Positions 1 through 64,000 of a stretch of DNA of 64,000 nucleotides are shown piece after piece. The DNA is taken from contig JAATGQ010000041.1 in NCBI GenBank assembly GCA_015654595.1, forward strand, positions 1 through 64,000, given 5' to 3'. The stretch's first letter is position 1. Each line of letters starts with the position of its first letter. Origin of the DNA: Chitinophagales bacterium (GTDB lineage Bacteria; Bacteroidota; Bacteroidia; Chitinophagales; Chitinophagaceae). A model generated the notes under the pieces. It saw only the letters and a program-made list of their open reading frames with translations. It had not been told where the DNA came from and ran no database searches. Made by a program: the position numbers and the translations under genes.

Positions 1-157
1 GCTTCCAGGCGGTCATGTTGCCGTCTCCACCGCCCATGTTGCCCGATGCGTATGCCGCCGCGCAGAACGCGCCTGTGTCCGGCTGCAGGAAGAAGGGCTC
101 TATGTAGAAGGTATCGTGATCCGATACCTCAATCGGCTTAGTGACTACCTCTTTGAG
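1..157 (-). pseudogene. Unidentified partial reading frame cut by the left edge, possibly decayed
   Basis: On the minus strand the frame from 157 to the edge reads like protein, with segments such as DHDTFYIEPFFLQPDTG and GAFCAAAYASGN. It has no ATG, GTG or TTG start before the reading becomes protein-like, and a TAA sits directly upstream at 158-160. Upstream of that TAA the same frame still reads PPWDFGDLQLVGNKAG before a further stop, so a gene broken by a nonsense change is possible. I do not recognise the family. A start in another frame or a sequence error would explain it equally well. Confidence 0.3.
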
Positions 158-346
158 TTATCCCGCTTTGTTGCCCACCAGCTGCAAGTCCCCGAAATCC
201 CATGGAGGCTGCGGCTATAAGGCCGGCGACTGCGTACGCCACGACCCAAGGGCCCATCCGTCTCCTCCCACATCCCGCCCGCATCATCGCCCCACCCGCC
301 AAAACAACACCGGGCAGTCTTGTCGCATCGAACCCATGCCCCCATA
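158..346. other. C-rich spacer downstream of lolD
   Basis: No convincing gene here. The plus strand is C-rich and poor in G runs, so RNA reading through from lolD would be G-rich, with several GGG runs (for example around 280-302). A 70-codon minus-strand frame (138-350) is open but has an Ala/Gly/Arg-rich composition typical of chance frames in GC-rich DNA. The same asymmetry recurs at 4276-4495, 36670-36846 and 38951-39196, each time just after the stop of a minus-strand gene. Confidence 0.5.
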
Positions 347-1006
347 TCAATGCCCTTCGATAATCTTCCCGTCTTTCATATGCAGTACCCTGTCGCTCAT
401 CGTCGCCAGCTCTTCATTATGCGTAACGATCAGAAAAGTCTGCTCGAATTGCTTCCGCAGGTCAAAGAAGAGCTGATGCAGCTCCTTGGCATTGGCCGTA
501 TCGAGGTTGCCGGTAGGCTCATCGGCAAAGATGATATCCGGATTGTTGATCAGCGCACGCGCCACGGCAACCCGCTGCTGCTCCCCACCGGAAAGGGCAC
601 CCGGCTTGTTCTCGACACGATGCCCGACACCGAGCAGATTCAATAACTCGAGAGCCCGCTCTTCGACATCCTGTTTGCGCCGTCCTGCAATCCATCCGGG
701 GATGCAGACATTCTCCAACGCACTGAATTCGGGCAATAAGTGGTGAAACTGGAAAACAAAACCGATATGCTGGTTCCGGAAGTCGGCCAGGCTGCGGCCA
801 GACAAGGAATGAAGCTTCTTGTCCTGTAGAAAGATCTCGCCAGCAGCAGGCTCGTCAAGGGTACCCAGAATGTGGAGTAAGGTACTTTTTCCCGAACCGG
901 AAGGACCGACAATGCTGACGATCTCTCCCTTTGCAATAGACACATCGACACCTTTTAAGACTTGTAAACTTCCGTAATATTTCTGTATTCCCTTGGCTGT
1001 TAACAT
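347..1006 (-). CDS. lolD: ABC transporter ATP-binding protein, LolD/MacB type
   Basis: This is a 219-residue ATPase subunit of the LolCDE/MacB-like ABC family, which powers lipoprotein release from the inner membrane or related export. The Walker A motif GPSGSGKS is at residues 34-41, the signature LSGGEQQRV near 140, and Walker B with IIFADEPTGNLD shortly after. A final H-loop histidine is in IVTHNEEL. The length is normal for a free-standing LolD. The permease partner is not in the window; in Bacteroidota it is often encoded elsewhere. The start is ATG at 1006. MacB-type or other peptide-export ATPases share these motifs, so the exact cargo is inferred. Confidence 0.85.
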   Translation of the reverse strand: MLTAKGIQKYYGSLQVLKGVDVSIAKGEIVSIVGPSGSGKSTLLHILGTLDEPAAGEIFLQDKKLHSLSGRSLADFRNQHIGFVFQFHHLLPEFSALENVCIPGWIAGRRKQDVEERALELLNLLGVGHRVENKPGALSGGEQQRVAVARALINNPDIIFADEPTGNLDTANAKELHQLFFDLRKQFEQTFLIVTHNEELATMSDRVLHMKDGKIIEGH

Positions 1007-1196
1007 ACTATTCGTTTATAGATGGGGCGGGCATCCCTCTCTTCCCTGCAATTCTGCTCCCGCTATTCCCGGCGATCCGGTTGCAATTACCACAAACGTA
1101 CAGGATAGGGATGAAATATCAGGAAATCCGGCATGAGATTTTCAGGAAAACGGATACAGAATAACACTGGTGGATAGTTTTAATTTTAATTCATAT

Positions 1197-1226
1197 TTGG
1201 TGGTTTCGTTATAAAAATTACTTTTG
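1197..1226 (+). promoter_or_regulatory. Bacteroidota housekeeping promoter of the DUF2795-like gene
   Basis: TTG at 1197-1199 is followed after exactly 19 bases by TACTTTTG at 1219-1226, an exact match to TTG-N19-TAnnTTTG. The ATG of the downstream gene is at 1243, leaving a short leader of roughly 10 bases. Confidence 0.85.
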
Positions 1227-1242
1227 CGAAAAATTAAGAACG

Positions 1243-1464
1243 ATGTTTTGGACACTTGAATTAGCCAGCTATCTGGAAGACGCACCTTGGCCGGCTACCA
1301 AAGATGAACTGATTGACTACGCTATTCGTTCCGGCGCCCCTATCGAAGTAGTTGAAAACTTACAGGAATTGGAAGACGAAGGGGAGATCTACGAAGGGAT
1401 TGATGACATCTGGCCAGACTACCCCTCCCAAGAGGACTTCTTTTTTAACGAGGATGAGTACTAA
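1243..1464 (+). CDS. Small acidic DUF2795-like protein
   Basis: A 73-residue, strongly acidic protein with no signal peptide or membrane segment. The pattern of a short helical domain (ELASYLEDAPWPATKDELIDYA, then VENLQELEDEGEIY) fits the small DUF2795-type domain found as a stand-alone protein in many Bacteroidota. No biochemical function is established for the family as far as I know. The C-terminus is rich in Asp, Glu and Phe. It has its own perfect promoter (1197-1226) and terminator (1477-1516), so it is a single-gene transcript, likely abundant and constitutive (inference). Confidence 0.8.
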   Translation: MFWTLELASYLEDAPWPATKDELIDYAIRSGAPIEVVENLQELEDEGEIYEGIDDIWPDYPSQEDFFFNEDEY

Positions 1465-1476
1465 CTAGTTATAACA

Positions 1477-1516
1477 AAAAGAGGCTGTCTTACCCACAAA
1501 GTAGACAGCCTCTTTT
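1477..1516. terminator. Bidirectional intrinsic terminator
   Basis: A 14-bp perfect inverted repeat (1477-1490 with 1503-1516) around a 12-base loop, with A runs on the left and T runs on the right. It can end both the plus-strand DUF2795-like gene and the converging fabI transcript. Confidence 0.9.
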
Positions 1517-1538
1517 CACATTATGTCCGGCAAAGAGC

Positions 1539-2351
1539 TTATTTCTCCATCTGCTTGATCACCGCTTCTGTTACCCCAGTAAAGGAGAACCCGCCATCAT
1601 GGAACAGATTCTGCATCGTCACCATCTTCGTCAGATCGCTGAATAAGGTCACGCAATAATCTGCACACTGGTCAGCCGACGCATTTCCCAAAGGACTCAT
1701 CTTTTCTGCATAATCGATAAAGCCGTCAAATCCTTTCACCCCGCTGCCCGCCGTTGTCCGGGTGGGAGACTGGGAAATGGTATTGACACGCACCTTCTTT
1801 TTTACTCCGTAATGATAGCCAAAGCTGCGGGTAATGCTTTCCAGCAAAGCCTTCGCATCTGCCATCTCGTTATAATCGGGGAATACCCGCTGAGCCGCGA
1901 TATAGGTCAGCGCAACAACACTTCCGCCTTCGTTCAGCGCATCCAGATCCCAGGCCGTACGCAGCACACGGTGGAGAGAAGTTGCTGAGATATCATTTGT
2001 CTTCTTGTTCCACTCATAATCCATCTCTGTATAGTGCTTGCCCTTTCTTACGTTGAGGCCCATACCAATGGAGTGCAGGATAAAGTCGATGCCGCCGCCG
2101 AAATGCTTTACGGATTCTTCGAACAACTTCTTCAGATCATCCATATTGGTGACGTCGGCGCCGATTACGGGTGCATTGGTCGCTTCCGCCAGCTTGTTGA
2201 TCTCCCCCATCCGAAGCGCAACGGGCGCATTGGACAGCACCAGCTGAGCTCCCTCTTCATGACAACGAAGCGCAGTACGCCACGCAATGGATTTCTCATC
2301 CAGCGCGCCGAAGATGATTCCTTTTTTACCTTTTAGAAGGTTGTATGCCAT
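1539..2351 (-). CDS. fabI: Enoyl-[acyl-carrier-protein] reductase (NADH), FabI
   Basis: FabI catalyses the last reduction of each fatty-acid elongation cycle, trans-2-enoyl-ACP to acyl-ACP. From the ATG at 2351 it is 270 residues and begins MAYNLLKGKKG, the usual Bacteroidota FabI start. An upstream TTG at 2372 would add seven residues and is less likely. The nucleotide-binding segment GIIFGALDEKSIAW is near the N-terminus. The FabI-type catalytic pattern is visible in YNEMADAK (Tyr-x6-Lys), with the preceding Tyr in LTYIAA. It lies 65 bp downstream of the small membrane gene that follows recN and may share its transcript. Transcription ends at the hairpin at 1477-1516. Confidence 0.95.
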   Translation of the reverse strand: MAYNLLKGKKGIIFGALDEKSIAWRTALRCHEEGAQLVLSNAPVALRMGEINKLAEATNAPVIGADVTNMDDLKKLFEESVKHFGGGIDFILHSIGMGLNVRKGKHYTEMDYEWNKKTNDISATSLHRVLRTAWDLDALNEGGSVVALTYIAAQRVFPDYNEMADAKALLESITRSFGYHYGVKKKVRVNTISQSPTRTTAGSGVKGFDGFIDYAEKMSPLGNASADQCADYCVTLFSDLTKMVTMQNLFHDGGFSFTGVTEAVIKQMEK

Positions 2352-2416
2352 AGATTGAATTTTAATTGACAAAAGATTATGGTCAAAAATAATGACAAAT
2401 TATTTATTGGCATCTT

Positions 2417-2623
2417 TTAATGAAGCGGGAAAAGCTTTATGACCAAACTTACCAGCAGAATGGTATAGATGATCACCAACAGAAAGTTCGCAATCATATA
2501 CAAAAAAAACCTCGCGGCAGCCTCCCTGGGCCGGATCAGCGTTTGAAGCCAGCGGTTCAGATAAAAAATAGGGATCAGCGCCAGGATCACAGCCAGCATG
2601 ATCAACCAGCCATGCGCTTTCAT
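2417..2623 (-). CDS. Small two-helix membrane protein coupled to recN
   Basis: A 68-residue protein with two hydrophobic stretches: residues about 7-22 (IMLAVILALIPIFYL) and about 39-65 (FFLYMIANFLLVIIYTILL). A basic loop lies between them. I do not recognise a named family. Its ATG (2623) overlaps the TGA of recN in an ATGA arrangement, which argues for a real, translationally coupled gene. The competing frame 2400-2651 has no membrane pattern and reads into recN, so I rejected it. Function unknown. Confidence 0.7.
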   Translation of the reverse strand: MKAHGWLIMLAVILALIPIFYLNRWLQTLIRPREAAARFFLYMIANFLLVIIYTILLVSLVIKLFPLH

Positions 2624-4275
2624 GAGAGAACCATTTCTCGGGCGTTTTCAAGGGCCGCAGCAGTCGGCTTCTCGCCGCTGAGCATTTGCGCGATCGCGTT
2701 GATCCTTTCCTCCTGCCCCAGCAGCCGGATATTGGTCTTGATCGAATCTCCCTTTACGTCCTTATACACAAAGTAGTGTGCATCGGCCTTCCCCGCGATC
2801 TGGGGCTGGTGGGTGATACAGATGATCTGACGCTTACGGGCAAGCCCTTTCAGAATAATGCCCACCTGCTTGGCAGCCTCGCCCGAAATACCGGTATCGA
2901 TCTCGTCAAAGATCAGGGTTGCCAGGTCGATCGATGCGGCAACAAGCGACTTGATACAAAGCATAAGCCGACTCAATTCACCGCCGGAAGCCACTTTGCG
3001 GATGGGCTCAAAACGATTGCTCTTATTCGCGTCGAACAGGAATTCGATACTGTCCATTCCAAAGCCGTTCAACTCCGCCGGCAGCACCTGGACTTTTAAC
3101 CGGGCGTTAGGCATCCCGACCTGTTTCAGCAAGCGGTTAACCTCTGTCTCGAACGGCGCTGTCTGCGCCTGCCGGTTCTTTGAAAGAGCCGCAGCCTGCT
3201 TCTTTGCCTCCTGCAGCAAACGCGCCACTTCTTTCTCTCCCGCAGCAATGCTTTCGTCGACTTGCAAGGAATCCTGTAACCTGGCCTCCAGCTGACGAAG
3301 AATGGTCAGCAGCTCGGTCGTCGTCGTCACACCATGTTTCTTCAACAGCTTGTAGCCCGTCGAAAGCCGCTGGTTGATCTCTTCGATCCGCCTTGGGTCA
3401 TAATTAACCTCGTCATTGATCCGCTCGATTTCACCAGAGATATCCTGCAATTCGATCTGCGCCGACTGCATCCGCCCGGCAATACCACCCAACTCGGGAT
3501 GATAGGAAGCATAGGTCTGCAGGGAATGCAGCATCGTCTTCAGCTGCTGGACCAGCGGCTGCTCGCCCTCCTTCAGATCGTAATAGACTTTTGACAACGC
3601 AGTCTTGATCCCTTCGGAATTGCTGAGCAGTTTCAATTCCTGGTCCAGCTCCTCCAGCTCATTCTCCCGAAAAGCGACCTCGTTCAATTCGTCGAACAAA
3701 AATTTATTATAGTCCAGCTCTTTGTTGAATTGCGCCTTTTGCTCCTGCAGTGTGGCCAGTTCCCTGACAGCAGACTGCCAGTCACGATAAACGCTCTTAT
3801 ATTTTTCTACGGCAGCAGCCTGGTTCGCTAAAGCATCCAACACTTCCCGCTGGAAGTCGGACTCGCCCAATTCAAGCGTATCAAACTGCCGGTGCAGGTC
3901 CACCAATAAGGAGCTTAATTTCCGAAGCTGCTCAAGGTTGACCGGCGTATCATTTACAAAGGCCCTGGTCTTTCCGGATGGCGCCATTTCCCGGCGAATG
4001 ACCAATTCGGTTTCGACGTCAAGCTCGTTGGCCTTCAAAAAATCAAGGACCGACTTTTTTATCCCGACGGCAAAAGTCCCCTCGACCACGCATTTTTTTT
4101 CGCGGTTCAGCAACACAGCCGTATCCGCCCTATCCCCAAGGATAAGGGAAAGCGCCCCCATCAGGATGGACTTACCGGCCCCCGTCTCACCCGTGATCAC
4201 ATTCATTCCTTCGGCAAAAGAAATATTCAGCTCCTCGATGATCGCGTAATTCTGTATATGGATCCTTTGTATCAT
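2620..4275 (-). CDS. recN: DNA repair protein RecN
   Basis: RecN is an SMC-like ATPase that acts at double-strand breaks before RecA-dependent recombination. This 551-residue copy has Walker A GETGAGKS at about residues 29-36, a central coiled coil (roughly 150-370, rich in Glu, Leu, Gln and Lys), the signature segment VASGGELSRLMLCIK and Walker B LIFDEIDTGISG near 450-480. ITHQPQIA follows as the H-loop. Full length for the family. The TPR gene upstream on the same strand is separated by a 220-bp C-rich spacer, so recN probably has its own promoter. It is coupled downstream to a small membrane protein. Confidence 0.95.
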   Translation of the reverse strand: MIQRIHIQNYAIIEELNISFAEGMNVITGETGAGKSILMGALSLILGDRADTAVLLNREKKCVVEGTFAVGIKKSVLDFLKANELDVETELVIRREMAPSGKTRAFVNDTPVNLEQLRKLSSLLVDLHRQFDTLELGESDFQREVLDALANQAAAVEKYKSVYRDWQSAVRELATLQEQKAQFNKELDYNKFLFDELNEVAFRENELEELDQELKLLSNSEGIKTALSKVYYDLKEGEQPLVQQLKTMLHSLQTYASYHPELGGIAGRMQSAQIELQDISGEIERINDEVNYDPRRIEEINQRLSTGYKLLKKHGVTTTTELLTILRQLEARLQDSLQVDESIAAGEKEVARLLQEAKKQAAALSKNRQAQTAPFETEVNRLLKQVGMPNARLKVQVLPAELNGFGMDSIEFLFDANKSNRFEPIRKVASGGELSRLMLCIKSLVAASIDLATLIFDEIDTGISGEAAKQVGIILKGLARKRQIICITHQPQIAGKADAHYFVYKDVKGDSIKTNIRLLGQEERINAIAQMLSGEKPTAAALENAREMVLS

Positions 4276-4495
4276 AAGTTATGTAACGACGGCAAATTAA
4301 GTAATTAGAGAAATCCCCCGAACACAAACTTTTCACATCGGTGCGGAACCACCAGCCCCTACCCAACCACCAGCCCCCCTACGCGGTGCACCCCCTCGGC
4401 AGGCGCCCTCACTCATCACCAAACCTTGCACTCGCAGCAGACGTCCACCCCCAGCCCCAAACCACCACTCCCACACAGCAGACGCACGGCGCCCC
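4276..4495. other. Strongly C-rich spacer (G-rich on the minus strand)
   Basis: There is no gene between recN and the TPR gene. From about 4340 to 4496 the plus strand is built of CCACC, CCCC and CACC motifs with very few G runs. Read on the minus strand, which is the sense of both flanking genes, this gives repeated GGGG and GGTGG runs such as the block at 4349-4380, which could fold as a G-quadruplex in the 3' end of the TPR-gene transcript (inference). The part next to recN (4276-4330) is AT-rich and likely holds its promoter. Confidence 0.55.
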
Positions 4496-5980
4496 CTACT
4501 CCCCCTTACACCTCGCAATTCCGGCCTTTGCCCGCTGATCCAGCGAATTCTTATAATCATGCTCCTTGAGCGATAAGCACTTCTGAAAAAAGGAGATCGC
4601 CCGCTCCTTATCGCCGCGACGCTCATAAATATATCCTATCTGGAGAGCCGAACGGGCCGCATAATACTCCTTTAACTCCTCCCCCGTCTTTATCGTGGTC
4701 AGATAAGCCGAAATAGCCTCATTTTCCTTCCCCATCCCATCATAAATACGCGCAAGCCGGTAAGCCAGCTCGCATTTTTCCTCCGCCGCATGAAAATCGG
4801 AACTGCTGATCCCCTGCAAAACCTGCAACGCCTCGATAAAATAACCGCCATCCGACAAAAGCCGGGCCTGCAGCAAAACCTTTGGCGGCCATTTCGCTGA
4901 TTTAGCCTCTTTTATCGCCTGCTTGTCGGCATCCGACTCGGCAGTCCCCTTCTTTAAAACCAGTAAACGAAAGGAATCAGCCTTGGACTGATCGCCTTTT
5001 AAATAGGAATACCAGCTCAGCTTCTGCAAGGCATCCTTTATGTAAAATCTTCCCTTGAACCGTCGGAGAAACCGTTCCAGGTAGCTGGCAGCCTCCGGGT
5101 CAAGATGATTGATACTGGCATAACCCATCTCAAGATCCCAAACGGGCATATCCATATACCCCGGCGACTCATTCTTCCCCTCGATGATCTGCTCCGCCAA
5201 CGCCGACTGATGATCGTTGATACAAAGATTCGCATACAGATAGGTATACAGGTGATTGTTCTTCACGTCCAGGTGATGCTGCCGGATATAGGCAAACACG
5301 GATTCGTGCTGATTCTGGATATAGAACTGAAGATAGAGATAGTAAAAGGTCGCTTCATCACGGAAAAGCAGTGACCAGGTATCATTCGAAGCCAGAAATT
5401 GCTCCAGCTGTTTCGTTCCTCCAACCACGCTGCCTTTGATGCCCAACAGCGAGCTCAGCCATTTATACCCCTCGGGTATGGTTCCCGCGACGACCTGCAT
5501 CGCCCCGCTCAACATAGAGGCAGGTCCAAAAGACGGAAACCTGGTAGTGCATTCCCTGCTCTGTAAAAAGGAACGGCGAAATTCCCAACCCGCGTCCCAG
5601 CTGTATCCGAATTTGATCTTAACGGCCGCCCACTGAAAATGAATGATACTCCTGGTATATAAGTGAAAGGGAGAAGACTCGGGTCCCTGACTCATCAGCT
5701 CGATCCTACGGTCCAATCTGCCTTTCCATGCCTGGTATTGGGCCAGATCTTCATTAAAGAAGAGCTGGAAGAAATCGATATAATTATCCAGGAAGTAAGG
5801 GATGAGATTATCCGGATCTTTTTTCTTTTCGGCCTCCAGCAGCCTGCTGCCCTCGCTTAATCGAAGCTCGATGATCAGCTGATAAGCCTGCCGGCAGTTG
5901 TTATTGAAGTCGTAATGCTTTTGCCCATGGCTGAAGAAGGGGATCAGGACCAATAAAAGGAATACGATTCGGGCTGGCAC
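4496..5980 (-). CDS. Secreted or periplasmic TPR protein, function unknown
   Basis: A 494-residue protein with an N-terminal signal peptide (residues 1-19, IVFLLLVLIPFFSHGQ). The rest is helical with tetratricopeptide-like units, clearest at the C-terminus, where AISAYLTTIKTGEEL, ALQIGYIYERRGDKERAISFFQ and a final segment form successive TPR pairs (about 410-490). The N-terminal half has aromatic-rich segments (YFLDNYIDFFQLFF). Starts at GTG 5980; no ATG is nearby. It may serve as a scaffold at the envelope, but nothing in the context names a partner. The terminator at 6001-6027 separates it from the operon upstream. Confidence 0.75.
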   Translation of the reverse strand: MPARIVFLLLVLIPFFSHGQKHYDFNNNCRQAYQLIIELRLSEGSRLLEAEKKKDPDNLIPYFLDNYIDFFQLFFNEDLAQYQAWKGRLDRRIELMSQGPESSPFHLYTRSIIHFQWAAVKIKFGYSWDAGWEFRRSFLQSRECTTRFPSFGPASMLSGAMQVVAGTIPEGYKWLSSLLGIKGSVVGGTKQLEQFLASNDTWSLLFRDEATFYYLYLQFYIQNQHESVFAYIRQHHLDVKNNHLYTYLYANLCINDHQSALAEQIIEGKNESPGYMDMPVWDLEMGYASINHLDPEAASYLERFLRRFKGRFYIKDALQKLSWYSYLKGDQSKADSFRLLVLKKGTAESDADKQAIKEAKSAKWPPKVLLQARLLSDGGYFIEALQVLQGISSSDFHAAEEKCELAYRLARIYDGMGKENEAISAYLTTIKTGEELKEYYAARSALQIGYIYERRGDKERAISFFQKCLSLKEHDYKNSLDQRAKAGIARCKGE

Positions 5981-6000
5981 AGCAGTATATTATATAATTA

Positions 6001-6027
6001 AAAAGGCGTTCAATAATAGAACGCCTT
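6001..6027 (-). terminator. Intrinsic terminator of the zinc-ribbon operon
   Basis: A 9-bp perfect stem (6003-6011 with 6019-6027, loop of seven). On the minus strand it is followed by a T run. It lies just downstream of the stop codon at 6051. Confidence 0.85.
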
Positions 6028-6050
6028 GCAATTTATATCTTTCAAACAAA

Positions 6051-6806
6051 CTATTTGATTTCAACAGCATCATTCAGCTCGTTGTCCACCAGGATACGAC
6101 CACAGTTTTCGCAAACGATGATCTTCTTACGCTGACGGATCTCGCTCTGACGTTGAGGAGGAATAGCATTGAAGCAACCGCCGCAAGCGTCGCGCAGAAC
6201 GGGTACCACCGCCAAACCATTCCGGTAGTTGCCGCGGATACGATCGTAAGAGTGCAGCAGCCGGGGCTCTACTTTCTCGCGCGCATCCTGCGAAAGCTTG
6301 TTGAAATGCCTTTCTTCTTTTTCAGTAGTCGCGATGATCTTGTCCAGCTCATCCTTCTTGTTCTTCAACACGGACTCCTTGGTTGCAATGTTCTTCTTTG
6401 CCTTTTCCAGCAAAATGACTTTTTCAGCAACTTCTTCGTTGGCGTCCTTGATATGCTTTTCAGCCAGCTTTACTTCCAGCTGCTGCATCTCAATTTCCTT
6501 ATTGATCGCCTCGAATTCGCGGCTATTCTTTACATTCTGGCTTTGTTTATCGTATTTCTTGATCAGAGCGTCGGCTTCTTTGATCGCCTCTTTTTTCTGA
6601 TTGATGAATTCCTGAATGCCATTGATCTCCTCTTCTACTCTGGTCTGCCGCGCATGCAACCCATGGATCTCGTCTTCGAGGTCACTGACTTCCATCGGGA
6701 GTTCACCCTTCAGGATCTTGTACTCGTCTAACTTCGATTCAATTTTTTGGAGGGTCACTAAGGATGTGAGCTTTTCCTCAACAGAGAATTCTTTTACGTT
6801 TGACAT
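6051..6806 (-). CDS. Coiled-coil protein with C-terminal C4 zinc ribbon
   Basis: A 251-residue cytoplasmic protein. Residues about 20-190 are a long coiled coil rich in Lys, Glu and Gln. The C-terminus holds a zinc ribbon with two CxxC pairs (CGGC near 208, CENC near 232). This is the architecture of the CT398/HP0958-like zinc-ribbon family. In Helicobacter HP0958 is linked to flagellar regulation, which does not transfer here, so its role is open. The gene follows the Nif3 gene by 18 bp, an arrangement I recall as common in Bacteroidota. Transcription ends at 6001-6027. Confidence 0.88.
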   Translation of the reverse strand: MSNVKEFSVEEKLTSLVTLQKIESKLDEYKILKGELPMEVSDLEDEIHGLHARQTRVEEEINGIQEFINQKKEAIKEADALIKKYDKQSQNVKNSREFEAINKEIEMQQLEVKLAEKHIKDANEEVAEKVILLEKAKKNIATKESVLKNKKDELDKIIATTEKEERHFNKLSQDAREKVEPRLLHSYDRIRGNYRNGLAVVPVLRDACGGCFNAIPPQRQSEIRQRKKIIVCENCGRILVDNELNDAVEIK

Positions 6807-6824
6807 AGTTTTATTTTAACCCTG

Positions 6825-7925
6825 TTAATAGTAGTAATTAACCGGATTGGTTTTTGTGTCCGATTTAAGGACCGCGAAATTACGAAATTTTTCCCGCAAA
6901 ACCTCAAAAAGCAGGTCAATCGTGAATTGTTCACTCTCGAAATGACCTATATCCGCCAGCACGAACTGGTCGTTTGCGTCAAAAAACTCATGATATTTAA
7001 CATCCGCAGTGATATAAAAGTTTGCGCCAGCCGCTAAAGCCTTGGAAATCAAAAAACTACCAGCACCACCACAGACGGCGACCTTTTTTACCGGCCGCCC
7101 CGTCAGACGGGTATGCCGGACAACCGGGACTTTAAAGACCTCCTTTATCCTGCCCAGCAGCTGTCCTTCGTCCATAGGCGTCAACAACTCCCCGATCAGC
7201 CCCGACCCTATGTTGGGATGGGTATTGGACAGCGGAACAAGATCATAAGCCACTTCCTCATAGGGATGGGCCGCGATCATTGCCTTTACCACAGCGCCGC
7301 TCAGATAAGCAGGCAGGACGGCCTCCAGGCGGACCTCTTTTTCATAATGTCGTGTACCCTGTTGACCTACGAACGGTTGCGTTCCCTCGCCCGCCTTGAA
7401 CGACCCCGTGCCCTCGACCGTATAGCTGCATTCGCTGTAGTTGCCGATAAATCCCGCGCCTGCGGAAAAGATGGCAGACCGGACCGCCTCGAGATGGTCT
7501 ACCGGGACAAAGCAAAACAGCTTTCCCAAGGTTCCCTCCTTTGGCAAAAGCGGCTGCCCCCCTACAATACCCAGCTTTTCGGCAATCCGCCCGTTCACGC
7601 CGCCCTTTACGACATTGTCGAGATTGGTATGAATGGCATAAATGGCAATATCCCTCCTGATAGCGGATATGACGGTCCTTTCGATATATGTCTTTCCGGT
7701 AATCTTTTTCAATCCCGCAAAGACGATAGGATGATGCGCAACGATCAGGTTGCACTGCCGGGCGACGGCTTCTTTTACCACCTCTTCCGTGGCATCCAGC
7801 GTCGTCAGGATTCCCGTACACTCCCAGGCCCCGCTGCCGGTGATCAGCCCCGCATTATCATATGACTCCTGCAGGGACGGCGGAGCCAGCGATTCCAACT
7901 CTTGAATAATGGCAGCAATTTGCAT
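6825..7925 (-). CDS. Nif3-like dinuclear metal-binding protein (DUF34)
   Basis: A 366-residue member of the Nif3/YqfO family, toroidal hexamers with a two-metal site. Metal-binding histidines are visible in IVAHHPIVFAGLK near residue 65, and in the C-terminal ADIGHFESEQF. The central part (about 125-230, including HPYEEVAYDLVPL) is the extra domain of the long YqfO-type form. Length fits the long form. No agreed enzymatic role; GTP-cyclohydrolase-like and metallochaperone roles have been proposed. It is the middle gene of an operon: 5 bp after the MG2/plug-like gene and 18 bp before the zinc-ribbon gene. Confidence 0.92.
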   Translation of the reverse strand: MQIAAIIQELESLAPPSLQESYDNAGLITGSGAWECTGILTTLDATEEVVKEAVARQCNLIVAHHPIVFAGLKKITGKTYIERTVISAIRRDIAIYAIHTNLDNVVKGGVNGRIAEKLGIVGGQPLLPKEGTLGKLFCFVPVDHLEAVRSAIFSAGAGFIGNYSECSYTVEGTGSFKAGEGTQPFVGQQGTRHYEKEVRLEAVLPAYLSGAVVKAMIAAHPYEEVAYDLVPLSNTHPNIGSGLIGELLTPMDEGQLLGRIKEVFKVPVVRHTRLTGRPVKKVAVCGGAGSFLISKALAAGANFYITADVKYHEFFDANDQFVLADIGHFESEQFTIDLLFEVLREKFRNFAVLKSDTKTNPVNYYY

Positions 7926-7930
7926 CTCGG

Positions 7931-10372
7931 CTATTGTATGATTTTTTCGACCCGGGTCAGTTTACCGTCTTCATTAAACCCTTCCAGAACGACCCTCATC
8001 TTTTTGGTAATATCGTTATTAAAGAAATCGACAATGACGTGCTTGTTGTCCTTATCGGTCAACACATATGGTTTCCAGAACAAGGTCGTGCGAAGATCGG
8101 AGCTCTCATTCAGTGCGGAATTCTCCAAGTAGTTCGGAGAATAGAATTCTTTCGGAGAAGAATACCCGAGCAGCAGCACCTTATCCAATCCTTTCGCATT
8201 GGGATCAACCCTGTTGTCGTCACCGCCTTTCTTGGTATAAACGGCGATCGTACCACCGCCGCCGCCGCCAAACCCAACCCCGGACCCCGGGCGGAAGACC
8301 TTGACCATCGCGATATCCGAAACCGGCGTACTTTGCAGCTGCTGCGCGTCTACCTGCATCTCATTCAGGTAAAGGGTCGGCGTGCCGCCGCGCCAGGACA
8401 AGGCAGGCACTCCGCCAGGACCCTGTCCCGGGGTGATCTGCAAACCGGCCACCTTCCCCTGCAGGTACATGAAAATGTCCATCATCGCAGAGGCCAGCGG
8501 ATCGTTGACCAGGTCAAAAACGGTAGCATCGCCTCCGGAGAACATACCCGACGCATATCTTTCGTCGAGCTTTTCTTTATCGCTCTTTACGTGCGCCTTT
8601 ACAGTAGCCGCAGCCAGCTCAGTCACTTTCTGACCATTGATGGGTGTAGTACGCTCTATCTCCTGTACATAATAACGGTTGCGCCGCAGATAAGCAGAAT
8701 CCTCCGCCGTCCATCCTTCAAATGAAGAATTCAGCGGTTTGGACATCCGGAAACCTTTGTAGAGGCCGTTGTTGAACGTAACCGCCGCCTGACTGGAAAG
8801 CGCCCGGTTGACGCTGAACTGGTAGTAAAGGGATACGGTATCAAAAAAGACCATGCCCGCCAAACCAAACTTACTTCCGGACAGATGCGGTACGGAAATG
8901 GGATTCAGACCGGGACCGCCCGATCCTTTTTTAGACAAGAGAACGAGCAGAGACTCATCTTTACTGATCTTATAAGGATCGATACCCAGCACATCCACCT
9001 TTATCGAGAGATAATTCTGCTCGGGATTTTTGATGACCGGCGTGATCCCTTTCGCCACATTGTCCCACTTGAAGCGACGCCAGCCATGCGTCAGCATGAC
9101 CAGGTCCAGATGGCTCATCAACGAATCGGCAGTACCGCTGAAGTAATAGGCGGGATTGTGAACATAGCCGCGTAATTCCCCCGTGACCAAAAGACGGGAG
9201 ATAATATTGTCGTCGCCCGGGAACTCGCCGTCTGCCGTAGCATCGGTCACGGAAAGGGACAGATTGGAACGCATCGTATCGGGAACGTCGATGACCAGGC
9301 TGTTCTTTGCCCTGCGCGCCAATCCCTTCATCTGCACGGCTATCTCAGGCGTAAAAAGGAATTCGTGATTGTTGACAAAAACGACCCGCTCCGCCAGCGG
9401 CCGGAGGTCTGAACTAAACACCGTCAGCTGCAGAACACCGGATGGGAGCTGCGATGTTGGAATGGTGCCGCCGCTCATAAAATTATCTTCCAGGTTGATC
9501 TTAGCCTTATAGACCAGATGCTGATGCATATGCGCAATGATGATCAGGTGCTGCAATTCCGGGCCTCCATCCGAAGAACGGGCAACCGAAAAAAGAACTT
9601 TCTGATTGCTGGGGATCACCCGCAGAACCGCGCCCGAAGACTTTACCTCCGGCAGTTCTGTCCGGTGCTCGATGCCTTTGTCATCCTTCCAGACCGCCGT
9701 CAGCACATCGCCCTTGTCAGGCGACACCATGAACTTACCCATCCCATCATGATCCGGCGCAAAGGAAAGGATCTCCTTCCCCGTCTTATCCTGTATAACG
9801 CCTTTTACAGAAACAGGAAGACCGAACTGATCATTGGCTTTGAAAGCAACCACACTTTCGGTACCAGCGACCAGGTCTCCGCCTTCGGGAAAGAATTCGA
9901 GATGGATCTGACGGGGGACCAGCGTAACGGTACCCGCCGAGTCCAGTTTCTTATCGTAGATCCGGATATCTTTTTCGTAATAGAAGGCAGTATCGAAATT
10001 CGTCATCCACGTAGTATAAGCCCTGAAATGAAGATGACGGAACTTTACCTCCTTTGGCAGATCGAAGTTTCCGGCAGTACTCGATTCGGTGATCGGATAA
10101 ACTTTTCGCTGGATGATATTGCCGTTGGGATCGGAAAGTTCGGCAAAAAAGTTCTTGCTATATAGAGAAGGATCAGCCCCGGAAAATATATATGCCTTGA
10201 ACCAGATCGTTTCCCCGGAGTTATACATATTCTTATCGAACTGGATATGGATCTTTTCCTGGGGATAGTTGTTCGCATAGACATTCATCATCGAATCCAG
10301 CGTCTGCGCACGGAGCAAAACGGGAAAAAAGATAAGCAGGGCGATAGGCAATAGGCAACGATACTTCTTCAT
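7931..10372 (-). CDS. Envelope protein with MG2-like domain and TonB-plug-like C-terminus
   Basis: An 813-residue exported protein with a signal peptide at residues 1-22 (ending LLRAQ). The N-terminal part (about 30-140) resembles a macroglobulin MG2 domain, with EKIHIQFDKNMYNSGETIWFKAYIF. A series of beta-rich domains follows. Near 640-735 is a plug-like segment of TonB-dependent receptors (LQGKVAGLQI, WRGGTPTLYLNEMQVD, GGGGGTIAVYTKKGG), yet no 22-strand barrel follows. The family recurs in Bacteroidota but I know no defined role. It heads an operon with Nif3 and the zinc-ribbon gene. The M32 peptidase gene diverges 83 bp away. Confidence 0.78.
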   Translation of the reverse strand: MKKYRCLLPIALLIFFPVLLRAQTLDSMMNVYANNYPQEKIHIQFDKNMYNSGETIWFKAYIFSGADPSLYSKNFFAELSDPNGNIIQRKVYPITESSTAGNFDLPKEVKFRHLHFRAYTTWMTNFDTAFYYEKDIRIYDKKLDSAGTVTLVPRQIHLEFFPEGGDLVAGTESVVAFKANDQFGLPVSVKGVIQDKTGKEILSFAPDHDGMGKFMVSPDKGDVLTAVWKDDKGIEHRTELPEVKSSGAVLRVIPSNQKVLFSVARSSDGGPELQHLIIIAHMHQHLVYKAKINLEDNFMSGGTIPTSQLPSGVLQLTVFSSDLRPLAERVVFVNNHEFLFTPEIAVQMKGLARRAKNSLVIDVPDTMRSNLSLSVTDATADGEFPGDDNIISRLLVTGELRGYVHNPAYYFSGTADSLMSHLDLVMLTHGWRRFKWDNVAKGITPVIKNPEQNYLSIKVDVLGIDPYKISKDESLLVLLSKKGSGGPGLNPISVPHLSGSKFGLAGMVFFDTVSLYYQFSVNRALSSQAAVTFNNGLYKGFRMSKPLNSSFEGWTAEDSAYLRRNRYYVQEIERTTPINGQKVTELAAATVKAHVKSDKEKLDERYASGMFSGGDATVFDLVNDPLASAMMDIFMYLQGKVAGLQITPGQGPGGVPALSWRGGTPTLYLNEMQVDAQQLQSTPVSDIAMVKVFRPGSGVGFGGGGGGTIAVYTKKGGDDNRVDPNAKGLDKVLLLGYSSPKEFYSPNYLENSALNESSDLRTTLFWKPYVLTDKDNKHVIVDFFNNDITKKMRVVLEGFNEDGKLTRVEKIIQ

Positions 10373-10455
10373 ACGGTGAAATTATTGTACTGAAGTATAA
10401 AAAATGCAATTAATTTCGGAATACTTTCAATTTCTCCCTCAGAAAATATGTTAAA

Positions 10456-11967
10456 ATGATTTTAACAAAACCGACCAGCGAACTTTATATGGATTATTCG
10501 GCGCATATGAAAAAAATCGCCGACGTCAGATATTCCGCCGCAGTACTCCAATGGGATCAGGAGACCTATCTTCCACCCAAAGGCGCTGAGTTTCGGGGAC
10601 AACAAATTGCCACTCTTTCGGAGATTGCACACGAATGGGCGATCGAACCTGCATTGGGCGAATTGCTGCAGGAACTGTCACAGCGCGGCGATCTGACCGA
10701 CAACCAGCAGCGCAATGTCCAACTAAGCCTCGAAGACTATACAAAGCAAAAGAAATTCACGCCTGCATTTATCCGTCAGCTTAGCGAAGCCAGCTCAAGG
10801 GCTTTTCACAGCTGGATCAGCGCCCGCAACGCCAACTCTTTTGCAGTCTTTTCGGGGGAGCTGAGCAATATGGTCCAATTAAAGAAAGAAGAAGCAGAGA
10901 TCGCAGGCTATACTGGACACCGTTATAACGCCCTGCTGGATCAGTATGAGAAGGGATGTACCGTAGCTTTACTGGATAACGTCTTTGGCAGCGTCCGCCA
11001 GCCGCTGAAGGACCTGCTCGACAGGATCGGCCGCCAGCCCCAGGTAGACGACTCGTTCTTGAGGGGCTTTTATCCCCACCAACAGCAGTGGGATTTTGGG
11101 ATGGGGTTGATCCGCCAGATGGGCTTTGATTTCGAAGCTGGTCGTCAGGATCTTTCTGAACATCCTTTCACCACAAACTTCAGCAGCCAGGACGTTCGTA
11201 TCACTACCCGGGTAGACGAACAGGATTTTAATAACATGACCTGGTCCTGCATCCACGAAACGGGACATGCACTGTACGAACAAGGTCTGCCGGCAGACCA
11301 GTATGGATTACCGCTTGGCGAATACGCATCGCTGAGTATACACGAATCTCAATCCCGCCTATGGGAAAACAATGTTGGCCGAAGCCGCAGCTGGTGGTCC
11401 ACGATCTACCCACGCCTGCAAGCCGTCTTTCCCGAAAGGCTGGGAAGCATTCCGGCGGAAGCGTTTTACCGGGGCATCAACAAGGTAGAACCTTCGCTTA
11501 TCCGCACCGAAGCGGATGAGGTCTCTTATCATTTTCATGTCATGATCCGTTATGAGCTGGAAAAGAACCTGATAGAAGGAACGCTCGCGACAACGGACAT
11601 TCCGGCCTGGTGGAACGAAAAATATGCCGCCTGGCTTGGCGTACATGTCCCGGACGACAAACGGGGCTGCCTGCAGGATGTCCACTGGAGCCATGGAAGT
11701 TTTGGCTATTTCCCCACCTATAGCCTTGGCAGCTTCTATGCGGCCCAACTGTTTATAGCAGCTGAAAATCAAGACAATACAATAAAGCCAGGAGTTGCTT
11801 CCGGAGATACCTCCGCCCTCCTTCGCTGGCTGCGGCAGCACATTCACCAGTACGGACGACGCTTCACCAGTGAGGAATTATGCGCCAGGGCAACAGGAAA
11901 AACATTGGATGTCAGCTATTTTCTAGGCTATTTACTTGACAAATACGCTAATATTTACAACTTTTGA
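10456..11967 (+). CDS. M32 family metallocarboxypeptidase (Taq type)
   Basis: Carboxypeptidase Taq-type enzymes remove C-terminal residues other than proline from peptides in the cytoplasm. This 503-residue protein has the zinc motif HExxH as HETGHALYEQG near residue 263. The third metal ligand is in IHESQSRLWEN about 25 residues on. The N-terminus carries the family segment AVLQWDQETYLPPKG near 30-45. Length is normal and there is no signal peptide. The start is taken at ATG 10456; ATG 10489 (MDYSAHMKK) is a possible alternative. A lipoprotein gene follows after 14 bp and may be co-transcribed. Confidence 0.93.
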   Translation: MILTKPTSELYMDYSAHMKKIADVRYSAAVLQWDQETYLPPKGAEFRGQQIATLSEIAHEWAIEPALGELLQELSQRGDLTDNQQRNVQLSLEDYTKQKKFTPAFIRQLSEASSRAFHSWISARNANSFAVFSGELSNMVQLKKEEAEIAGYTGHRYNALLDQYEKGCTVALLDNVFGSVRQPLKDLLDRIGRQPQVDDSFLRGFYPHQQQWDFGMGLIRQMGFDFEAGRQDLSEHPFTTNFSSQDVRITTRVDEQDFNNMTWSCIHETGHALYEQGLPADQYGLPLGEYASLSIHESQSRLWENNVGRSRSWWSTIYPRLQAVFPERLGSIPAEAFYRGINKVEPSLIRTEADEVSYHFHVMIRYELEKNLIEGTLATTDIPAWWNEKYAAWLGVHVPDDKRGCLQDVHWSHGSFGYFPTYSLGSFYAAQLFIAAENQDNTIKPGVASGDTSALLRWLRQHIHQYGRRFTSEELCARATGKTLDVSYFLGYLLDKYANIYNF

Positions 11968-11981
11968 GGTAAATCCAGACT

Positions 11982-12401
11982 ATGAAGCGCCTTCGTTCTC
12001 CAATCCTCCTTATTCTGCTCACCCTATGCTCCTGCAAAAAGTTCATCGAAAAAAAAGAGCAACAGGCTGCTTTATCCATCATGACTAACGGACACTGGTA
12101 TGTAAGTGGGTATAAGCAGAATGATAGTGATATAACCGCTTCATTCTCAGGATTCCTTTTTAAATTTGACGACAATTATACGGTAACCGGTACAAAAGGC
12201 AGCTTTTCATCGGCAGGACAATGGTCTGTCGATATAAATGCCCGGACGATCACGGCAAATTTCCCGGCTTCAGGCGGCGACACATTAAAGTTGTTAAATG
12301 AAGTCTGGAAAATACACGATAGTTACGACGACAGCGTTTCTGCAATAACAACTGATCCAACAACCAACGCAACCGACATCCTACAGTTGAAAAAGCAATG
12401 A
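11982..12401 (+). CDS. Small lipocalin-like lipoprotein
   Basis: A 139-residue lipoprotein. The signal peptide ends in the lipobox LTLCSCKK, so the mature protein starts at a Cys near residue 16 or 18. The rest is a beta-rich domain with alternating segments GHWYVSGYKQNDSDIT, FLFKFDDNYTVTGTKGSF and GQWSVDINARTITANF, the pattern of the small lipocalin-like lipoproteins common in Bacteroidota. The ligand cannot be read from sequence. It sits 14 bp behind the M32 peptidase and 101 bp before the large PKD protein. Confidence 0.75.
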   Translation: MKRLRSPILLILLTLCSCKKFIEKKEQQAALSIMTNGHWYVSGYKQNDSDITASFSGFLFKFDDNYTVTGTKGSFSSAGQWSVDINARTITANFPASGGDTLKLLNEVWKIHDSYDDSVSAITTDPTTNATDILQLKKQ

Positions 12402-12502
12402 TCCGCCTTCCCTGAAGGACCACCCTATCATCCTGTCTATGGCTGTCAGCCCCATGGGCTGTGAAAACGACGCTATTCTAATTACCTAAACGAGCCGCTT
12501 CG

Positions 12503-15500
12503 TTGAGAAGAAAAATATTTATTGTCATCAGTCTCCTATGTCTGCTAGGGACCTTGCAAGGATTTGCACAGGCTCCCGTAGCCAGTTTCTCTGCCAATGT
12601 CACATCGGGCTGTGGTCCTCTGTCTGTCAAATTCACCGATCATTCTTCCAATACGCCGACCTCCTGGAACTGGGATTTTGGTAATGGATCGACCTCCACT
12701 CAACAAAGCCCTTCTTTTACCTATCTCAATCCGGGCACCTATACGGTAACACTGATCGTAAAGAATAGCAGCGGCGCCGACGTTATGCGGCAAACGGATT
12801 ACATCACCGTATTTGCCTACCCTATCCCGGCCATCTCCGCCAATCTTACCCTGGCCTGCGTACCAGCCGCAATCCAGTTTACGGACAAGTCGGTTGCAGG
12901 CGCCGGAACGATCACCAGCTGGAACTGGAATTTCGGTGACGGAACCTCCTCTTCGGAAACAAACCCCACTCATACGTACACGCAGACGGGCTATTATACT
13001 GTCGGATTAAAGGTTACCAATTCGGGAGGCTGCTCCAACAGTTATAATCTGACCCGTTATCTGCGACTGGTAGATGGCATCCAACCCAACTTCGACTGGG
13101 ATCAGACCTCTGCAGACTGCTCAGCCCCCTATACGCTGCAATACCGTAACCAGGCAGCCGGCCCCGGCAACCTCACTTATAACTGGTCCCTGGGCGGCGG
13201 TGCAACCCCCTCCTCTTCGACAGCCGCCAACCCTGCAGGAATAGTATACAATACCGGAGGAACCTATACGGTCATTTTACAGGTGACCAGCGACCTGGGC
13301 TGCAGCGCCCAGATCCAGCAGCCCGTCTCACTGAGTAATAATACTGCCGCGATCACCGGCCCGACACAGATCTGTATCAATACGCCGGCAACCTTTACAA
13401 ACGGCTCCTCTCCCACTCCTTCTTCCGCCGCATGGGTATTCGACAACGGCGCGCCAACCACAGGATCGAATGTCAGCAATACGTTTGCCAGTCCGGGAAC
13501 TCACCAGCTAAAGCTGATCAACACCTACGCTTCCTGCATAGATTCGACGACGGAAACGATAACCGTCGTCACCCAGCCCACCGTCGATTTTACCGCAGAG
13601 GTGACCAGCTCCTGTAAAGCTCCGCTGACCGTCCATTTTACGGATAAGACCTCTCCAGCAGCCAACAGCTGGTCATGGGATTTTGGAGACGGCACGACAT
13701 CCACGGATCAGAACCCCGTCCATACCTATACGTCGACAAACACCTACAACGTAACTCTAACCGTAGGCACTTCCGCCGGCTGCAGCAATTCGACGACAAA
13801 GACCGGCTTCATCATCATCCGGCAGCCGACGATCACCTTCAATGCAAGTACCCTGGGCGCCTGCGTCAGCAGTACTCCCACCAACAATACGCTCTATCCG
13901 CTGGCGCAGATCTCTTCTATCGATCCCGTAGTATCCTATTCCTGGATAGCTCCCGGCGCCAGCCCCTCCACTTCAGCAGCATCAAATCCGGGATTTCAAT
14001 TTTCCAGCCCGGGCATTTATACGATATCCTTGTCGATAATGACGGCTGGCGGTTGCGGAGCCAGCCTGACCGCAAACAACGCAGTCCAGATCGGAACACC
14101 GACCACTCCCTCCATCACAGCCATACCCAATCCGGTCTGCGGAAAACAACCGGTTACTTTTTCCGACAACACCACCCCGGCGGATCACTGGAACTGGTTT
14201 TTCGGCGATGGATCAGACACGGTAACCACCGTACCTTCGGTCAGCCATCGCTATAAAAGCACAGGGGATAATTCGGTTACGCTGACACTGGTCAACCAGG
14301 GCTGTGCACAGACGACTGTAAAAACCATCACCGTCAACCCGCCCATCGCCAGCTTCTCCTTCAAAACCGGATGCCCCAATGGTTTTGACGTAGCCTTCAA
14401 AGACGGCTCCTTACTCGATACGAAGCAGCCGGTAACTTATCTCTGGAATTTTGGAGACCCTGCCAGCGGCGCCAACAATACGGCCTCCGGCGCAGACCCC
14501 GAACACATTTTTACAAACAAGGGAACCGATACGGCAACCTATATCGTCACGCTGATCGTGATTAACGGCTCCTGTTCGGATACGGTGAGCAACCCCATCA
14601 CGCTTGGACCCACAACAGCAGCCTTTACGCCGGCGCCCTCCTATTGCGAGAATAAACTTTTCACGCTGACTTCTAACAGCTCAAACCCATCCCTGATCAC
14701 AAACTACAACTGGACAACAGATGATGGAAAGACACATACGGATTCATTGCCGTCCTGGACCATCTCTTATTTCTCACCGGGTAACCATACCGTAACACTC
14801 ACGGTGACGGATATCTATGGCTGCAGCAGTTCGGTTACTCAGCCTATCACGATTTCGGGTCCCATAGGCAAGTTCATCGCGCCCGATCCCGCGGGAGGAT
14901 GCGTCGATAAACTGATCACCTTTACTGACGCTTCTACGGTATTCGAAAGTACCCAGCCGATCGTCAGCTGGTATTGGAATTATGGAGATGGGTCGGATAC
15001 GCTCAGTTATACGAATACAGCGGTAACGCACGTCTTTAAAGATACTGGCTATTATGTCGTCTACTTAACGGTGAAGGATGCCAACGGATGCGCTTCGACC
15101 TATAATATTCCCAGGGCCTTCCAGGCAACCGCCCCGCAGGCCCTTTTTTCCGGGCCGGATAGCTTCTATTGTCCACAGGAATTGCTAACACTTAAAGATC
15201 GTTCTCAAGGATATGGCATATCCGAAAACTGGTCCTGGGGCGATGGCGCTTCATCCGCTGCACCAACGCATACTTTTGGTCCGGCTAACCAGACTTACAC
15301 TGTGGTGCTGAACGTTACAGACCAATACGGCTGTACCGCATCGGCAACCGATACGGTCAGGATACAGTCTCCTGTCGCAGCCTTCGATATATCGGATACA
15401 ACAGCGATCTGCACCCCGCTGGAGACCTATTTCACGCCGCACGCGCAATACTACGATTCTCTCTACTGGGACTTTGGAGACGGAACAACATCCACCCTGC

Positions 15501-16909
15501 CGACCACCTCACACTTCTATAATTCGTTGAACACCTTTACCGCAACGCTTTATGTACAAGGCCCCGGCGGCTGTATGGCGTCGACAAACAGAAAGGTAAT
15601 GGTCCTCAACCCTCAGTCTACGGTATTCACCTACTCTCCTTTGCGACAGTGCGATTCCATCCTGGTAACATTTAACATCGTTCCTCTTCCATGGACAAAA
15701 TGGACGCTTTATTTTGACGATGGCGCCGCCGACTCAACCATGATCCTCAACCCTGCTCACATGTACCGGACGCCTAAAAGCTATGGGCCATCTATGTATA
15801 TAACGGACCCGACGGGTTGTATCGTCCAGGTATCGGGACAAAGCGGCAACGTCACGGTATTGGGCGCCGTCCCCTTCTTTACCGTCAATAAGAGCGCATT
15901 CTGTGATCAGGGTGTCGTCAACTTTGCAGACTATTCCATCACCAACGACGGGGTCGCCCAGGAGATCTACAACTTCGGAGACGCCTCTCCCATCGTCACG
16001 CAGTCGGATGGCATCGCCGACTTCAACACGCAGCACGATTATACAACACCGGGCTTCTGGCCAGCCACCTTACAGGTCATAACCAACACCGGATGTAAGG
16101 CGGCCTATACGGACACGATAGCCATTTACCAGACACCTCATCCTGTCATCCAAACTAAAGGCTTGCTTTGCACAGGCCTGATACAGTTTGAAGGCAGCCT
16201 TACCGACCCACAGGTGGACACGATCTACTGGAACTGGACCTTTGGCAATGGACAGACAGGCGCCGGCCAGCAGACTTTTTCCAACTTCGCTCCTGGAAAT
16301 TATACGGTCCAGCTGAAGACTTCGGTCAGCCTTGGCTGTAGTGATGACACAACCTTCAACCTGACCGTTTTCCCGCTCCCTTCGATCATCGGTCCCCGGG
16401 AAATTACAACACCCGTCGGAGTGCCTGCCGACATACCATTTACCTATAGCGACAATATCGTCAGCTATACCTGGACCCCGGCCGAACACCTCAACTGTAC
16501 GGATTGCGCCGATCCAAAGGCAACATTGATCAATAGTGAACGCTACCAGGTAACTGTCCTGGATGCCAATAGCTGCGCCAACACAGATACGATACTGATC
16601 AGGACGATCTGCAACGACAAAAATTATTTTCTGCCCAATACGTTCTCTCCAAACGGAGATGGCGTAAATGATTTTTTCTATCCCCGCGGATCCAACCTGT
16701 ATAATATCCAATCCATGCAGGTATTCAATCGCTGGGGACAGAAAGTATTCGAACGGCGGGACTTTCCAGCCAACGCCGCCAATATGGGATGGGACGGAAC
16801 CTTCAATGGCCGCCCGGCTCCGTCCGACGCCTATGTCTATTTCGTACAGGTGCTTTGTGATAATTCCCAGGTAGTGGTATTAAAGGGAGACATCACGCTT
16901 GTCCGCTAA
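12503..16909 (+). CDS. Giant PKD-repeat surface protein with type-B T9SS C-terminal domain
   Basis: A 1468-residue secreted protein. The signal peptide is residues 1-22 (FIVISLLCLLGTLQGFAQ). The body is a chain of PKD domains; about thirteen core motifs of the form W-x-W-x-FGDG are visible, for example WNWDFGNGS, WSWDFGDGT and WNWFFGDGS. The last 90 residues (from NYFLPNTFSPNGDGVNDFF to the end GDITLVR) match the gliding-motility-associated C-terminal domain, a type-B T9SS sorting signal as in SprB. The PorP/SprF gene follows after 17 bp, as expected for a cargo/partner pair. The start is TTG at 12503; I find no in-frame ATG. A role in adhesion or surface motility is inferred. Confidence 0.9.
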   Translation: MRRKIFIVISLLCLLGTLQGFAQAPVASFSANVTSGCGPLSVKFTDHSSNTPTSWNWDFGNGSTSTQQSPSFTYLNPGTYTVTLIVKNSSGADVMRQTDYITVFAYPIPAISANLTLACVPAAIQFTDKSVAGAGTITSWNWNFGDGTSSSETNPTHTYTQTGYYTVGLKVTNSGGCSNSYNLTRYLRLVDGIQPNFDWDQTSADCSAPYTLQYRNQAAGPGNLTYNWSLGGGATPSSSTAANPAGIVYNTGGTYTVILQVTSDLGCSAQIQQPVSLSNNTAAITGPTQICINTPATFTNGSSPTPSSAAWVFDNGAPTTGSNVSNTFASPGTHQLKLINTYASCIDSTTETITVVTQPTVDFTAEVTSSCKAPLTVHFTDKTSPAANSWSWDFGDGTTSTDQNPVHTYTSTNTYNVTLTVGTSAGCSNSTTKTGFIIIRQPTITFNASTLGACVSSTPTNNTLYPLAQISSIDPVVSYSWIAPGASPSTSAASNPGFQFSSPGIYTISLSIMTAGGCGASLTANNAVQIGTPTTPSITAIPNPVCGKQPVTFSDNTTPADHWNWFFGDGSDTVTTVPSVSHRYKSTGDNSVTLTLVNQGCAQTTVKTITVNPPIASFSFKTGCPNGFDVAFKDGSLLDTKQPVTYLWNFGDPASGANNTASGADPEHIFTNKGTDTATYIVTLIVINGSCSDTVSNPITLGPTTAAFTPAPSYCENKLFTLTSNSSNPSLITNYNWTTDDGKTHTDSLPSWTISYFSPGNHTVTLTVTDIYGCSSSVTQPITISGPIGKFIAPDPAGGCVDKLITFTDASTVFESTQPIVSWYWNYGDGSDTLSYTNTAVTHVFKDTGYYVVYLTVKDANGCASTYNIPRAFQATAPQALFSGPDSFYCPQELLTLKDRSQGYGISENWSWGDGASSAAPTHTFGPANQTYTVVLNVTDQYGCTASATDTVRIQSPVAAFDISDTTAICTPLETYFTPHAQYYDSLYWDFGDGTTSTLPTTSHFYNSLNTFTATLYVQGPGGCMASTNRKVMVLNPQSTVFTYSPLRQCDSILVTFNIVPLPWTKWTLYFDDGAADSTMILNPAHMYRTPKSYGPSMYITDPTGCIVQVSGQSGNVTVLGAVPFFTVNKSAFCDQGVVNFADYSITNDGVAQEIYNFGDASPIVTQSDGIADFNTQHDYTTPGFWPATLQVITNTGCKAAYTDTIAIYQTPHPVIQTKGLLCTGLIQFEGSLTDPQVDTIYWNWTFGNGQTGAGQQTFSNFAPGNYTVQLKTSVSLGCSDDTTFNLTVFPLPSIIGPREITTPVGVPADIPFTYSDNIVSYTWTPAEHLNCTDCADPKATLINSERYQVTVLDANSCANTDTILIRTICNDKNYFLPNTFSPNGDGVNDFFYPRGSNLYNIQSMQVFNRWGQKVFERRDFPANAANMGWDGTFNGRPAPSDAYVYFVQVLCDNSQVVVLKGDITLVR

Positions 16910-16926
16910 AACGTAATGAAGAAGAA

Positions 16927-17946
16927 TTGAGACGAATCGTTCCTATATTATTTATCCTGTTGTCGGCCTCCACGGCCAGGGCACAGGATATTCATTTTTC
17001 GCAATTCTTCCAGACGCCGCTTTTACGAAATCCGGCACTGGCAGGGATCTTTACAGGAGACTATCGGGTCAACGCCATCTTCCGCGACCAGTGGACAAGC
17101 ATCTCCAATGCCTATAAGACAGGTTCGCTCAGCGGAGAATACAAATGGGCGGTAGGAAAGGGGGCGGATTTTTTAACGACAGGACTGGAAATCCTCTATG
17201 ATAAAGCGGGCAGCGCCGCGCTGAACACAACGGAGCTGCTGCCAGCCCTGACTTACCACAAATCGCTTAGCAACGATAAACCCATGTACCTTTCGCTGGG
17301 ATTCATGGGCGGCCTGGTAGAAAAGACACTCGATATGTCGAAGGTCACTACCAACAGCCAATACAATGGGACAGCTTACGATCCGGCCTTGCCCAACGGC
17401 GAAACCATTCTCTCTCCCAATGTTCATTATCTCGATGGCAGTCTCGGGCTCAGCTTCAACACGACTTTTGGGGCAGACAACCAAAACACGCTGTACACGG
17501 GCTTTTCCTACCAGCATCTCCATCGGCCAAAGAACTCGTTTTACAAGGATCCGACCATCGAGCTTGACCCGAAATATGTCGTTTCCGCCGGCGTAAAAAG
17601 TGTTATCGACGAATTCGCTTACTTTTCTTTACAAGGCGACTATAGTAAACAAGGCCCTTCAACGGAAACTATCGCCGGGGTGCTCTTTTCGTATAAACTG
17701 GGCGACGACCCGGAAAACGCTGATTATACGCTCAGCCTCGGAGGCTTCCTCCGGTGGAAAGATGCCGCCATCCCGATCCTCCAGCTGGACATGCAGCAAC
17801 TCTCGGTAGCCATCAGCTATGACGCCAATGTATCTGAATTGAAGACCGCCAGCCAGGGCGTCGGCGGTTTCGAACTGTCGATATCCTTCAGAGGATTCCT
17901 CGACAAGGAAGCAGCCCGCTTCAGACTCCTCTGCCCAAAATTCTGA
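16927..17946 (+). CDS. PorP/SprF family outer-membrane protein
   Basis: A 339-residue outer-membrane beta-barrel of the PorP/SprF family, which helps deliver and attach proteins with type-B T9SS domains. The signal peptide ends STARAQ, followed by the family hallmark DIHFSQFFQTPLLRNPALAG and later FRDQW. Alternating beta-strands run to the C-terminal strand ending in F. It is paired with the PKD protein just upstream. The start is odd: the TTG at 16927 overlaps the stop of a four-codon frame (ATG at 16916), and one extra base between them would give a single in-frame start MKK..LRRIVP. Confidence 0.92.
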   Translation: MRRIVPILFILLSASTARAQDIHFSQFFQTPLLRNPALAGIFTGDYRVNAIFRDQWTSISNAYKTGSLSGEYKWAVGKGADFLTTGLEILYDKAGSAALNTTELLPALTYHKSLSNDKPMYLSLGFMGGLVEKTLDMSKVTTNSQYNGTAYDPALPNGETILSPNVHYLDGSLGLSFNTTFGADNQNTLYTGFSYQHLHRPKNSFYKDPTIELDPKYVVSAGVKSVIDEFAYFSLQGDYSKQGPSTETIAGVLFSYKLGDDPENADYTLSLGGFLRWKDAAIPILQLDMQQLSVAISYDANVSELKTASQGVGGFELSISFRGFLDKEAARFRLLCPKF

Positions 17947-17993
17947 TCCTGCCAGCAACCGGCGCCGGCAATGCGTCCCTCCGAAGTTTTAGC

Positions 17994-18023
17994 TTGGTTT
18001 TCGAATAGGACCGCCTACATTTG
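17994..18023 (+). promoter_or_regulatory. Bacteroidota housekeeping promoter of the peroxiredoxin gene
   Basis: TTG at 17994-17996, a spacer of exactly 19 bases, then TACATTTG at 18016-18023. The peroxiredoxin ATG is 20 bases further on. Confidence 0.85.
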
Positions 18024-18043
18024 TCACTCTAAAACAATCAACT

Positions 18044-18523
18044 ATGAGTTCCAATACCATCCAGGTTGGTCAACAGGCGCCTGCTTTTTCTCTTTATGAT
18101 TCGGATAAACAAAAAGTGTCCCTCGCCGACTTCAAAGGCAAGAATGTATTGATCCTGTTCTTCCCCCAGGCTTTTACCGGTACCTGTACAAAGGAATTGT
18201 GCAGCACCCGCGACAATATCGCCCTCTACAACCAGGCCAACGCCCAGGTACTTGGAATCAGCGTAGACTCTATCTTCACGCTGGCCAAATACAAAGAAGA
18301 CCAGCAACTGAACTTCCCGCTGCTGAGCGATTTCAATAAGGAGACCTCTGCAGCCTACGGCTCGCTTTACGATAGCTTCGTTTTCGATATGAAGGGAGTT
18401 TCCAAGCGCAGCGCCTTCGTCATTGACAAAGACGGCGTGATCCGCTATGCTGAAGTGCTGGAAAATGCTGGCGATCTACCCGATTTCGAAGCGATCCAAA
18501 AAACGCTTCAGCAACTCAACTAA
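18044..18523 (+). CDS. Peroxiredoxin (AhpC/TSA superfamily)
   Basis: A 159-residue thiol peroxidase that reduces hydrogen peroxide or organic hydroperoxides. The peroxidatic site is in FTGTCTKELCSTRD (Cys near residue 47), with a second Cys five residues later, a spacing seen in BCP/PrxQ-type enzymes. The thioredoxin fold is indicated by VLILFFPQAF and later SAFVIDKDGVIRY. No signal peptide, so cytoplasmic. It is its own transcription unit, with a perfect promoter at 17994-18023 and a terminator at 18541-18574. The AhpE subfamily is an alternative assignment. Confidence 0.92.
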   Translation: MSSNTIQVGQQAPAFSLYDSDKQKVSLADFKGKNVLILFFPQAFTGTCTKELCSTRDNIALYNQANAQVLGISVDSIFTLAKYKEDQQLNFPLLSDFNKETSAAYGSLYDSFVFDMKGVSKRSAFVIDKDGVIRYAEVLENAGDLPDFEAIQKTLQQLN

Positions 18524-18540
18524 TTAGTTGTCAACCAATT

Positions 18541-18574
18541 AAAAACAGGTCGATCGAGTATTGGCCTGTTTTTT
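18541..18574 (+). terminator. Intrinsic terminator of the peroxiredoxin gene
   Basis: An 11-bp stem (18541-18551 with 18563-18573, one G-T pair) followed by a T run, 17 bases after the stop codon. Confidence 0.85.
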
Positions 18575-18599
18575 GTTAATATATTTGCTTCTCTTATTG

Positions 18600-18607
18600 T
18601 ATCTTTG
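18600..18607 (+). promoter_or_regulatory. Probable -7 element for the small T9SS-tail gene
   Basis: TATCTTTG matches TAnnTTTG. No TTG lies at the ideal 19-base spacing. It overlaps the TTG at 18605 that would otherwise be the first in-frame start, which supports using ATG 18653 instead. Confidence 0.55.
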
Positions 18608-18652
18608 AGTGAAAACCTATATTTTGGAATCAATTGTAACGAACGTCCGCGT

Positions 18653-18991
18653 ATGAGGATTTTTTACATTTTGTTATCCATTATTCTTATGACATCCTTC
18701 CAGGCAAAAAGCCAGGCCAGAGGGCCATTGCCTGATAATGACCACAAGGTTGTCAAATTCTACCCCAACCCCGCTATTTCCTACATCACTTTCGAACTCG
18801 TTAAAGAACCCAGCAAGACCTACACACTGCAGATCTATAGCTTTCTTGGCAAAATGGTCAAGAATGTGCCCGACGTCTCGGAAAAGACAACAGTAAATGT
18901 CGGCGACTTTAACCGCGGACTCTATACCTTTCAGCTAAAAGACGAAGGAGGCCGGATCACCGACTCCGGTATGTTCCAGGTTAATAAATAA
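18653..18991 (+). CDS. Short secreted protein that is almost only a type-A T9SS sorting domain
   Basis: From ATG 18653 the protein is 112 residues: a signal peptide (MRIFYILLSIILMTSFQAKSQ), about ten linker residues, then a domain of roughly 80 residues with the type-A Por-secretion features. These are the FYPNP motif near the front, a middle LQIYSFLGKMV, and the final GLYTFQLKDEGG followed by a basic end. No cargo domain precedes it. A promoter element lies at 18600-18607. It could be a small surface protein, a remnant of a larger gene, or something that occupies the sorting machinery; I cannot tell which. Confidence 0.8.
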   Translation: MRIFYILLSIILMTSFQAKSQARGPLPDNDHKVVKFYPNPAISYITFELVKEPSKTYTLQIYSFLGKMVKNVPDVSEKTTVNVGDFNRGLYTFQLKDEGGRITDSGMFQVNK

Positions 18992-19026
18992 CGGCCGGAC
19001 AGCCCCAGCCGCGAACATCCGGGCCT

Positions 19027-20199
19027 TTACAGAACCTGAACGATCAAAAATTTAAGGTAGTTTGTATTTTCCCATCCTTCGATGATCGGATGATCGCTTG
19101 CCTGTGCCTGAAATGTCACCTGCCGCAGCCGGCGGCGCGCATCTTTGGCAGCCATATTGATCGTTTCGAGGAACAGCTCGGGCTGCACAAGGTTCGTACA
19201 GGAAGACGTCACCAGGAACCCACCCTTCTTTACCAGCTTCATACCCCGGAGATTGATCTCCTTGTAACCGGTAATCGCCTTTTGAATGGTTTCGCGGCTT
19301 TTCGTAAAAGCAGGCGGGTCAAGCATGACCACGTCGTACTGACGACCATCCTTACTCCACTGTTTGAGCGCATCGAACGCGTTGACCGCCTCATACTTGC
19401 AAATATTGTCCAGCCCATTGAGCGTAGCATTCCGTCGGGACTGAGCCACCGCGTTCTCAGAAATGTCAAGCCCCAGGACCGACTTTGCCCCATAAAATCC
19501 GGCATGGGTCTCGAAGCTGCCGGTATAACAAAAAGCTCCAAGGACATCCGCCCCTTTTACGATATGCTGGATAGCCCGACGGTTATCGTGCTGATCGAGG
19601 AAGTAACCCGTCTTCTGCCCGTTTTCGATGTCTACATGCATCTTCAATCCATTCTCGTTGATAACGATATTGGTGTCGAAGGGGGCGGAAAGGAAACCTT
19701 TTTGCTGAGGCAGCCCCTCCAGTTCCCGGACAGGAACGTCATTGCGTTCGTAGATCCCCTTGGGTTGGAATATTCTCTCCAGCGCGCTGACAATCGCCGG
19801 CTTCCAGCGATCGATGCCCAATGCCAGCGTCTGCAGTACAAAATAGTCGTTGAATTTGTCGATGATCAGCGCCGGCAGGTAATCCGCCTCGCCAAAGATA
19901 AGCCGGCAATTCTCGGTGTACCCGATCCGCTGACGATAGCTCCAGGCCTCTTTCAGCCGGTTGTAAAAGAAATTCTCATCGATCGCCTCCTCCCTGTCCC
20001 GGGTCAACAGCCGAACCAGGATCTGGGATTTGGGATTGACATACCCCTGGCCGACAAATTTTTTATCATGAAAAAAGACGTTCACGATCTCCCCGCCCAA
20101 GGCCTCCCCCTCCACCTTATCAACTTCATTTGCAAATATCCAAGGGTGACCGCTCTCCACGCGTCTGCTGATCTTTCTTTTCAAATAAACATTTATCAT
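19027..20199 (-). CDS. Class I rRNA methyltransferase with PUA domain (RlmI/RlmK-like)
   Basis: A 390-residue SAM-dependent methyltransferase of the RlmI-type family, which methylates 23S rRNA cytosine. An N-terminal PUA domain (residues 1-75, VESGHPWIFANEVDKVEG) precedes an RlmI-like linker and the Rossmann domain. SAM motif I is VLGAFCYTGSFETHAG and the catalytic motif is VVMLDPPAF, with a later Cys in TSSCTN. I chose the ATG at 20199 because conservation begins at MINVYLKRKIS. The longer frame to 20292 would run into the GH30 gene. It is the last gene of the glucan-locus strand but is probably a housekeeping gene. Confidence 0.9.
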   Translation of the reverse strand: MINVYLKRKISRRVESGHPWIFANEVDKVEGEALGGEIVNVFFHDKKFVGQGYVNPKSQILVRLLTRDREEAIDENFFYNRLKEAWSYRQRIGYTENCRLIFGEADYLPALIIDKFNDYFVLQTLALGIDRWKPAIVSALERIFQPKGIYERNDVPVRELEGLPQQKGFLSAPFDTNIVINENGLKMHVDIENGQKTGYFLDQHDNRRAIQHIVKGADVLGAFCYTGSFETHAGFYGAKSVLGLDISENAVAQSRRNATLNGLDNICKYEAVNAFDALKQWSKDGRQYDVVMLDPPAFTKSRETIQKAITGYKEINLRGMKLVKKGGFLVTSSCTNLVQPELFLETINMAAKDARRRLRQVTFQAQASDHPIIEGWENTNYLKFLIVQVL

Positions 20200-20282
20200 G
20201 GCCGCAAAGGTACGCTCCCGCGGGCATTTATCCAGCAACAACCCATCGCTGGCCGAGCAGCGCCAGCAAGCATACGGCAGCC

Positions 20283-21737
20283 CTATGGCCAAACATAAGT
20301 CCCTACAGCGCCGGCTTTCAGAAAAGTCGAAAAATTGCGGCCATTGAACTGAACGGTAAAAGTCGCATCATTACCTCCATTCAACACGATCAGCACCTTT
20401 TTCCCGTCAGCCGTAACGAAAGCTACATTTTGCAACGACCCAGGAATATTGGAATCGATTCGCGTCGATCCGGGCCGGACAAACTTGGATGCATGCGCAA
20501 TAATATAGTACGAAGTATTTCGCGAAACGGACGTTCCCTGGATCGTAAACGCCCCCTGGCAGTTCGAACAGCCGCCATTGGTATGCGGTCCGTAATTGGC
20601 GTCTGCAGCCATATTCCATTCGAGTACATTGCGGCTCCAGTTGCGAGGCGCCCCGATGATCAGATTTTTTATCGCCCACTGCAGATCGCTCGAAAAATTG
20701 CCAGGTCCTCCGACATATTGTTCGGTGAAGTAGATATTCTTTGCCGGATAAGCATTATGGACCGTCGTCAAAGCAGAGATATCCCCCGCATACAGATGAA
20801 AGCCGGAGCCGTCCACATATTTTGCAGCATCGGGATCGGCAAGGATCGTTTCGGGATAGGAAGCAACATCACAGTTGTGATCCCATACGATGATCTTTGT
20901 TGTCAATCCTGCAGCCTGTAAGGCAGGCCCCAGATGGTTTTTCACAAACTCTTCTTCATCGGTTGCCTGCATGACCATACTGGGCGTGTTGTTGGCATTG
21001 AGCGGCTCGTTTTGCGGAGTGATCGCATCGATGGTGATCCCATTGGCTTTCATAGCATTGATGTACTTGACGAAATATTGTGCATAGACATCATAGTATT
21101 GCGTCTGCAGCGAACCGGCCATCGCAGCATCGTTGTCTTTCATCCACAGCGGAGCCGACCAGGGACAAGCCAGTATCTTTATAGAAGGATTCAGCTTTAA
21201 GATCTCCTGAAGAAGCGGAACGAGATAAGTCTTATCATCTGAAAGATCAAAATTTGCCAACGTCAGATCGGGCTGGGAAGGGCTGGCATTGTCATCATAG
21301 GAGAAGACACGTGCACTCATGTCCGAAGCGCCGATGCTCACCCGAAGATAGCTGACGCCGATATGATCGGTATCGGTCAGAAATAATTCGTTGAGCAGCG
21401 CCGCTCTTTGCGCTTCCGGCAATGAATAGATCAGTTGGGCGCTTCCCCCTGTCAGGGCATAGCCAAATCCATCGATGGGCTGATACGTCGTCGTCGAGTC
21501 GACGGTGATCACGGGCTGTACCGCAGGCCCTGTCGACCAGTTCAAGGCGATATTCTGCCTGGCAAGCAAAGCGCTCTTGTCGGGATTCGTAAGCCAGAGC
21601 GCTACATCCGTAGCCACGGGAGCCGTCGAAGTACTGGTCTGTGTACCTCCACCGCCTGTCCCGCCACCGCCGCTTTTTTTACTACAGGCAGCCAGGATAG
21701 CGATGCAGATAAACCACAATAAACGATGCGTTTTCAT
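20283..21737 (-). CDS. Glycoside hydrolase family 30 lipoprotein (beta-glucanase/glucosylceramidase fold)
   Basis: A 484-residue lipoprotein (lipobox LAACSKK, residues about 15-21), followed by a Gly/Thr linker, so probably outer-membrane or surface anchored. The catalytic (beta/alpha)8 barrel starts with the GH30 signature YQPIDGFGYALTGGSAQLIY. The acid/base glutamate is in ITPQNEPLN (about residue 240) and the nucleophile in IYFTEQYVGG (about 340). A C-terminal beta-sandwich ends the protein. Bacterial GH30 enzymes of this shape include endo-beta-1,6-glucanases. With the GH16 gene 15 bp upstream this suggests 1,6-linked branches of a beta-glucan as substrate (inference). Confidence 0.9.
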   Translation of the reverse strand: MKTHRLLWFICIAILAACSKKSGGGGTGGGGTQTSTSTAPVATDVALWLTNPDKSALLARQNIALNWSTGPAVQPVITVDSTTTYQPIDGFGYALTGGSAQLIYSLPEAQRAALLNELFLTDTDHIGVSYLRVSIGASDMSARVFSYDDNASPSQPDLTLANFDLSDDKTYLVPLLQEILKLNPSIKILACPWSAPLWMKDNDAAMAGSLQTQYYDVYAQYFVKYINAMKANGITIDAITPQNEPLNANNTPSMVMQATDEEEFVKNHLGPALQAAGLTTKIIVWDHNCDVASYPETILADPDAAKYVDGSGFHLYAGDISALTTVHNAYPAKNIYFTEQYVGGPGNFSSDLQWAIKNLIIGAPRNWSRNVLEWNMAADANYGPHTNGGCSNCQGAFTIQGTSVSRNTSYYIIAHASKFVRPGSTRIDSNIPGSLQNVAFVTADGKKVLIVLNGGNDATFTVQFNGRNFSTFLKAGAVGTYVWP

Positions 21738-21752
21738 ATTGAATGATTTTCA

Positions 21753-22949
21753 TTATTGAAAAACCCGAACATAGTCGACAAACATCCGTTGCGGAAAACC
21801 GGTGGTATTATCGGGTGAACCCGGCCAATTTCCGCCTACAGCAACGTTAAAAATAAAGAAGAAAGGATCATTGAAGGGATAAGTACCACTGGTCACCTTC
21901 TGCTTTCCTCCATCCACATATAGCTGGTCATCTACAAAGAATTGCAGCGTCGAGTCCGTCCAAAGGAGACTAAAGACATGGAACTGTTGAGAAAAATCTT
22001 TCCCCTGCGATAAAGTGTAGGCATTATTAAAGGTCCCTTCCGTACCATCCCCCTGTTTCCAGTGAAGACTGCCAACCACCTGGCTCGGGTTGCTTCCGAC
22101 CAGTTCCATAATATCGGTCTCCCCGCAGCCCGGCCATCCGGCCGTAGCATAATTGGCCCCCAGCATCCACAAAGCCGGCCACATTCCTTTTGCTACAGGA
22201 AGCTTTGCCCGCATATCGATACGACCGCTGGTGAATTGCTGCTTTCCTGAAGAATTCATCCTGGCGGAAGTATAGTTAAACCCACTATAGGACTCCTGCC
22301 GGGCTTCGATGACGAGGTGGCCCTCCGAAACAAAGACGTTCTGGGTCCGGCTTGTATAGTACTCTAATTCCTGGTTACCCCATCCATCGCTCCCGTTACC
22401 CGTCTCGAAATTCCAATTGTTCGTATTGATCGTACTTCCATTAAATTCATCACTCCAGACAAGAGTCTTTCCAGCATAAACGGCAGGCGTTGTATAGCCT
22501 GTTGTATCGGTAGGCAGGTACAGCAGGTCGGTATTCTGGATGGTGGCCGTTGCCGTCGCAGTCCCCATTGTCGCATTGACCGGATTACTCAGCTTCAGAT
22601 TAAATTGCTGGTTGGATCGACGAAGACTGTCGCCGCTGACGATAACATCGACAAACCCTTCTTTTTGCCCCGCAGCGATCGTCAGTGTACCAGACATAGC
22701 GGTATAGTCAGTCCCTGACTTCGCCGTTCCATCTACGGTCGTATAATCGACCTTTATATCGCTTTTAGAAGCTGCACTCAGGTCGACATAAAACCGGAAC
22801 GCCGACGACACAATCTGACGCGGCTGGATCACATCGTTCACTTTGATGGAAGGCTGAGCCCCGCTGGCGCCACCCCCGTTATTACCTTTTGAACAGGCGG
22901 CCATCCCTGCAATAACAAGGATGGCCGTCAGAAGAGGAGTTGTTTTCAT
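21753..22949 (-). CDS. GH16 beta-1,3-glucanase-like lipoprotein with Calx-beta domain
   Basis: A 398-residue lipoprotein (lipobox MAACSKG). Residues about 45-140 form a Calx-beta-like domain (VDYTTVDGTAKSGTDYTA, LSNPVNATMGTATATATI). The C-terminal GH16 jelly roll begins LVWSDEFNGSTINTNNWNFE and contains the catalytic motif ETDIMEL (E-x-D-x-x-E) and the substrate-site segment MWPALWMLG. The E-x-D-x-x-E form with an extra residue is typical of laminarinase-type beta-1,3-glucanases. It lies between the PKD lipoprotein (one base apart) and GH30, so the three are one operon. It likely cuts long glucan at the cell surface before SusC/D uptake. Confidence 0.93.
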   Translation of the reverse strand: MKTTPLLTAILVIAGMAACSKGNNGGGASGAQPSIKVNDVIQPRQIVSSAFRFYVDLSAASKSDIKVDYTTVDGTAKSGTDYTAMSGTLTIAAGQKEGFVDVIVSGDSLRRSNQQFNLKLSNPVNATMGTATATATIQNTDLLYLPTDTTGYTTPAVYAGKTLVWSDEFNGSTINTNNWNFETGNGSDGWGNQELEYYTSRTQNVFVSEGHLVIEARQESYSGFNYTSARMNSSGKQQFTSGRIDMRAKLPVAKGMWPALWMLGANYATAGWPGCGETDIMELVGSNPSQVVGSLHWKQGDGTEGTFNNAYTLSQGKDFSQQFHVFSLLWTDSTLQFFVDDQLYVDGGKQKVTSGTYPFNDPFFFIFNVAVGGNWPGSPDNTTGFPQRMFVDYVRVFQ

Positions 22950-22950
22950 A

Positions 22951-23796
22951 TTAATTACTTGGCTTATTCAAAGTAACGCTGGTAACATTGACGCCGCCTG
23001 CCCCCAGGGTCCCGCCTGTACCGCTGGAAGAACCGGCCTTTATTACGATATAGACCATCTCATCCTTTGCAGGCACAAAATCGCCTAAGGCATCGCCGGA
23101 CCCGCTGCAGCCGATCTTTACAACGTCACCGTTGAAAGAACTCAGCCCGCAGGACGACCAGGTATTAATTGACCAAAGTTTATTATCGGTATAATCAGAG
23201 CCCTGTACAGGAGCAGTCGTACCGATATAAAATTCTACCCAGCTGTCCTTCGCTCCCTGTCCATTGATCATCGCCGAAAAGGTATAAGGAACACCTGCAT
23301 TCACCTTTACTGCCTGGTATACTGCACCATTTGTATTGGCTGAATTGGATATATTAAGCCCCTGGCCGTCCAAGCTGAACGTGGTCTGAGGGCCGCCGGT
23401 ATTCAACGTAGTCCAGTAGCTGCCATCGGTCATATCGCTGCCCTGCAGAATATTGACGCCGGGGTCTTCGGCTGTAACTTGTACAACCTGCGTAGCAGTG
23501 TCATATCCACCGCTATTCATCATCAGCATCGTAATCCGGTAATTACCGGCATGTTTGTAATAAAAGGTATCGGTGCCGCTGCCCAGGACCCGCGAAGAAC
23601 CATCCCCTTTGTCCCAATAAAAGACAGCCTTTGCATCGGAAGCAGTGACGACGTATTGATTGATCTTTCCGCTAAGAGAAGCTACGGTAAACTTTGCATC
23701 TGGCTTAGCACCCAGTCCGCCGGGACCTTTATCGGGCGTGCAGCCGCTGAAGAACGCCGCGGCAAACAATCCTATGGTATAATTGAGTAAACGCAT
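22951..23796 (-). CDS. PKD lipoprotein with C-terminal beta-sandwich, probable glycan binder
   Basis: A 281-residue lipoprotein (lipobox FFSGCTPDKG). A PKD-like domain spans about 35-110 (AVFYWDKGDGSSRVLGSGTD, YYKHAGNYRITM). A second domain, about 115-275, has the look of a carbohydrate-binding jelly roll (GSYWTTLNTGG, VYQAVKVNAGVPYTFSAMI, WVEFYIGT). It occupies the position between susD and the enzymes where SusE/SusF-type surface glycan-binding proteins are usually encoded. Sequence similarity to SusE or SusF is not evident, so the role rests on position and fold impression. Tightly packed with GH16 (one base). Confidence 0.75.
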   Translation of the reverse strand: MRLLNYTIGLFAAAFFSGCTPDKGPGGLGAKPDAKFTVASLSGKINQYVVTASDAKAVFYWDKGDGSSRVLGSGTDTFYYKHAGNYRITMLMMNSGGYDTATQVVQVTAEDPGVNILQGSDMTDGSYWTTLNTGGPQTTFSLDGQGLNISNSANTNGAVYQAVKVNAGVPYTFSAMINGQGAKDSWVEFYIGTTAPVQGSDYTDNKLWSINTWSSCGLSSFNGDVVKIGCSGSGDALGDFVPAKDEMVYIVIKAGSSSGTGGTLGAGGVNVTSVTLNKPSN

Positions 23797-23820
23797 ATGG
23801 CATTGAGTTTTTGGTAAATA

Positions 23821-25323
23821 TTAATTGTACCCGGGGTTTTGTATAAGTTTGGTATTGTTCAACTCGGTCAGGGGAATGGGTAATACCCCATTCTTGCCGG
23901 CGGTGAACCCTTTTTCAGCAAGCACAGAAGCAGCTTGGTTAGTACGGACGAGATCAAAGAAACGATGCCCTTCTGTCGCGAGTTCCAGCCGGCGCTCTTT
24001 GTAGATATTGTCGAGCGTCGCTGTTACGGAAGGCAGACCAACCCTTGCCCTCACCGCATCCAGGTAAGCCTGGGCCTTGCTTTGATCTCCCCCGCCACGC
24101 ACCAGCGCTTCGGCTTCGAGCAAATAAGTATCGGCAAGCCGGATCTCTATCTCATCATTCGGCCAGTTCAGCGGGATATCGCCGACCGTACCCTGGTAAG
24201 CAGCAAGAGGCGCAAACTTGCGGATAAAGAATCCTGTATTCTGATAGCTTTTCTGGTAGGTACAGTACCCCGCAGCCTGCAGACTATCCATGTTGATGAT
24301 CGTAGCACTATAACGGGGATCGTTCTTCAGATCGTTGACCAGGTCCATCATAACGACACCAAACCCATAACCCGCGGTAGCGGATTCATACACAGGACCG
24401 GAATAGTTACGCGGTCCAACCATCTGAACGCCTACATTGCCATCGAAATTCGGCCAGCTGCCCCAGCCCTTTCCGGCATCCGCCGTATGGACGATCTCAA
24501 AAATGGACTCGGCATTGAACTTATTCCCGGGATCGAAAATATCAGCGTAATTGGCCAGCAGGTGATAATTGGGAGAGGAATTGACCTGCTCCAGGTCATT
24601 GGCAGCCTCCTGCATACGAGAGGTATTGTTCTCGTATATGATTACTTTGCCCAGCATAGCCTGTGCAGCACCCTTGGTTACCCGCCCATTCTCTGCCGCT
24701 GCCACAGTTGCCGGCAGGTCCGGGATAGCGTCATTGAGATCCTTTTCTATCTGGGTATAGACCTCCGCAGGTTTTGCCTGTACCTGCGTAAACCACTCGG
24801 ACTGCGTCAGAACGTGAGTGATCAGCGGGACGTTGCCAAACTCACGAACCAGGTCGAAATAATAGTAAGCACGCAGGAACTTCATTTCGGCAGTATAACG
24901 CGCCTTCAGATCATCGGAAAGACCAGGCACATTGCCGATCTTCTCGAGCATAGTATTGGCCCGGTCTACACCCGTAAAATTGCGGGACCACAAGTCATTG
25001 GGGACATTAGGCGTAGCAGGGCTCAGCGTATAGGTATTCCAGGCCTGTATCCCGGGATTATCGGAGTTGGAACCTCCACCCGCATAGACTTCGTCAGCCG
25101 CAACAGATAACAACAGCATCTTTGGCGCATAAGAACTGACAACCGTCCAGGACAATGGGTTATAGGCCGAGACCAACCCGGAAAATGCTTCGTCGGGAGT
25201 CTGGTAATAATTGGATTCCAGCTGCGTGCCTTCCGGACTGACAGCCAGGAAGCTTTTTTTACAGGAGCTGCCGGCAAGACAGCCCGTAATGATCAGAGAA
25301 TATAATAAAAATGACTTTTTCAT
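23821..25323 (-). CDS. SusD/RagB family outer-membrane lipoprotein
   Basis: A 500-residue SusD-like lipoprotein that captures the oligosaccharide at the surface and lids the SusC channel. The lipobox is in LAGSSCKKSFL. The N-terminal SusD segment follows (YYQTPDEAFSGLVSAYNPL), with TPR helices such as MKFLRAYYYFDLVREFGNVP around 145-165. The C-terminal RagB/SusD part has RLADTYLLEAEALVRGG and IYKERRLELATEGHRFFDLVR. Length is typical. It follows susC by 18 bp and precedes the PKD lipoprotein by 24 bp. Confidence 0.96.
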   Translation of the reverse strand: MKKSFLLYSLIITGCLAGSSCKKSFLAVSPEGTQLESNYYQTPDEAFSGLVSAYNPLSWTVVSSYAPKMLLLSVAADEVYAGGGSNSDNPGIQAWNTYTLSPATPNVPNDLWSRNFTGVDRANTMLEKIGNVPGLSDDLKARYTAEMKFLRAYYYFDLVREFGNVPLITHVLTQSEWFTQVQAKPAEVYTQIEKDLNDAIPDLPATVAAAENGRVTKGAAQAMLGKVIIYENNTSRMQEAANDLEQVNSSPNYHLLANYADIFDPGNKFNAESIFEIVHTADAGKGWGSWPNFDGNVGVQMVGPRNYSGPVYESATAGYGFGVVMMDLVNDLKNDPRYSATIINMDSLQAAGYCTYQKSYQNTGFFIRKFAPLAAYQGTVGDIPLNWPNDEIEIRLADTYLLEAEALVRGGGDQSKAQAYLDAVRARVGLPSVTATLDNIYKERRLELATEGHRFFDLVRTNQAASVLAEKGFTAGKNGVLPIPLTELNNTKLIQNPGYN

Positions 25324-25341
25324 GATGTCTTTATTTAATCG

Positions 25342-28300
25342 TTAGAATCCAACACTTAAACCTGCCTGCCAGGAACGGGCCTGCGGATAGTAGCCGCGGT
25401 CGATACCAAGACTGCTGCCGCCGATCTCGGGATCATAACCGGTATACTTTGTAAACGTGGCCAGGTTGAAAGCACTGACAAAGAGACGCACCTTCTGAAT
25501 GGTATACCGATTCAAAAGACTTGCAGGCAAGGTATAACCCAACTGCAAAGTTTTGATCCGGAAATAAGAGCCGCTCTCCAGGTGGAAAGGAGAAGGATTA
25601 GAGAAATTGGCATTGGGGTCGTTGTCTACCAGACGGGGATAGTCATTGCTCGTGCCCGGACCAGTCCAGCGCCGGAGCGCCGCCGTTGTATAGTTGGCAG
25701 AATAGATGTCCAGCCGGCGCAGCCCCTGGTAGATCTTATTGCCTCCCGCCCCCTGTCCAAAGAGCATCAGGTCAAACCCTTTATAGGAGGCAGTGGCAGT
25801 AAAGCCATAGCCATACTTCGGCGTAGGATCGCCAATAAAGGTCCGGTCGTTGGCACTGATGACGCCATCCCCATCGAGGTCCGCCCATTTGAAATCTCCG
25901 GGCTTGGCATTGGGCTGTATAGGCTGACCGCTCTTGCCAACATAATTGGCGACGTCAGCTTGCGTCTGGAAAATACCCAGGGTCTTAAAACCATAAAACG
26001 ATCCGATCGCATGCCCAACCATCGTTCGGGTCAACTCGTAAGCACTCGATTGCAGCGTAGCGCCCGTCAGGTATTGGGTCGTGCCAAGATAAGTCACCCG
26101 GTTTCTAAGCAAAGAACCGTTGGCCTTCAACCCGATATTGACCTCGCCGATCTTGCGGTTATACCCCAACTCCAGCTCGACACCTTTATTGGACATATCC
26201 CCTACGTTGCCGCTGGGAGCGCCGCTCGCGCCCACATAAGCCGGCAGCTGCTCCGACATCAGCATACCCGTAGTCTTTTTATTGAACAGATCAAAAGCGA
26301 CACTGACATTCCCCGCAACGACAGCGTCAAAACCAAGATCGGTCATTGTAGTCTGCTCCCACTTCAGATCCGGGTTGGCAGGTGCATTTGTGCTGTAACC
26401 GACAGTGTACCCATTCCCGAAAGTATAGTTGCGGCCGCCGCTCACAGTAGAGACATACATAAAGTCCCCAATGTTGTCGTTACCCGTGATACCATAAGAT
26501 CCGCGTACTTTCAAAAAGCTGACAGGAATATTTCTTGGCCAGAAGTCCTCCCGGCTCGCAACCCAGCCCACCGAAGCCGATGGGAAATAGCCATATTTAT
26601 GATTGCTTCCGAAACGGGACGAACCGTCACGACGAATGACACCGGTCAACAGATATTTATCGTCGTAGGCATAGTTTAGACGCGCAAACTCAGAACTGAC
26701 GGTATGCGCAACATTGTCGTAACCATTGGCGACCTTGTCGGAATTGGGTAGGCTATAGTTGGGCGTAGCATCCCCAAAGGTCGTCACCGGCATATACTGC
26801 CAGGACCCATTCAGACCAGAACCTGTCTGTTTCCATGCGCCGGTCCCCGCAAGCACGGTAAAATTGTGCAGACCGATAGTATGGGTATAAGCAGCGGTAT
26901 TCTCCCAGTCATAAATAAAAACTTGGTCAGACTCCCGGTAATAGTCTGTAATGCTGTTGGAAGAGGAAGCGTTGAGATAATAGATCGGCGTAAAACCGTT
27001 GTTACCGTAAAATGCCAGCTTCGTACCGATGGTGGATTTTAAAACAAGACCTCTTATCGGGCTGATAGAAAGATAAGCATCTCCTATTACGTTGTGCGAC
27101 CAGTTGTATCCCTGGTGAATCTTTATATAGGCCAGCGGATTGGTGATCTCCTGCTGCACATAGTTGGAAATGCCATAGGGATGCCCTTGCGCATCCTTTA
27201 CGACAGGCTCGTTGTTGTAGGGACTTGTATTCAGCACATTGGGATCAGTGATCACCGTAGGCGTAAGGGGATCGAGATTGATAGCAGAACTCAGCGGCCC
27301 GCCAAATTCGCTGTTGGTATTACCCAAGCCCTGATTCTTGATATAAGAATAACCGATATTCTCTCCAAAAGTCAGCCAGGATTTCATTTTATGCTCTCCA
27401 TTGAACCGGGCCGTAAGACGCTTATAATAGGAGATCGGAGTCGCAACGATCCCATCCTGGTCAAAATAACCGAATGAGGTATAGTAGGTCGACTTGTCGG
27501 AGCCCCCGCTAAAGCTCAGCTCGTGATTCATAATCTTTGCACTGTTGTTGAAGATCGTGCTTTGCCAATCCGTCCCTTTTCCAAAAGAAGAAGGATTGGA
27601 GAACAACACACTGCCTCCCCCGGCAACGATGGATTCATTCCGCAGCGTGGCATATTCTGTCCCGTCAAGCAAATGCAGCTTTCGGGCAGGTGCCTGGGAA
27701 CCATAGTATCCATTGTAGCTTACACGCATCATACCATCCTTCCCTTTTTTGGTGGTTACAAGGATAACGCCGCTGGCAGCCCGTGCGCCATAGATAGCGG
27801 CAGAAGCGGCATCCTTCAGAACTTCGATCGACTCGATATCGGACTGATTCAGATAGTCCAGACCGCCGCCATCCAAAGGAACGCCATCTACGACATATAA
27901 GGGATCGCTGTTGTTGATGGTGGTTGTACCACGAATCCTCACCGTCGCCGAAGAACCCGGCTGACCCGAGCCCGCCATAATAGTCACGCCGGAGGTACGT
28001 CCCTGTATTGCCTGCTCCAGACGGTAAATGGGCTGGTCTTCGAGATCAGAAGACTTGACGCTGGAGATCGAACCGGTAACAACACTTTTCTTTTGTGTAC
28101 CATACCCAACGACAATGACCTCATTCAGCCCCTGCGACTGAGAAGTCAGCGACAACTGAAACTCGGTTCGGTGCCCCACTGGTATCTCCTGTGTCTGATA
28201 GCCAACCAGGGAAATCACGAGTACGGCATTGGCATCATCTACCTCGAGCTTGAAGTAACCATTCTTATCTGTCAGCGTCCCCTTTTCGGTCCCCTTGACA

Positions 28301-28827
28301 GTAATGCTGACGCCTTCCAGCGGGCTGTTCTTTCCCTGCTCCAATATATGCCCTGTGATGGGTATCGTCTTCGCAGTTACGTTATTATGCAACAACTCTT
28401 CAGGTACTACTCCATCCTGCCGGGAGATCGAAGAGATCAGCTTTTTCAACTCGCCGTTGCTGGAATAGATAACATAAGCCCGCGTCAACACTTTTTTATA
28501 GTGCAGGCTGTAAGGCTTTAGAAGCTCATCCAAAAAGTCTTCCACGGTTTTGTATTGATCTACGTTCATGACCAGCCTGACTCCGGGAAGGATCTTCGAC
28601 TCGTAAATAAAGTCTACATCAAATGTCCTCCGTGCTTCGGCGAGAAGAAGCGGGATTGCGCGAGCTTGTGTGGGTTGTTCGTAGACTGCAGACGTGGCAG
28701 TCGTATTGATTACTTTGGTGGAGGTAAGCCAGGCACTGGTTTGAGACCAGGCACTGATCCAACTGCTTTGGCCCAGGAACAAAAGGGCAATAAGAAGCAG
28801 CTTACCTGCGAAGGCATTTTTTCTCAT
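25342..28827 (-). CDS. SusC/RagA TonB-linked outer-membrane transporter with STN domain
   Basis: A 1161-residue TonB-dependent importer. After the signal peptide there is an STN (secretin/TonB short) domain at about 55-120 (AEARRTFDVDFIYESKIL, FLDELLKPYSLHYKK), the signature of transporters that signal to a FecR anti-sigma factor. A carboxypeptidase-regulatory-like domain follows (about 150-220, GTLTDKNGYFKLEV). The plug contains AIQGRTSGV, PLYVVDGVPL and AAIYGARAASGVILVTTKKG. The barrel runs to the terminal strand WQAGLSVGF. The sigma and FecR genes lie directly upstream, so substrate-triggered induction is expected. Confidence 0.96.
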   Translation of the reverse strand: MRKNAFAGKLLLIALLFLGQSSWISAWSQTSAWLTSTKVINTTATSAVYEQPTQARAIPLLLAEARRTFDVDFIYESKILPGVRLVMNVDQYKTVEDFLDELLKPYSLHYKKVLTRAYVIYSSNGELKKLISSISRQDGVVPEELLHNNVTAKTIPITGHILEQGKNSPLEGVSITVKGTEKGTLTDKNGYFKLEVDDANAVLVISLVGYQTQEIPVGHRTEFQLSLTSQSQGLNEVIVVGYGTQKKSVVTGSISSVKSSDLEDQPIYRLEQAIQGRTSGVTIMAGSGQPGSSATVRIRGTTTINNSDPLYVVDGVPLDGGGLDYLNQSDIESIEVLKDAASAAIYGARAASGVILVTTKKGKDGMMRVSYNGYYGSQAPARKLHLLDGTEYATLRNESIVAGGGSVLFSNPSSFGKGTDWQSTIFNNSAKIMNHELSFSGGSDKSTYYTSFGYFDQDGIVATPISYYKRLTARFNGEHKMKSWLTFGENIGYSYIKNQGLGNTNSEFGGPLSSAINLDPLTPTVITDPNVLNTSPYNNEPVVKDAQGHPYGISNYVQQEITNPLAYIKIHQGYNWSHNVIGDAYLSISPIRGLVLKSTIGTKLAFYGNNGFTPIYYLNASSSNSITDYYRESDQVFIYDWENTAAYTHTIGLHNFTVLAGTGAWKQTGSGLNGSWQYMPVTTFGDATPNYSLPNSDKVANGYDNVAHTVSSEFARLNYAYDDKYLLTGVIRRDGSSRFGSNHKYGYFPSASVGWVASREDFWPRNIPVSFLKVRGSYGITGNDNIGDFMYVSTVSGGRNYTFGNGYTVGYSTNAPANPDLKWEQTTMTDLGFDAVVAGNVSVAFDLFNKKTTGMLMSEQLPAYVGASGAPSGNVGDMSNKGVELELGYNRKIGEVNIGLKANGSLLRNRVTYLGTTQYLTGATLQSSAYELTRTMVGHAIGSFYGFKTLGIFQTQADVANYVGKSGQPIQPNAKPGDFKWADLDGDGVISANDRTFIGDPTPKYGYGFTATASYKGFDLMLFGQGAGGNKIYQGLRRLDIYSANYTTAALRRWTGPGTSNDYPRLVDNDPNANFSNPSPFHLESGSYFRIKTLQLGYTLPASLLNRYTIQKVRLFVSAFNLATFTKYTGYDPEIGGSSLGIDRGYYPQARSWQAGLSVGF

Positions 28828-28891
28828 ATGGCGTATTTTAGTCTTTAGTTTTGAACGGTTAAGTCCAGGAATTGAGAATGGATTGTTTTTT

Positions 28892-29794
28892 TTAGTGAGC
28901 GGTTATATAGATGGTTTTGTCTTTTATTTTTATGCCGTAGCCAGATGACACTTCCAATACTTTAAGCAGATCCTGCACATTGGAAATGCGCACGTCACCG
29001 GAGATGTGCTCATTTAACAGTGTGGTATCATCGACATGGGTCTCATATCCATAGGTATCTTCTATCAGTTGACAAATATCTCTGAAACGGGTATTATCGA
29101 AATGGAATTCATGTCTTGTCCAGCCAGAAAGATTGGCGACATTCTTATCTTTGTCTTCTTTTACCAGGGAAGTATCGGCTATCATAGCGACCTGACCAGG
29201 CCGAAGGATCAAGGTGGCTTTTTTCTCCATGATCCTGGAAGTTTCTCCGTGGACCGACAATCTTACCTTCCCCTCTTCTAACGATACGATCGAACGGGCA
29301 CGACGGGTATTGACATTGAACTTTGTACCCAACACTTCTACATCCACCTGACGGGTATGGACAACAAACTGGGTTCCGCCCGGCGGCGTCTTACTCACCT
29401 GAAACCAGGCTTCTCCTTCCAGCCAGACCTGCCGGCTCTCCTTTTCCGGCCCACGCTGGGGAATACGGACCGAAGAGTTGGCATTAAGGACAACGACCGT
29501 CCCATCGGGCAACGTAATATTTTTGATCTCGCCATAACCAGTCCGGAATTCGACAATCTCGGCATGCCCCGTGCGCGTTCCGATATACCAGAAACCAACG
29601 CCAACCAGGAAAAAGCAGGCAGCAACGGCAAACGCTTTCCCCCAACGGATACTGCGCACCCGGCCCCCGGCTGGCAACGCCTTCCCGGAAAGAGTGGCCT
29701 CGATCGCTCTCCAGCTGGCCTCTCTTTCATTGTCGTTCACCGGCCGGCGGCGAAATTCAAACGGAAGATCGTCATTCGGATTTTTGTCCTCCAT
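28892..29794 (-). CDS. FecR family anti-sigma factor
   Basis: A 300-residue inner-membrane regulator. The N-terminal cytoplasmic part (about 1-50) is followed by one transmembrane helix at about 51-68 (AFAVAACFFLVGVGFWYIG). The periplasmic FecR domain has ITLPDGTVVVLNANSSVRIP, VWLEGEAWFQVS and VDVEVLGTKFNVN. The C-terminal domain (about 215-300, FHFDNTRFRDICQLIEDTYGY) is the DUF4974-type end that meets the STN domain of the transporter. It sits between the sigma gene (108 bp) and susC (64 bp), completing the sigma / anti-sigma / transducer set. Confidence 0.95.
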   Translation of the reverse strand: MEDKNPNDDLPFEFRRRPVNDNEREASWRAIEATLSGKALPAGGRVRSIRWGKAFAVAACFFLVGVGFWYIGTRTGHAEIVEFRTGYGEIKNITLPDGTVVVLNANSSVRIPQRGPEKESRQVWLEGEAWFQVSKTPPGGTQFVVHTRQVDVEVLGTKFNVNTRRARSIVSLEEGKVRLSVHGETSRIMEKKATLILRPGQVAMIADTSLVKEDKDKNVANLSGWTRHEFHFDNTRFRDICQLIEDTYGYETHVDDTTLLNEHISGDVRISNVQDLLKVLEVSSGYGIKIKDKTIYITAH

Positions 29795-29902
29795 AAAGGG
29801 GCTTTATGCATAAGACACGCAGATCAAAAAGATATACTCTTTCTTTGATAATTTTTTTTAGCGACAGACAAAAGTGGTAAAATAAGGCCTCGAAGGACCT
29901 CT

Positions 29903-30502
29903 TCAACGCTCGTGGTATAAAGCAACCAGCGCAATAAACAGCGTTATCAGATTGGCAGAACGCAACCGCTGCAACGCCTTTTGAGTGAGGTTGAGAACGG
30001 ATTGGTAATTGATTCCCATAATACCTGCAATTTGGGTATAGTCCATTCCTTCAAAATAATGCAGATAGATCGCTTCTTTCTGCCGCGCCGGCAATTCATT
30101 AAGTAATATCGCTATCTTAGTCCGTAAAGTCTCTTCTTCTTCGCCCCGGACTACAATCTCTTCGGGAGAAAATTCTATATCTGGACCGGATAGTGCGCTG
30201 ATCTTTAATTCACGCAAATGAAGATTACGCAATTGATTGAGGACCTGACGGCGAAGAGCGGTAAAAAAATAGGACTTGACCTTATTCAACTGGCCGATGC
30301 TTTCACGACGAACCCAGACCTTAACAAACAACTCCTGGATAACATCGCCCGCCAACTCATTGTCCTGAAGCAATCGCGCAGCATATTGAAAGAGACCGTC
30401 AAACAACTCCAGGTGGATCAGGCGAAAAGCAGCAGTATCACCGGCAAGGGTACGAGTCCACCATTCTTCCAACGGTTTTGTATTTAACGAATTGATTTCC
30501 AT
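29903..30502 (-). CDS. ECF RNA polymerase sigma factor of the glucan locus
   Basis: A 199-residue extracytoplasmic-function sigma factor. Region 2 covers about 28-95 (YAARLLQDNELAGDVIQELFVKVW, then KSYFFTALRRQVLNQLRN). Region 4 covers about 130-185 (LPARQKEAIYLHYFEGMDYTQIAGIMG followed by a helix-turn-helix). The spacing matches the Bacteroidota FecI-like group found with FecR and SusC. A hydrophobic tail (ANLITLFIALVALYHE) ends the protein, an unusual feature that might tether it. It is the first gene of the locus and probably responds through FecR to substrate binding by SusC. Confidence 0.94.
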   Translation of the reverse strand: MEINSLNTKPLEEWWTRTLAGDTAAFRLIHLELFDGLFQYAARLLQDNELAGDVIQELFVKVWVRRESIGQLNKVKSYFFTALRRQVLNQLRNLHLRELKISALSGPDIEFSPEEIVVRGEEEETLRTKIAILLNELPARQKEAIYLHYFEGMDYTQIAGIMGINYQSVLNLTQKALQRLRSANLITLFIALVALYHER

Positions 30503-30545
30503 GTAGTAGCAATACTGCGTGGCGCAATCAGGCCGGGGCAGAATG

Positions 30546-30553
30546 CAAAAGTA
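30546..30553 (-). promoter_or_regulatory. Probable -7 element for the ECF sigma gene
   Basis: On the minus strand the bases read TACTTTTG, a match to TAnnTTTG, about 44 bases before the ATG at 30502. No TTG lies exactly 19 bases upstream, so the promoter is only partly supported. Confidence 0.5.
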
Positions 30554-30651
30554 GGCTATACAAGGGGCATTCCGCCAAAAATTACCGCAACCGATTGTAG
30601 AGGATTGGCAGACCCCGCGTTTTTTTAAGACATTTTGTCCTTATTCTCGCA

Positions 30652-30681
30652 TTGGCAGGAATATTGACAATCGTACCTTTG
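30652..30681 (+). promoter_or_regulatory. Bacteroidota housekeeping promoter of grpE-dnaJ
   Basis: TTG at 30652-30654, 19 bases, then TACCTTTG at 30674-30681; the grpE ATG is at 30698. I see no CIRCE-type inverted repeat, so HrcA control is not supported. Confidence 0.85.
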
Positions 30682-30697
30682 TGCCAATTTTATCACT

Positions 30698-31261
30698 ATG
30701 ACAGATATGAATACGAATAATAAAGGGGAATTTGATCCCGCAGCGATGGACAATCTGAATACAGATGAAAATATTGCAGGTTCTTCACCATTGGGGGAAG
30801 TCAATGAGCAGGAAGAAGAAATGGAAAAGCTGAAGGCAGAAATACAGGAACAAAAGGACAAATACCTGAGACTGTTCGCCGAATTCGACAATTTCCGCAA
30901 GCGCAGCGCAAGAGAAAACCTCGAACTGCGTCAGACCGCCGGAAAAGAGGTCATCATTTCACTGCTCGACGTACTGGACGACTGCGACCGCGCCGAAAAG
31001 CAGCTCCAAACGACCGAAAATCTGGCCCAGATCAGAGAAGGCGTGCAGCTGGTCTTTTCAAAGCTCCGCTCGGTATTACAGGGCAAAGGCCTGAAAGCCA
31101 TGAACAGCATCAATACGGATTTTGACGTGGAAACGCAGGAAGCGATCACGGAAATACCGGTACCCGATCCGCAGAAAGGAAAAGTGATCGACGAAGTTCA
31201 AAAAGGCTATTATCTCAACGATAAGATCATCCGGCACGCCAAGGTTGTTGTTGGCAAATAA
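30698..31261 (+). CDS. grpE: Nucleotide exchange factor GrpE
   Basis: GrpE releases ADP from DnaK during chaperone cycling. The 187-residue protein has an acidic, disordered N-terminus (1-40), a long coiled coil (about 45-95, EEEMEKLKAEIQEQKDKYLRLFAEFDNF) and the C-terminal beta domain with the GrpE signature (AITEIPVPDPQKGKVIDEVQKGYYLNDKIIRHAKVVV split over 150-187). Normal length. It is followed after 75 bp by dnaJ; dnaK is not in the window. Confidence 0.96.
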   Translation: MTDMNTNNKGEFDPAAMDNLNTDENIAGSSPLGEVNEQEEEMEKLKAEIQEQKDKYLRLFAEFDNFRKRSARENLELRQTAGKEVIISLLDVLDDCDRAEKQLQTTENLAQIREGVQLVFSKLRSVLQGKGLKAMNSINTDFDVETQEAITEIPVPDPQKGKVIDEVQKGYYLNDKIIRHAKVVVGK

Positions 31262-31336
31262 AAAAAGTTGATTTCCATTAACTGTTAAAAGCGATTCGGG
31301 GACGGCCTGGCTTACCCCTGATTTTGTTCTAAGATT

Positions 31337-32500
31337 ATGTCAAAGAGAGATTATTATGAAATTCTAGGGGTGTCCAAAACTTCATCCGCCGACGAGATAA
31401 AGAAGGCGTATCGTAAGGTTGCTATGCAATACCACCCCGACCGCAACCCTGGAGACAAAGCCGCTGAAGAAAAGTTCAAAGAAGCCGCAGAAGCCTATGA
31501 AGTACTCAGCGACGAGAATAAGAAAGCCGCCTATGACCGATATGGTCATGCCGGTCTTTCCGGCGCCGGCCGCAGCGGATTTGGCAGCGGCGGGAACATG
31601 AATATGGATGATATCTTCAGCCAGTTCGGCGATATCTTCGGCGATGACCTCTTCGGCAGCTTCTTTGGCGGACGCAGAGGAGGAGGAGGCGGCGGTCGTT
31701 CACGCGGCGTAAGAGGCAGTAACCTGCGGGTAAAGATCAAACTCAACTATGAAGAGATCGCCAAAGGCGTCACCAAAAATATCAAAGTAAAGAAATACGT
31801 CGGCTGTACCACCTGCAGCGGCACCGGCGCAAAGGATAAAGGCAGCGTACAGACCTGCAGCACCTGCGGCGGCAGCGGTCAGGTACGTCGCGTCAGCAAT
31901 ACTTTCCTCGGACAGATGCAGACGGTCACGACCTGCCCCACCTGTAACGGAGAAGGTTCTATCGTAACGGCAAAATGTACGGTTTGTAAGGGCGAAGGCC
32001 GTGTCTATGGCGAAGAAACAGTCACCATCGACATCCCTGCAGGCGTACAGGAAGGCATGCAGCTGAGCGTCGGCGGCAGAGGCAACGCAGGTGAAAGAGG
32101 AGGCGCTCCCGGTGATCTGATCATCCTCGTCGAGGAAGAACAACATCCTGAATTACATCGCGACGGTCTCAATGTCGCCTACGAATTATATATTTCCTTT
32201 ACAGACGCCGTCTTTGGCATCCAGGCAGAAGTGCCCACCATCGATGGAAAAGCAAAGATCAAGATCCCTGCAGGCACGCAAAGCGGTAAGATCTTCCGTC
32301 TGAAAGGCAAAGGCTTCCCTGGCGTCAATTCTTACGAGAAAGGCGACCAGCTGATCCACGTCAGCGTCTGGACCCCCCAGAATGTAACAGCGGAAGAAAA
32401 GACAATGCTGGAAAAACTTAACGGATCACCAAACTTTCAGCCTAAGCCCGATAAGAACGAACGCAGCTTCTTCGACAAAGTAAGAGAGATGTTTAGTTAA
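31337..32500 (+). CDS. dnaJ: Chaperone DnaJ
   Basis: A 387-residue type I J-protein that stimulates DnaK ATPase. The J domain (1-70) carries HPD at about 33-35 in [12 protein letters not shown] Gly/Phe-rich region follows (about 75-125, with a run of Gly and Arg). The four CxxCxGxG zinc repeats are present: [24 protein letters not shown] and CTVCKGEG. The C-terminal client-binding domains are complete. Its 3' end overlaps by 8 bp the stop of the convergent vWA gene, and no terminator stands between them. Confidence 0.97.
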
Positions 32501-34361
32501 CGGACCGATGGTGCGTTTTACCGTAGATCTTTTTTGCTTTTTCAATCAGGCTTATAAACTCCTGTTGTATCCCATCGGTAGGATCACAGGATTGCTGCGC
32601 CAGTTGAAGTGCATCCTTCCAATCGGCCTGCTTCATATAAGGCGATCGTTTTAATAACCCGCCAAAGAGTGCGATCGACGACGCAAAGCGGTAACAGGAA
32701 GGCAATTCTCCAAAAGCAACGGCCCGGCTGCTGCAGGTATAGGTATCCCACCGGATAGTGGAGTCCCGCGGTAGCCGGTAACTGAGCTGGATCCGAGCCA
32801 ACTCACCCGCCCATCGCCCCGTCGACGCCGCCGTATGCGGTCCGGCTTTCTCGACCACGCTGCTCGACTCTGAATCGCCGGCATTCGCCGGGATCACCTC
32901 AAACAAGGCCAGCAGGGAATGCCCGGATCCTACTTCCCCACCCTGTATCTCACTCGTAGAATCAGCCAGTACTTTTTCTTTATTGTCAAACCCGATCAGC
33001 CGGTAGTCTTTTACCAGCGCAGGGTTAAACGTAATGTTCAGCCAGGCGTCGTCCGCCACCGCATAGACGGTTTGGGTAAATTCGGTTACCAGGACTTTCT
33101 CGGCCTCCCGCTCGTCATCCAGATAAGCAAAGTTGCCATTGCCTTTCTTCGCCAGCACCTCCAGCTTGGAGTCTTTATAATTGCCCATCCCTACGCCAAG
33201 ACAGGTCAGATATACCCCCCAATCCTTGTATTGAACCACCAGCTTTTCCAACTCGTCTTCCGAAGTCTCCCCCTCGTTAAAGTCGCCATCGGTAGCAAGG
33301 ATCACACGGTTGTTCCCGCCTTTGATCAACTGGCTTTTAGCCACCCGGTAAGCAGCCCGGATACCCGCCTCGCCAGGAGTAGCACCTCCCGGGGTAAGAG
33401 ATTCGATGGCCTGCAGGATCCGGCCCTTCTCAGCCCCCGAAGTAGGATTCAATGCAACGCTGACCGCAGCGCCATACGTTACGATCGAGACGGTGTCGAT
33501 CGCCCGCAGATTGTTGACCAGCAGACTAAACGCCGATTTGAGCAAGGGCAGCTTGTTCGGCAGGTCCATCGATCCGGATACATCCACCAGAAAGACCAGG
33601 TTGGCCGGCGGAATTTTCTCCGGGTCGAGCTTTCGCGCGCAAACCTTTACGAACAATAGGCGGTTACCGGGATTCCAGGGACACTGCGAAAGATCGGATT
33701 GCATCCGGAAACAGCTGTCGGCTGGCGGCGCCGTATAACCGAAATTGAAGTAATTAAGCAATTCTTCTATACGGATAGCATCGGGAGGGATCGTACTCCC
33801 CATATTTAAAAACCGACGCACATTGCTATAAGAGGCTTTGTCGATCGTCACAGCAAAACCCGTCTCCGGAAAACGCTGCGCAGGAATAAAATCATTTTCA
33901 ACCAAGGAACTATAGGTCTCGCCGCCTACAGTCCAACCCTTACGATCGGCCGGCCGCAGATCCTTCGTCAACGACAATAACTTCTTCCGGGACGGCACGG
34001 CAGGCGTCACCAGGTTTGAACGAAGCTGGATATTTTGATATTTGGTAACGTCTACAGGAAGAACAAGGGTTTGATAACCTTGAGCATATACGGTGAGGGT
34101 GTCTGAAGAGGCAGGCACAGGTATCCCAAAGTCTCCTGAACTACCGGAATGGTAAAGATAGCCGCTCGAATGAAGCAGAATATTCACATTTGGCAAGAGA
34201 CCGTTGTTCTCGTCTTTAACCTCTCCGCGCAGATAGAATTGCGCACTCGCGGAGTTAAGGCAGAGAGAGCCCAGCAACAGCAAGGCGAAAATTGGTTTCA
34301 ATTGGATATTTTGATTCAAATTAATACGTTCTTTCCTTTTTGTCAAGGAAAGAACAGTCAT
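32493..34361 (-). CDS. Exported von Willebrand factor A protein (YfbK-like)
   Basis: As drawn from ATG 34361 the protein is 622 residues. A hydrophobic signal segment ([17 protein letters not shown]) lies unusually far in, at about 25-42, so an in-frame TTG closer to it (giving [11 protein letters not shown]) may be the true start. Next come a carboxypeptidase-regulatory-like domain (about 43-110), the YfbK N-terminal part, and a vWA domain with the metal-site motif DVSGSMD near 250 followed by [13 protein letters not shown]-terminal DUF3520-like region follows. Such proteins bind partners at the envelope; the partner is unknown. It follows hpt on the same strand. Confidence 0.88.
34328..34355. 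promoter_or_regulatory. Perfect inverted repeat near the vWA gene start
   Basis: A 9-bp perfect inverted repeat, GTTCTTTCC at 34328-34336 and GGAAAGAAC at 34347-34355, with a 10-base loop. It lies inside the first codons if ATG 34361 is used, or just upstream of the alternative TTG start. It could be an operator or a leader hairpin that affects translation. There is no T run for termination of hpt. Confidence 0.4.
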
Positions 34362-34384
34362 TTTAGACCGCTTTTCGGCCCCTC

Positions 34385-34921
34385 CTACTCTACCAACTGA
34401 TAAATGGAAGGAATATTGCGCCCTAATCCATCATAATCAAGACCATATCCTAAAAGAAACTTATTAGGGACCGAAAAACCCAGGTAATCGACGCTTATCG
34501 GATATACCGTGGCCTCCGGCTTATGCAGCAGCGCCGCGATCTTTAAGGAAGCCGGCTGCTGATGCTGCAACTGCGGTAAAAACTCGCTGAGGGTCTTGCC
34601 GGTATCGACGATATCTTCCACGATCACAATATGACGGCCGATCAGATCGGTATCCAGCCCGATCGCAGTGATCACCTGTCCCGAAGACTTGGTCCCCTTG
34701 TAAGAAGCCAGCTTGATAAAGTTGATCTCGGCTTCGATCGTGATAGCCTTGAACAGGTCGGCAGCAAACATAAACGACCCGTTGAGGATCGGTATGAAAA
34801 GGGGATTCTTGTCCGCATAATCCTTGTTCATCTGCTCAGCCATGCCCCCGATCTTCTCATGGATGGCTTCCGCGGAAATATAAGGCTTGAAGTCTTTGTC
34901 GTGCACACGGATGATCGACAT
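34385..34921 (-). CDS. hpt: Hypoxanthine phosphoribosyltransferase
   Basis: Purine salvage: joins hypoxanthine or guanine to PRPP to give IMP or GMP. At 178 residues the length is standard. The PRPP-binding loop is IVIVEDIVDTGKTLSEF (about 95-111), and the base-recognition end holds VDYLGFSVPNKFLLGYGLDYD. The active-site loop is near INFIKLASYKG. The gene starts 9 bp after the LysM glucosaminidase gene and probably belongs to the methyltransferase-glucosaminidase-hpt operon. Confidence 0.95.
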   Translation of the reverse strand: MSIIRVHDKDFKPYISAEAIHEKIGGMAEQMNKDYADKNPLFIPILNGSFMFAADLFKAITIEAEINFIKLASYKGTKSSGQVITAIGLDTDLIGRHIVIVEDIVDTGKTLSEFLPQLQHQQPASLKIAALLHKPEATVYPISVDYLGFSVPNKFLLGYGLDYDGLGRNIPSIYQLVE

Positions 34922-34930
34922 GCTGTTGAA

Positions 34931-35992
34931 TTATTTTTGATTTTTGACAGTTGCCGGCCTTCCGGGCGCGGACCGTTGTAAATAGATTCGTTCACCCGCA
35001 ACAGGCTGGTCATTGGCGCCAAGCTGATTCAGCTCCAGCAGATCCTGCAGCCTGATCCCTTCTGACTGGGAAATATCATACAGACTCTCCCCCGCACGCA
35101 CCACATGAAATTCAATAGACCCCGTGCGTCTTTTTCGCTGCAAAAAGATCAACTGCGCCTTTACCAGCACGTCCTCCTGGTCCATGTCGTTGAATTCGAG
35201 CAGCCGTCCCAGAGACACGTTATATTGATTGGCTATCGCCAGCAGAGAAATACCCGCCTGCGCATACACAACCTTGGTTCGGTTAATGGTAAATTCGCCC
35301 TCGGGATAAGCAACTTCGGGTTGTACAATATTCGTACCGTTGGTCGCCGCGACAGGATTGGTCCTGTCCGGTCTGCTGCCCCCCGACTCGGTTCGATTAT
35401 CGGTAACGGGCGCCGGAGTAACGGCTGGTACACCGGGCATACTCAACGCAACTTCATCCGACGGCGACAGTTTGCCCATCGCAATCAGCGTATACTGGTT
35501 GAGATTGTAGTCCTTCACCAGTTTTATTAGGATCTGGGAATACTTGATATTGGTGGCATAACCCGCTTTCTTCAACCCATAAGCCCAGCCCTCATAGTCG
35601 GAGGGATCGAGGTCGAAGAGAAAAGCATAGCGGTTGCTGCGACGCAGGAATTCGGAATGATCGCGGTATGACTCTTCGGCGGTAGGATAGCTGCGAAAAC
35701 ACTCCCCACGGCTGTCGTCGTCATGATAGACCACATCTCCTTTCCAGTCTTCCTTACACTTGATGCCAAAGTGATTATTAGAACGCTTCACCAGTTCGCT
35801 GGTCCCTGCCTCGGACTCATGCAGCCCCTGCGCAAGCGTGATGGCAGCCGGAACGCCCGATTTTTGCTCCTCGGCGATGGCCAGCTGCTTATACGTGTTG
35901 ACATAGATGACGCCATTCGCGCTGATCTGTGCCAGCCCCTTGCCTGCAAAAAGCAAGAATACCAATCCGATTATACTATGTTTACCCTTCAT
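34931..35992 (-). CDS. Secreted N-acetylglucosaminidase (GH73) with LysM repeats
   Basis: A 353-residue peptidoglycan hydrolase. The signal peptide is residues 1-22 (ending GKGLAQ). The glucosaminidase domain (about 28-165) has the catalytic glutamate in AQGLHESEAGTSELVKRSNNHFGIK and later YRDHSEFLRRSNRYA and GLKKAGYATNIKYSQ. A Pro/Thr/Asn linker follows, then two LysM-type peptidoglycan-binding repeats (about 240-285 and 300-345, FHVVRAGESLYDISQSEGI being the clearer). It probably cleaves septal or side-wall glycan. Located 9 bp upstream of hpt and 12 bp after the O-methyltransferase gene. Confidence 0.92.
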   Translation of the reverse strand: MKGKHSIIGLVFLLFAGKGLAQISANGVIYVNTYKQLAIAEEQKSGVPAAITLAQGLHESEAGTSELVKRSNNHFGIKCKEDWKGDVVYHDDDSRGECFRSYPTAEESYRDHSEFLRRSNRYAFLFDLDPSDYEGWAYGLKKAGYATNIKYSQILIKLVKDYNLNQYTLIAMGKLSPSDEVALSMPGVPAVTPAPVTDNRTESGGSRPDRTNPVAATNGTNIVQPEVAYPEGEFTINRTKVVYAQAGISLLAIANQYNVSLGRLLEFNDMDQEDVLVKAQLIFLQRKRRTGSIEFHVVRAGESLYDISQSEGIRLQDLLELNQLGANDQPVAGERIYLQRSAPGRPATVKNQK

Positions 35993-36004
35993 CAGGAACC
36001 GAAT

Positions 36005-36643
36005 TTATTTTTTCCGGATGAGAAAAAGCCCATCGCGGAGCGTGACCATTACTTTATCGACTGATTCATCCGCTGCAATCGTTTCGTTAAACGTATGTAT
36101 CGCCTTTGCACTCTTGCCAGAAATGCTTTCTTCCAGCACCTGACCATGAAAGAGCACATTATCGGCGATGATCAAACCGCCGGGTCTTACCCGGGGGAGT
36201 ACTAATTTATAGTATTCTGTATAATTTACCTTGTCTGCATCGATGAAAACCAGGTCCCAAACCTCTTCCAGCGTCGGGATGACCGCTAACGCATTTCCCC
36301 GGTGCAATATTATCCGGTCCTGCAGCTTTGCCCGGCGAAAATTTTCTTCCGAGATATCGGCATCCTCGTCCCGCAGCTCCAGCGTGTGTACCAGACCATC
36401 TTCGGTCAGACCGGCAGCCAGGCAGATCGCACTGTAGCCCATAAAGGTCCCGACCTCCAACACCCGCCTCGGTCGGACGATCCAACTCATCATTTCCAGG
36501 AATTTGCCCTGCAGCGAGCCGCTCAGCATATGCGGATGGGCGTGGTTTGTCATTGTATAAGACTCAACGTCCTGCAACAATTGGCCAGGCTGTGAAGAGT
36601 AGCGCTCTGCATAGGCTTGCGCCAGCGGATTGACAATGTCCAT
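36005..36643 (-). CDS. SAM-dependent O-methyltransferase (family 3)
   Basis: A 212-residue class I methyltransferase of the catechol/caffeoyl-CoA O-methyltransferase type. SAM motif I is VLEVGTFMGYSAICLA (about 60-75). The metal and substrate motif is LVFIDADKVNYTEYY (about 133-147), followed by GGLIIADNVLFHGQV. Conservation begins at ATG 36643 (MDIVNPLAQAY); the TTG seven codons earlier is next to a promoter element and is unlikely. The natural substrate is unknown. It heads a short operon with the glucosaminidase and hpt. Confidence 0.92.
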   Translation of the reverse strand: MDIVNPLAQAYAERYSSQPGQLLQDVESYTMTNHAHPHMLSGSLQGKFLEMMSWIVRPRRVLEVGTFMGYSAICLAAGLTEDGLVHTLELRDEDADISEENFRRAKLQDRIILHRGNALAVIPTLEEVWDLVFIDADKVNYTEYYKLVLPRVRPGGLIIADNVLFHGQVLEESISGKSAKAIHTFNETIAADESVDKVMVTLRDGLFLIRKK

Positions 36644-36661
36644 ACCAAAGTAAGATTTCCG

Positions 36662-36669
36662 CAAATATA
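36662..36669 (-). promoter_or_regulatory. Probable -7 element for the O-methyltransferase operon
   Basis: The minus strand reads TATATTTG, a match to TAnnTTTG, 18 bases before the ATG at 36643. A TTG lies only about 13 bases upstream instead of 19, so the -33 part is not supported. Confidence 0.5.
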
Positions 36670-36846
36670 GCTAATTGTGGGCCAACCCCGGGCCGTATAA
36701 GCCTCGATGATCTCCTGCCGTTCAGGCCAGCCCCGGACCGCCAACCGCCGCCATCAACCGCAGACCGGCCGCAATACCCCCACTTTCGCCGGCCATCGCA
36801 GCAACCAGCCTCCTCCTCGCATCCCCACGACGCCGCAGCCCCGCCC
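36670..36846. other. C-rich spacer downstream of the symporter gene
   Basis: No gene. From about 36720 to 36850 the plus strand consists mainly of CCG, CCC and CAC motifs. Minus-strand RNA reading out of the symporter gene would be G-rich. It resembles the spacers at 158-346 and 4276-4495 in composition but not in exact sequence as far as I can see by eye. Confidence 0.5.
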
Positions 36847-38358
36847 CTACACTCCTGCCGGCTTACGCGACAGCAGCCAACACCCCAGGAAGGTCAACAG
36901 CCCATTGATGAACAACAACTCGATCCCGATCTGATACCCCCCGAACCAATCTCCGGAAAAGCGGCTCAAAAAATAACAACATACGGGAGCCAGCAAACAT
37001 AACGCGATGACCCGCCAGTCGTTTGGAATAGTCCGCTTCGTAAAGATGCCAAAAGCGAACAGCCCAAGCAAAGGCCCATACGTATATCCCGCCAGATCCA
37101 AAATAATATTGACCGTAGACTTGCTGTTCACCCATTTGAAGACCAGGATACATACCAGGAAGAGAAGCGCAAAGCTGATGTGTACCGTCTGACGAACCTT
37201 TCGCTTCTTCTTTTCATCCCAGCCAGCCCTGTTGTTCAGATCCAGCTGGTCTATACAAAACGAAGAGGTCAGCGCCGTCAACGCACCGTCAGCGCTGGGG
37301 AACAACGCCGAGATCAGACCGATGATAAAGATGATGGAGACAGCCGTTGGAAGATAGTGCAGCGCCAACGTCGGGAAGAGATCGTCGCCGATGATATTTT
37401 GCCCGTTAAGCGCCAGCGTATGCCCCTGATATTGCGCTCCCCGGCTTGACGCATAGAGATACAATAAACCGCCAAGGAACAGAAAAAGGAAACTCACCAG
37501 GGCCATCACGAAGCTGAATACAACCACATTCTTTTTCGAGTCCCGGACATTTTTCACACTGATATTCTTCTGCATCATCTCCTGATCCAAACCCGTCATG
37601 GAAATAGAAATAAACATTCCCCCGAGGATCTGTTTCAGGAAAAACCCTTTACTTTTAATATCGGTATTCAGCATCTTCGTATACCCCTTGGCTTCCATCG
37701 TACTCACGGCATCTCCCAATGAAAGACCAAGATGATGCAGGATATAGACAGTACACACTCCAAGCCCCAGCAACATAAATGTTGTCTGCAGCGTATCGGT
37801 ATAGACGATGGTCTTTACGCCTCCTTCAAAGGTATACAGCAGGATCATCAGCAGGATCACAAAGGTCGTAACACCAAAGGGCACGCCCAGATCTTTGAGG
37901 ATAAAAAAATGCAGTACATTGATCACCAGGTAAAGCCGGGCCGTTGCCCCGACAGTACGGGAGATCAGAAAAAACAAAGCGCCGGTACGATAAGCTATCT
38001 GGCCAAGACGACCATGAAGATAATTATAGATCGAGGTGAGATGAAGCCGGTAGTACAAGGGGATCAGCACAAAGGCGATAACGAAATAGCCGATCCAATA
38101 GCCAATGATCACCTGCATATAAGCCCAGGCCTTATAGCCGGTGCCGGCAAAGTCTCCCACCGTCCCCGGAACCGAGACAAAAGTAACACCGGACAAGGAG
38201 GTGCCGATCATTCCAAAAGCAACCAGCATCCAGTTCGAGTTACGATTCCCGATGAAAAAGGACTCGTTATTGGAATGACGGGAAGTTCGCCAGGCCACCA
38301 CCAGCAGCAAAAGAAAATAGGCCAGCACAAAGGCAAAAAGAAGGAACGAAGACATCAC
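36847..38358 (-). CDS. Sodium:solute symporter (SSS family)
   Basis: A 503-residue inner-membrane protein with about thirteen hydrophobic helices, the LeuT-like SSS fold. Family segments include an N-terminal SFFIGNRNSNWMLVAFGMIGTSLSGVTF, a later VYTDTLQTTFMLLG and PSADGALTALTSSFCIDQL, and a Na+-site helix near ALFPSADG. The substrate cannot be told from sequence; SSS members take sugars, amino acids, vitamins, sialic acid or nucleosides. It is a single gene between a C-rich spacer and the divergent LOG-family gene. Confidence 0.9.
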   Translation of the reverse strand: MMSSFLLFAFVLAYFLLLLVVAWRTSRHSNNESFFIGNRNSNWMLVAFGMIGTSLSGVTFVSVPGTVGDFAGTGYKAWAYMQVIIGYWIGYFVIAFVLIPLYYRLHLTSIYNYLHGRLGQIAYRTGALFFLISRTVGATARLYLVINVLHFFILKDLGVPFGVTTFVILLMILLYTFEGGVKTIVYTDTLQTTFMLLGLGVCTVYILHHLGLSLGDAVSTMEAKGYTKMLNTDIKSKGFFLKQILGGMFISISMTGLDQEMMQKNISVKNVRDSKKNVVVFSFVMALVSFLFLFLGGLLYLYASSRGAQYQGHTLALNGQNIIGDDLFPTLALHYLPTAVSIIFIIGLISALFPSADGALTALTSSFCIDQLDLNNRAGWDEKKKRKVRQTVHISFALLFLVCILVFKWVNSKSTVNIILDLAGYTYGPLLGLFAFGIFTKRTIPNDWRVIALCLLAPVCCYFLSRFSGDWFGGYQIGIELLFINGLLTFLGCWLLSRKPAGV

Positions 38359-38393
38359 CTAAATTAGGAAATACTGAGATAATACCTGAATTT

Positions 38394-38401
38394 TAATTTT
38401 G
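38394..38401 (+). promoter_or_regulatory. Possible -7 element for the LOG-family gene
   Basis: TAATTTTG fits TAnnTTTG. It ends only nine bases before the ATG at 38411, so the transcript would be leaderless or nearly so. No TTG stands at the ideal spacing. Confidence 0.4.
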
Positions 38402-38410
38402 CTTCCAACT

Positions 38411-38950
38411 ATGCAAATTCAATCAATAGCCGTCTTCTGCGGCAGCAAGAACGGCAACAACCCATTGTATGCCGAACACACCGCCCAGCTGGGCAGATTC
38501 ATCGGGGAACATGGGTTAAAAATGATCTATGGCGGCGGCAGCACAGGCCTTATGGGACTGGTCGCCAATACCGCGCTGACCCACGGCTCCTCTGTTGTCG
38601 GCTTTATCCCGGAGTTATTGAAAAAATGGGAACACGACCACCAGGGCATCACCGAATTGACGGTCGTCGCTGACATGCACACGCGTAAAAAACTGATGTA
38701 CCAACACGCAGACGCCGCCATCATCCTGCCCGGGGGAATGGGCACCCTCGACGAACTATTCGAGATCCTGACCTGGAACCAGCTGAAGATCCACAACAAA
38801 CGGGTATTCGTCCTCAACAGCGGAGGATTCTATAACCACCTGCTGGAACACCTGCGCCACCTTGAAAAGGAAGGATTTCTTTACGACCCCATCGAAGAAC
38901 GGATCACTTTTTGTTCAACGCCAGCAGAACTGTTCGAGCACCTGCGCTAA
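38411..38950 (+). CDS. LOG family protein (nucleoside 5'-monophosphate phosphoribohydrolase)
   Basis: A 179-residue Rossmann-like protein of the LOG/TIGR00730 family, which splits nucleoside monophosphates (in plants and some bacteria cytokinin nucleotides) into base and ribose 5-phosphate. The phosphate-binding GGG segment is in MIYGGGSTGLMGLVA. The family motif PGGxGTxxE is seen as PGGMGTLDELFE (about 111-122), and the catalytic Arg is in MHTRKK. The start is taken as ATG 38411; a TTG four codons earlier lies in the promoter-like sequence. Purine salvage is the safe inference; cytokinin production is only possible. Confidence 0.92.
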   Translation: MQIQSIAVFCGSKNGNNPLYAEHTAQLGRFIGEHGLKMIYGGGSTGLMGLVANTALTHGSSVVGFIPELLKKWEHDHQGITELTVVADMHTRKKLMYQHADAAIILPGGMGTLDELFEILTWNQLKIHNKRVFVLNSGGFYNHLLEHLRHLEKEGFLYDPIEERITFCSTPAELFEHLR

Positions 38951-38984
38951 CTGACGTTCCGCCAGCCTCCACACCCCTCGTGGT

Positions 38985-39138
38985 CTTGAGACCTGCATCG
39001 GCTCGTCGCACCCGCACATCCCCGTCTCTCGCAGGCTTGAGACCTGCATCGGCTCGTCGCACCCGCATATCCCCGTCTCTCGCAGGCTTGGGCTTCATCC
39101 CCAACCCCCCGCATCTCCCTGTCCTTCGCAGGCTTAGG
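38985..39138. repeat. 51-bp tandem repeat in a C-rich convergent spacer
   Basis: Copy 1 (38985-39035) and copy 2 (39036-39086) are nearly identical, differing at one base in the CCCGCACATCC / CCCGCATATCC stretch. A shorter, diverged third copy follows to about 39132. The unit starts CTTGAGACCTGCATCGG and ends CTCTCGCAGG. The junction contains an inverted repeat, GCAGG-CTTGAGA-CCTGC at 39031-39047. It lies between the stops of two convergent genes. The frame stays open because 51 is a multiple of three, but I see no reason to call it coding. Confidence 0.8.
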
Positions 39139-39159
39139 GCATGCACTTCGGTTCCTCAA

Positions 39160-39178
39160 CCGGCGGAAGCCCCGCCGG
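39160..39178. terminator. GC-rich hairpin between convergent genes
   Basis: A perfect 7-bp stem (CCGGCGG at 39160-39166, CCGCCGG at 39172-39178) with a 5-base loop. There is no T run on either side, so it is at most a weak terminator or a barrier to exonucleases. Confidence 0.4.
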
Positions 39179-39196
39179 CTAACACGCAGCCCGCGA

Positions 39197-39826
39197 TCAA
39201 CGCTTGTGCACAAACACGTCGAAACCGGCGCGGATGACAGGCATCGGATTGCCGTTATAGTCGTTATAAGGGGAATTCTTACTGCGGCATACATCCAGCC
39301 CTACCATGAGATAAAAGGAACCCTGGCCGACATTCCTTTGGCCATAGCCCAGCCCCACGATCACACTTGGCGCATTGGCATTGTATTTATAGACCTCTCC
39401 ATCCGGAAATGTCTCGTTGACACTCGTCCAGTTGAACTCGGGCTGAACGGTCGCAAAAAGAAAAGGCAGAAACCAGGCCCGCGCAAATGCCCCGCCGCCA
39501 TACACAAACTCATGCGTCCTCGTATCTGGATTTATAATGTAATCAGGATCGGCCTTCTCCGACTCATAAGTAAAGTTGGTCAGCACCCCCACATCCAGCC
39601 AGTGATTGAGAGAATAACCTACCTCCGGATTTATACCGACATTGAAGTTATAGGAGCCAAATCCCAGACCGAGACCGCCGCCTACAAATAAGTTTTGCTT
39701 TTTGAACCCGGTACCATCTCCTTCATCGGAATAGGTGTTGACCTGACCGGACATATGCCCCTGCGCCATAACGCCAAAAGTGACCATGGTAGACAAACAA
39801 AGAGTGGATAAAACCTTTCTTATCAT
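39197..39826 (-). CDS. Small outer-membrane beta-barrel protein
   Basis: A 209-residue exported protein. The signal peptide is residues 1-22 (ending FGVMAQ). The mature part alternates polar and aromatic residues in short strands (LFVGGGLGLGFGSYNFNVG, YSLNHWLDVGVLTNFTYES, FYLMVGLDVCRS), ending with AGFDVFVHKR. This fits the eight-strand porin-like/OmpA-like beta-barrel proteins of Bacteroidota. No OmpA peptidoglycan-binding domain is present. It is the last gene of the strand that carries the two giant surface proteins and PorP/SprF, 71 bp after the latter. Confidence 0.78.
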   Translation of the reverse strand: MIRKVLSTLCLSTMVTFGVMAQGHMSGQVNTYSDEGDGTGFKKQNLFVGGGLGLGFGSYNFNVGINPEVGYSLNHWLDVGVLTNFTYESEKADPDYIINPDTRTHEFVYGGGAFARAWFLPFLFATVQPEFNWTSVNETFPDGEVYKYNANAPSVIVGLGYGQRNVGQGSFYLMVGLDVCRSKNSPYNDYNGNPMPVIRAGFDVFVHKR

Positions 39827-39897
39827 GGTTTAAGTTAAATTAACTGTGGCAAGTTAGCCATTTACGCCGTTGATTGTTGTTAAAATTGGAGCTTCTA

Positions 39898-40935
39898 TCA
39901 AGGTTTAAAGGTTGGACAAAGGGATTGCCGTCTGTCTCCGTTGTACTGGCTGTAAAATCCCTGGTTGATCAACGCAAATTCCCATGCCCCATACCCGTTG
40001 TCATAGTTCTTAAGCCCCGAAGTCGTAATATCATAGGTAAACATCAGCCGGATATTCTTGTAGATAAACCCGATCATCGGGATGATGGCATCCCCCGGCC
40101 GCATATAAAGACCGCCGATCACCTGCTGATCGCCCTGGTCCTGTAAATTATACTGAGCGTTCAGCCCAAAAACGGTTTCAGAGGAAGAAGCCATCCTGGT
40201 ATAATACCCCATCGGGTTTAGAATAACCTGGTCATTTGCCTTGATACTGGCATTCAAAAAACCAATATATCTGGGTGCGATCTTATCGTCATAACCCGTA
40301 GGATCAGTGTTGAAAAATGATTCTTTTGGCCGGTTGATATGCTGGACCGAAAAGCCGGCATTCAGATAAATGTTACTGGTAGGGAAGTATGCGTAGTTCA
40401 TCCCGATTTGCATATCGAAGTAGTTGTCGGCTGGATGATCGATTACAACGCTGGTCGGCAGCGTATTATCAAAGAATTTACCGTCGAACTGATCGGGGAA
40501 TTTCAGATTGGCGGTGTTGATCCTTTTGTTAACCCAGCCGGCATTGAACCCCAGCGTCAACAGACTGGCATACCCCAGCATCTGGTGATAAGCAACCGAC
40601 GCATAAGCCTGGGTAGAAGTGAGCGTACTGGTTCCTGCATCGTCCCGCAGGATTACCCCGCCAAGCCCCATCCAGCCATTCTCGATCCTGTTCCGGAATA
40701 CCTGCGCATCCCCCCAGATACTCATCGTCCGGTAAGGCGCAGACATCACAGCCGACCATTGATTGCGGTAATTGGCGCCAAGCCGGTAGTCGGCATCGGG
40801 AATAAAACCGGTATTGGCGGGATTGGTCAGCAAAGGGGAGTTGAACCACTGGGAGAAATGAAGATCCTGGCTATACCCTGCATAAAATGACAGAATAAAG
40901 CAGATCATTACGGTTATTGTCTTCATGACCCCCAT
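39898..40935 (-). CDS. PorP/SprF family outer-membrane protein (second copy)
   Basis: A 345-residue paralogue of the protein at 16927-17946. The signal peptide ends FYAGYSQ, then the hallmark DLHFSQWFNSPLLTNPANTGF and later YRNQWSAVM. Strands such as IYLNAGFSVQHINRPKESFF match the other copy (YTGFSYQHLHRPKNSFY). Start at ATG 40935 or the ATG three codons later. It follows the two paralogous PKD surface proteins on the same strand, repeating the cargo-plus-PorP arrangement seen at 12503-17946. It probably assists secretion and anchoring of one or both. Confidence 0.92.
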   Translation of the reverse strand: MGVMKTITVMICFILSFYAGYSQDLHFSQWFNSPLLTNPANTGFIPDADYRLGANYRNQWSAVMSAPYRTMSIWGDAQVFRNRIENGWMGLGGVILRDDAGTSTLTSTQAYASVAYHQMLGYASLLTLGFNAGWVNKRINTANLKFPDQFDGKFFDNTLPTSVVIDHPADNYFDMQIGMNYAYFPTSNIYLNAGFSVQHINRPKESFFNTDPTGYDDKIAPRYIGFLNASIKANDQVILNPMGYYTRMASSSETVFGLNAQYNLQDQGDQQVIGGLYMRPGDAIIPMIGFIYKNIRLMFTYDITTSGLKNYDNGYGAWEFALINQGFYSQYNGDRRQSLCPTFKP

Positions 40936-40944
40936 TTTTTTTTA

Positions 40945-40958
40945 TTAACGAGCGTTCA
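40945..40958. promoter_or_regulatory. Near-palindromic operator-like site before PorP/SprF
   Basis: TTAACG-AG-CGTTCA is an imperfect palindrome with a perfect AACG-NN-CGTT core. It is similar in shape to operators bound by TetR-family repressors. It stands 9 bases before the ATG at 40935. No TetR-like gene is in the window. Confidence 0.3.
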
Positions 40959-41050
40959 CTCATTTTGGTTGTCTGCCCAATCAAATTGTCTACCGGCACA
41001 AATCCGCCACCCACATCCCACGGTCACAAATCCACCGATCACCCAATTGT

Positions 41051-44000
41051 CTACCGGATCAAAGTTATGTCTCCTTTCTTACTTACATGCTTCCCATCGG
41101 AAAAATTCGCCTCCAAAGTATAAGTATACACGTCCATTGGCTGTAACACCCCCATATAAGTACCATCCCATCCAATATTCGGGTTATCGGTAGCAAAAAC
41201 CACCTTCCCCCATCGATTATATATCTTAAAATCCATATGTATGATCCCGAACCCAACTACCTTTACAATGCCGTTCTGCCCGAACCGCCCCGGCGTAAAG
41301 GCATTCGGCACATCCAACAAGGGATTGACCAGCACCTGTATGACCTGGCAAGCGGTATCGGTACACCCATACTCGTTCGTCGTCAACAGACAAGCATAGA
41401 AAGAATCGGTCTGTATGTATTGATGTATCACGGTATCCATACTGGACGTCCTCACCGTATCCCCATCCCCAAAAGACCAGACATAGCTGACACCGCCAAT
41501 CGATCCATTGCTGAAGATATCGGGCGTATTAGCGGTCGGAGGATCGGGCTCATAGCTGAAAGCCGCCTTAGGCCGGGTGTTCACGGTAATGGTCTGCTGG
41601 GTCTGATCCTGCTTGTTGCAGGTAGTGGGATCCACTTCCAGCAGCGTGACGGTATAGGCCCCTGGATTCTGATAGACATGGGTGGGGTTGACATCATTGG
41701 ACGGCGGAGTACCATCTCCAAAATCCCAGGTGAACTGGAGCCCGCCCAGCGAAGTATTGTTGAAGTAAGCGCTGTATGGCGCACAACCCGTCGCAGGTGT
41801 GATAAATTGAGCTTTCGCTGTCGGCGAAACTCTCAAAGAATGAGTGATGCTGTCCGGATAATTGCAGTAAGCGGTATCATCCATCACCAGCGTAACATTA
41901 TACGTACCCGCACTGGCATAACTATGCGCCAACGGACCAAAACCGGTCGTTATCCGGCCGCTGTTATCACCAAAGTCCCAGATAAAGGAATTGGGACCAA
42001 AGGGCTTTCCCGCAGGCGACGTCGAAGTATTGGTAAAGTCGTAGTCAAGAGAAGTACAGGGCGCAGCAGGGTCCTTCAGAAAGACGAAGTCGACGGGCGC
42101 TTTGTCGGTACGCGCAATCACCTGTCTATAAGAGGTATCCGCCACATTACAGCTGCTGCTGTCGATGGCGACCATCATAACGGTGTACTTACCGGGATTG
42201 GGGTAGGTATGCTGAACGTCATAAGCCGTCGTCACCAGCTGCGGACTGCCATCGCCAAAGTCCCAGATATAACTCCTGGCATTGCGGATAGTATCCTGAA
42301 GATCGGTATCCATCGGGATACAACCCGACGTATCGTTAGGACGCCCATTGACGGATGCCCTCAGCCCGCCCGAAACGCCGGCAAAGTGAAACGCAATTTT
42401 CAACGCAGCCTCATTGCAGCCGTTGCCTGCCCCATTGACGGGTCCCCAGACCCCAAACGTTGTAGGAAACCTGCTGCTGGCCCCTCCATTGCAATTGGCG
42501 CAGATCGCCTGATAGATCACCCCCTGATCGTCATAGCGGCTGGTGCCGCCGTCGACATGTTCGCTGATGCTGCTCGAATTATCATCCTGCCCGAAAAAAG
42601 TTCCGTATAAAAGCGCCGTTGCATTTCTTTGTATCACGATGAAATAAAAGTCCCGGTTATCGGTAAATCCCTTAGCCGCATCCCCCGTCACCGGCATCCC
42701 AAGCGTTCCCGCCAGTCCATAGGGATCTCCTCCCGCCAGTATCCAGCCGCCCCAGCCCGACACATACATGTTGCCGCAGCGATCCACCAGGAAAGCAACG
42801 GGAGAAATATTCGGCAGCCCGATCGGTTTGGCAGCAAGATCGCCAAAAGTCGTAGAGAAGATGTAGGCGGAAAGATCGGTCTTTAATTTGGACACAAACT
42901 GCTTCGCAGCCTTACAATTGTAGGGCGCATTGAGGACCGGCCACTGCCCATTGGTCGTCCCCATCACATAGGGATACCCCTCCTTATCGATTTGCAGCCC
43001 ATAGATCGCATCCTGTACCGCCGTTCCCAGGTAACTCACCTTTTTCAGCGTAGAACCATCCCCGGAGATCTGCGCGATAAAACCATCACAGGTCCCCCCG
43101 CTATACCCGGACTGGATCACCCTGGATTTATTACCCGGTAGATTCATGCTGCTCGTGGCCCCGGCAAAATAAATATCGCCTGTAGCCGGGCTGACCTTGA
43201 TTGCAAAAGCGGCATCCAAGGAGCCGCCCCCGAAGAAGGAACTCCAAAGCACGTTGGCACAGGCCGCATCGATCTTAACGATCACCGCATCCTGCCGCCC
43301 GCCTCCATAAGCAGGCTGAAAAACAGTCCCGATGATCGGAAAAGAAGCCGCGGATTGGGTGCTCGCAGCCACCAGGATATTGCCCGACCCGTCAAAGATG
43401 ACCTCGCTGCGGGAATCATCCCCATAGTTGCGGATCAGCGAATCTGCTTTTTCGTTCCTGCTTCGTAGCTGATCCTCCATGTTGACACAGTCGTCGGCTG
43501 TGCCGCCGATCAATAGTCCGCCCAGCAGACTGCCGCCGGATGGGTCCAGCTTCAGCACAAACATATCGGCCCCGCCGCCAGGCCCCACCCTCGCCTTTCT
43601 CGGAAAGTTGGCAGAATAGGTCCTTCCCAGAAGAACAAGGTCCCCCTGCGCATCGGCGATCATACTATGCGGCGTCTCGGCATCATTGCCGCCGATAAAA
43701 GTCGCGTATACTTTTGTAGCGCCCGTCGTGCTGAATTTCATGATACCTACATCAAACTGCCCACCGCCAAATGTATTCTGCAGCATCCCGGTCGTATAAG
43801 GAAAACCATCGCCAAAGACGATCCCCCCGGCAAAAAAGGTTCCGCTTGGACCTGGGGTTGCCGTAAACCCCCAATTGCTTGCCTTGCTGCCGGTGAAGGA
43901 ACAGAAGATAATGGAAGGATCAACAATAAGCGTGGCGCTGGTATCGTATTCTGCAGTCTGAAAAGTCAGGGTATTGCCGTCGCTCACCATATATCGGCAA

Positions 44001-44791
44001 TCAATATTCGACCGGCCTTTATTGGGATCAAAAACATAAGAATAGGGAGCAGGCTGTGTCACCGTTGTTACCGAGGTAGCCGTCAACAGCTGCCCCTTTT
44101 TTACGCTTAACTTGTTGACCCCCTCGTATACCATCCGAACCTTGCTGATGTCCCCGCCAGGATGAACGATCATATCGTATTTCAACTGCCCGTTGTAAGT
44201 GTAATAACGAATATCAATATGCGAATAAATATTCTTATAGGTAATGCTCTGGTAGACCTTACAGTGATTCGCCCATTTGGAACTGTCGTTGCCGATCAGG
44301 TAATTATTGTATCCGGGCAAAGGCTTCTCAGGTTCGATCGTCACCTCCTCGCTGCTCCCCTCAAAAGAAACGCGATAGGCATGTGACCGCAGCGGTGGTC
44401 CCACCGCGCCCGGGCCGCTTCCTCCGCCGGTGGTCCCCCCTCCGATCGAAGCCGTAGCAAGAGCCTCCTTCTTCGCGGACCCTCCTCCTCCCCCCTTCTC
44501 CGCACCACCGCCGGAGCCATTTACCGCCCCAGACAGAGCCTTCCGGCTACCCCCATGATGACTATCGGTAAGCGCCGCCAGATCATCCGGATGATGCAGC
44601 ACAACGGAAAAACCATTCTTTTCCAGGAAAAGCGAGCCGATCCCAATATCTCCTTTGAATTTTACGCGGGCATCCCATTGTCCCTTGTTCTCTATGAACT
44701 CTATATTACCCGAACCCGCCTGGGCGTGACAGTCAAGGGCAGCAACAATCAGAAACAGGAGAATATAAGATCCGCGCATCAATCCGCTCAT
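41051..44791 (-). CDS. Giant surface protein with DUF7948-like N-terminus, PKD domains and type-B T9SS domain
   Basis: A 1246-residue secreted protein. After the signal peptide (ending CHAQ) comes the segment IEFIENKGQWDARVKF, typical of the family with SBBP-like beta-propeller repeats. Those repeats follow from about 290 to 800, with phrases such as ATFIGGNDAETPHSMIAD and SSFFGGGSLDAAFAI. Four PKD domains have cores YIWDFGDGS, FIWDFGDNSG, FTWDFGDGT and YVWSFGDGD. The end, VPNAFTPGRFG...GDITLIR, is the type-B sorting domain. A Gly/Ser-rich insert of about 50 residues lies near 95-145. It is a diverged tandem duplicate of the next gene. Confidence 0.9.
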   Translation of the reverse strand: MSGLMRGSYILLFLIVAALDCHAQAGSGNIEFIENKGQWDARVKFKGDIGIGSLFLEKNGFSVVLHHPDDLAALTDSHHGGSRKALSGAVNGSGGGAEKGGGGGSAKKEALATASIGGGTTGGGSGPGAVGPPLRSHAYRVSFEGSSEEVTIEPEKPLPGYNNYLIGNDSSKWANHCKVYQSITYKNIYSHIDIRYYTYNGQLKYDMIVHPGGDISKVRMVYEGVNKLSVKKGQLLTATSVTTVTQPAPYSYVFDPNKGRSNIDCRYMVSDGNTLTFQTAEYDTSATLIVDPSIIFCSFTGSKASNWGFTATPGPSGTFFAGGIVFGDGFPYTTGMLQNTFGGGQFDVGIMKFSTTGATKVYATFIGGNDAETPHSMIADAQGDLVLLGRTYSANFPRKARVGPGGGADMFVLKLDPSGGSLLGGLLIGGTADDCVNMEDQLRSRNEKADSLIRNYGDDSRSEVIFDGSGNILVAASTQSAASFPIIGTVFQPAYGGGRQDAVIVKIDAACANVLWSSFFGGGSLDAAFAIKVSPATGDIYFAGATSSMNLPGNKSRVIQSGYSGGTCDGFIAQISGDGSTLKKVSYLGTAVQDAIYGLQIDKEGYPYVMGTTNGQWPVLNAPYNCKAAKQFVSKLKTDLSAYIFSTTFGDLAAKPIGLPNISPVAFLVDRCGNMYVSGWGGWILAGGDPYGLAGTLGMPVTGDAAKGFTDNRDFYFIVIQRNATALLYGTFFGQDDNSSSISEHVDGGTSRYDDQGVIYQAICANCNGGASSRFPTTFGVWGPVNGAGNGCNEAALKIAFHFAGVSGGLRASVNGRPNDTSGCIPMDTDLQDTIRNARSYIWDFGDGSPQLVTTAYDVQHTYPNPGKYTVMMVAIDSSSCNVADTSYRQVIARTDKAPVDFVFLKDPAAPCTSLDYDFTNTSTSPAGKPFGPNSFIWDFGDNSGRITTGFGPLAHSYASAGTYNVTLVMDDTAYCNYPDSITHSLRVSPTAKAQFITPATGCAPYSAYFNNTSLGGLQFTWDFGDGTPPSNDVNPTHVYQNPGAYTVTLLEVDPTTCNKQDQTQQTITVNTRPKAAFSYEPDPPTANTPDIFSNGSIGGVSYVWSFGDGDTVRTSSMDTVIHQYIQTDSFYACLLTTNEYGCTDTACQVIQVLVNPLLDVPNAFTPGRFGQNGIVKVVGFGIIHMDFKIYNRWGKVVFATDNPNIGWDGTYMGVLQPMDVYTYTLEANFSDGKHVSKKGDITLIR

Positions 44792-44849
44792 TATACAATT
44801 TACGAAAAGTTTTCGCCATTACCCAACGAGGCCTATGTCAACAGAAAGC

Positions 44850-47800
44850 TTAACGGATCAACGTAATATCTCCTTTTTTCACGACATGGTTCCCATCCGA
44901 GAATTGTGCATCCAGCGTATAGGTATAAACATCCATCGGCTGAAGCGTGCCCTTATAAGTGCCATCCCAGCCAATGTATGGGGTGTTGCTTTCAAAGACC
45001 AGCTGCCCCCAGCGATTGTAGATCCGCCAATCCATATGGGTGATGCCGAATCCGGCCACTTTTATGATGCTGTTCTCCCCGAACCGGCCCGGCGTAAAGG
45101 CATTCGGCACATCCAACAGGGGATTGACCACAACGGCAACGGGATGGCAGGCGGTGTCCGAACACCCCGCCTCATTTGTGACGATCTCACAGACCGTGTA
45201 AGTATCGGTTTTTATGAATTGATGGACAACGGTATCCGGCGTACTCCTCGTTTCCGAAGTGCCATCGCCGAATTGCCATACGTATTTGATGGCCGGCGTT
45301 GAAGCATCGGTAAAGACAGTCGGCGTATTCGGCGGCTGCGGCGGCGTTGGAGCAAAGGTGAAATCTGCCGTTGGCTTGGACTTCACTTCTATCGTAAAGG
45401 TCGTATCGTCTACGATATTACAGGTCGTGGAGTCGACCGCCGTCAACGTGATCGTATACGTTCCGGTATCTACGTAAAGATGGGTTGGATTGACGGAATG
45501 ATCGATCGGACTTCCATCCCCAAAGTTCCAGGAGAATTGCTGACCGGCGATAGACATGTTGGTAAAGATCGCTGTATAAGGCGCACAACCCAACGGCGCC
45601 GTGGTAAAGGCAGCCTTGACGTTCTGCGCGACATAGACCAGCTTGAGGGTATCGGTCGGATAGTTGCAATAATTGGTGTCTATCAGCGAAAGCACCACAT
45701 TGTAAGGACCAGGCGACGCATAGGAATGGGTCACGGGATCGGGACCCGCAACGATCGTCCCGGAATTATCGCCAAAGTTCCAGGTAAACGAGGTATCGGT
45801 AAAATCCGGCGCCCCGGAAGCATGAGAAGAAAGATTTGTAAAAAGGTAATTCAGCGACGTACAGGGTCCCTCTTTATCATACCGGAAGTCCAGGTCAGCG
45901 GGGTTGTTTTTGACATACACGTCCCAGTAAGCGGTATCGGCAACGTTACAGCTGTTGGAATCGATAGCGACCAGCGAGACCCGATAGGTACCGACGCTGG
46001 TATAGGTATGCTCCAGCTGATACGTCGTACTGCTCGTAGTCTGCGACGGAGACCCATCCCCAAAGGTCCAGATATAACTCCTGGCATTCCGGATGGTGTC
46101 CTCGATCGTCACCGTCAACGGCACACAACCAACGCTATCCCCACGGCCATGGGTGATGACCTTCAAACCAGCCGATACGCCCGCGAACGTAAATTTGATC
46201 TTGACTGCCGCTTCATTACACCCTTTGGAACCCGTGCCATTGGTACGCTGCCAGGCGCTGGTGCTGGTCGGGAAATTGGCGCCGCCGTAACAGTTGGCAC
46301 AGATCGCCTCATAGATCGCTCCCTGCTTGTCAAACCGGCTGGTGCCCCCATCCACATGATCCCCAAACACTCCGTTGACCTGTCCAAAGAAAGAACCGTA
46401 CAACTGGCTGGACGCATTCTTTTGCAATACAAAGAAATAAAAATCGGCCCCATCGGTAGTACTCTGGGTCGCGTCGCCCGTAGGCGTCAGGCCAGTAGTT
46501 CCGCTATTGTAATAACCCTCATTGGCATAGAGATCGGCATAGCCGCCCCATCCCGCGACATAGACGTTTTCGCACCGGTCTACCAGGAAGGCCGTCGGCG
46601 ATATATTCGGGAAAGTAGTATTGCCAGGTCCAAAATTGGCCGAATAAACGATCCCCGTCAGGTCGGGTTTTAACTTGGTAATAAACTGCTTGCCCTTAGC
46701 CTGGTTTATTCCATCTGTAGCAGTAGAGTTCCATGGGGAATTGACGATCGGGATAAGCCCGTTCGTCGTCCCGGTGATATAAGGATAACCCTTGGCGTCA
46801 AATTCGAGCCCATAGATCAGATCGGTTGAGGCAGTGCCGAAGTAGGAACTCTTGAGAAGGGTCTTGCCGTCATTGCTGATCTGGGAAACAAATCCATCCT
46901 GTAAGCCGCCCCAGCTGGGCTGATAGACGGTCGAATTGGTGCCCGGGAAATTGTTGCTCATCGTTCCGCCCGCCAGCCATACGGTATTGTCCGTAGGATT
47001 GATGTCCAGAACAAAGGCGGCATCAGCACCGGCCCCGCCGATATAACCGGAGGAGAGAACAGCCGATGCATTGGGATTCGTTTTTATAAAAACCCCGTCC
47101 TGCCCCCCACCGCTGCTCGCTTGAAAAGCATTGACGGTATAAAAATCGGAGGATTGGGTACAGGTAGCGACATAGATATTATTGCTGGCATCCAGGATGA
47201 CTTCTCCCCTGCCGTCATCGCCATAATTGAGCCGCAGGTCATGAGCCCCCTTATTATACGTATCTCCCTGACCCGCCGGCGGCGCCGCATATTTGGGATA
47301 ATAGTTCACCCCATCCGATCCGGTTCCTCCGATCTTCAGGCTCCCAAGCAAGCCCGTCCCATCGGAGTTGAATTTGGTGATAAAAATATCAAACCCGCCG
47401 GTAGGCCCAAAAGTCGCTCCATTCAGCACAGGATAGTTGGTAGAGCTGGTTCTCCCTGTCACGATCAGGTTTCCGCCGGCATCGACAACCATGCTATGCG
47501 GCTGCTCGTCGCCGGAACCGCCCAGGTAAGTAGCATATAGACGGGTAGAAAGACTCGATCCGAACTTCATGATACCGATATCATAGTCCCAGCCCTCACT
47601 GCCATCCCCACCCTGGTAAGAGGTCTGATAAGCGCCGGGCGAAACCAGGTATCCATTCCCCGGCAAAATATCTTCGTTCAATACGATACCGCCCGCATAA
47701 AAGTTACCGCCATTGTCATAGGTAGCAGTATATCCCCAGTTGTCGGATCTACTGCCGGTGAACGAACAATACACAACCGGAGGATCGATCACCAGCGTGG

Positions 47801-48761
47801 TGCCCGGCGTATGATTCTTCACCTTGAACTGAACGCGATTGCCGGACAGCAGCACATAACTGCATTCGACAGGCGTTCTGCCCGCACCGCTCAGCTCATA
47901 GGAATGCGGCTCCAGTTCCTGTACCGTCCCTACCGTCGTCTGTACATACAGTTTGTTCTTCTTTATAAAGAGCTTGTCCTGCCCTTCGTATTTCATCACG
48001 ATCTTATTCTCGTCAGCCCCCGGATGAACGACAATATCATATTTCACAAAACCCATGTCGGTATAATAGTGGACGTCGATACCATCATACATATTCTGAT
48101 AAAGCAATCCGAGATATAACTGACAGTGAGTAGCCCAGTTCTTTTGATCACCGATAAAATAGTTGTTGAAGGAGCCAAGCGGCTTATCGGGAGTGAGAAC
48201 TACATTGGAGTTGGCATTTTCAAACGTGACCCTGTAGGAATGGGAGTGCATCAACAGGGGATTGGTCGAAGTATCACCGGAACCGCCCCCGCCCTTCGTA
48301 GCACCGCCGGAACTTCCTCCGCCCGAGCCGCCGCCCGAACCGCCATGGCCATCCGCTTTACCCGCAGCTCCCGATGAAGTAGCGGTGACCGTAACCGTTG
48401 GAGAGGAAGAAGACCGGACCGAACTGCCGGAGACGGCGGAGGATTTTAATTGCCGGTCGCCATGCATGATCTTGCCTATCCGGACAATATCGTTGGTATC
48501 ATTCAACAATACGGTAAACCCATGCTGCTGCATGAATAAAGCACCCGTAGACATGCTCGCCTTGAATTTGATCAGACTGGTATCCCACTGCCCCTTGTTC
48601 TCAACAAACTCAAGATTGGTAGAGTATTGCGCGCTGAGACGAAAGACAGAAAACACCAGACAGGCGATAATAAGGCATATTCTTCCCAAGTTACTGAGTT
48701 TCAGGTTAAATAGGTCCAACCACCCCGTCCTTCCGGGACCCCAACGCCGGAGGGTATACAA
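44850..48761 (-). CDS. Giant surface protein, tandem paralogue with PKD domains and type-B T9SS domain
   Basis: A 1303-residue secreted protein built like the 41051-44791 product: FVENKGQWDTSLIKFK after the signal peptide, beta-propeller-type repeats (YATYLGGSGDEQPHSMVVD, YGSFFGQVNGVFGDHVDGG), four PKD cores (YIWTFGDGS, FTWNFGDNSG, FSWNFGDGS, YVWQFGDGT) and a nearly identical type-B T9SS end (NPLLDVPNAFTPGRFG). A Gly/Ser-rich insert at about 130-165 stands at the same place as in its neighbour. The first possible start is TTG 48761; TTG 48716 (MDLFNLKLSNLG) puts the signal peptide closer to the N-terminus. recG lies 13 bp upstream. Confidence 0.88.
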   Translation of the reverse strand: MYTLRRWGPGRTGWLDLFNLKLSNLGRICLIIACLVFSVFRLSAQYSTNLEFVENKGQWDTSLIKFKASMSTGALFMQQHGFTVLLNDTNDIVRIGKIMHGDRQLKSSAVSGSSVRSSSSPTVTVTATSSGAAGKADGHGGSGGGSGGGSSGGATKGGGGSGDTSTNPLLMHSHSYRVTFENANSNVVLTPDKPLGSFNNYFIGDQKNWATHCQLYLGLLYQNMYDGIDVHYYTDMGFVKYDIVVHPGADENKIVMKYEGQDKLFIKKNKLYVQTTVGTVQELEPHSYELSGAGRTPVECSYVLLSGNRVQFKVKNHTPGTTLVIDPPVVYCSFTGSRSDNWGYTATYDNGGNFYAGGIVLNEDILPGNGYLVSPGAYQTSYQGGDGSEGWDYDIGIMKFGSSLSTRLYATYLGGSGDEQPHSMVVDAGGNLIVTGRTSSTNYPVLNGATFGPTGGFDIFITKFNSDGTGLLGSLKIGGTGSDGVNYYPKYAAPPAGQGDTYNKGAHDLRLNYGDDGRGEVILDASNNIYVATCTQSSDFYTVNAFQASSGGGQDGVFIKTNPNASAVLSSGYIGGAGADAAFVLDINPTDNTVWLAGGTMSNNFPGTNSTVYQPSWGGLQDGFVSQISNDGKTLLKSSYFGTASTDLIYGLEFDAKGYPYITGTTNGLIPIVNSPWNSTATDGINQAKGKQFITKLKPDLTGIVYSANFGPGNTTFPNISPTAFLVDRCENVYVAGWGGYADLYANEGYYNSGTTGLTPTGDATQSTTDGADFYFFVLQKNASSQLYGSFFGQVNGVFGDHVDGGTSRFDKQGAIYEAICANCYGGANFPTSTSAWQRTNGTGSKGCNEAAVKIKFTFAGVSAGLKVITHGRGDSVGCVPLTVTIEDTIRNARSYIWTFGDGSPSQTTSSTTYQLEHTYTSVGTYRVSLVAIDSNSCNVADTAYWDVYVKNNPADLDFRYDKEGPCTSLNYLFTNLSSHASGAPDFTDTSFTWNFGDNSGTIVAGPDPVTHSYASPGPYNVVLSLIDTNYCNYPTDTLKLVYVAQNVKAAFTTAPLGCAPYTAIFTNMSIAGQQFSWNFGDGSPIDHSVNPTHLYVDTGTYTITLTAVDSTTCNIVDDTTFTIEVKSKPTADFTFAPTPPQPPNTPTVFTDASTPAIKYVWQFGDGTSETRSTPDTVVHQFIKTDTYTVCEIVTNEAGCSDTACHPVAVVVNPLLDVPNAFTPGRFGENSIIKVAGFGITHMDWRIYNRWGQLVFESNTPYIGWDGTYKGTLQPMDVYTYTLDAQFSDGNHVVKKGDITLIR

Positions 48762-48774
48762 ATCAACGGGCTGG

Positions 48775-50892
48775 TCAGGATATCTTACTCCAGGCTGTTT
48801 TGCCGTGCTGTGCTTGCAGATACGCTTTTAAAACCTGGTTTTCTTCCTTTTCTAATTCCTGGTCCTGATCCAATACCAGTATCGCACTTTCCCTGGCCAA
48901 TTCCAACAGCTCCCTGTCCTGAACAATATTAGCCAGCTTAAAGTTTAATAAACCACTCTGTCTTGTCCCCTCAATATCCCCTGGTCCCCGGATTTCCAGG
49001 TCCTTTTCCGCAATTTTGAAGCCATTATTGGTCTCTGTAAGAATGTTCATCCTTTCCCTGGCCTCCTTGCCAAGCTTTGGGCTTGTTAATAAGATGCAAA
49101 AGCTCTTATCGGATCCCCGGCCAACCCTCCCCCTTAGCTGGTGCAACTGGGAAAGACCGAATTTCTCGGCGCTTTCGATCACCATCACCGTCGCATTAGG
49201 TACATTAACCCCTACTTCGATAACAGTCGTCGCCACCATTATTTGTGTCTCGGCAGCCAGAAAACGCTGCATATTGGTATCCCTCACCTCATTGGTCTGA
49301 CGCCCATGAACCATACTGATCCAATATTTAGGCTCGGGAAACCAGGCCTTTACATTCTCATACCCCTTCATCAGATTTTCGTAATCCAGCTTTTCGGACT
49401 CTTCGATCAGTGGAAAGATAATATAGGCTTGCCGTCCCTTCGCCAGCTCGTGACGGATAAAATCCATCACCTGGGGCCTTCTGTCCTCGAAACGATGAAC
49501 GGTTGATATTGGTTGCCTTCCCGGCGGCAATTCGTCGATCACGCTATAGTCCAGGTCGCCGTAAGCCGTCATCGCCAATGTCCTTGGTATCGGGGTCGCC
49601 GTCATGACCAGCACATGGGGGGGAATCTCGGCCTTTTTCCAAAGCCTGGCCCGCTGCGCAACGCCAAACCGATGCTGCTCATCCACGATCGCCAGCCCCA
49701 GCCGCTGAAACTGCACGGTATCTTCCAGGATCGCATGTGTACCGATCAATATATGAACCCGCCCCTCCTTCACACCCTCCAACGCTTCCTTTCTCACCTT
49801 CGATTTGGAGGAACCCGTCAGCAGTCTCACCTCCAGCTTCATTTCTTTCAAAAGCGCCGAAATCCCTTCGAAATGCTGCCGGGACAGGATCTCGGTCGGC
49901 GCCATCATACAGGCCTGGTAACCATTGTCCACAGCCAGCAACATCGCCAGCAACGCAACGATCGTCTTTCCGCTGCCCACATCCCCCTGGACCAGCCGGT
50001 TCATCTGTCTTCCACTGCCTGTATCCCGCCGGATCTCCTTAAGCACTCTTTTCTGAGCGCCCGTCAACTCAAACGGCAGATATGAGGTATAGAACTGGTT
50101 GAACGTATCCCCTACCTGGGAAAAGACCACGCCCGTCGACGTCCGGTGACGCCTGATCTTTATCAACCCCAGCCTCAGCTGGGCAATGAAGAATTCTTCG
50201 AATTTGAGACGAGCCACCGCCTCCCGGTAAAGCTCCGGACCAGTGGGAAAATGCGCCTGCTTATACGCAGCAAAACGCCCCATCCAACGCTTTGTCTGCC
50301 CCGTCGCAGGATCTGTATATTCCATCACGGATTCGGGCAGATTTTCCGGCAGATCTTTCTCCTTTAGCTGGACAAACAGCGCCTGGGTCAGCTTCCCGAT
50401 CTGACGGCCACCTAAACCCCTGACTTTCAATTTTTCTGTAGTACCATACACGGGCTCGAGACTACCCTGCCCCTCCGCCTTCTGACTCGTCAGCGACTCT
50501 ATTTCCGGATGACTGATCTGTGGACTCCCCTGAAAAAAGCCGACCCGGCCGTACACCAGGAACTCAGACCCGACCTGTACCAGCTTCTGTATCCCATTGA
50601 TCCCCTGAAACCAGACCAGCTCCAGCGTACCCGAAGCATCTTTCAACTCAGCCACCAGCCGCCGCGTCCTTTTATCACCCAACACGTTGACGCTGGTGAT
50701 CCGACCCGCGACCTGCGCAAACTCGACACCCGGCACGATCTCCCGGATAAGATTGACCTTCGTCCGGTCGATATGACGATACGGAAATAGCTCCAGGAGA
50801 TCCTGAAAGGTATAGATACTAAGCTCTTTCTTAAGGAGTTCCGCCCGGAGCGGACCAACGCCTTTAAGATATTCGATGGGACTGCTTAATAT
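48775..50892 (-). CDS. recG: ATP-dependent DNA helicase RecG, start codon non-standard
   Basis: RecG remodels stalled forks and Holliday junctions. Helicase motifs are complete: Walker A GDVGSGKT, the DExH box IVDEQHRFG, ATPIPRTLAMT and the C-terminal QLRGRVGRG. The wedge domain covers the first 200 residues. The first standard start is GTG 50736 (653 residues), but the same frame upstream encodes the conserved RecG N-terminus (SSPIEYLKGVGPLRAELLKK, then FPYRHIDRTKVNLI). Extending to an ATA codon at 50892 gives 705 residues, the family length. No ATG, GTG or TTG is in frame there. The ATA overlaps the stop of the upstream gene, as coupled starts often do. Confidence 0.9.
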   Translation of the reverse strand: MLSSPIEYLKGVGPLRAELLKKELSIYTFQDLLELFPYRHIDRTKVNLIREIVPGVEFAQVAGRITSVNVLGDKRTRRLVAELKDASGTLELVWFQGINGIQKLVQVGSEFLVYGRVGFFQGSPQISHPEIESLTSQKAEGQGSLEPVYGTTEKLKVRGLGGRQIGKLTQALFVQLKEKDLPENLPESVMEYTDPATGQTKRWMGRFAAYKQAHFPTGPELYREAVARLKFEEFFIAQLRLGLIKIRRHRTSTGVVFSQVGDTFNQFYTSYLPFELTGAQKRVLKEIRRDTGSGRQMNRLVQGDVGSGKTIVALLAMLLAVDNGYQACMMAPTEILSRQHFEGISALLKEMKLEVRLLTGSSKSKVRKEALEGVKEGRVHILIGTHAILEDTVQFQRLGLAIVDEQHRFGVAQRARLWKKAEIPPHVLVMTATPIPRTLAMTAYGDLDYSVIDELPPGRQPISTVHRFEDRRPQVMDFIRHELAKGRQAYIIFPLIEESEKLDYENLMKGYENVKAWFPEPKYWISMVHGRQTNEVRDTNMQRFLAAETQIMVATTVIEVGVNVPNATVMVIESAEKFGLSQLHQLRGRVGRGSDKSFCILLTSPKLGKEARERMNILTETNNGFKIAEKDLEIRGPGDIEGTRQSGLLNFKLANIVQDRELLELARESAILVLDQDQELEKEENQVLKAYLQAQHGKTAWSKIS

Positions 50893-52610
50893 TGATGCGG
50901 TACGTTGGATGAATCGATCGGTTTCGGCAAATTTAATGGTTTTACGAAGACCTCTATCACTCCCTGCGACTCGGGCCCGCGCCGTGGCGCCATAAAGGAA
51001 TCCACCTGCATATAGTTCTGATGGAGCACGTCGCGTGTCCTGAAAGGATAAAAGTTATTCAGGTTGGGAATGTATTCAAAAAGCACGAGGTCATAGTATT
51101 TATTACGAATCCGCGTCTCAAAGGTGTCCGCCTGCCGGTTGAACATCCCGACCCCCAGGTGATACCACAACGGCAGCTGCCCGTTCTTCTCCAGCGAAAA
51201 GGGCACCTCAGCCGCCAGCGGCGTCAGCTCGGACATATTCAATACTTTCAGATCGCCAGGCGCCTGCCCCGGCTGACGATCCGCCCTGTACTTCCTGATC
51301 AGATCCAAATTCAACAGCCGGTGAATCCCTTCTACAGTAGGCGCAGGCATCGTGATCTTGTGAAAGGTCGGCAGATCGCACTGTACCCAGTATTCTGTTG
51401 GTATATCGGTAGTCGAGTCATGATTGATCATATACGTGTCCTTGTTGATCACATTCTCCCCCGTCGGCGAAGCATTGGAGATCCTCGAAAGAAAAGGCCC
51501 CGTCAGCCGCTGGGTATACTTCCACCACACGCCGCTCCACCACAACAGGATACCCGCCATCAAAAGCGCCGCGATAGCAGGACGCTCCGTCTTTATCGGC
51601 AGCATAGGCGCCAACAGGGTAAAAATGACAGCAAAGGCAAAGCTGTGAAAGAAGATATTGTTATCGGGCGGCGTATAGCTCGTCACCTGCAGGACCGCGG
51701 CCTCCGCAAGCATTCCAAGCCCAAGCACGATAAACAGCGTCGTCTTCGGCTCCCCTTTCAGCTGCTGCCAGAAGCCAGCCATACCCGTACCGCGCCAGCG
51801 GGCAACCACCAGCAATACGATGACAAAGCAATAGAATTTGATCCACTGCGATGCCCCAAAAAACTCCGCCGCAATATCGAAGGGACTGACGCGCGATGAA
51901 TGCGGCGCTTGCCCATGATTAAACCAGTATCCAAATCCATGCGATAGATATGGCGCGATCAATAACAAAAAGGAACCAAAGAAACTCGCAACATAGATCG
52001 CCGCCGGCAGCAGTTTCTTTTTCAATAACGCATAGACGACCAGCAAGGCTGCACTCAGAAAGAAGGCCAGCCCGCCGCCATCCTGCTTCGTCATAAAAGA
52101 ACAGGCGGTAAAAAACCCTGCAGTAACCAGCCAGCCCCAGGAGAAACGCGCTTTTATACCTTCTTCGGCTCTTACCCACCTGAACAGAAAAGCCAGTCCT
52201 ATTATCTCATAGACGATCACAGAATGATTATACCAGGGCCAGAAGTTAAAGAAGGAATAAGACAAGACGAATAATAACACCGAAGCCATACGAATACCCT
52301 TCGGTGTATCGAGACTGACAAGAATACTGCGGAAAGCCAGCCCGGCCACGATATTAATAAATACCTGCGCCTTTATCAGGGACACCATCTTCGCGCCAAA
52401 GACCTTGAAGAAAAAGGCCGGGATCACCCAGTACATACCGCCTAAAGGAACCCCAAAGTCCCTGAAGGGCAGTTGACCTTCACTGATACGATAGGCGCCC
52501 TCCCAGGATAGGAAGATATTCACCCGATAGGGCAGATGGATAAACAACGGCACACAAGCAAACAGAACGATGATCAGGACTTCCAGTGTAGCTGCCAACT
52601 GACGGGTCAT
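50886..52610 (-). CDS. Multi-pass membrane glycosyltransferase-like protein (GT-C type)
   Basis: From ATG 52610 the protein is 574 residues; the longer frame to 52895 overlaps the divergent UbiA gene and has no membrane pattern. About ten transmembrane helices fill residues 1-400, starting LEVLIIVLFACVPLFI. The first loop carries SWEGAYRISEGQLPFRDFGVPLGG, in the position of the acidic motif of GT-C enzymes. A soluble C-terminal part of about 170 residues follows. GT-C enzymes take a polyprenyl-phosphate-linked sugar. With the pentose-donor-like genes diverging from it, it may use that donor (inference). Its stop codon overlaps the likely recG start. Confidence 0.78.
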   Translation of the reverse strand: MTRQLAATLEVLIIVLFACVPLFIHLPYRVNIFLSWEGAYRISEGQLPFRDFGVPLGGMYWVIPAFFFKVFGAKMVSLIKAQVFINIVAGLAFRSILVSLDTPKGIRMASVLLFVLSYSFFNFWPWYNHSVIVYEIIGLAFLFRWVRAEEGIKARFSWGWLVTAGFFTACSFMTKQDGGGLAFFLSAALLVVYALLKKKLLPAAIYVASFFGSFLLLIAPYLSHGFGYWFNHGQAPHSSRVSPFDIAAEFFGASQWIKFYCFVIVLLVVARWRGTGMAGFWQQLKGEPKTTLFIVLGLGMLAEAAVLQVTSYTPPDNNIFFHSFAFAVIFTLLAPMLPIKTERPAIAALLMAGILLWWSGVWWKYTQRLTGPFLSRISNASPTGENVINKDTYMINHDSTTDIPTEYWVQCDLPTFHKITMPAPTVEGIHRLLNLDLIRKYRADRQPGQAPGDLKVLNMSELTPLAAEVPFSLEKNGQLPLWYHLGVGMFNRQADTFETRIRNKYYDLVLFEYIPNLNNFYPFRTRDVLHQNYMQVDSFMAPRRGPESQGVIEVFVKPLNLPKPIDSSNVPHQY

Positions 52611-52697
52611 GGGCGATAGGGTTAACTTATTAATATTTCCTGGCAATATTATAGATTTTGTCTTTTTGTTTGTACTTTGTCGCGATAATTTAATGTT

Positions 52698-53630
52698 GTG
52701 GCGTATCTTAAACTCTTGAGACCCAAAGATTGGGCAAAAAATCTGTTCCTCTTTATTCCTTTGTTTTTCGGGCGTGAGATTTTCAATATCAGCAAGTTGA
52801 TCAATGTGTCGCTCGGCTTTATTGCATTCAGTTTTATCGCCAGCAGCATCTATATCATCAATGACTACAAGGACCGTGAAGACGATGCAAAACATCCGGT
52901 AAAGTGCAAACGCCCGCTGGCATCCGGCGCGGTATCGCCGTCGACAGCCCTGGTGATCTGCGGAATATTACTCATTGCCGGCTTTAGTCTTGCTATCCTG
53001 ATCGGAAACCTCACAACCCCCAACGCGGGCTCGCCCTTGTCCGGATTGCGCCATTACAAGTTCCTGACAGTGCTGATCATCTACTTCCTGATCAACCTGG
53101 GGTACTCGATGGGCCTCAAATCCATCGCCATCCTCGATCTCATGCTGCTGGCCGCAGGCTTTGTACTGCGTATAAAAGGAGGATCGGTCATCTCTTATGT
53201 CCCCCTGTCAGAATGGATCGTCATCATGGTCTTCCTGCTGGCCGTCTTTATGGCCATCGGCAAGCGCCGCGACGACGTCCTGCTAAAATTAAGCTCCGGC
53301 ATGGACATGCGTAAGTCCATAAAAGGATATAACCTGGATTTTCTAAATATCATGCTGGCCCTCGTCTGCGCCGTCATTATCGTTTCCTATCTTATGTACA
53401 CGATGTCGCCCATCACCATCGCCTATACGGGATCAGCCAGACTTTATTACACCAGCGTTTTTGTTTTATGCGGAATTATGAGATATTTGCAGATCATTTA
53501 CGTCTCTTCGGATTCCGGCTCGCCAACTAAGATCCTTTACAAAGACCGTTTTATACAGATCACATTACTCCTTTGGATAGCCAGTTATATCATCCTGTTA
53601 TACATAAAAGATGTAACCATATTCAATTAG
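52698..53630 (+). CDS. UbiA-family prenyltransferase, decaprenyl-phosphate phosphoribosyltransferase type
   Basis: A 310-residue inner-membrane protein with eight or nine helices. The start LLRPKDWAKNLFLFIPLFF and the first acidic motif NDYKDREDDAKHP followed by KRPLASG are those of the DPPR-synthase branch (mycobacterial Rv3806c type), rather than of quinone or heme prenyltransferases. That enzyme moves phosphoribose from PRPP onto polyprenyl phosphate. The second acidic motif is near KRRDDVLLKL. The start is GTG 52698. It heads an operon with a DprE2-like reductase and a HAD phosphatase, which supports the pentose-donor role. Confidence 0.85.
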   Translation: MAYLKLLRPKDWAKNLFLFIPLFFGREIFNISKLINVSLGFIAFSFIASSIYIINDYKDREDDAKHPVKCKRPLASGAVSPSTALVICGILLIAGFSLAILIGNLTTPNAGSPLSGLRHYKFLTVLIIYFLINLGYSMGLKSIAILDLMLLAAGFVLRIKGGSVISYVPLSEWIVIMVFLLAVFMAIGKRRDDVLLKLSSGMDMRKSIKGYNLDFLNIMLALVCAVIIVSYLMYTMSPITIAYTGSARLYYTSVFVLCGIMRYLQIIYVSSDSGSPTKILYKDRFIQITLLLWIASYIILLYIKDVTIFN

Positions 53631-53685
53631 CCTGTTAAGCAAGGACCCTCGATCGGTCGGCTTTAACCCTATAACGCATTAAATT

Positions 53686-54417
53686 ATGCCTACTGTTCTG
53701 ATCTTGGGCGCCGGCTCGGATATAGCCGTCGCATTGGCCCGTAAGTTTGCTTCCTCTGGTTATTCGCTGCAGCTGGCAGCCCGCAATGCACAACGTTTGC
53801 AAGCGCTGCAGTCGGATTGTGCTATCCGGTATAATGTAACGACCACCGTTCATGAATTCGATGCGGAAAAACCGGAAGGACACGCCGCCTTCTTTGCAGG
53901 TCTGCCAGTAAGACCCGATATTACCATCAGCGTCTTTGGCTACCTCGGAGATCAGGAAAAGGCAGAGTCGGACTGGAAGGAATGTCACCGCATTCTGCAG
54001 GTCAATTACGTCGGCGCGGTATCGATCCTCAACGCCGCAGCAGAGGCCTACGCAGCAACGGAAAGCGGCCTCATCGTAGGCATCAGCTCTGTAGCCGGCG
54101 AACGCGGACGGCAAAGCAATTACTTCTACGGCAGCGCAAAAGCCGGTTTCACCGCTTATTTATCTGGTTTGAGAAATCGCCTCTTCCATAAAAAGGTGCA
54201 CGTACTGACAGTTAACCCGGGATTCGTAGCAACCCGCATGACGGAGAACATGAATACGCCTCCCCTGCTGACAGCCACACCGGAAGGGGTCGCCAACGCC
54301 ATCTTCAAAGCCATCGAAAAGAAAAAGAACGTCCTTTATGTCAAGTGGTTCTGGCGCTGGATCATGCTGATCATCAAGTCAATCCCTGAATTTCAATTCA
54401 AGAAGATGAAGTTATGA
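53686..54417 (+). CDS. Short-chain dehydrogenase/reductase, DprE2-like
   Basis: A 243-residue NAD(P)-dependent reductase. The cofactor motif is ILGAGSDIAVALARKF (residues 5-20). The catalytic Ser lies in GISSVAGERGR and the Tyr-x3-Lys in YGSAKAGF (near 152-156). The C-terminal NPGFVATRMTENM and the hydrophobic end (WFWRWIMLIIKSIPEFQFKK) resemble mycobacterial DprE2 (Rv3791), which completes the epimerisation of polyprenyl-phosphoryl-ribose to -arabinose. It lies 55 bp after the UbiA gene and overlaps the HAD gene in an ATGA join. Other SDR substrates remain possible. Confidence 0.85.
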   Translation: MPTVLILGAGSDIAVALARKFASSGYSLQLAARNAQRLQALQSDCAIRYNVTTTVHEFDAEKPEGHAAFFAGLPVRPDITISVFGYLGDQEKAESDWKECHRILQVNYVGAVSILNAAAEAYAATESGLIVGISSVAGERGRQSNYFYGSAKAGFTAYLSGLRNRLFHKKVHVLTVNPGFVATRMTENMNTPPLLTATPEGVANAIFKAIEKKKNVLYVKWFWRWIMLIIKSIPEFQFKKMKL

Positions 54418-55019
54418 GTCAAAAGATCGCCTTTTTCGATTTCGACGGCACCATCACCACAAAGGATACACTGCTGGAGTTCATCCGGTTCAGCAAAGGG
54501 AAGGCCGCCTTTTACGCCGCTTTTGCACTGAACAGCCCCTGGCTGGTAGCCTATAAACTAAAACTGATCCCCAACCAGACCGCAAAGGAAAAGGTACTCT
54601 CCTTCCTGTATAAGAATATGCCGCTGGACGACTTCCTGGCTAAGTGCAATGAATTCGCAGCAACGGAATTACCCGCACTGATCCGCCCCAAAGCGATCCC
54701 CGAGATAAAAACACTGCAGGAAAAAGGCTTCGACGTCGTAATCGTTTCTGCTTCGCCGGAACCCTGGATCGCCCCCTGGGCAGCCCGGATCGGCGCCAAC
54801 CTGCTCGGCACCCGACTCGAAACCCGCGAATACAAAGGCCGCATCTGCCTGACCGGCAAGATCGACGGACACAACTGCTACGGCGAAGAAAAGGTCCGGC
54901 GTATCCGCGCGGTCTACGACCTGTCCGGACATACGGAGATCTATGCATACGGAGACACATCCGGCGACAAACCGATGCTTGCGCTTGGAACAGCCTCATT
55001 TTTCAAACCCTTCCGCTAG
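54414..55019 (+). CDS. HAD-IB family phosphatase
   Basis: A 201-residue SerB-like HAD hydrolase. The nucleophile motif is FFDFDGTITTKDTLLEF (Asp near residue 8). Motif II is VVIVSASPEPWI, and the metal motif is YAYGDTSGDKPML (about 178-190). A helical cap lies at about 25-95. In operons with DPPR-synthase-type UbiA genes such a phosphatase is the natural candidate to remove the 5-phosphate from polyprenyl-phosphoryl-5-phosphoribose (inference from pathway logic). It overlaps the SDR gene by four bases, so the two are translationally coupled. Confidence 0.88.
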   Translation: MSQKIAFFDFDGTITTKDTLLEFIRFSKGKAAFYAAFALNSPWLVAYKLKLIPNQTAKEKVLSFLYKNMPLDDFLAKCNEFAATELPALIRPKAIPEIKTLQEKGFDVVIVSASPEPWIAPWAARIGANLLGTRLETREYKGRICLTGKIDGHNCYGEEKVRRIRAVYDLSGHTEIYAYGDTSGDKPMLALGTASFFKPFR

Positions 55020-55023
55020 GTAT

Positions 55024-56289
55024 ATGGATATCGTCATCGTTGGCTTACAGCCCTGGTATTACGAGATAGGAAGCAACTGCCGCAATATTGCGCTGCAGCT
55101 GGCACGTCACCACCGGGTACTGTACGTCAATCTACCCGTCAACCGTAAAACTTATCTGTCAAAAGATCAATCCCCCGGTATACAGGAACACGTCGCGGTA
55201 ATAAAGGGCAAAGGGGAAACGCTGCGCCCGATCAGCGGACCGGCATTGGCAGCCCGCAGCGCAGAAACAGGCATCCCTACCCCATCTGGAACCAGTTCCG
55301 GCAATCCCTTCCCCGCGCCCGGCATGTGGGAATTGTATCCCCCCACCATCGTCGAATCCATCAACGCGATCCCTATCACCCCGATCTTCAGCGCCATCAA
55401 TTACTTCAACAACAAACGCTTTGCAAGAGATATCCGCAAAGCCTGCGATACGCTGGGATTCAAAAATATCATCCTGTTCAACGACAACGATATCTACAAC
55501 GGCTATTTTCTAAAGGAACTGCTCAAACCCGCACTCTATATCTATTATATGCGCGACTTCCTGCAGGGCTTTGGCTACTGGAAACGACATACCACCGTTC
55601 TGGAACCAAAGCTGATCGCAAAAGCCGACGTAGCCGTCGCCAATTCTCTTTTTTATACGGACTATTGCAAGGAACGCAACCCGCAATCTTTTTATATCGG
55701 CCAGGGCTGCAATTTTGATCTCTTCAACACGGAGACGCAACAGCCAAAACCCGCCGAACTGGAAGGACTAAAGGGCCCCATCATCGGTTATGTCGGAGCG
55801 ATCGACAGTACGCGGCTCGACCCGCAGATAATAAAGATCATCGCCACCCAACACCCCGACTGGACCATCGTAATGGTAGGCCCCGAAGACGCACCTTTCC
55901 AGGCAAGCGACCTTCACCAACTGCCCAATATTCACTGGACAGGCAGGAAACCGATGACCTCCCTGCCCGCCTTTGTAGCGCATTTCGACGTCTGCATCAA
56001 CCCCCAGCTGGTCAATATCGCCACCAAAGGCAACTACCCGCTGAAGATCGACGAATACCTGGCCATGGGAAAACCGGTGGTTGCAACCCGGACGCCAACG
56101 ATGAAACTGTTCGAAGATCATACCTGGCTGGCCGATAAACCGGAGGAATACCCGGCCCTGATCGAAAAAGCGCTGACCCCTCCATCGCCGGAGACCATCG
56201 AAGCCCATATCCGCTTCGCCAGAAATCATACCTGGGAAAACTGTGTCAACGAACTATATACTATCATTGGAAAGTTCATACATGAATAA
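55024..56289 (+). CDS. Glycosyltransferase of GT4/GT1 type (TuaH-like)
   Basis: A 421-residue GT-B enzyme, cytoplasmic or membrane associated. The N-terminal domain opens MDIVIVGLQPWYYEIGSNCRNIA. The C-terminal nucleotide-sugar domain has IIGYVGAIDSTRLDPQII and the conserved PLKIDEYLAMGKPVVAT with downstream glutamate (about 340-360). The true start is ATG 55024; the frame runs open 81 bases further up but overlaps the HAD gene. It starts four bases after the HAD stop and its end overlaps the next gene by eight bases. It may add a sugar to a surface glycan. Confidence 0.88.
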   Translation: MDIVIVGLQPWYYEIGSNCRNIALQLARHHRVLYVNLPVNRKTYLSKDQSPGIQEHVAVIKGKGETLRPISGPALAARSAETGIPTPSGTSSGNPFPAPGMWELYPPTIVESINAIPITPIFSAINYFNNKRFARDIRKACDTLGFKNIILFNDNDIYNGYFLKELLKPALYIYYMRDFLQGFGYWKRHTTVLEPKLIAKADVAVANSLFYTDYCKERNPQSFYIGQGCNFDLFNTETQQPKPAELEGLKGPIIGYVGAIDSTRLDPQIIKIIATQHPDWTIVMVGPEDAPFQASDLHQLPNIHWTGRKPMTSLPAFVAHFDVCINPQLVNIATKGNYPLKIDEYLAMGKPVVATRTPTMKLFEDHTWLADKPEEYPALIEKALTPPSPETIEAHIRFARNHTWENCVNELYTIIGKFIHE

Positions 56290-57499
56290 GACAGCCCCGG
56301 CCGGCGAGCCGTCACAATCGGGATTACACGGCCGCATGCGACCGACCGAAAGCCTGTCCCGACCTTTGGCCGACAGCCGGCAACGCAAGCTGCTGATGGG
56401 CATCATCGCCCTCGGCGCGCTGCTTCGTATCGGCATTTGCTTCTTTGCCCACCTGCCCGTTATGCACCATGACTCCTTCGAGTACTTCAAACAGGCAGAC
56501 ACCTTACTGGCAGGAGGCTATACTGATTTCTTCCCCAATGGCTATCCACTCATGATCGCCGCGGTAAAAGCCCTCACGCCGGCTCATACGATCGGCGCAC
56601 TGCTGCTGGTACAAATCGCCATGTCGGCTGCAACGATCTGGTTTGCCTACGACATGGGAGCCCGTCTCTCCGGCAACGTAAAGACGGGACTTATCGCAGC
56701 AGCCCTTCTGGCAATCTTTCCATCTCAGATCAATTATGTACGCTGGCTGACGACAGAAGTACCGACCGCCTTTTTCCTGTTCGGCGGCTTCTTCTTTTAT
56801 CTCAGAAAACAATATAGCTGGGCAGGCCTTTTCCTCGGATATGCGACGCTGGTAAGAAGTAATGTCTCGCCGGTATTCCTGCTGCTCTTCATCGCCCATT
56901 TCATCCATTATCGCCGCGAACCTTTGTTGCAGCGTATCCCGCTGAAGCTGATCGGCGCCACCCTCCTGCCCCTGCTGGCAATCGGTTTTTATTGCCAAAA
57001 CAAGACGGGAAAGTTCTCGACCGCCGGAAATAACCAGATCAACATCCTGTATGCCGTAACGGCTTCGGGTTCCTACATCGACTTTGGTCTGGCCGATAAG
57101 ATGCCCGGCATCAACACGACCGGCAAAGCCGTTCATTTGTACATCGAACATGCCAAGGCCGATCCCACTGGTTTTATCAAACAAAAGCTCGCCAATTACT
57201 GGGAGCTCTGGGGCTTCTTCGCATCCTCCGCCAACGGCGGCCGCGGCATCGGCTCACGCCTGCTGCTCGGCGCCGGAAACCTCTTCCTCCTCGCCTTTGG
57301 CCTGACCGGCTGGTGGATGCAGCGCCGTAATTTTAATGTCGCTCTCCTCATTCTTCCCTTTGTTATCGTGACCATCCTTCATACGATGCTTTTCGCGATG
57401 CCTCGCTATACTTACCCCGTAGAACCCTTCCTCCTTCTGCTCGCCGCCTTCGTCTTTGTCCGACCAGGATCTGACGCATCAGCCAGCAAGGCCCAATAA
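56282..57499 (+). CDS. GT-C membrane glycosyltransferase (ArnT/GT39-like)
   Basis: A 405-residue protein with about eight to ten transmembrane helices. The start is ATG 56282, overlapping the previous stop. After a short polar N-terminus the first helix (LLMGIIALGALLRIGICFFA) leads to the loop HDSFEYFKQADTLLAGGYTDFFPNGYPLMIA, whose acidic residue and pattern fit PMT/ArnT-type GT-C enzymes, which use polyprenyl-phosphate sugars. A shorter periplasmic end follows. It closes the UbiA-SDR-HAD-GT4 operon, so the lipid-linked pentose, if made, could be its donor (inference). The terminator follows at 57501. Confidence 0.83.
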   Translation: MNKTAPAGEPSQSGLHGRMRPTESLSRPLADSRQRKLLMGIIALGALLRIGICFFAHLPVMHHDSFEYFKQADTLLAGGYTDFFPNGYPLMIAAVKALTPAHTIGALLLVQIAMSAATIWFAYDMGARLSGNVKTGLIAAALLAIFPSQINYVRWLTTEVPTAFFLFGGFFFYLRKQYSWAGLFLGYATLVRSNVSPVFLLLFIAHFIHYRREPLLQRIPLKLIGATLLPLLAIGFYCQNKTGKFSTAGNNQINILYAVTASGSYIDFGLADKMPGINTTGKAVHLYIEHAKADPTGFIKQKLANYWELWGFFASSANGGRGIGSRLLLGAGNLFLLAFGLTGWWMQRRNFNVALLILPFVIVTILHTMLFAMPRYTYPVEPFLLLLAAFVFVRPGSDASASKAQ

Positions 57500-57500
57500 A

Positions 57501-57531
57501 AAAGGGCCGCTTCACGAAGAAGCAGCCCTTT
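57501..57531. terminator. Bidirectional intrinsic terminator
   Basis: Stem AAAGGGC / GCCCTTT (57501-57507 with 57525-57531), continued by GCTTC / GAAGC around a 5-base loop, with one mismatch. It stands between the convergent stops at 57499 and 57556 and can serve both. Confidence 0.85.
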
Positions 57532-57555
57532 AGTTATAGCTATGATAGGCAACAA

Positions 57556-60500
57556 TTACTGTTTTACAAACATCTTAACCGTGCGTCCGGTGCTTGCACT
57601 GTTGATCTTCAACACATAGACCCCGCGGCCCAGACCGGAAACATTCAGCGTATAATTGACCGGTCCTGCACTCTTTGTGTATTCTGTCGTCATCACATTC
57701 ACCCCCGCAGCATTGAATATCTGGATGTTGAGTTTCTCGTCAGCAGAAGACTGATACCAAATGTTCAGCACATCGATAGCAGGGTTTGGATACAGCTTCA
57801 CTGCATTGGTATAACGCTGTTCGCTGTTCGTCACCACGATCTGCACTTCGGAGATAGCGCTCTGTCCGGAGCCGTCCTTTACCTTCAGTTCGAATAGGTA
57901 AACCCCTGCGACAAGCCCCGAAGCACTGGTCGTAACCTGGTCAGGAGAAGCCAGCGTCGCAGTAGAAGGACCGCTTACCTCCGTCCATTCGTAGCTGGTG
58001 ATGGCGCCGCTGCCATCACTGGAAGCGGAACCGTCGAGGGTCACTGCATTAATAGGCAGACTTACCGTGTCGCTCTTACCGGCATTGGCAATCAACGTAC
58101 CGTCAGGAGTAACCGTGATCATTACCTGGTCGGTGGCCGTTGCGCCGGTGTTATCGGTAACCTTCAGTTCGAAGACATAGCTTCCGGGCTGCATACCATA
58201 TACGTCCGGAGTCGCCGTCAATGAGTTGGTGATCGTAACCCCTGCAGCACCCGATACTTGTATCCACTGATAGCTGGTGATCGTACCACCGGCATCCGTA
58301 GAACCTGTGCCATTCAAAGATACATAGGCAACAGACTGGCTGACATCCTGGTCAGGACCCGCATTCGCAACCAGCGACGTGCTGGGCTTGGATACGGTAA
58401 CAGTAACCTGGTCGGCGCCAGCCTGACCGGAGGCGTCTGTAGCCAGCAGCTGGAAGACATAAGTCCCTTCAACCAGGCTGCTGACCGTTGTGCTGTTGGC
58501 ATCAGGCGCGCTGACGACAGCAGCAGAAGGACCACTTACCTGTAACCAGCCGTAGCTGACGATCGAACCACCGGTCTCACTGCCGCTGCCCGCAAGGGTC
58601 GCGCTGCTCGTCGGCAGGATGATCGTTTGGTTATTACCGGCGTTAGCCGATGGATAACTCGATGAGGCAACAGCCGTAGACCGGACGTTGATGTTTATAT
58701 TATCGGAAGCAGTTACGCCATTCTTATCTTTTACGGTAAACTTAAACACATAAGTACCCGCTACCAGACCCGCCATCGTGCAATAGCCGGAGGAGGGAGA
58801 CATGATGAAAGCAGAAGCGGGACCGCTCACCTGCGACCAGGAATAAGCCGCGATCGATCCGCCCTTCTCGGAACCAAGTCCGTCAAGCGTTACGCTGTTG
58901 ACCGGCAGCACGATGCTTACGTCAGCGCCGGCATTGGCGACGGGTGTCGGCGGAGCCGCATTGACCGTAACCGTCACGGTAGCAGACGCGGTTTTACCCA
59001 GCTTGTCGGTTACCGTCAGCTTGAAGACATAGGCGCCTTGTACCAGACCGCTCATCGTACAGTAGGCGGCTGCTGGCGTAACGATATAGGCTGTATTAGG
59101 GCCGCTTGACTGGCTCCACGCATAGGAAACAATAGAGCCATTGGTCTCGGAGCCGGAACCATAAAGCGCAATGCTGTTGGTTGGCAGGGTGATCGTCTGC
59201 GCGGAACCTGCACTGGCAGAAGGCGCTCCGGCAGCTGCAGCATTGACCGTAACGGTCACCTGGTCCGTACCAGTCTTGCCTTGCTTATCGGTAACAGTCA
59301 ACGTGAACACATAGGAGCCCTGCACCAGATTGCTTACGGTAGTCGATGCAGCCGTTGCCGTACCGATGGTAGCCGTAGAAGGTCCGCTGGTTTGTTTCCA
59401 GGCATAGGAACTGATAGACCCGTTGCTCTCTGTACCGCTGCCCGTCAGCGTAGTGCTGCTGGCAGGCAGGGTGATCGTCACATCACTGCCGGCATTGGCG
59501 GTGGGAGGTCCCACTACAACAGCAGCCGGATTGACCAATACGTTGACCTGGTCAGTTGCTGTATTACCCAGTTTATCTGTTACGGTCAATTGGAAGACAT
59601 AAGTACCAAAGGCCGTCATCGCGCTTACCGCAGTCGTAGCTGCCGTCGGAGAAGCAATAGTAGCGCTGGCAGGACCGCTCACCAGCTTCCAGGCATAAGA
59701 AGCGATCGTGCCGTTGGTCTCACTGCCGGAACCCGTCAGGGTTGTGCTGCTGGTCGGCAGGGTGATCGTCTGGTCGGCGCCCGCGTTGGCAACGAGATTC
59801 GAGACAGCCGCAGGTTTTACCGTAACCAGCATCGTATCGGAAGCGGTTGTACCGGCCGCATCAGTCACGGTCAGCGCAAATTTATAGGTACCCTGCACCA
59901 GGCTGCTGACAGCAGTCGAAGCAGAGGTAGCAGCCGCAATCGTAGGCGTAGAAGGACCAGTCACCATTACCCATTTATAGGAAGAAATGGTGCCACCGGT
60001 CTCAGAACCGGAGCCTGCCAGCGTAGTGCTGTTCGTAGGCAGCGTGATCGTCTGATCCGCACCTGCATTAGCCACGGGTTTAAGCGCTGTACCCACTGTA
60101 ACCGTCACCGTTGCGCTATCTGAAAGCCAGCCGTTGTCAGTGACCTTCAGCTGAAATTTATACGTACCGGTTTTCAGTCCGCTGAGATTCACCTTTTTCC
60201 CGGAAGGAATGCTGATCGTCGCAGTGCTGGGACCGGAAACCTGTGTCCACAAATAATAAACGATAGCTACGTTATCCGTAGAGCCGGATCCATCCAGCGT
60301 TGCCGTCGTGCCGCTGACCGTCTGGTTGGAACCAGGCACAGCCTTGGGAGCGGTATTGGACGGGATCGCATAGATCGGGCAGGCCGTAGCCGTTGGATGA
60401 GAGATACAATAAGGAGACGTAGACTGTATCGTCTTTGTATTGGTAGAAGCAAAAGGATTGATCGCCGTGATATAAGGAACGTCAAAAGAGTTGGGATAAG

Positions 60501-61812
60501 TCGCGCCGATCGTTCCGTCGATATAATTCGCGTCCATGACCCCATTGGCCAGTACGCCATACTTGTTACGACCCCAGGAATATAGCTGACCGTTGGCGTC
60601 TACCGCGAATTTGTAGAATACAGCCTGAACCCCTTCCGACAACTCAACGAAATTATTGATACCCGGTGCGATGTTAACGGGTTTATGCTGCTGACACTGC
60701 GCCGTACTCATATCCCAGTTCCACGCATAGTAAGCATAAGTCGTACCGCCATAAGGAGCCGGGTTGACGGTATATTTTGAATAGTCGATATGAGAACCGT
60801 TACCAGCCTGACCGCATTCGGAACCGCCCCAGGCCCAAAGAGTGCCATCGGTAAGGATCGCATAGGTAGTCGTCTGGTTGGTAGAGATCTTAGAGATCGC
60901 TGCAGGTAAGTTCAGATCGGAATTGAGCAGTACCGGTGTTGCTGGCGTCGCATAACCTGCCGTAGCAGCAGAACCAACACCCATATAACCAAGGTAAAGT
61001 CCCCATCCATAAAGAGAGCCGTCAGTCAGCAGCGCATAAGAATAAAGACCACCGCCAGCGATGTCTTTTGCAGCGCCCGGCAGCGGAAGGATATGCGGAC
61101 TTTTATAGTCAGCCTGAGCCACATTACCGAGCAACACGTTGTTCCCGCCATTGCCGCCCCAGGTCCATACATTACCCTTGGAGTCCAATGCAATGGCGAT
61201 ATTCTGCACCATGACCTTCGTGATCACCGTTCCGGCAGGGAAAGGAACCTGTACAGGTCTTGTATTGACACGGCCATAAGTACCGTCGCCGCGGTAACCG
61301 CCCTGCGTATTACCCCATACCCACAACGTGCCGTCTGATTTGATCGCATAGATGATGGCGCCATAACCAGCCCCACCCGTAAAGATCGAAGAGGCCATCT
61401 TCGTCATCGTCACATTGGTGAACGCGTTACCGGCGCTATCGGTCGGGATCGCCTGAAAGGCTTTGGCCGTACCGGATGTAGTGCCATTACCCATCGAACC
61501 ATCCTCGTTAGGACCAGCAAAATAAACGTTGCCGGACATATCGATAGCAGTCGCCGTATGAAGACCAGATGCTACAAACTTGATTTGAGTATTTGCGCTG
61601 GGAAATTGACATTTTATTGGGTATCCCATCACCCCTGTATTATTACCTTCGCCATTCCCTCCTGTACCCAGCCCATACAGGGTGTGAGTAGTATTATCCA
61701 GGATGAAGTTTTGGTACTCGCCGCTACCTATCGAGTATTTTGCGGTCGACTGCGCAAGAGCAGAAAACGTGATGCCACAAAGAGCCAGCAGTGACAGTAA
61801 AAATGGTTTCAT
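57556..61812 (-). CDS. RCC1-repeat secreted protein with nine PKD-like repeats and type-A T9SS tail
   Basis: A 1418-residue secreted protein. The signal peptide ends SALAQ. Residues about 22-484 form an RCC1-type beta-propeller (DGTLWVWGNTQGGYRGDGT, DSKGNVWTWGGNG, DGTLWAWGGSECGQAGNG). Residues 485-1328 are nine tandem PKD/Ig-like repeats of about 94 residues, each with ANAGxDQTI near its start, YxWxxxSGP in the middle and a VTVTV end. The last 90 residues are a type-A Por-secretion domain (LYPNPAIDVLNIWYQ, GRGVYVLKINS, KMFVKQ). Its propeller is a paralogue of the 62270-63730 product. A surface binding role is inferred. Confidence 0.9.
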   Translation of the reverse strand: MKPFLLSLLALCGITFSALAQSTAKYSIGSGEYQNFILDNTTHTLYGLGTGGNGEGNNTGVMGYPIKCQFPSANTQIKFVASGLHTATAIDMSGNVYFAGPNEDGSMGNGTTSGTAKAFQAIPTDSAGNAFTNVTMTKMASSIFTGGAGYGAIIYAIKSDGTLWVWGNTQGGYRGDGTYGRVNTRPVQVPFPAGTVITKVMVQNIAIALDSKGNVWTWGGNGGNNVLLGNVAQADYKSPHILPLPGAAKDIAGGGLYSYALLTDGSLYGWGLYLGYMGVGSAATAGYATPATPVLLNSDLNLPAAISKISTNQTTTYAILTDGTLWAWGGSECGQAGNGSHIDYSKYTVNPAPYGGTTYAYYAWNWDMSTAQCQQHKPVNIAPGINNFVELSEGVQAVFYKFAVDANGQLYSWGRNKYGVLANGVMDANYIDGTIGATYPNSFDVPYITAINPFASTNTKTIQSTSPYCISHPTATACPIYAIPSNTAPKAVPGSNQTVSGTTATLDGSGSTDNVAIVYYLWTQVSGPSTATISIPSGKKVNLSGLKTGTYKFQLKVTDNGWLSDSATVTVTVGTALKPVANAGADQTITLPTNSTTLAGSGSETGGTISSYKWVMVTGPSTPTIAAATSASTAVSSLVQGTYKFALTVTDAAGTTASDTMLVTVKPAAVSNLVANAGADQTITLPTSSTTLTGSGSETNGTIASYAWKLVSGPASATIASPTAATTAVSAMTAFGTYVFQLTVTDKLGNTATDQVNVLVNPAAVVVGPPTANAGSDVTITLPASSTTLTGSGTESNGSISSYAWKQTSGPSTATIGTATAASTTVSNLVQGSYVFTLTVTDKQGKTGTDQVTVTVNAAAAGAPSASAGSAQTITLPTNSIALYGSGSETNGSIVSYAWSQSSGPNTAYIVTPAAAYCTMSGLVQGAYVFKLTVTDKLGKTASATVTVTVNAAPPTPVANAGADVSIVLPVNSVTLDGLGSEKGGSIAAYSWSQVSGPASAFIMSPSSGYCTMAGLVAGTYVFKFTVKDKNGVTASDNININVRSTAVASSSYPSANAGNNQTIILPTSSATLAGSGSETGGSIVSYGWLQVSGPSAAVVSAPDANSTTVSSLVEGTYVFQLLATDASGQAGADQVTVTVSKPSTSLVANAGPDQDVSQSVAYVSLNGTGSTDAGGTITSYQWIQVSGAAGVTITNSLTATPDVYGMQPGSYVFELKVTDNTGATATDQVMITVTPDGTLIANAGKSDTVSLPINAVTLDGSASSDGSGAITSYEWTEVSGPSTATLASPDQVTTSASGLVAGVYLFELKVKDGSGQSAISEVQIVVTNSEQRYTNAVKLYPNPAIDVLNIWYQSSADEKLNIQIFNAAGVNVMTTEYTKSAGPVNYTLNVSGLGRGVYVLKINSASTGRTVKMFVKQ
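57829..60360 (-). repeat. Nine tandem PKD-like coding repeats of about 281 bp
   Basis: The block encodes residues 485-1328 of the RCC1/PKD protein. Nine units average 281 bp. Central units share long near-identical protein phrases (GADQTITLPT, SGSET, TVTDKLGK) and are the most alike; the first and the last two differ more. This suggests expansion from the middle, by unequal crossing-over or slippage (inference). Confidence 0.85.
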
Positions 61813-62269
61813 AGTTGGATTATTTAGGATATTGAATGAAGCCGGAATGTGCTGTTAAACATTAAGCTTTTAGTTTGGATATTAGCAATTTTAGCAACAA
61901 CCGTTAGTCTACTATATTGGATATTAGGTCGAATGTTGGACATTGTCTGGATATCGGATTAAAAGGATTTTAATGTACCGGGGAAAATATCAAACACTAT
62001 ACCAAATAGGGGCTTGGAGGTATGAATTTTGTAGTTTAAAATCCACACTTTTTTAAGTAGCTGATTAATAATCTATATAGAATTTTTCATAATGAGTTAA
62101 TTACTTAGAGCCGGCAAGTAATTTCCCTATTTGTAGAAATTTCGCAATTCGCAGATAGCCGGAAACGCTCGGGCGATAGTCTTTTCAGCCGTCAGACCAG
62201 CCCCCGGGGAGCATTCGGAAATTGTATGGAGAAGGATATATTTTTATCAACACCGGAGCGAACCTTCAA
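61813..62269. other. 457-bp AT-rich spacer between the two RCC1 paralogues
   Basis: No gene is supported here. The sequence is AT-rich compared with its surroundings. The element GGATATT occurs at 61827-61833, 61877-61883 and 61919-61925, with a variant GGATATC at 61949-61955. I could not place a clear TAnnTTTG element for the 61812 gene. The spacer presumably holds its promoter and perhaps regulator sites. Confidence 0.6.
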
Positions 62270-63730
62270 CTAATGCTCAGAAGGCATTTTAGCAGACACT
62301 TTATATTGGTTGCACGGAGTACCATCCGGATGAAGCAGACAATAAGGAGAAGTCACCAGTTTGTTTTCTTTTAATGAGAACGGGTCCACAGCCGTCACCT
62401 TTGTTACATCCCAGGAATTGGGATAGGTAGCCAGAATATCGTTGCTCGCGCCAACGATGCCATTACCCAATACGGAGCCCTTATTACGACCCCAGGAATA
62501 AAGCTGACCTGACGCCGTCAGCGCATAACTGTAAAATACGGCACAGCCGCCGCCATACACGCATATAAAGTCTTTAACTCCAGGCGCTAACCGCACGGGT
62601 TTTTCGACCAGTTTTTGACCAGGACTCCAGTCCCAGGCATAAGGAGGATTGTGTTTGGCATAATCGAGCTCTTCGCCATTACCGACACAACCGCAGGCAT
62701 TATCGCCCCAACCCCAGAGAGTACCGTCGGTAAGGATGACGTGAGTAGAAACGCTATTGGTAGTGACGGATGCAACGGGATGGGGAAGCCGCAGATCGGT
62801 CGTCAGGTCCTTTGGCGTCAACGGCGCAGGCGCCTGATGCGCCCAGCCGCCATTACCGATACACAGGTAAGACGTTAGATATCCCCAACCATAAAGGGTT
62901 CCATTAATGCCCAACGCATAAGAAAAGAAGCCGCCCCCGGCGATATCCTTTGCCTTTTGCGGCAGCGGCAGCTGATGCGGATGCGTGTAGTCGGTCGTGT
63001 TAGTCCCCAGTAATTCCTTGCGGTTGTTGCCGCCCCAGGTCCAGACAGTGCCATCACTGGCCAACGCTATTATTATAGATCCGGCTACGACCTTGACGAT
63101 CTTCTTCCCCTTTGGTATATCCACCTGCACAGGTCGTGTGTTCAGCTGCCCCTTTTGTCCATTCCCCCGCATCCCCTCTGTCGTCAACCCCCATATCCAG
63201 ACGGTCCCGTCCGACTTGAGCGCGATATTGCCGTTGCTGCCCCCGCTGGACCAGCAAACGACCTTGACCACCCCGGTAAAAGGATTGCCGGCGCTGTCTT
63301 TTTTGATCTTCACTGGTTGATAACCAATGTCCTCTGTCGTGCCCGTCCCTGATTCCCCCGAGCCGTTGCCGCCCCAGGTCCAGACATTCCCCTCTCTGTC
63401 GGCCCCCAGACTGTTGTGAAGCCCCGAAGCCACATCCACAAACCGGACCTCCTCCGGCACACCGACCCGTATGGGAAGCCCCGGCGTCCCGGCATCCCAG
63501 GCCACCCCCGCCGTGACCAGCGCACTGCTGATCCCATATAACTTGCCACTCTCGGTATTCAGTATAAAACATTGGTATTCGCCCAGACCGACGATATATT
63601 TAGGGGAACGCCCACCCGAAGAAGACCCCGGGCCGGATGAACCGGACAAGACGCTCGTACCCGCCGGAGCCTGCGCGTGTAAAAGATTACAAAGGATAAA
63701 CGATGTAAAAAGGAAGGCGATGCGGTTCAT
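62270..63730 (-). CDS. RCC1-repeat secreted protein without sorting tail
   Basis: A 486-residue exported protein. The signal peptide ends LLHAQ, followed by a Ser/Gly-rich linker. The rest is an RCC1-type propeller closely related to residues 22-484 of the 57556-61812 product: YIVGLGEYQCFILNTESGKLYG, REGNVWTWGGNGSGESGTG, DGTLWGWGDNACGCVGNG and GQLYSWGRNKGSVLGNG. It ends at MPSEH, almost exactly where the paralogue begins its PKD repeats, and has no T9SS tail. It may stay in the periplasm, or have lost a tail. Divergent from the GT87-like gene. Confidence 0.88.
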   Translation of the reverse strand: MNRIAFLFTSFILCNLLHAQAPAGTSVLSGSSGPGSSSGGRSPKYIVGLGEYQCFILNTESGKLYGISSALVTAGVAWDAGTPGLPIRVGVPEEVRFVDVASGLHNSLGADREGNVWTWGGNGSGESGTGTTEDIGYQPVKIKKDSAGNPFTGVVKVVCWSSGGSNGNIALKSDGTVWIWGLTTEGMRGNGQKGQLNTRPVQVDIPKGKKIVKVVAGSIIIALASDGTVWTWGGNNRKELLGTNTTDYTHPHQLPLPQKAKDIAGGGFFSYALGINGTLYGWGYLTSYLCIGNGGWAHQAPAPLTPKDLTTDLRLPHPVASVTTNSVSTHVILTDGTLWGWGDNACGCVGNGEELDYAKHNPPYAWDWSPGQKLVEKPVRLAPGVKDFICVYGGGCAVFYSYALTASGQLYSWGRNKGSVLGNGIVGASNDILATYPNSWDVTKVTAVDPFSLKENKLVTSPYCLLHPDGTPCNQYKVSAKMPSEH

Positions 63731-63796
63731 ATGGTCATTTCAGGAATATACGCAAAGTAAGAAAAAGGAAGCTATCTTTAAGCCCATTTACTGACC

Positions 63797-64000
63797 ATGC
63801 GTTATTTAAGAAATCCCCTCCTCCCCATTGCCCTGCTAAGTGCTCTGCTCCTGCTGTTTCAATGGAGAACGGCCCTGGTTCAACCAGGAGCCGCGACGGA
63901 TTTTGATATCTATTATCACGCAGCCGGTTCCTTCGATAAGGCCACCCCCCTGTATTCTACTTCAACCACTTCCTTTGACCAATACCTCTATCCCCCGCCC
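63797..64000 (+). CDS. GT87/DUF2029-like membrane glycosyltransferase, 5' part only
   Basis: The first 68 residues are visible before the window ends. A transmembrane helix (LLPIALLSALLLLFQW) near the start is followed by ATDFDIYYHAAGSFDKATPLYS, typical of the first periplasmic loop of GT87/DUF2029 GT-C enzymes, where the acidic residues lie. These enzymes transfer sugars from polyprenyl phosphate, for example mannose or arabinose in mycobacteria. It is the third GT-C-like gene near the UbiA-SDR-HAD cluster. Start ATG 63797; no standard promoter match, though TATCTTTA at 63772 is close. Confidence 0.7.
   Translation, partial: MRYLRNPLLPIALLSALLLLFQWRTALVQPGAATDFDIYYHAAGSFDKATPLYSTSTTSFDQYLYPPP

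Follow-up and report, generated by a model that had tools for sequence, protein, structure and literature searches.

A predicted polyprenyl-phosphate-arabinose pathway in a Chitinophagales bacterium, with a DprE1-type oxidase encoded outside the gene cluster

The Gene Cluster and Its Surroundings

The window, which here means the whole stretch of 64,000 nucleotides that was analysed, corresponds to positions 1-64,000 of contig C184, which is 190,370 bases long, in an assembly of 6.03 Mb, 265 contigs and 87% completeness. Judged by UbiA, the closest named rows come from Puia dinghuensis and from further genomes of Chitinophagaceae or Bacteroidota. The following features are relevant to the pathway:

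50886..52610, minus strand: GTC50, a putative membrane glycosyltransferase of GT-C fold, proposed as a pentofuranosyltransferase (AlphaFold model, Foldseek, linkage)
52698..53630, plus strand: UbiA-superfamily polyprenyl-phosphate phosphoribosyltransferase, DPPR-synthase type, GTG start (NF008977, Pfam UbiA, PDB 8j8j)
53631..53685, no strand: UbiA-SDR gap of 55 bp, the position of operonic dprE1a in relatives
53686..54417, plus strand: DprE2-like SDR reductase (NF005489, NF053786, PDB 21gq_C)
54414..55019, plus strand: HAD-IB phosphatase (TIGR01490 and TIGR01488, both over cut-off)
55024..56289, plus strand: GT4-type glycosyltransferase, TuaH-like (Pfam Glyco_trans_1_4 over cut-off; NF047676 below cut-off)
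56282..57499, plus strand: second GT-C candidate, PMT_2 family (PF13231, 28 bits, cut-off 26.1)
63797..64000, plus strand: first part of a GT87-family glycosyltransferase (PF09594, 74.5 bits); the gene extends to contig position 64975

The tight cluster of UbiA, HAD-IB and DprE2-like SDR genes described in the initial annotation is real: all three are open frames with family matches, UbiA and SDR are spaced by 55 bp, and SDR and HAD overlap by 4 bp. GTC50 lies upstream of the three genes and is divergent from them. The GT4-type gene occurs near the cluster in some relatives (13 loci), and the PMT_2-family gene belongs to gene cluster c9, found at 7 loci. There is no flippase gene within the operon; a Polysacc_synt-type flippase is encoded about 10 kb away (contig positions 65046-66506), and two GtrA genes are located on contigs C44 and C52.

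Several other features of the neighbourhood were recorded. Two giant tandem proteins of 1246 and 1303 amino acids (41051-48761), similar in make-up and PKD-like by eye, adjoin RecG, and at five further loci a relative of these proteins is found next to the RecG-cluster gene (cluster c8). Two proteins encoded at 57556-63730 have RCC1-like repeats in translation, and the longer one also has PKD-like repeats and a sorting-type C-terminal end. In five same-genus relatives (L013, L014, L015, L022 and L025), an exosortase-like gene and a small membrane-tailed protein adjoin the pathway cluster; the exosortase-like gene at L013:3067-3621 matches PF09721 with 24.2 bits (cut-off 25.7).

Identity of the UbiA and SDR Proteins

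At an E-value of 0.001 or lower, the only solved relatives of the UbiA protein are the Rv3806c-type structure 8j8j (E 4.3e-34) and 8j8k, both of which are decaprenyl-phosphate phosphoribosyltransferase sequences. Among NCBIfam models, the phosphoribosyltransferase model NF008977 gives 225 bits (cut-off 234), as against 33 bits for heme O synthase. The protein is thus of the DPPR-synthase type, as had been supposed. A Ubi-297/EboC aromatic prenyltransferase identity was considered and rejected, since PMC9235831, in the portion available, treats decaprenyl-phosphate phosphoribosyltransferases as a separate group. A UbiA-type protein 43.5% identical to that of the window is also encoded on a 6.6-kb phage record from human faeces (MT837543.1, positions 4874-5734).

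The active site was compared with that of Rv3806c using the 12 PRPP-contact residues given in the available part of PMC10994848. Ten of these 12 are identical in the window's UbiA, the exceptions being Q135, replaced by N, and Y157, replaced by F. Thirteen other cluster UbiA rows match the window's UbiA at the contacts, one differing at K208, and six other UbiA proteins aligned from the window's own genome keep at most five of the 12.

The best solved relative of the SDR is DprE2 (21gq_C, E 1.5e-30; the next has 1.1e-17), which agrees with its initial description as DprE2-like. It scores 342 bits with NF005489, over the cut-off, and 193 bits with the DprE2 model NF053786, below the cut-off of 250. 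Residues S134, S135, Y148 and K152 are identical in at least 64 of 65 aligned rows.

An Oxidase on Another Contig

The initial annotation stated that no FAD oxidase fits between UbiA and SDR and that none lies nearby, and offered two explanations: either DprE1 is elsewhere in the genome, or the donor keeps ribose. The first statement holds. The gap is 55 bp long, and matches to the FAD-oxidase family PF04030 at E ≤0.001 are confined to contigs C54 and C185, so no FAD oxidase was found on the window's contig C184. When the genome was searched for DprE1 homologues at E ≤1e-20, a single match was obtained across the assembly, located on contig C185:

G000:C185:36206-37555: DprE1b of the window's genome, E 3.8e-94 to solved DprE1 (4aut)

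As far as sequence can tell, the first of the two explanations applies: the genome does have a DprE1, at a different place. The FAD oxidase on C54 (L001) was rejected as the DprE1 of the pathway; its best matches are general sugar-lactone oxidase models, and it reaches only 49.6 bits with DprE1.

DprE1b forms a separate clade, about 45% identical to the operonic form of relatives, DprE1a. Nine catalytic or FAD-site residues (Y60, H132, K134, W230, Q334, Q336, K367, Y415 and K418) are kept in all 23 DprE1b rows and in all 53 DprE1a-type rows, two of which repeat one counted gene. The pocket residues S228, Y314, N385 and C387 of M. tuberculosis DprE1 differ in DprE1a and DprE1b alike. The position of Cys387, the site bound by benzothiazinone drugs, is occupied by alanine in 23/23 DprE1b and 53/53 DprE1a-type rows. 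With the DprE1 model NF053785, DprE1b scores 459 bits (cut-off 500), and UbiA, DprE1b and SDR are not filed as members of the NF008977, NF053785 and NF053786 equivalogs. The genes next to DprE1b recur beside it in other genomes, mostly of the same genus (clusters c10, c13 and c14), and this makes it less likely that C185 is a contaminant contig.

Arrangement of the Cluster in Relatives

A scan of genome contigs with the UbiA alignment gave 367 relatives, the best 80 of which became named loci and were mapped by tblastn; class counts in this section refer to these best 80 of 367. A further set of 118 relatives comes in part from the same assemblies, so that counts from the two sets overlap and are not additive. 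The usual order in relatives is UbiA-DprE1a-DprE2-HAD. Class A (UbiA and DprE1a) comprises 50 loci, with the SDR in view in 49, as L084 ends before it. Class B (UbiA and SDR, no DprE1) comprises 16 loci, including L057, where the order is SDR-HAD-UbiA. Class C (UbiA-HAD, with neither SDR nor DprE1) comprises 13 loci. The remaining locus, L072, is a class of its own; elsewhere in its genome, a different contig carries HAD and SDR alongside a DprE1a that is truncated where this contig ends.

The presence of an SDR directly after DprE1a in 49 of the 80 loci bears on whether the SDR might make polyprenyl-P-xylofuranose, like ORF13 of Citrobacter youngae O2. According to the available text of PMC11127046, a single SDR decides for xylofuranose in that strain, but the same text describes ORF13 as GalE-like, whereas the window's SDR matches DprE2 best. 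A xylose product is therefore considered very improbable.

All 80 named-locus genomes were searched with DprE1 at E ≤1e-20. DprE1a is present in 50/50 class A genomes, four of which also have DprE1b. In class B, DprE1a is found in 0/16 genomes and DprE1b is encoded elsewhere in 15/16; the exception without DprE1 is L058/G122, apparently the 87%-complete G029. Neither form is found in the 13 class C genomes. DprE1b thus occurs in 4/50 genomes with operonic DprE1a as against 15/16 without it (Fisher p 2e-10, relatedness ignored). A relatedness-aware pairing gave four supported pairs, too few for significance, with a mean of 3.5 pairs agreeing with expectation and 0.1 opposing it (median p 0.125). 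The complementarity of DprE1b and operonic DprE1a indicates an association between loss of the operonic copy and possession of a substitute oxidase at an unlinked site.

This distribution also argues against DprE1b being an FAD oxidase of different function in a genome where the pathway is in decay. Such a role would be in keeping with its score under the DprE1 equivalog cut-off and with its scanned neighbours, which vary and are not glycan-assembly genes (SGL/esterase, SusD). However, the catalytic residues are kept in 23/23 rows, and UbiA and SDR are present and conserved in the gap genomes. Little probability is given to a different function.

The HAD gene is no more than 4 kb from UbiA in 74 of the best 80 of 367 loci, including 13/13 of class C, and four of the six loci where it is missed are cut by contig ends. 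Its presence at class C loci that lack DprE1 and DprE2 fits a phosphatase step that precedes the oxidase and the reductase. The class C loci probably make a ribose donor, to judge from their gene content. In eight of the 13, a membrane protein of about 380 amino acids is encoded immediately 5' of UbiA; modelled as a possible ribosyltransferase, it has a mean pLDDT of 59.9 and a best Foldseek E of 1.6. Among the 118 relatives, two (G047 and G078) match UbiA at 40-46% and gave no match to DprE1.

The class C loci raise the question of whether the window's cluster also ends at polyprenyl-P-ribofuranose, as in Citrobacter youngae O1, with its SDR acting on another substrate. There, the ribose donor is the product of a UbiA-type synthase that carries a HAD phosphatase domain (Kelly et al. 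2024, available part of PMC11127046), and the 13 UbiA-HAD loci without DprE1 or DprE2 also count in favour of this reading. Yet the window's genome encodes DprE1 at full length, its SDR is closest to DprE2 among solved proteins, and DprE1b goes with the gap in 15/16 class B genomes. Moreover, a search of the class C genomes for the SDR at E ≤1e-30 found it in 0/13, which suggests that a retained SDR marks the arabinose branch. A ribose-only outcome is thus unlikely; the initial suggestion that the donor keeps ribose is unsupported for the window's genome and fits the 13 related loci instead.

GTC50, a Candidate Pentosyltransferase

The open frame containing GTC50 (50886-52895) overlaps UbiA. 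The frames of relatives are 538-588 amino acids long, which fits an ATG start at 52610 and a protein of 574 amino acids. The window's GTC50 has no match in Pfam or NCBIfam. Its alignment has 47 rows, the window and 46 of 54 stop-free locus rows, and a few of the 46 relatives match other membrane families weakly: TgpA_N (three rows, best 1.5e-6), Wzy_C (two), Cons_hypoth698 (one), PMT_2 (one), LA_3751 glycosyltransferase family (two) and an ArnT model (one).

An AlphaFold model of GTC50 (pLDDT 83, pTM 0.87) was compared with solved structures. Foldseek retrieved ArnT (3.8e-5) and Pmt4 at E <0.001, with AftD and PglB near 0.01, and the VIA Z scores are 19.2 for Pmt4, 14.1 for ArnT, 13.5 for EmbB and 11.1 for AftA. 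Middling Z scores are common among helical folds, so the argument is carried by Pmt4 and ArnT. By its model, GTC50 has a GT-C fold, which by itself indicates no donor.

The connection to the pathway comes from linkage. GTC50 is found in 22 of the 118 relatives. UbiA is present in 38 of the 118, and each of the 22 belongs to these 38 and has GTC50 and UbiA on one contig. Among the best 80 of 367 loci, it is present in 15/16 of class B and 40/50 of class A (55/66), and at 0/13 of class C, where some contigs are short. Since 10 of the 50 class A loci lack it, GTC50 cannot be the sole user of the donor. In a sample of the phylum, GTC50 occurs in 7/345 genomes, 7/7 of them with DprE1, against a DprE1 background of 74/345. 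Three genomes of another family have GTC50 at 0.1 to 3.4 kb from DprE1, with a UbiA of the window's type in one of the three stretches. In the other two of these three genomes (L185 and L186), GTC50 is near DprE1 and SDR, and the 14-16 kb in view contain no UbiA of the window's type.

Together, model and linkage suggest that GTC50 is likely the pentosyltransferase of the pathway. It is a concrete candidate for an as yet unnamed pentofuranosyltransferase family, as judged against Pfam and NCBIfam. The earlier proposal that three GT-C-like genes (50886, 56282 and 63797) could use the product has good support for the gene at 50886; the other two are candidates by family match.

Evolution of the Probable Oxidase Replacement

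The DprE1 tree has 84 rows; ten loci were skipped because of one stop each in the matched stretch (L017, L046, L074, L102, L106, L111, L113, L117, L118 and L175). The 23 DprE1b rows form one clade with support 100/100, distinct from the DprE1a that this family carries in its operons, and join two rows of Bacteroidota family f66, a joining flagged with a long-branch warning. At E ≤1e-40, 74 of 345 sampled Bacteroidota genomes have DprE1; identities over 70% are confined to the window's family. At L188 (G429; 5326-7388), a DprE2-like SDR has as its direct neighbour a DprE1 that groups with DprE1b in the tree, and no UbiA of the window's type was seen in this 13-kb stretch.

On the UbiA tree (91 rows), the class B label requires 10 changes, at least five of them forced by supported branches, and the class C label three, at least two of them forced; these counts give no direction of change. 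That the operonic oxidase was lost is nevertheless suggested by DprE1-bearing clusters in Sphingobacteriaceae and further families, as well as on a plasmid of Flammeovirgaceae. The loss apparently occurred several times, with an unlinked substitute, and we infer that it came after the arrival of DprE1b. On that plasmid (L173, CP139022.1; 53.6 kb), UbiA, DprE1 and SDR lie in a row, and the pathway can therefore be plasmid-borne in Bacteroidota.

Eighteen UbiA-SDR gaps of 4 to 196 bp were measured (15/16 of class B, the rearranged L057 left out, and the window, L023 and L024). The eight gaps of at least 30 bp were searched with DprE1a proteins and gave no DprE1a remnant (best E 0.048). Nor did DprE2 show signs of having adapted to DprE1b: in no column of the alignment are the 17 gap and the 44 intact SDR rows separated by more than 0.75.

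Proposed Pathway

Most probably, the cluster and the unlinked DprE1b together make polyprenyl-phosphate-arabinofuranose. UbiA would couple PRPP to polyprenyl phosphate, and the HAD enzyme would then strip the 5-phosphate from polyprenyl-P-ribose-5-P. DprE1b, encoded on contig C185, and the clustered SDR would invert C2, and in the periplasm GTC50 would attach the pentose to a glycan of the envelope. The gap between UbiA and SDR would be a deletion of operonic DprE1a, tolerated because the distinct DprE1b fills its role. This scheme builds on what the sequences show: the identities of the genes, the conservation of active-site residues, the lack of an oxidase gene in the operon, the unlinked DprE1b with its complementary distribution, and the GT-C fold of the GTC50 model. 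From these we infer the enzyme activities, the sugar, and the donor and acceptor of GTC50, including the formation of arabinose and its transfer by GTC50.

It is tempting to speculate that the unlinked oxidase is a switch, whereby the operon alone would give a ribose donor and separate expression of DprE1b would determine when arabinose replaces ribose in the envelope glycan. The ribose-type loci would then be a switch fixed at ribose, and GTC50 a new GT-C arabinofuranosyltransferase family, so far of Bacteroidota, the sole phylum searched. This extended proposal is considered rather unlikely.

The arabinose-donor pathway is a known tuberculosis drug target. From sequence, it would appear to be encoded in many Bacteroidota, where the oxidase has apparently been swapped for a distant relative in several lineages and some lineages seem to skip the arabinose step. 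Strains with DprE1a, DprE1b, both or neither constitute a natural experiment on ribose versus arabinose in the surface glycan.

Comparison with Known Systems

Pathways of this kind are already known from the mycobacterial arabinose donor route and from the three-component systems of Kelly et al. (2024), as described in the available part of PMC11127046. Within the literature searched, the replacement of the oxidase by an unlinked one of a separate clade, the ribose-type clusters and the GTC50 family are new. The matches listed include no paper on the pathway in Chitinophagaceae, most subscription journals being beyond the search, and the main text of PMC11127046 has no words starting Bacteroid, Chitinophag or Flavobact.

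The decaprenyl-phosphoryl-arabinose pathway of mycobacteria and corynebacteria consists of Rv3806c, a phosphatase, DprE1 and DprE2. The window's genome has homologous UbiA, DprE1 and DprE2 proteins with catalytic residues kept: a DPPR synthase with PRPP-contact residues (by the partial source cited above), a DprE1-type oxidase and a DprE2-type reductase. Both systems would also share users of the donor with a GT-C fold, by the model of GTC50. In contrast to the mycobacterial pathway, the oxidase is unlinked and of a separate clade, and GTC50 has no Pfam or NCBIfam match. The phosphatases differ as well, being HAD-type in the window and, in mycobacteria, Rv3807c, which the available part of PMC11127046 describes as unrelated to HAD phosphatases.

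The three-component pentofuranose addition systems of Citrobacter youngae O1 and O2 (Kelly et al. 2024, PMC11127046, in the part available) have in common with the window a UbiA-type polyprenyl phosphoribose synthase, a HAD phosphatase and a GT-C enzyme, predicted by model in the window. The same source reports DprE1/E2 homologues in arabinose versions of these systems, and a fused HAD in the C. youngae system, whereas in the window the HAD is a separate gene. The window's operon contains no flippase; the Polysacc_synt-type one is at contig positions 65046-66506.

The window also resembles the intact UbiA-DprE1a-DprE2-HAD clusters of Chitinophaga, Mucilaginibacter and Pseudoflavitalea, to which it is equal in genes and order save for the oxidase. 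The Flammeovirgaceae plasmid has UbiA-DprE1-SDR, with no HAD seen adjoining. The intact clusters keep an operonic oxidase, whereas the window's genome instead has DprE1b elsewhere.
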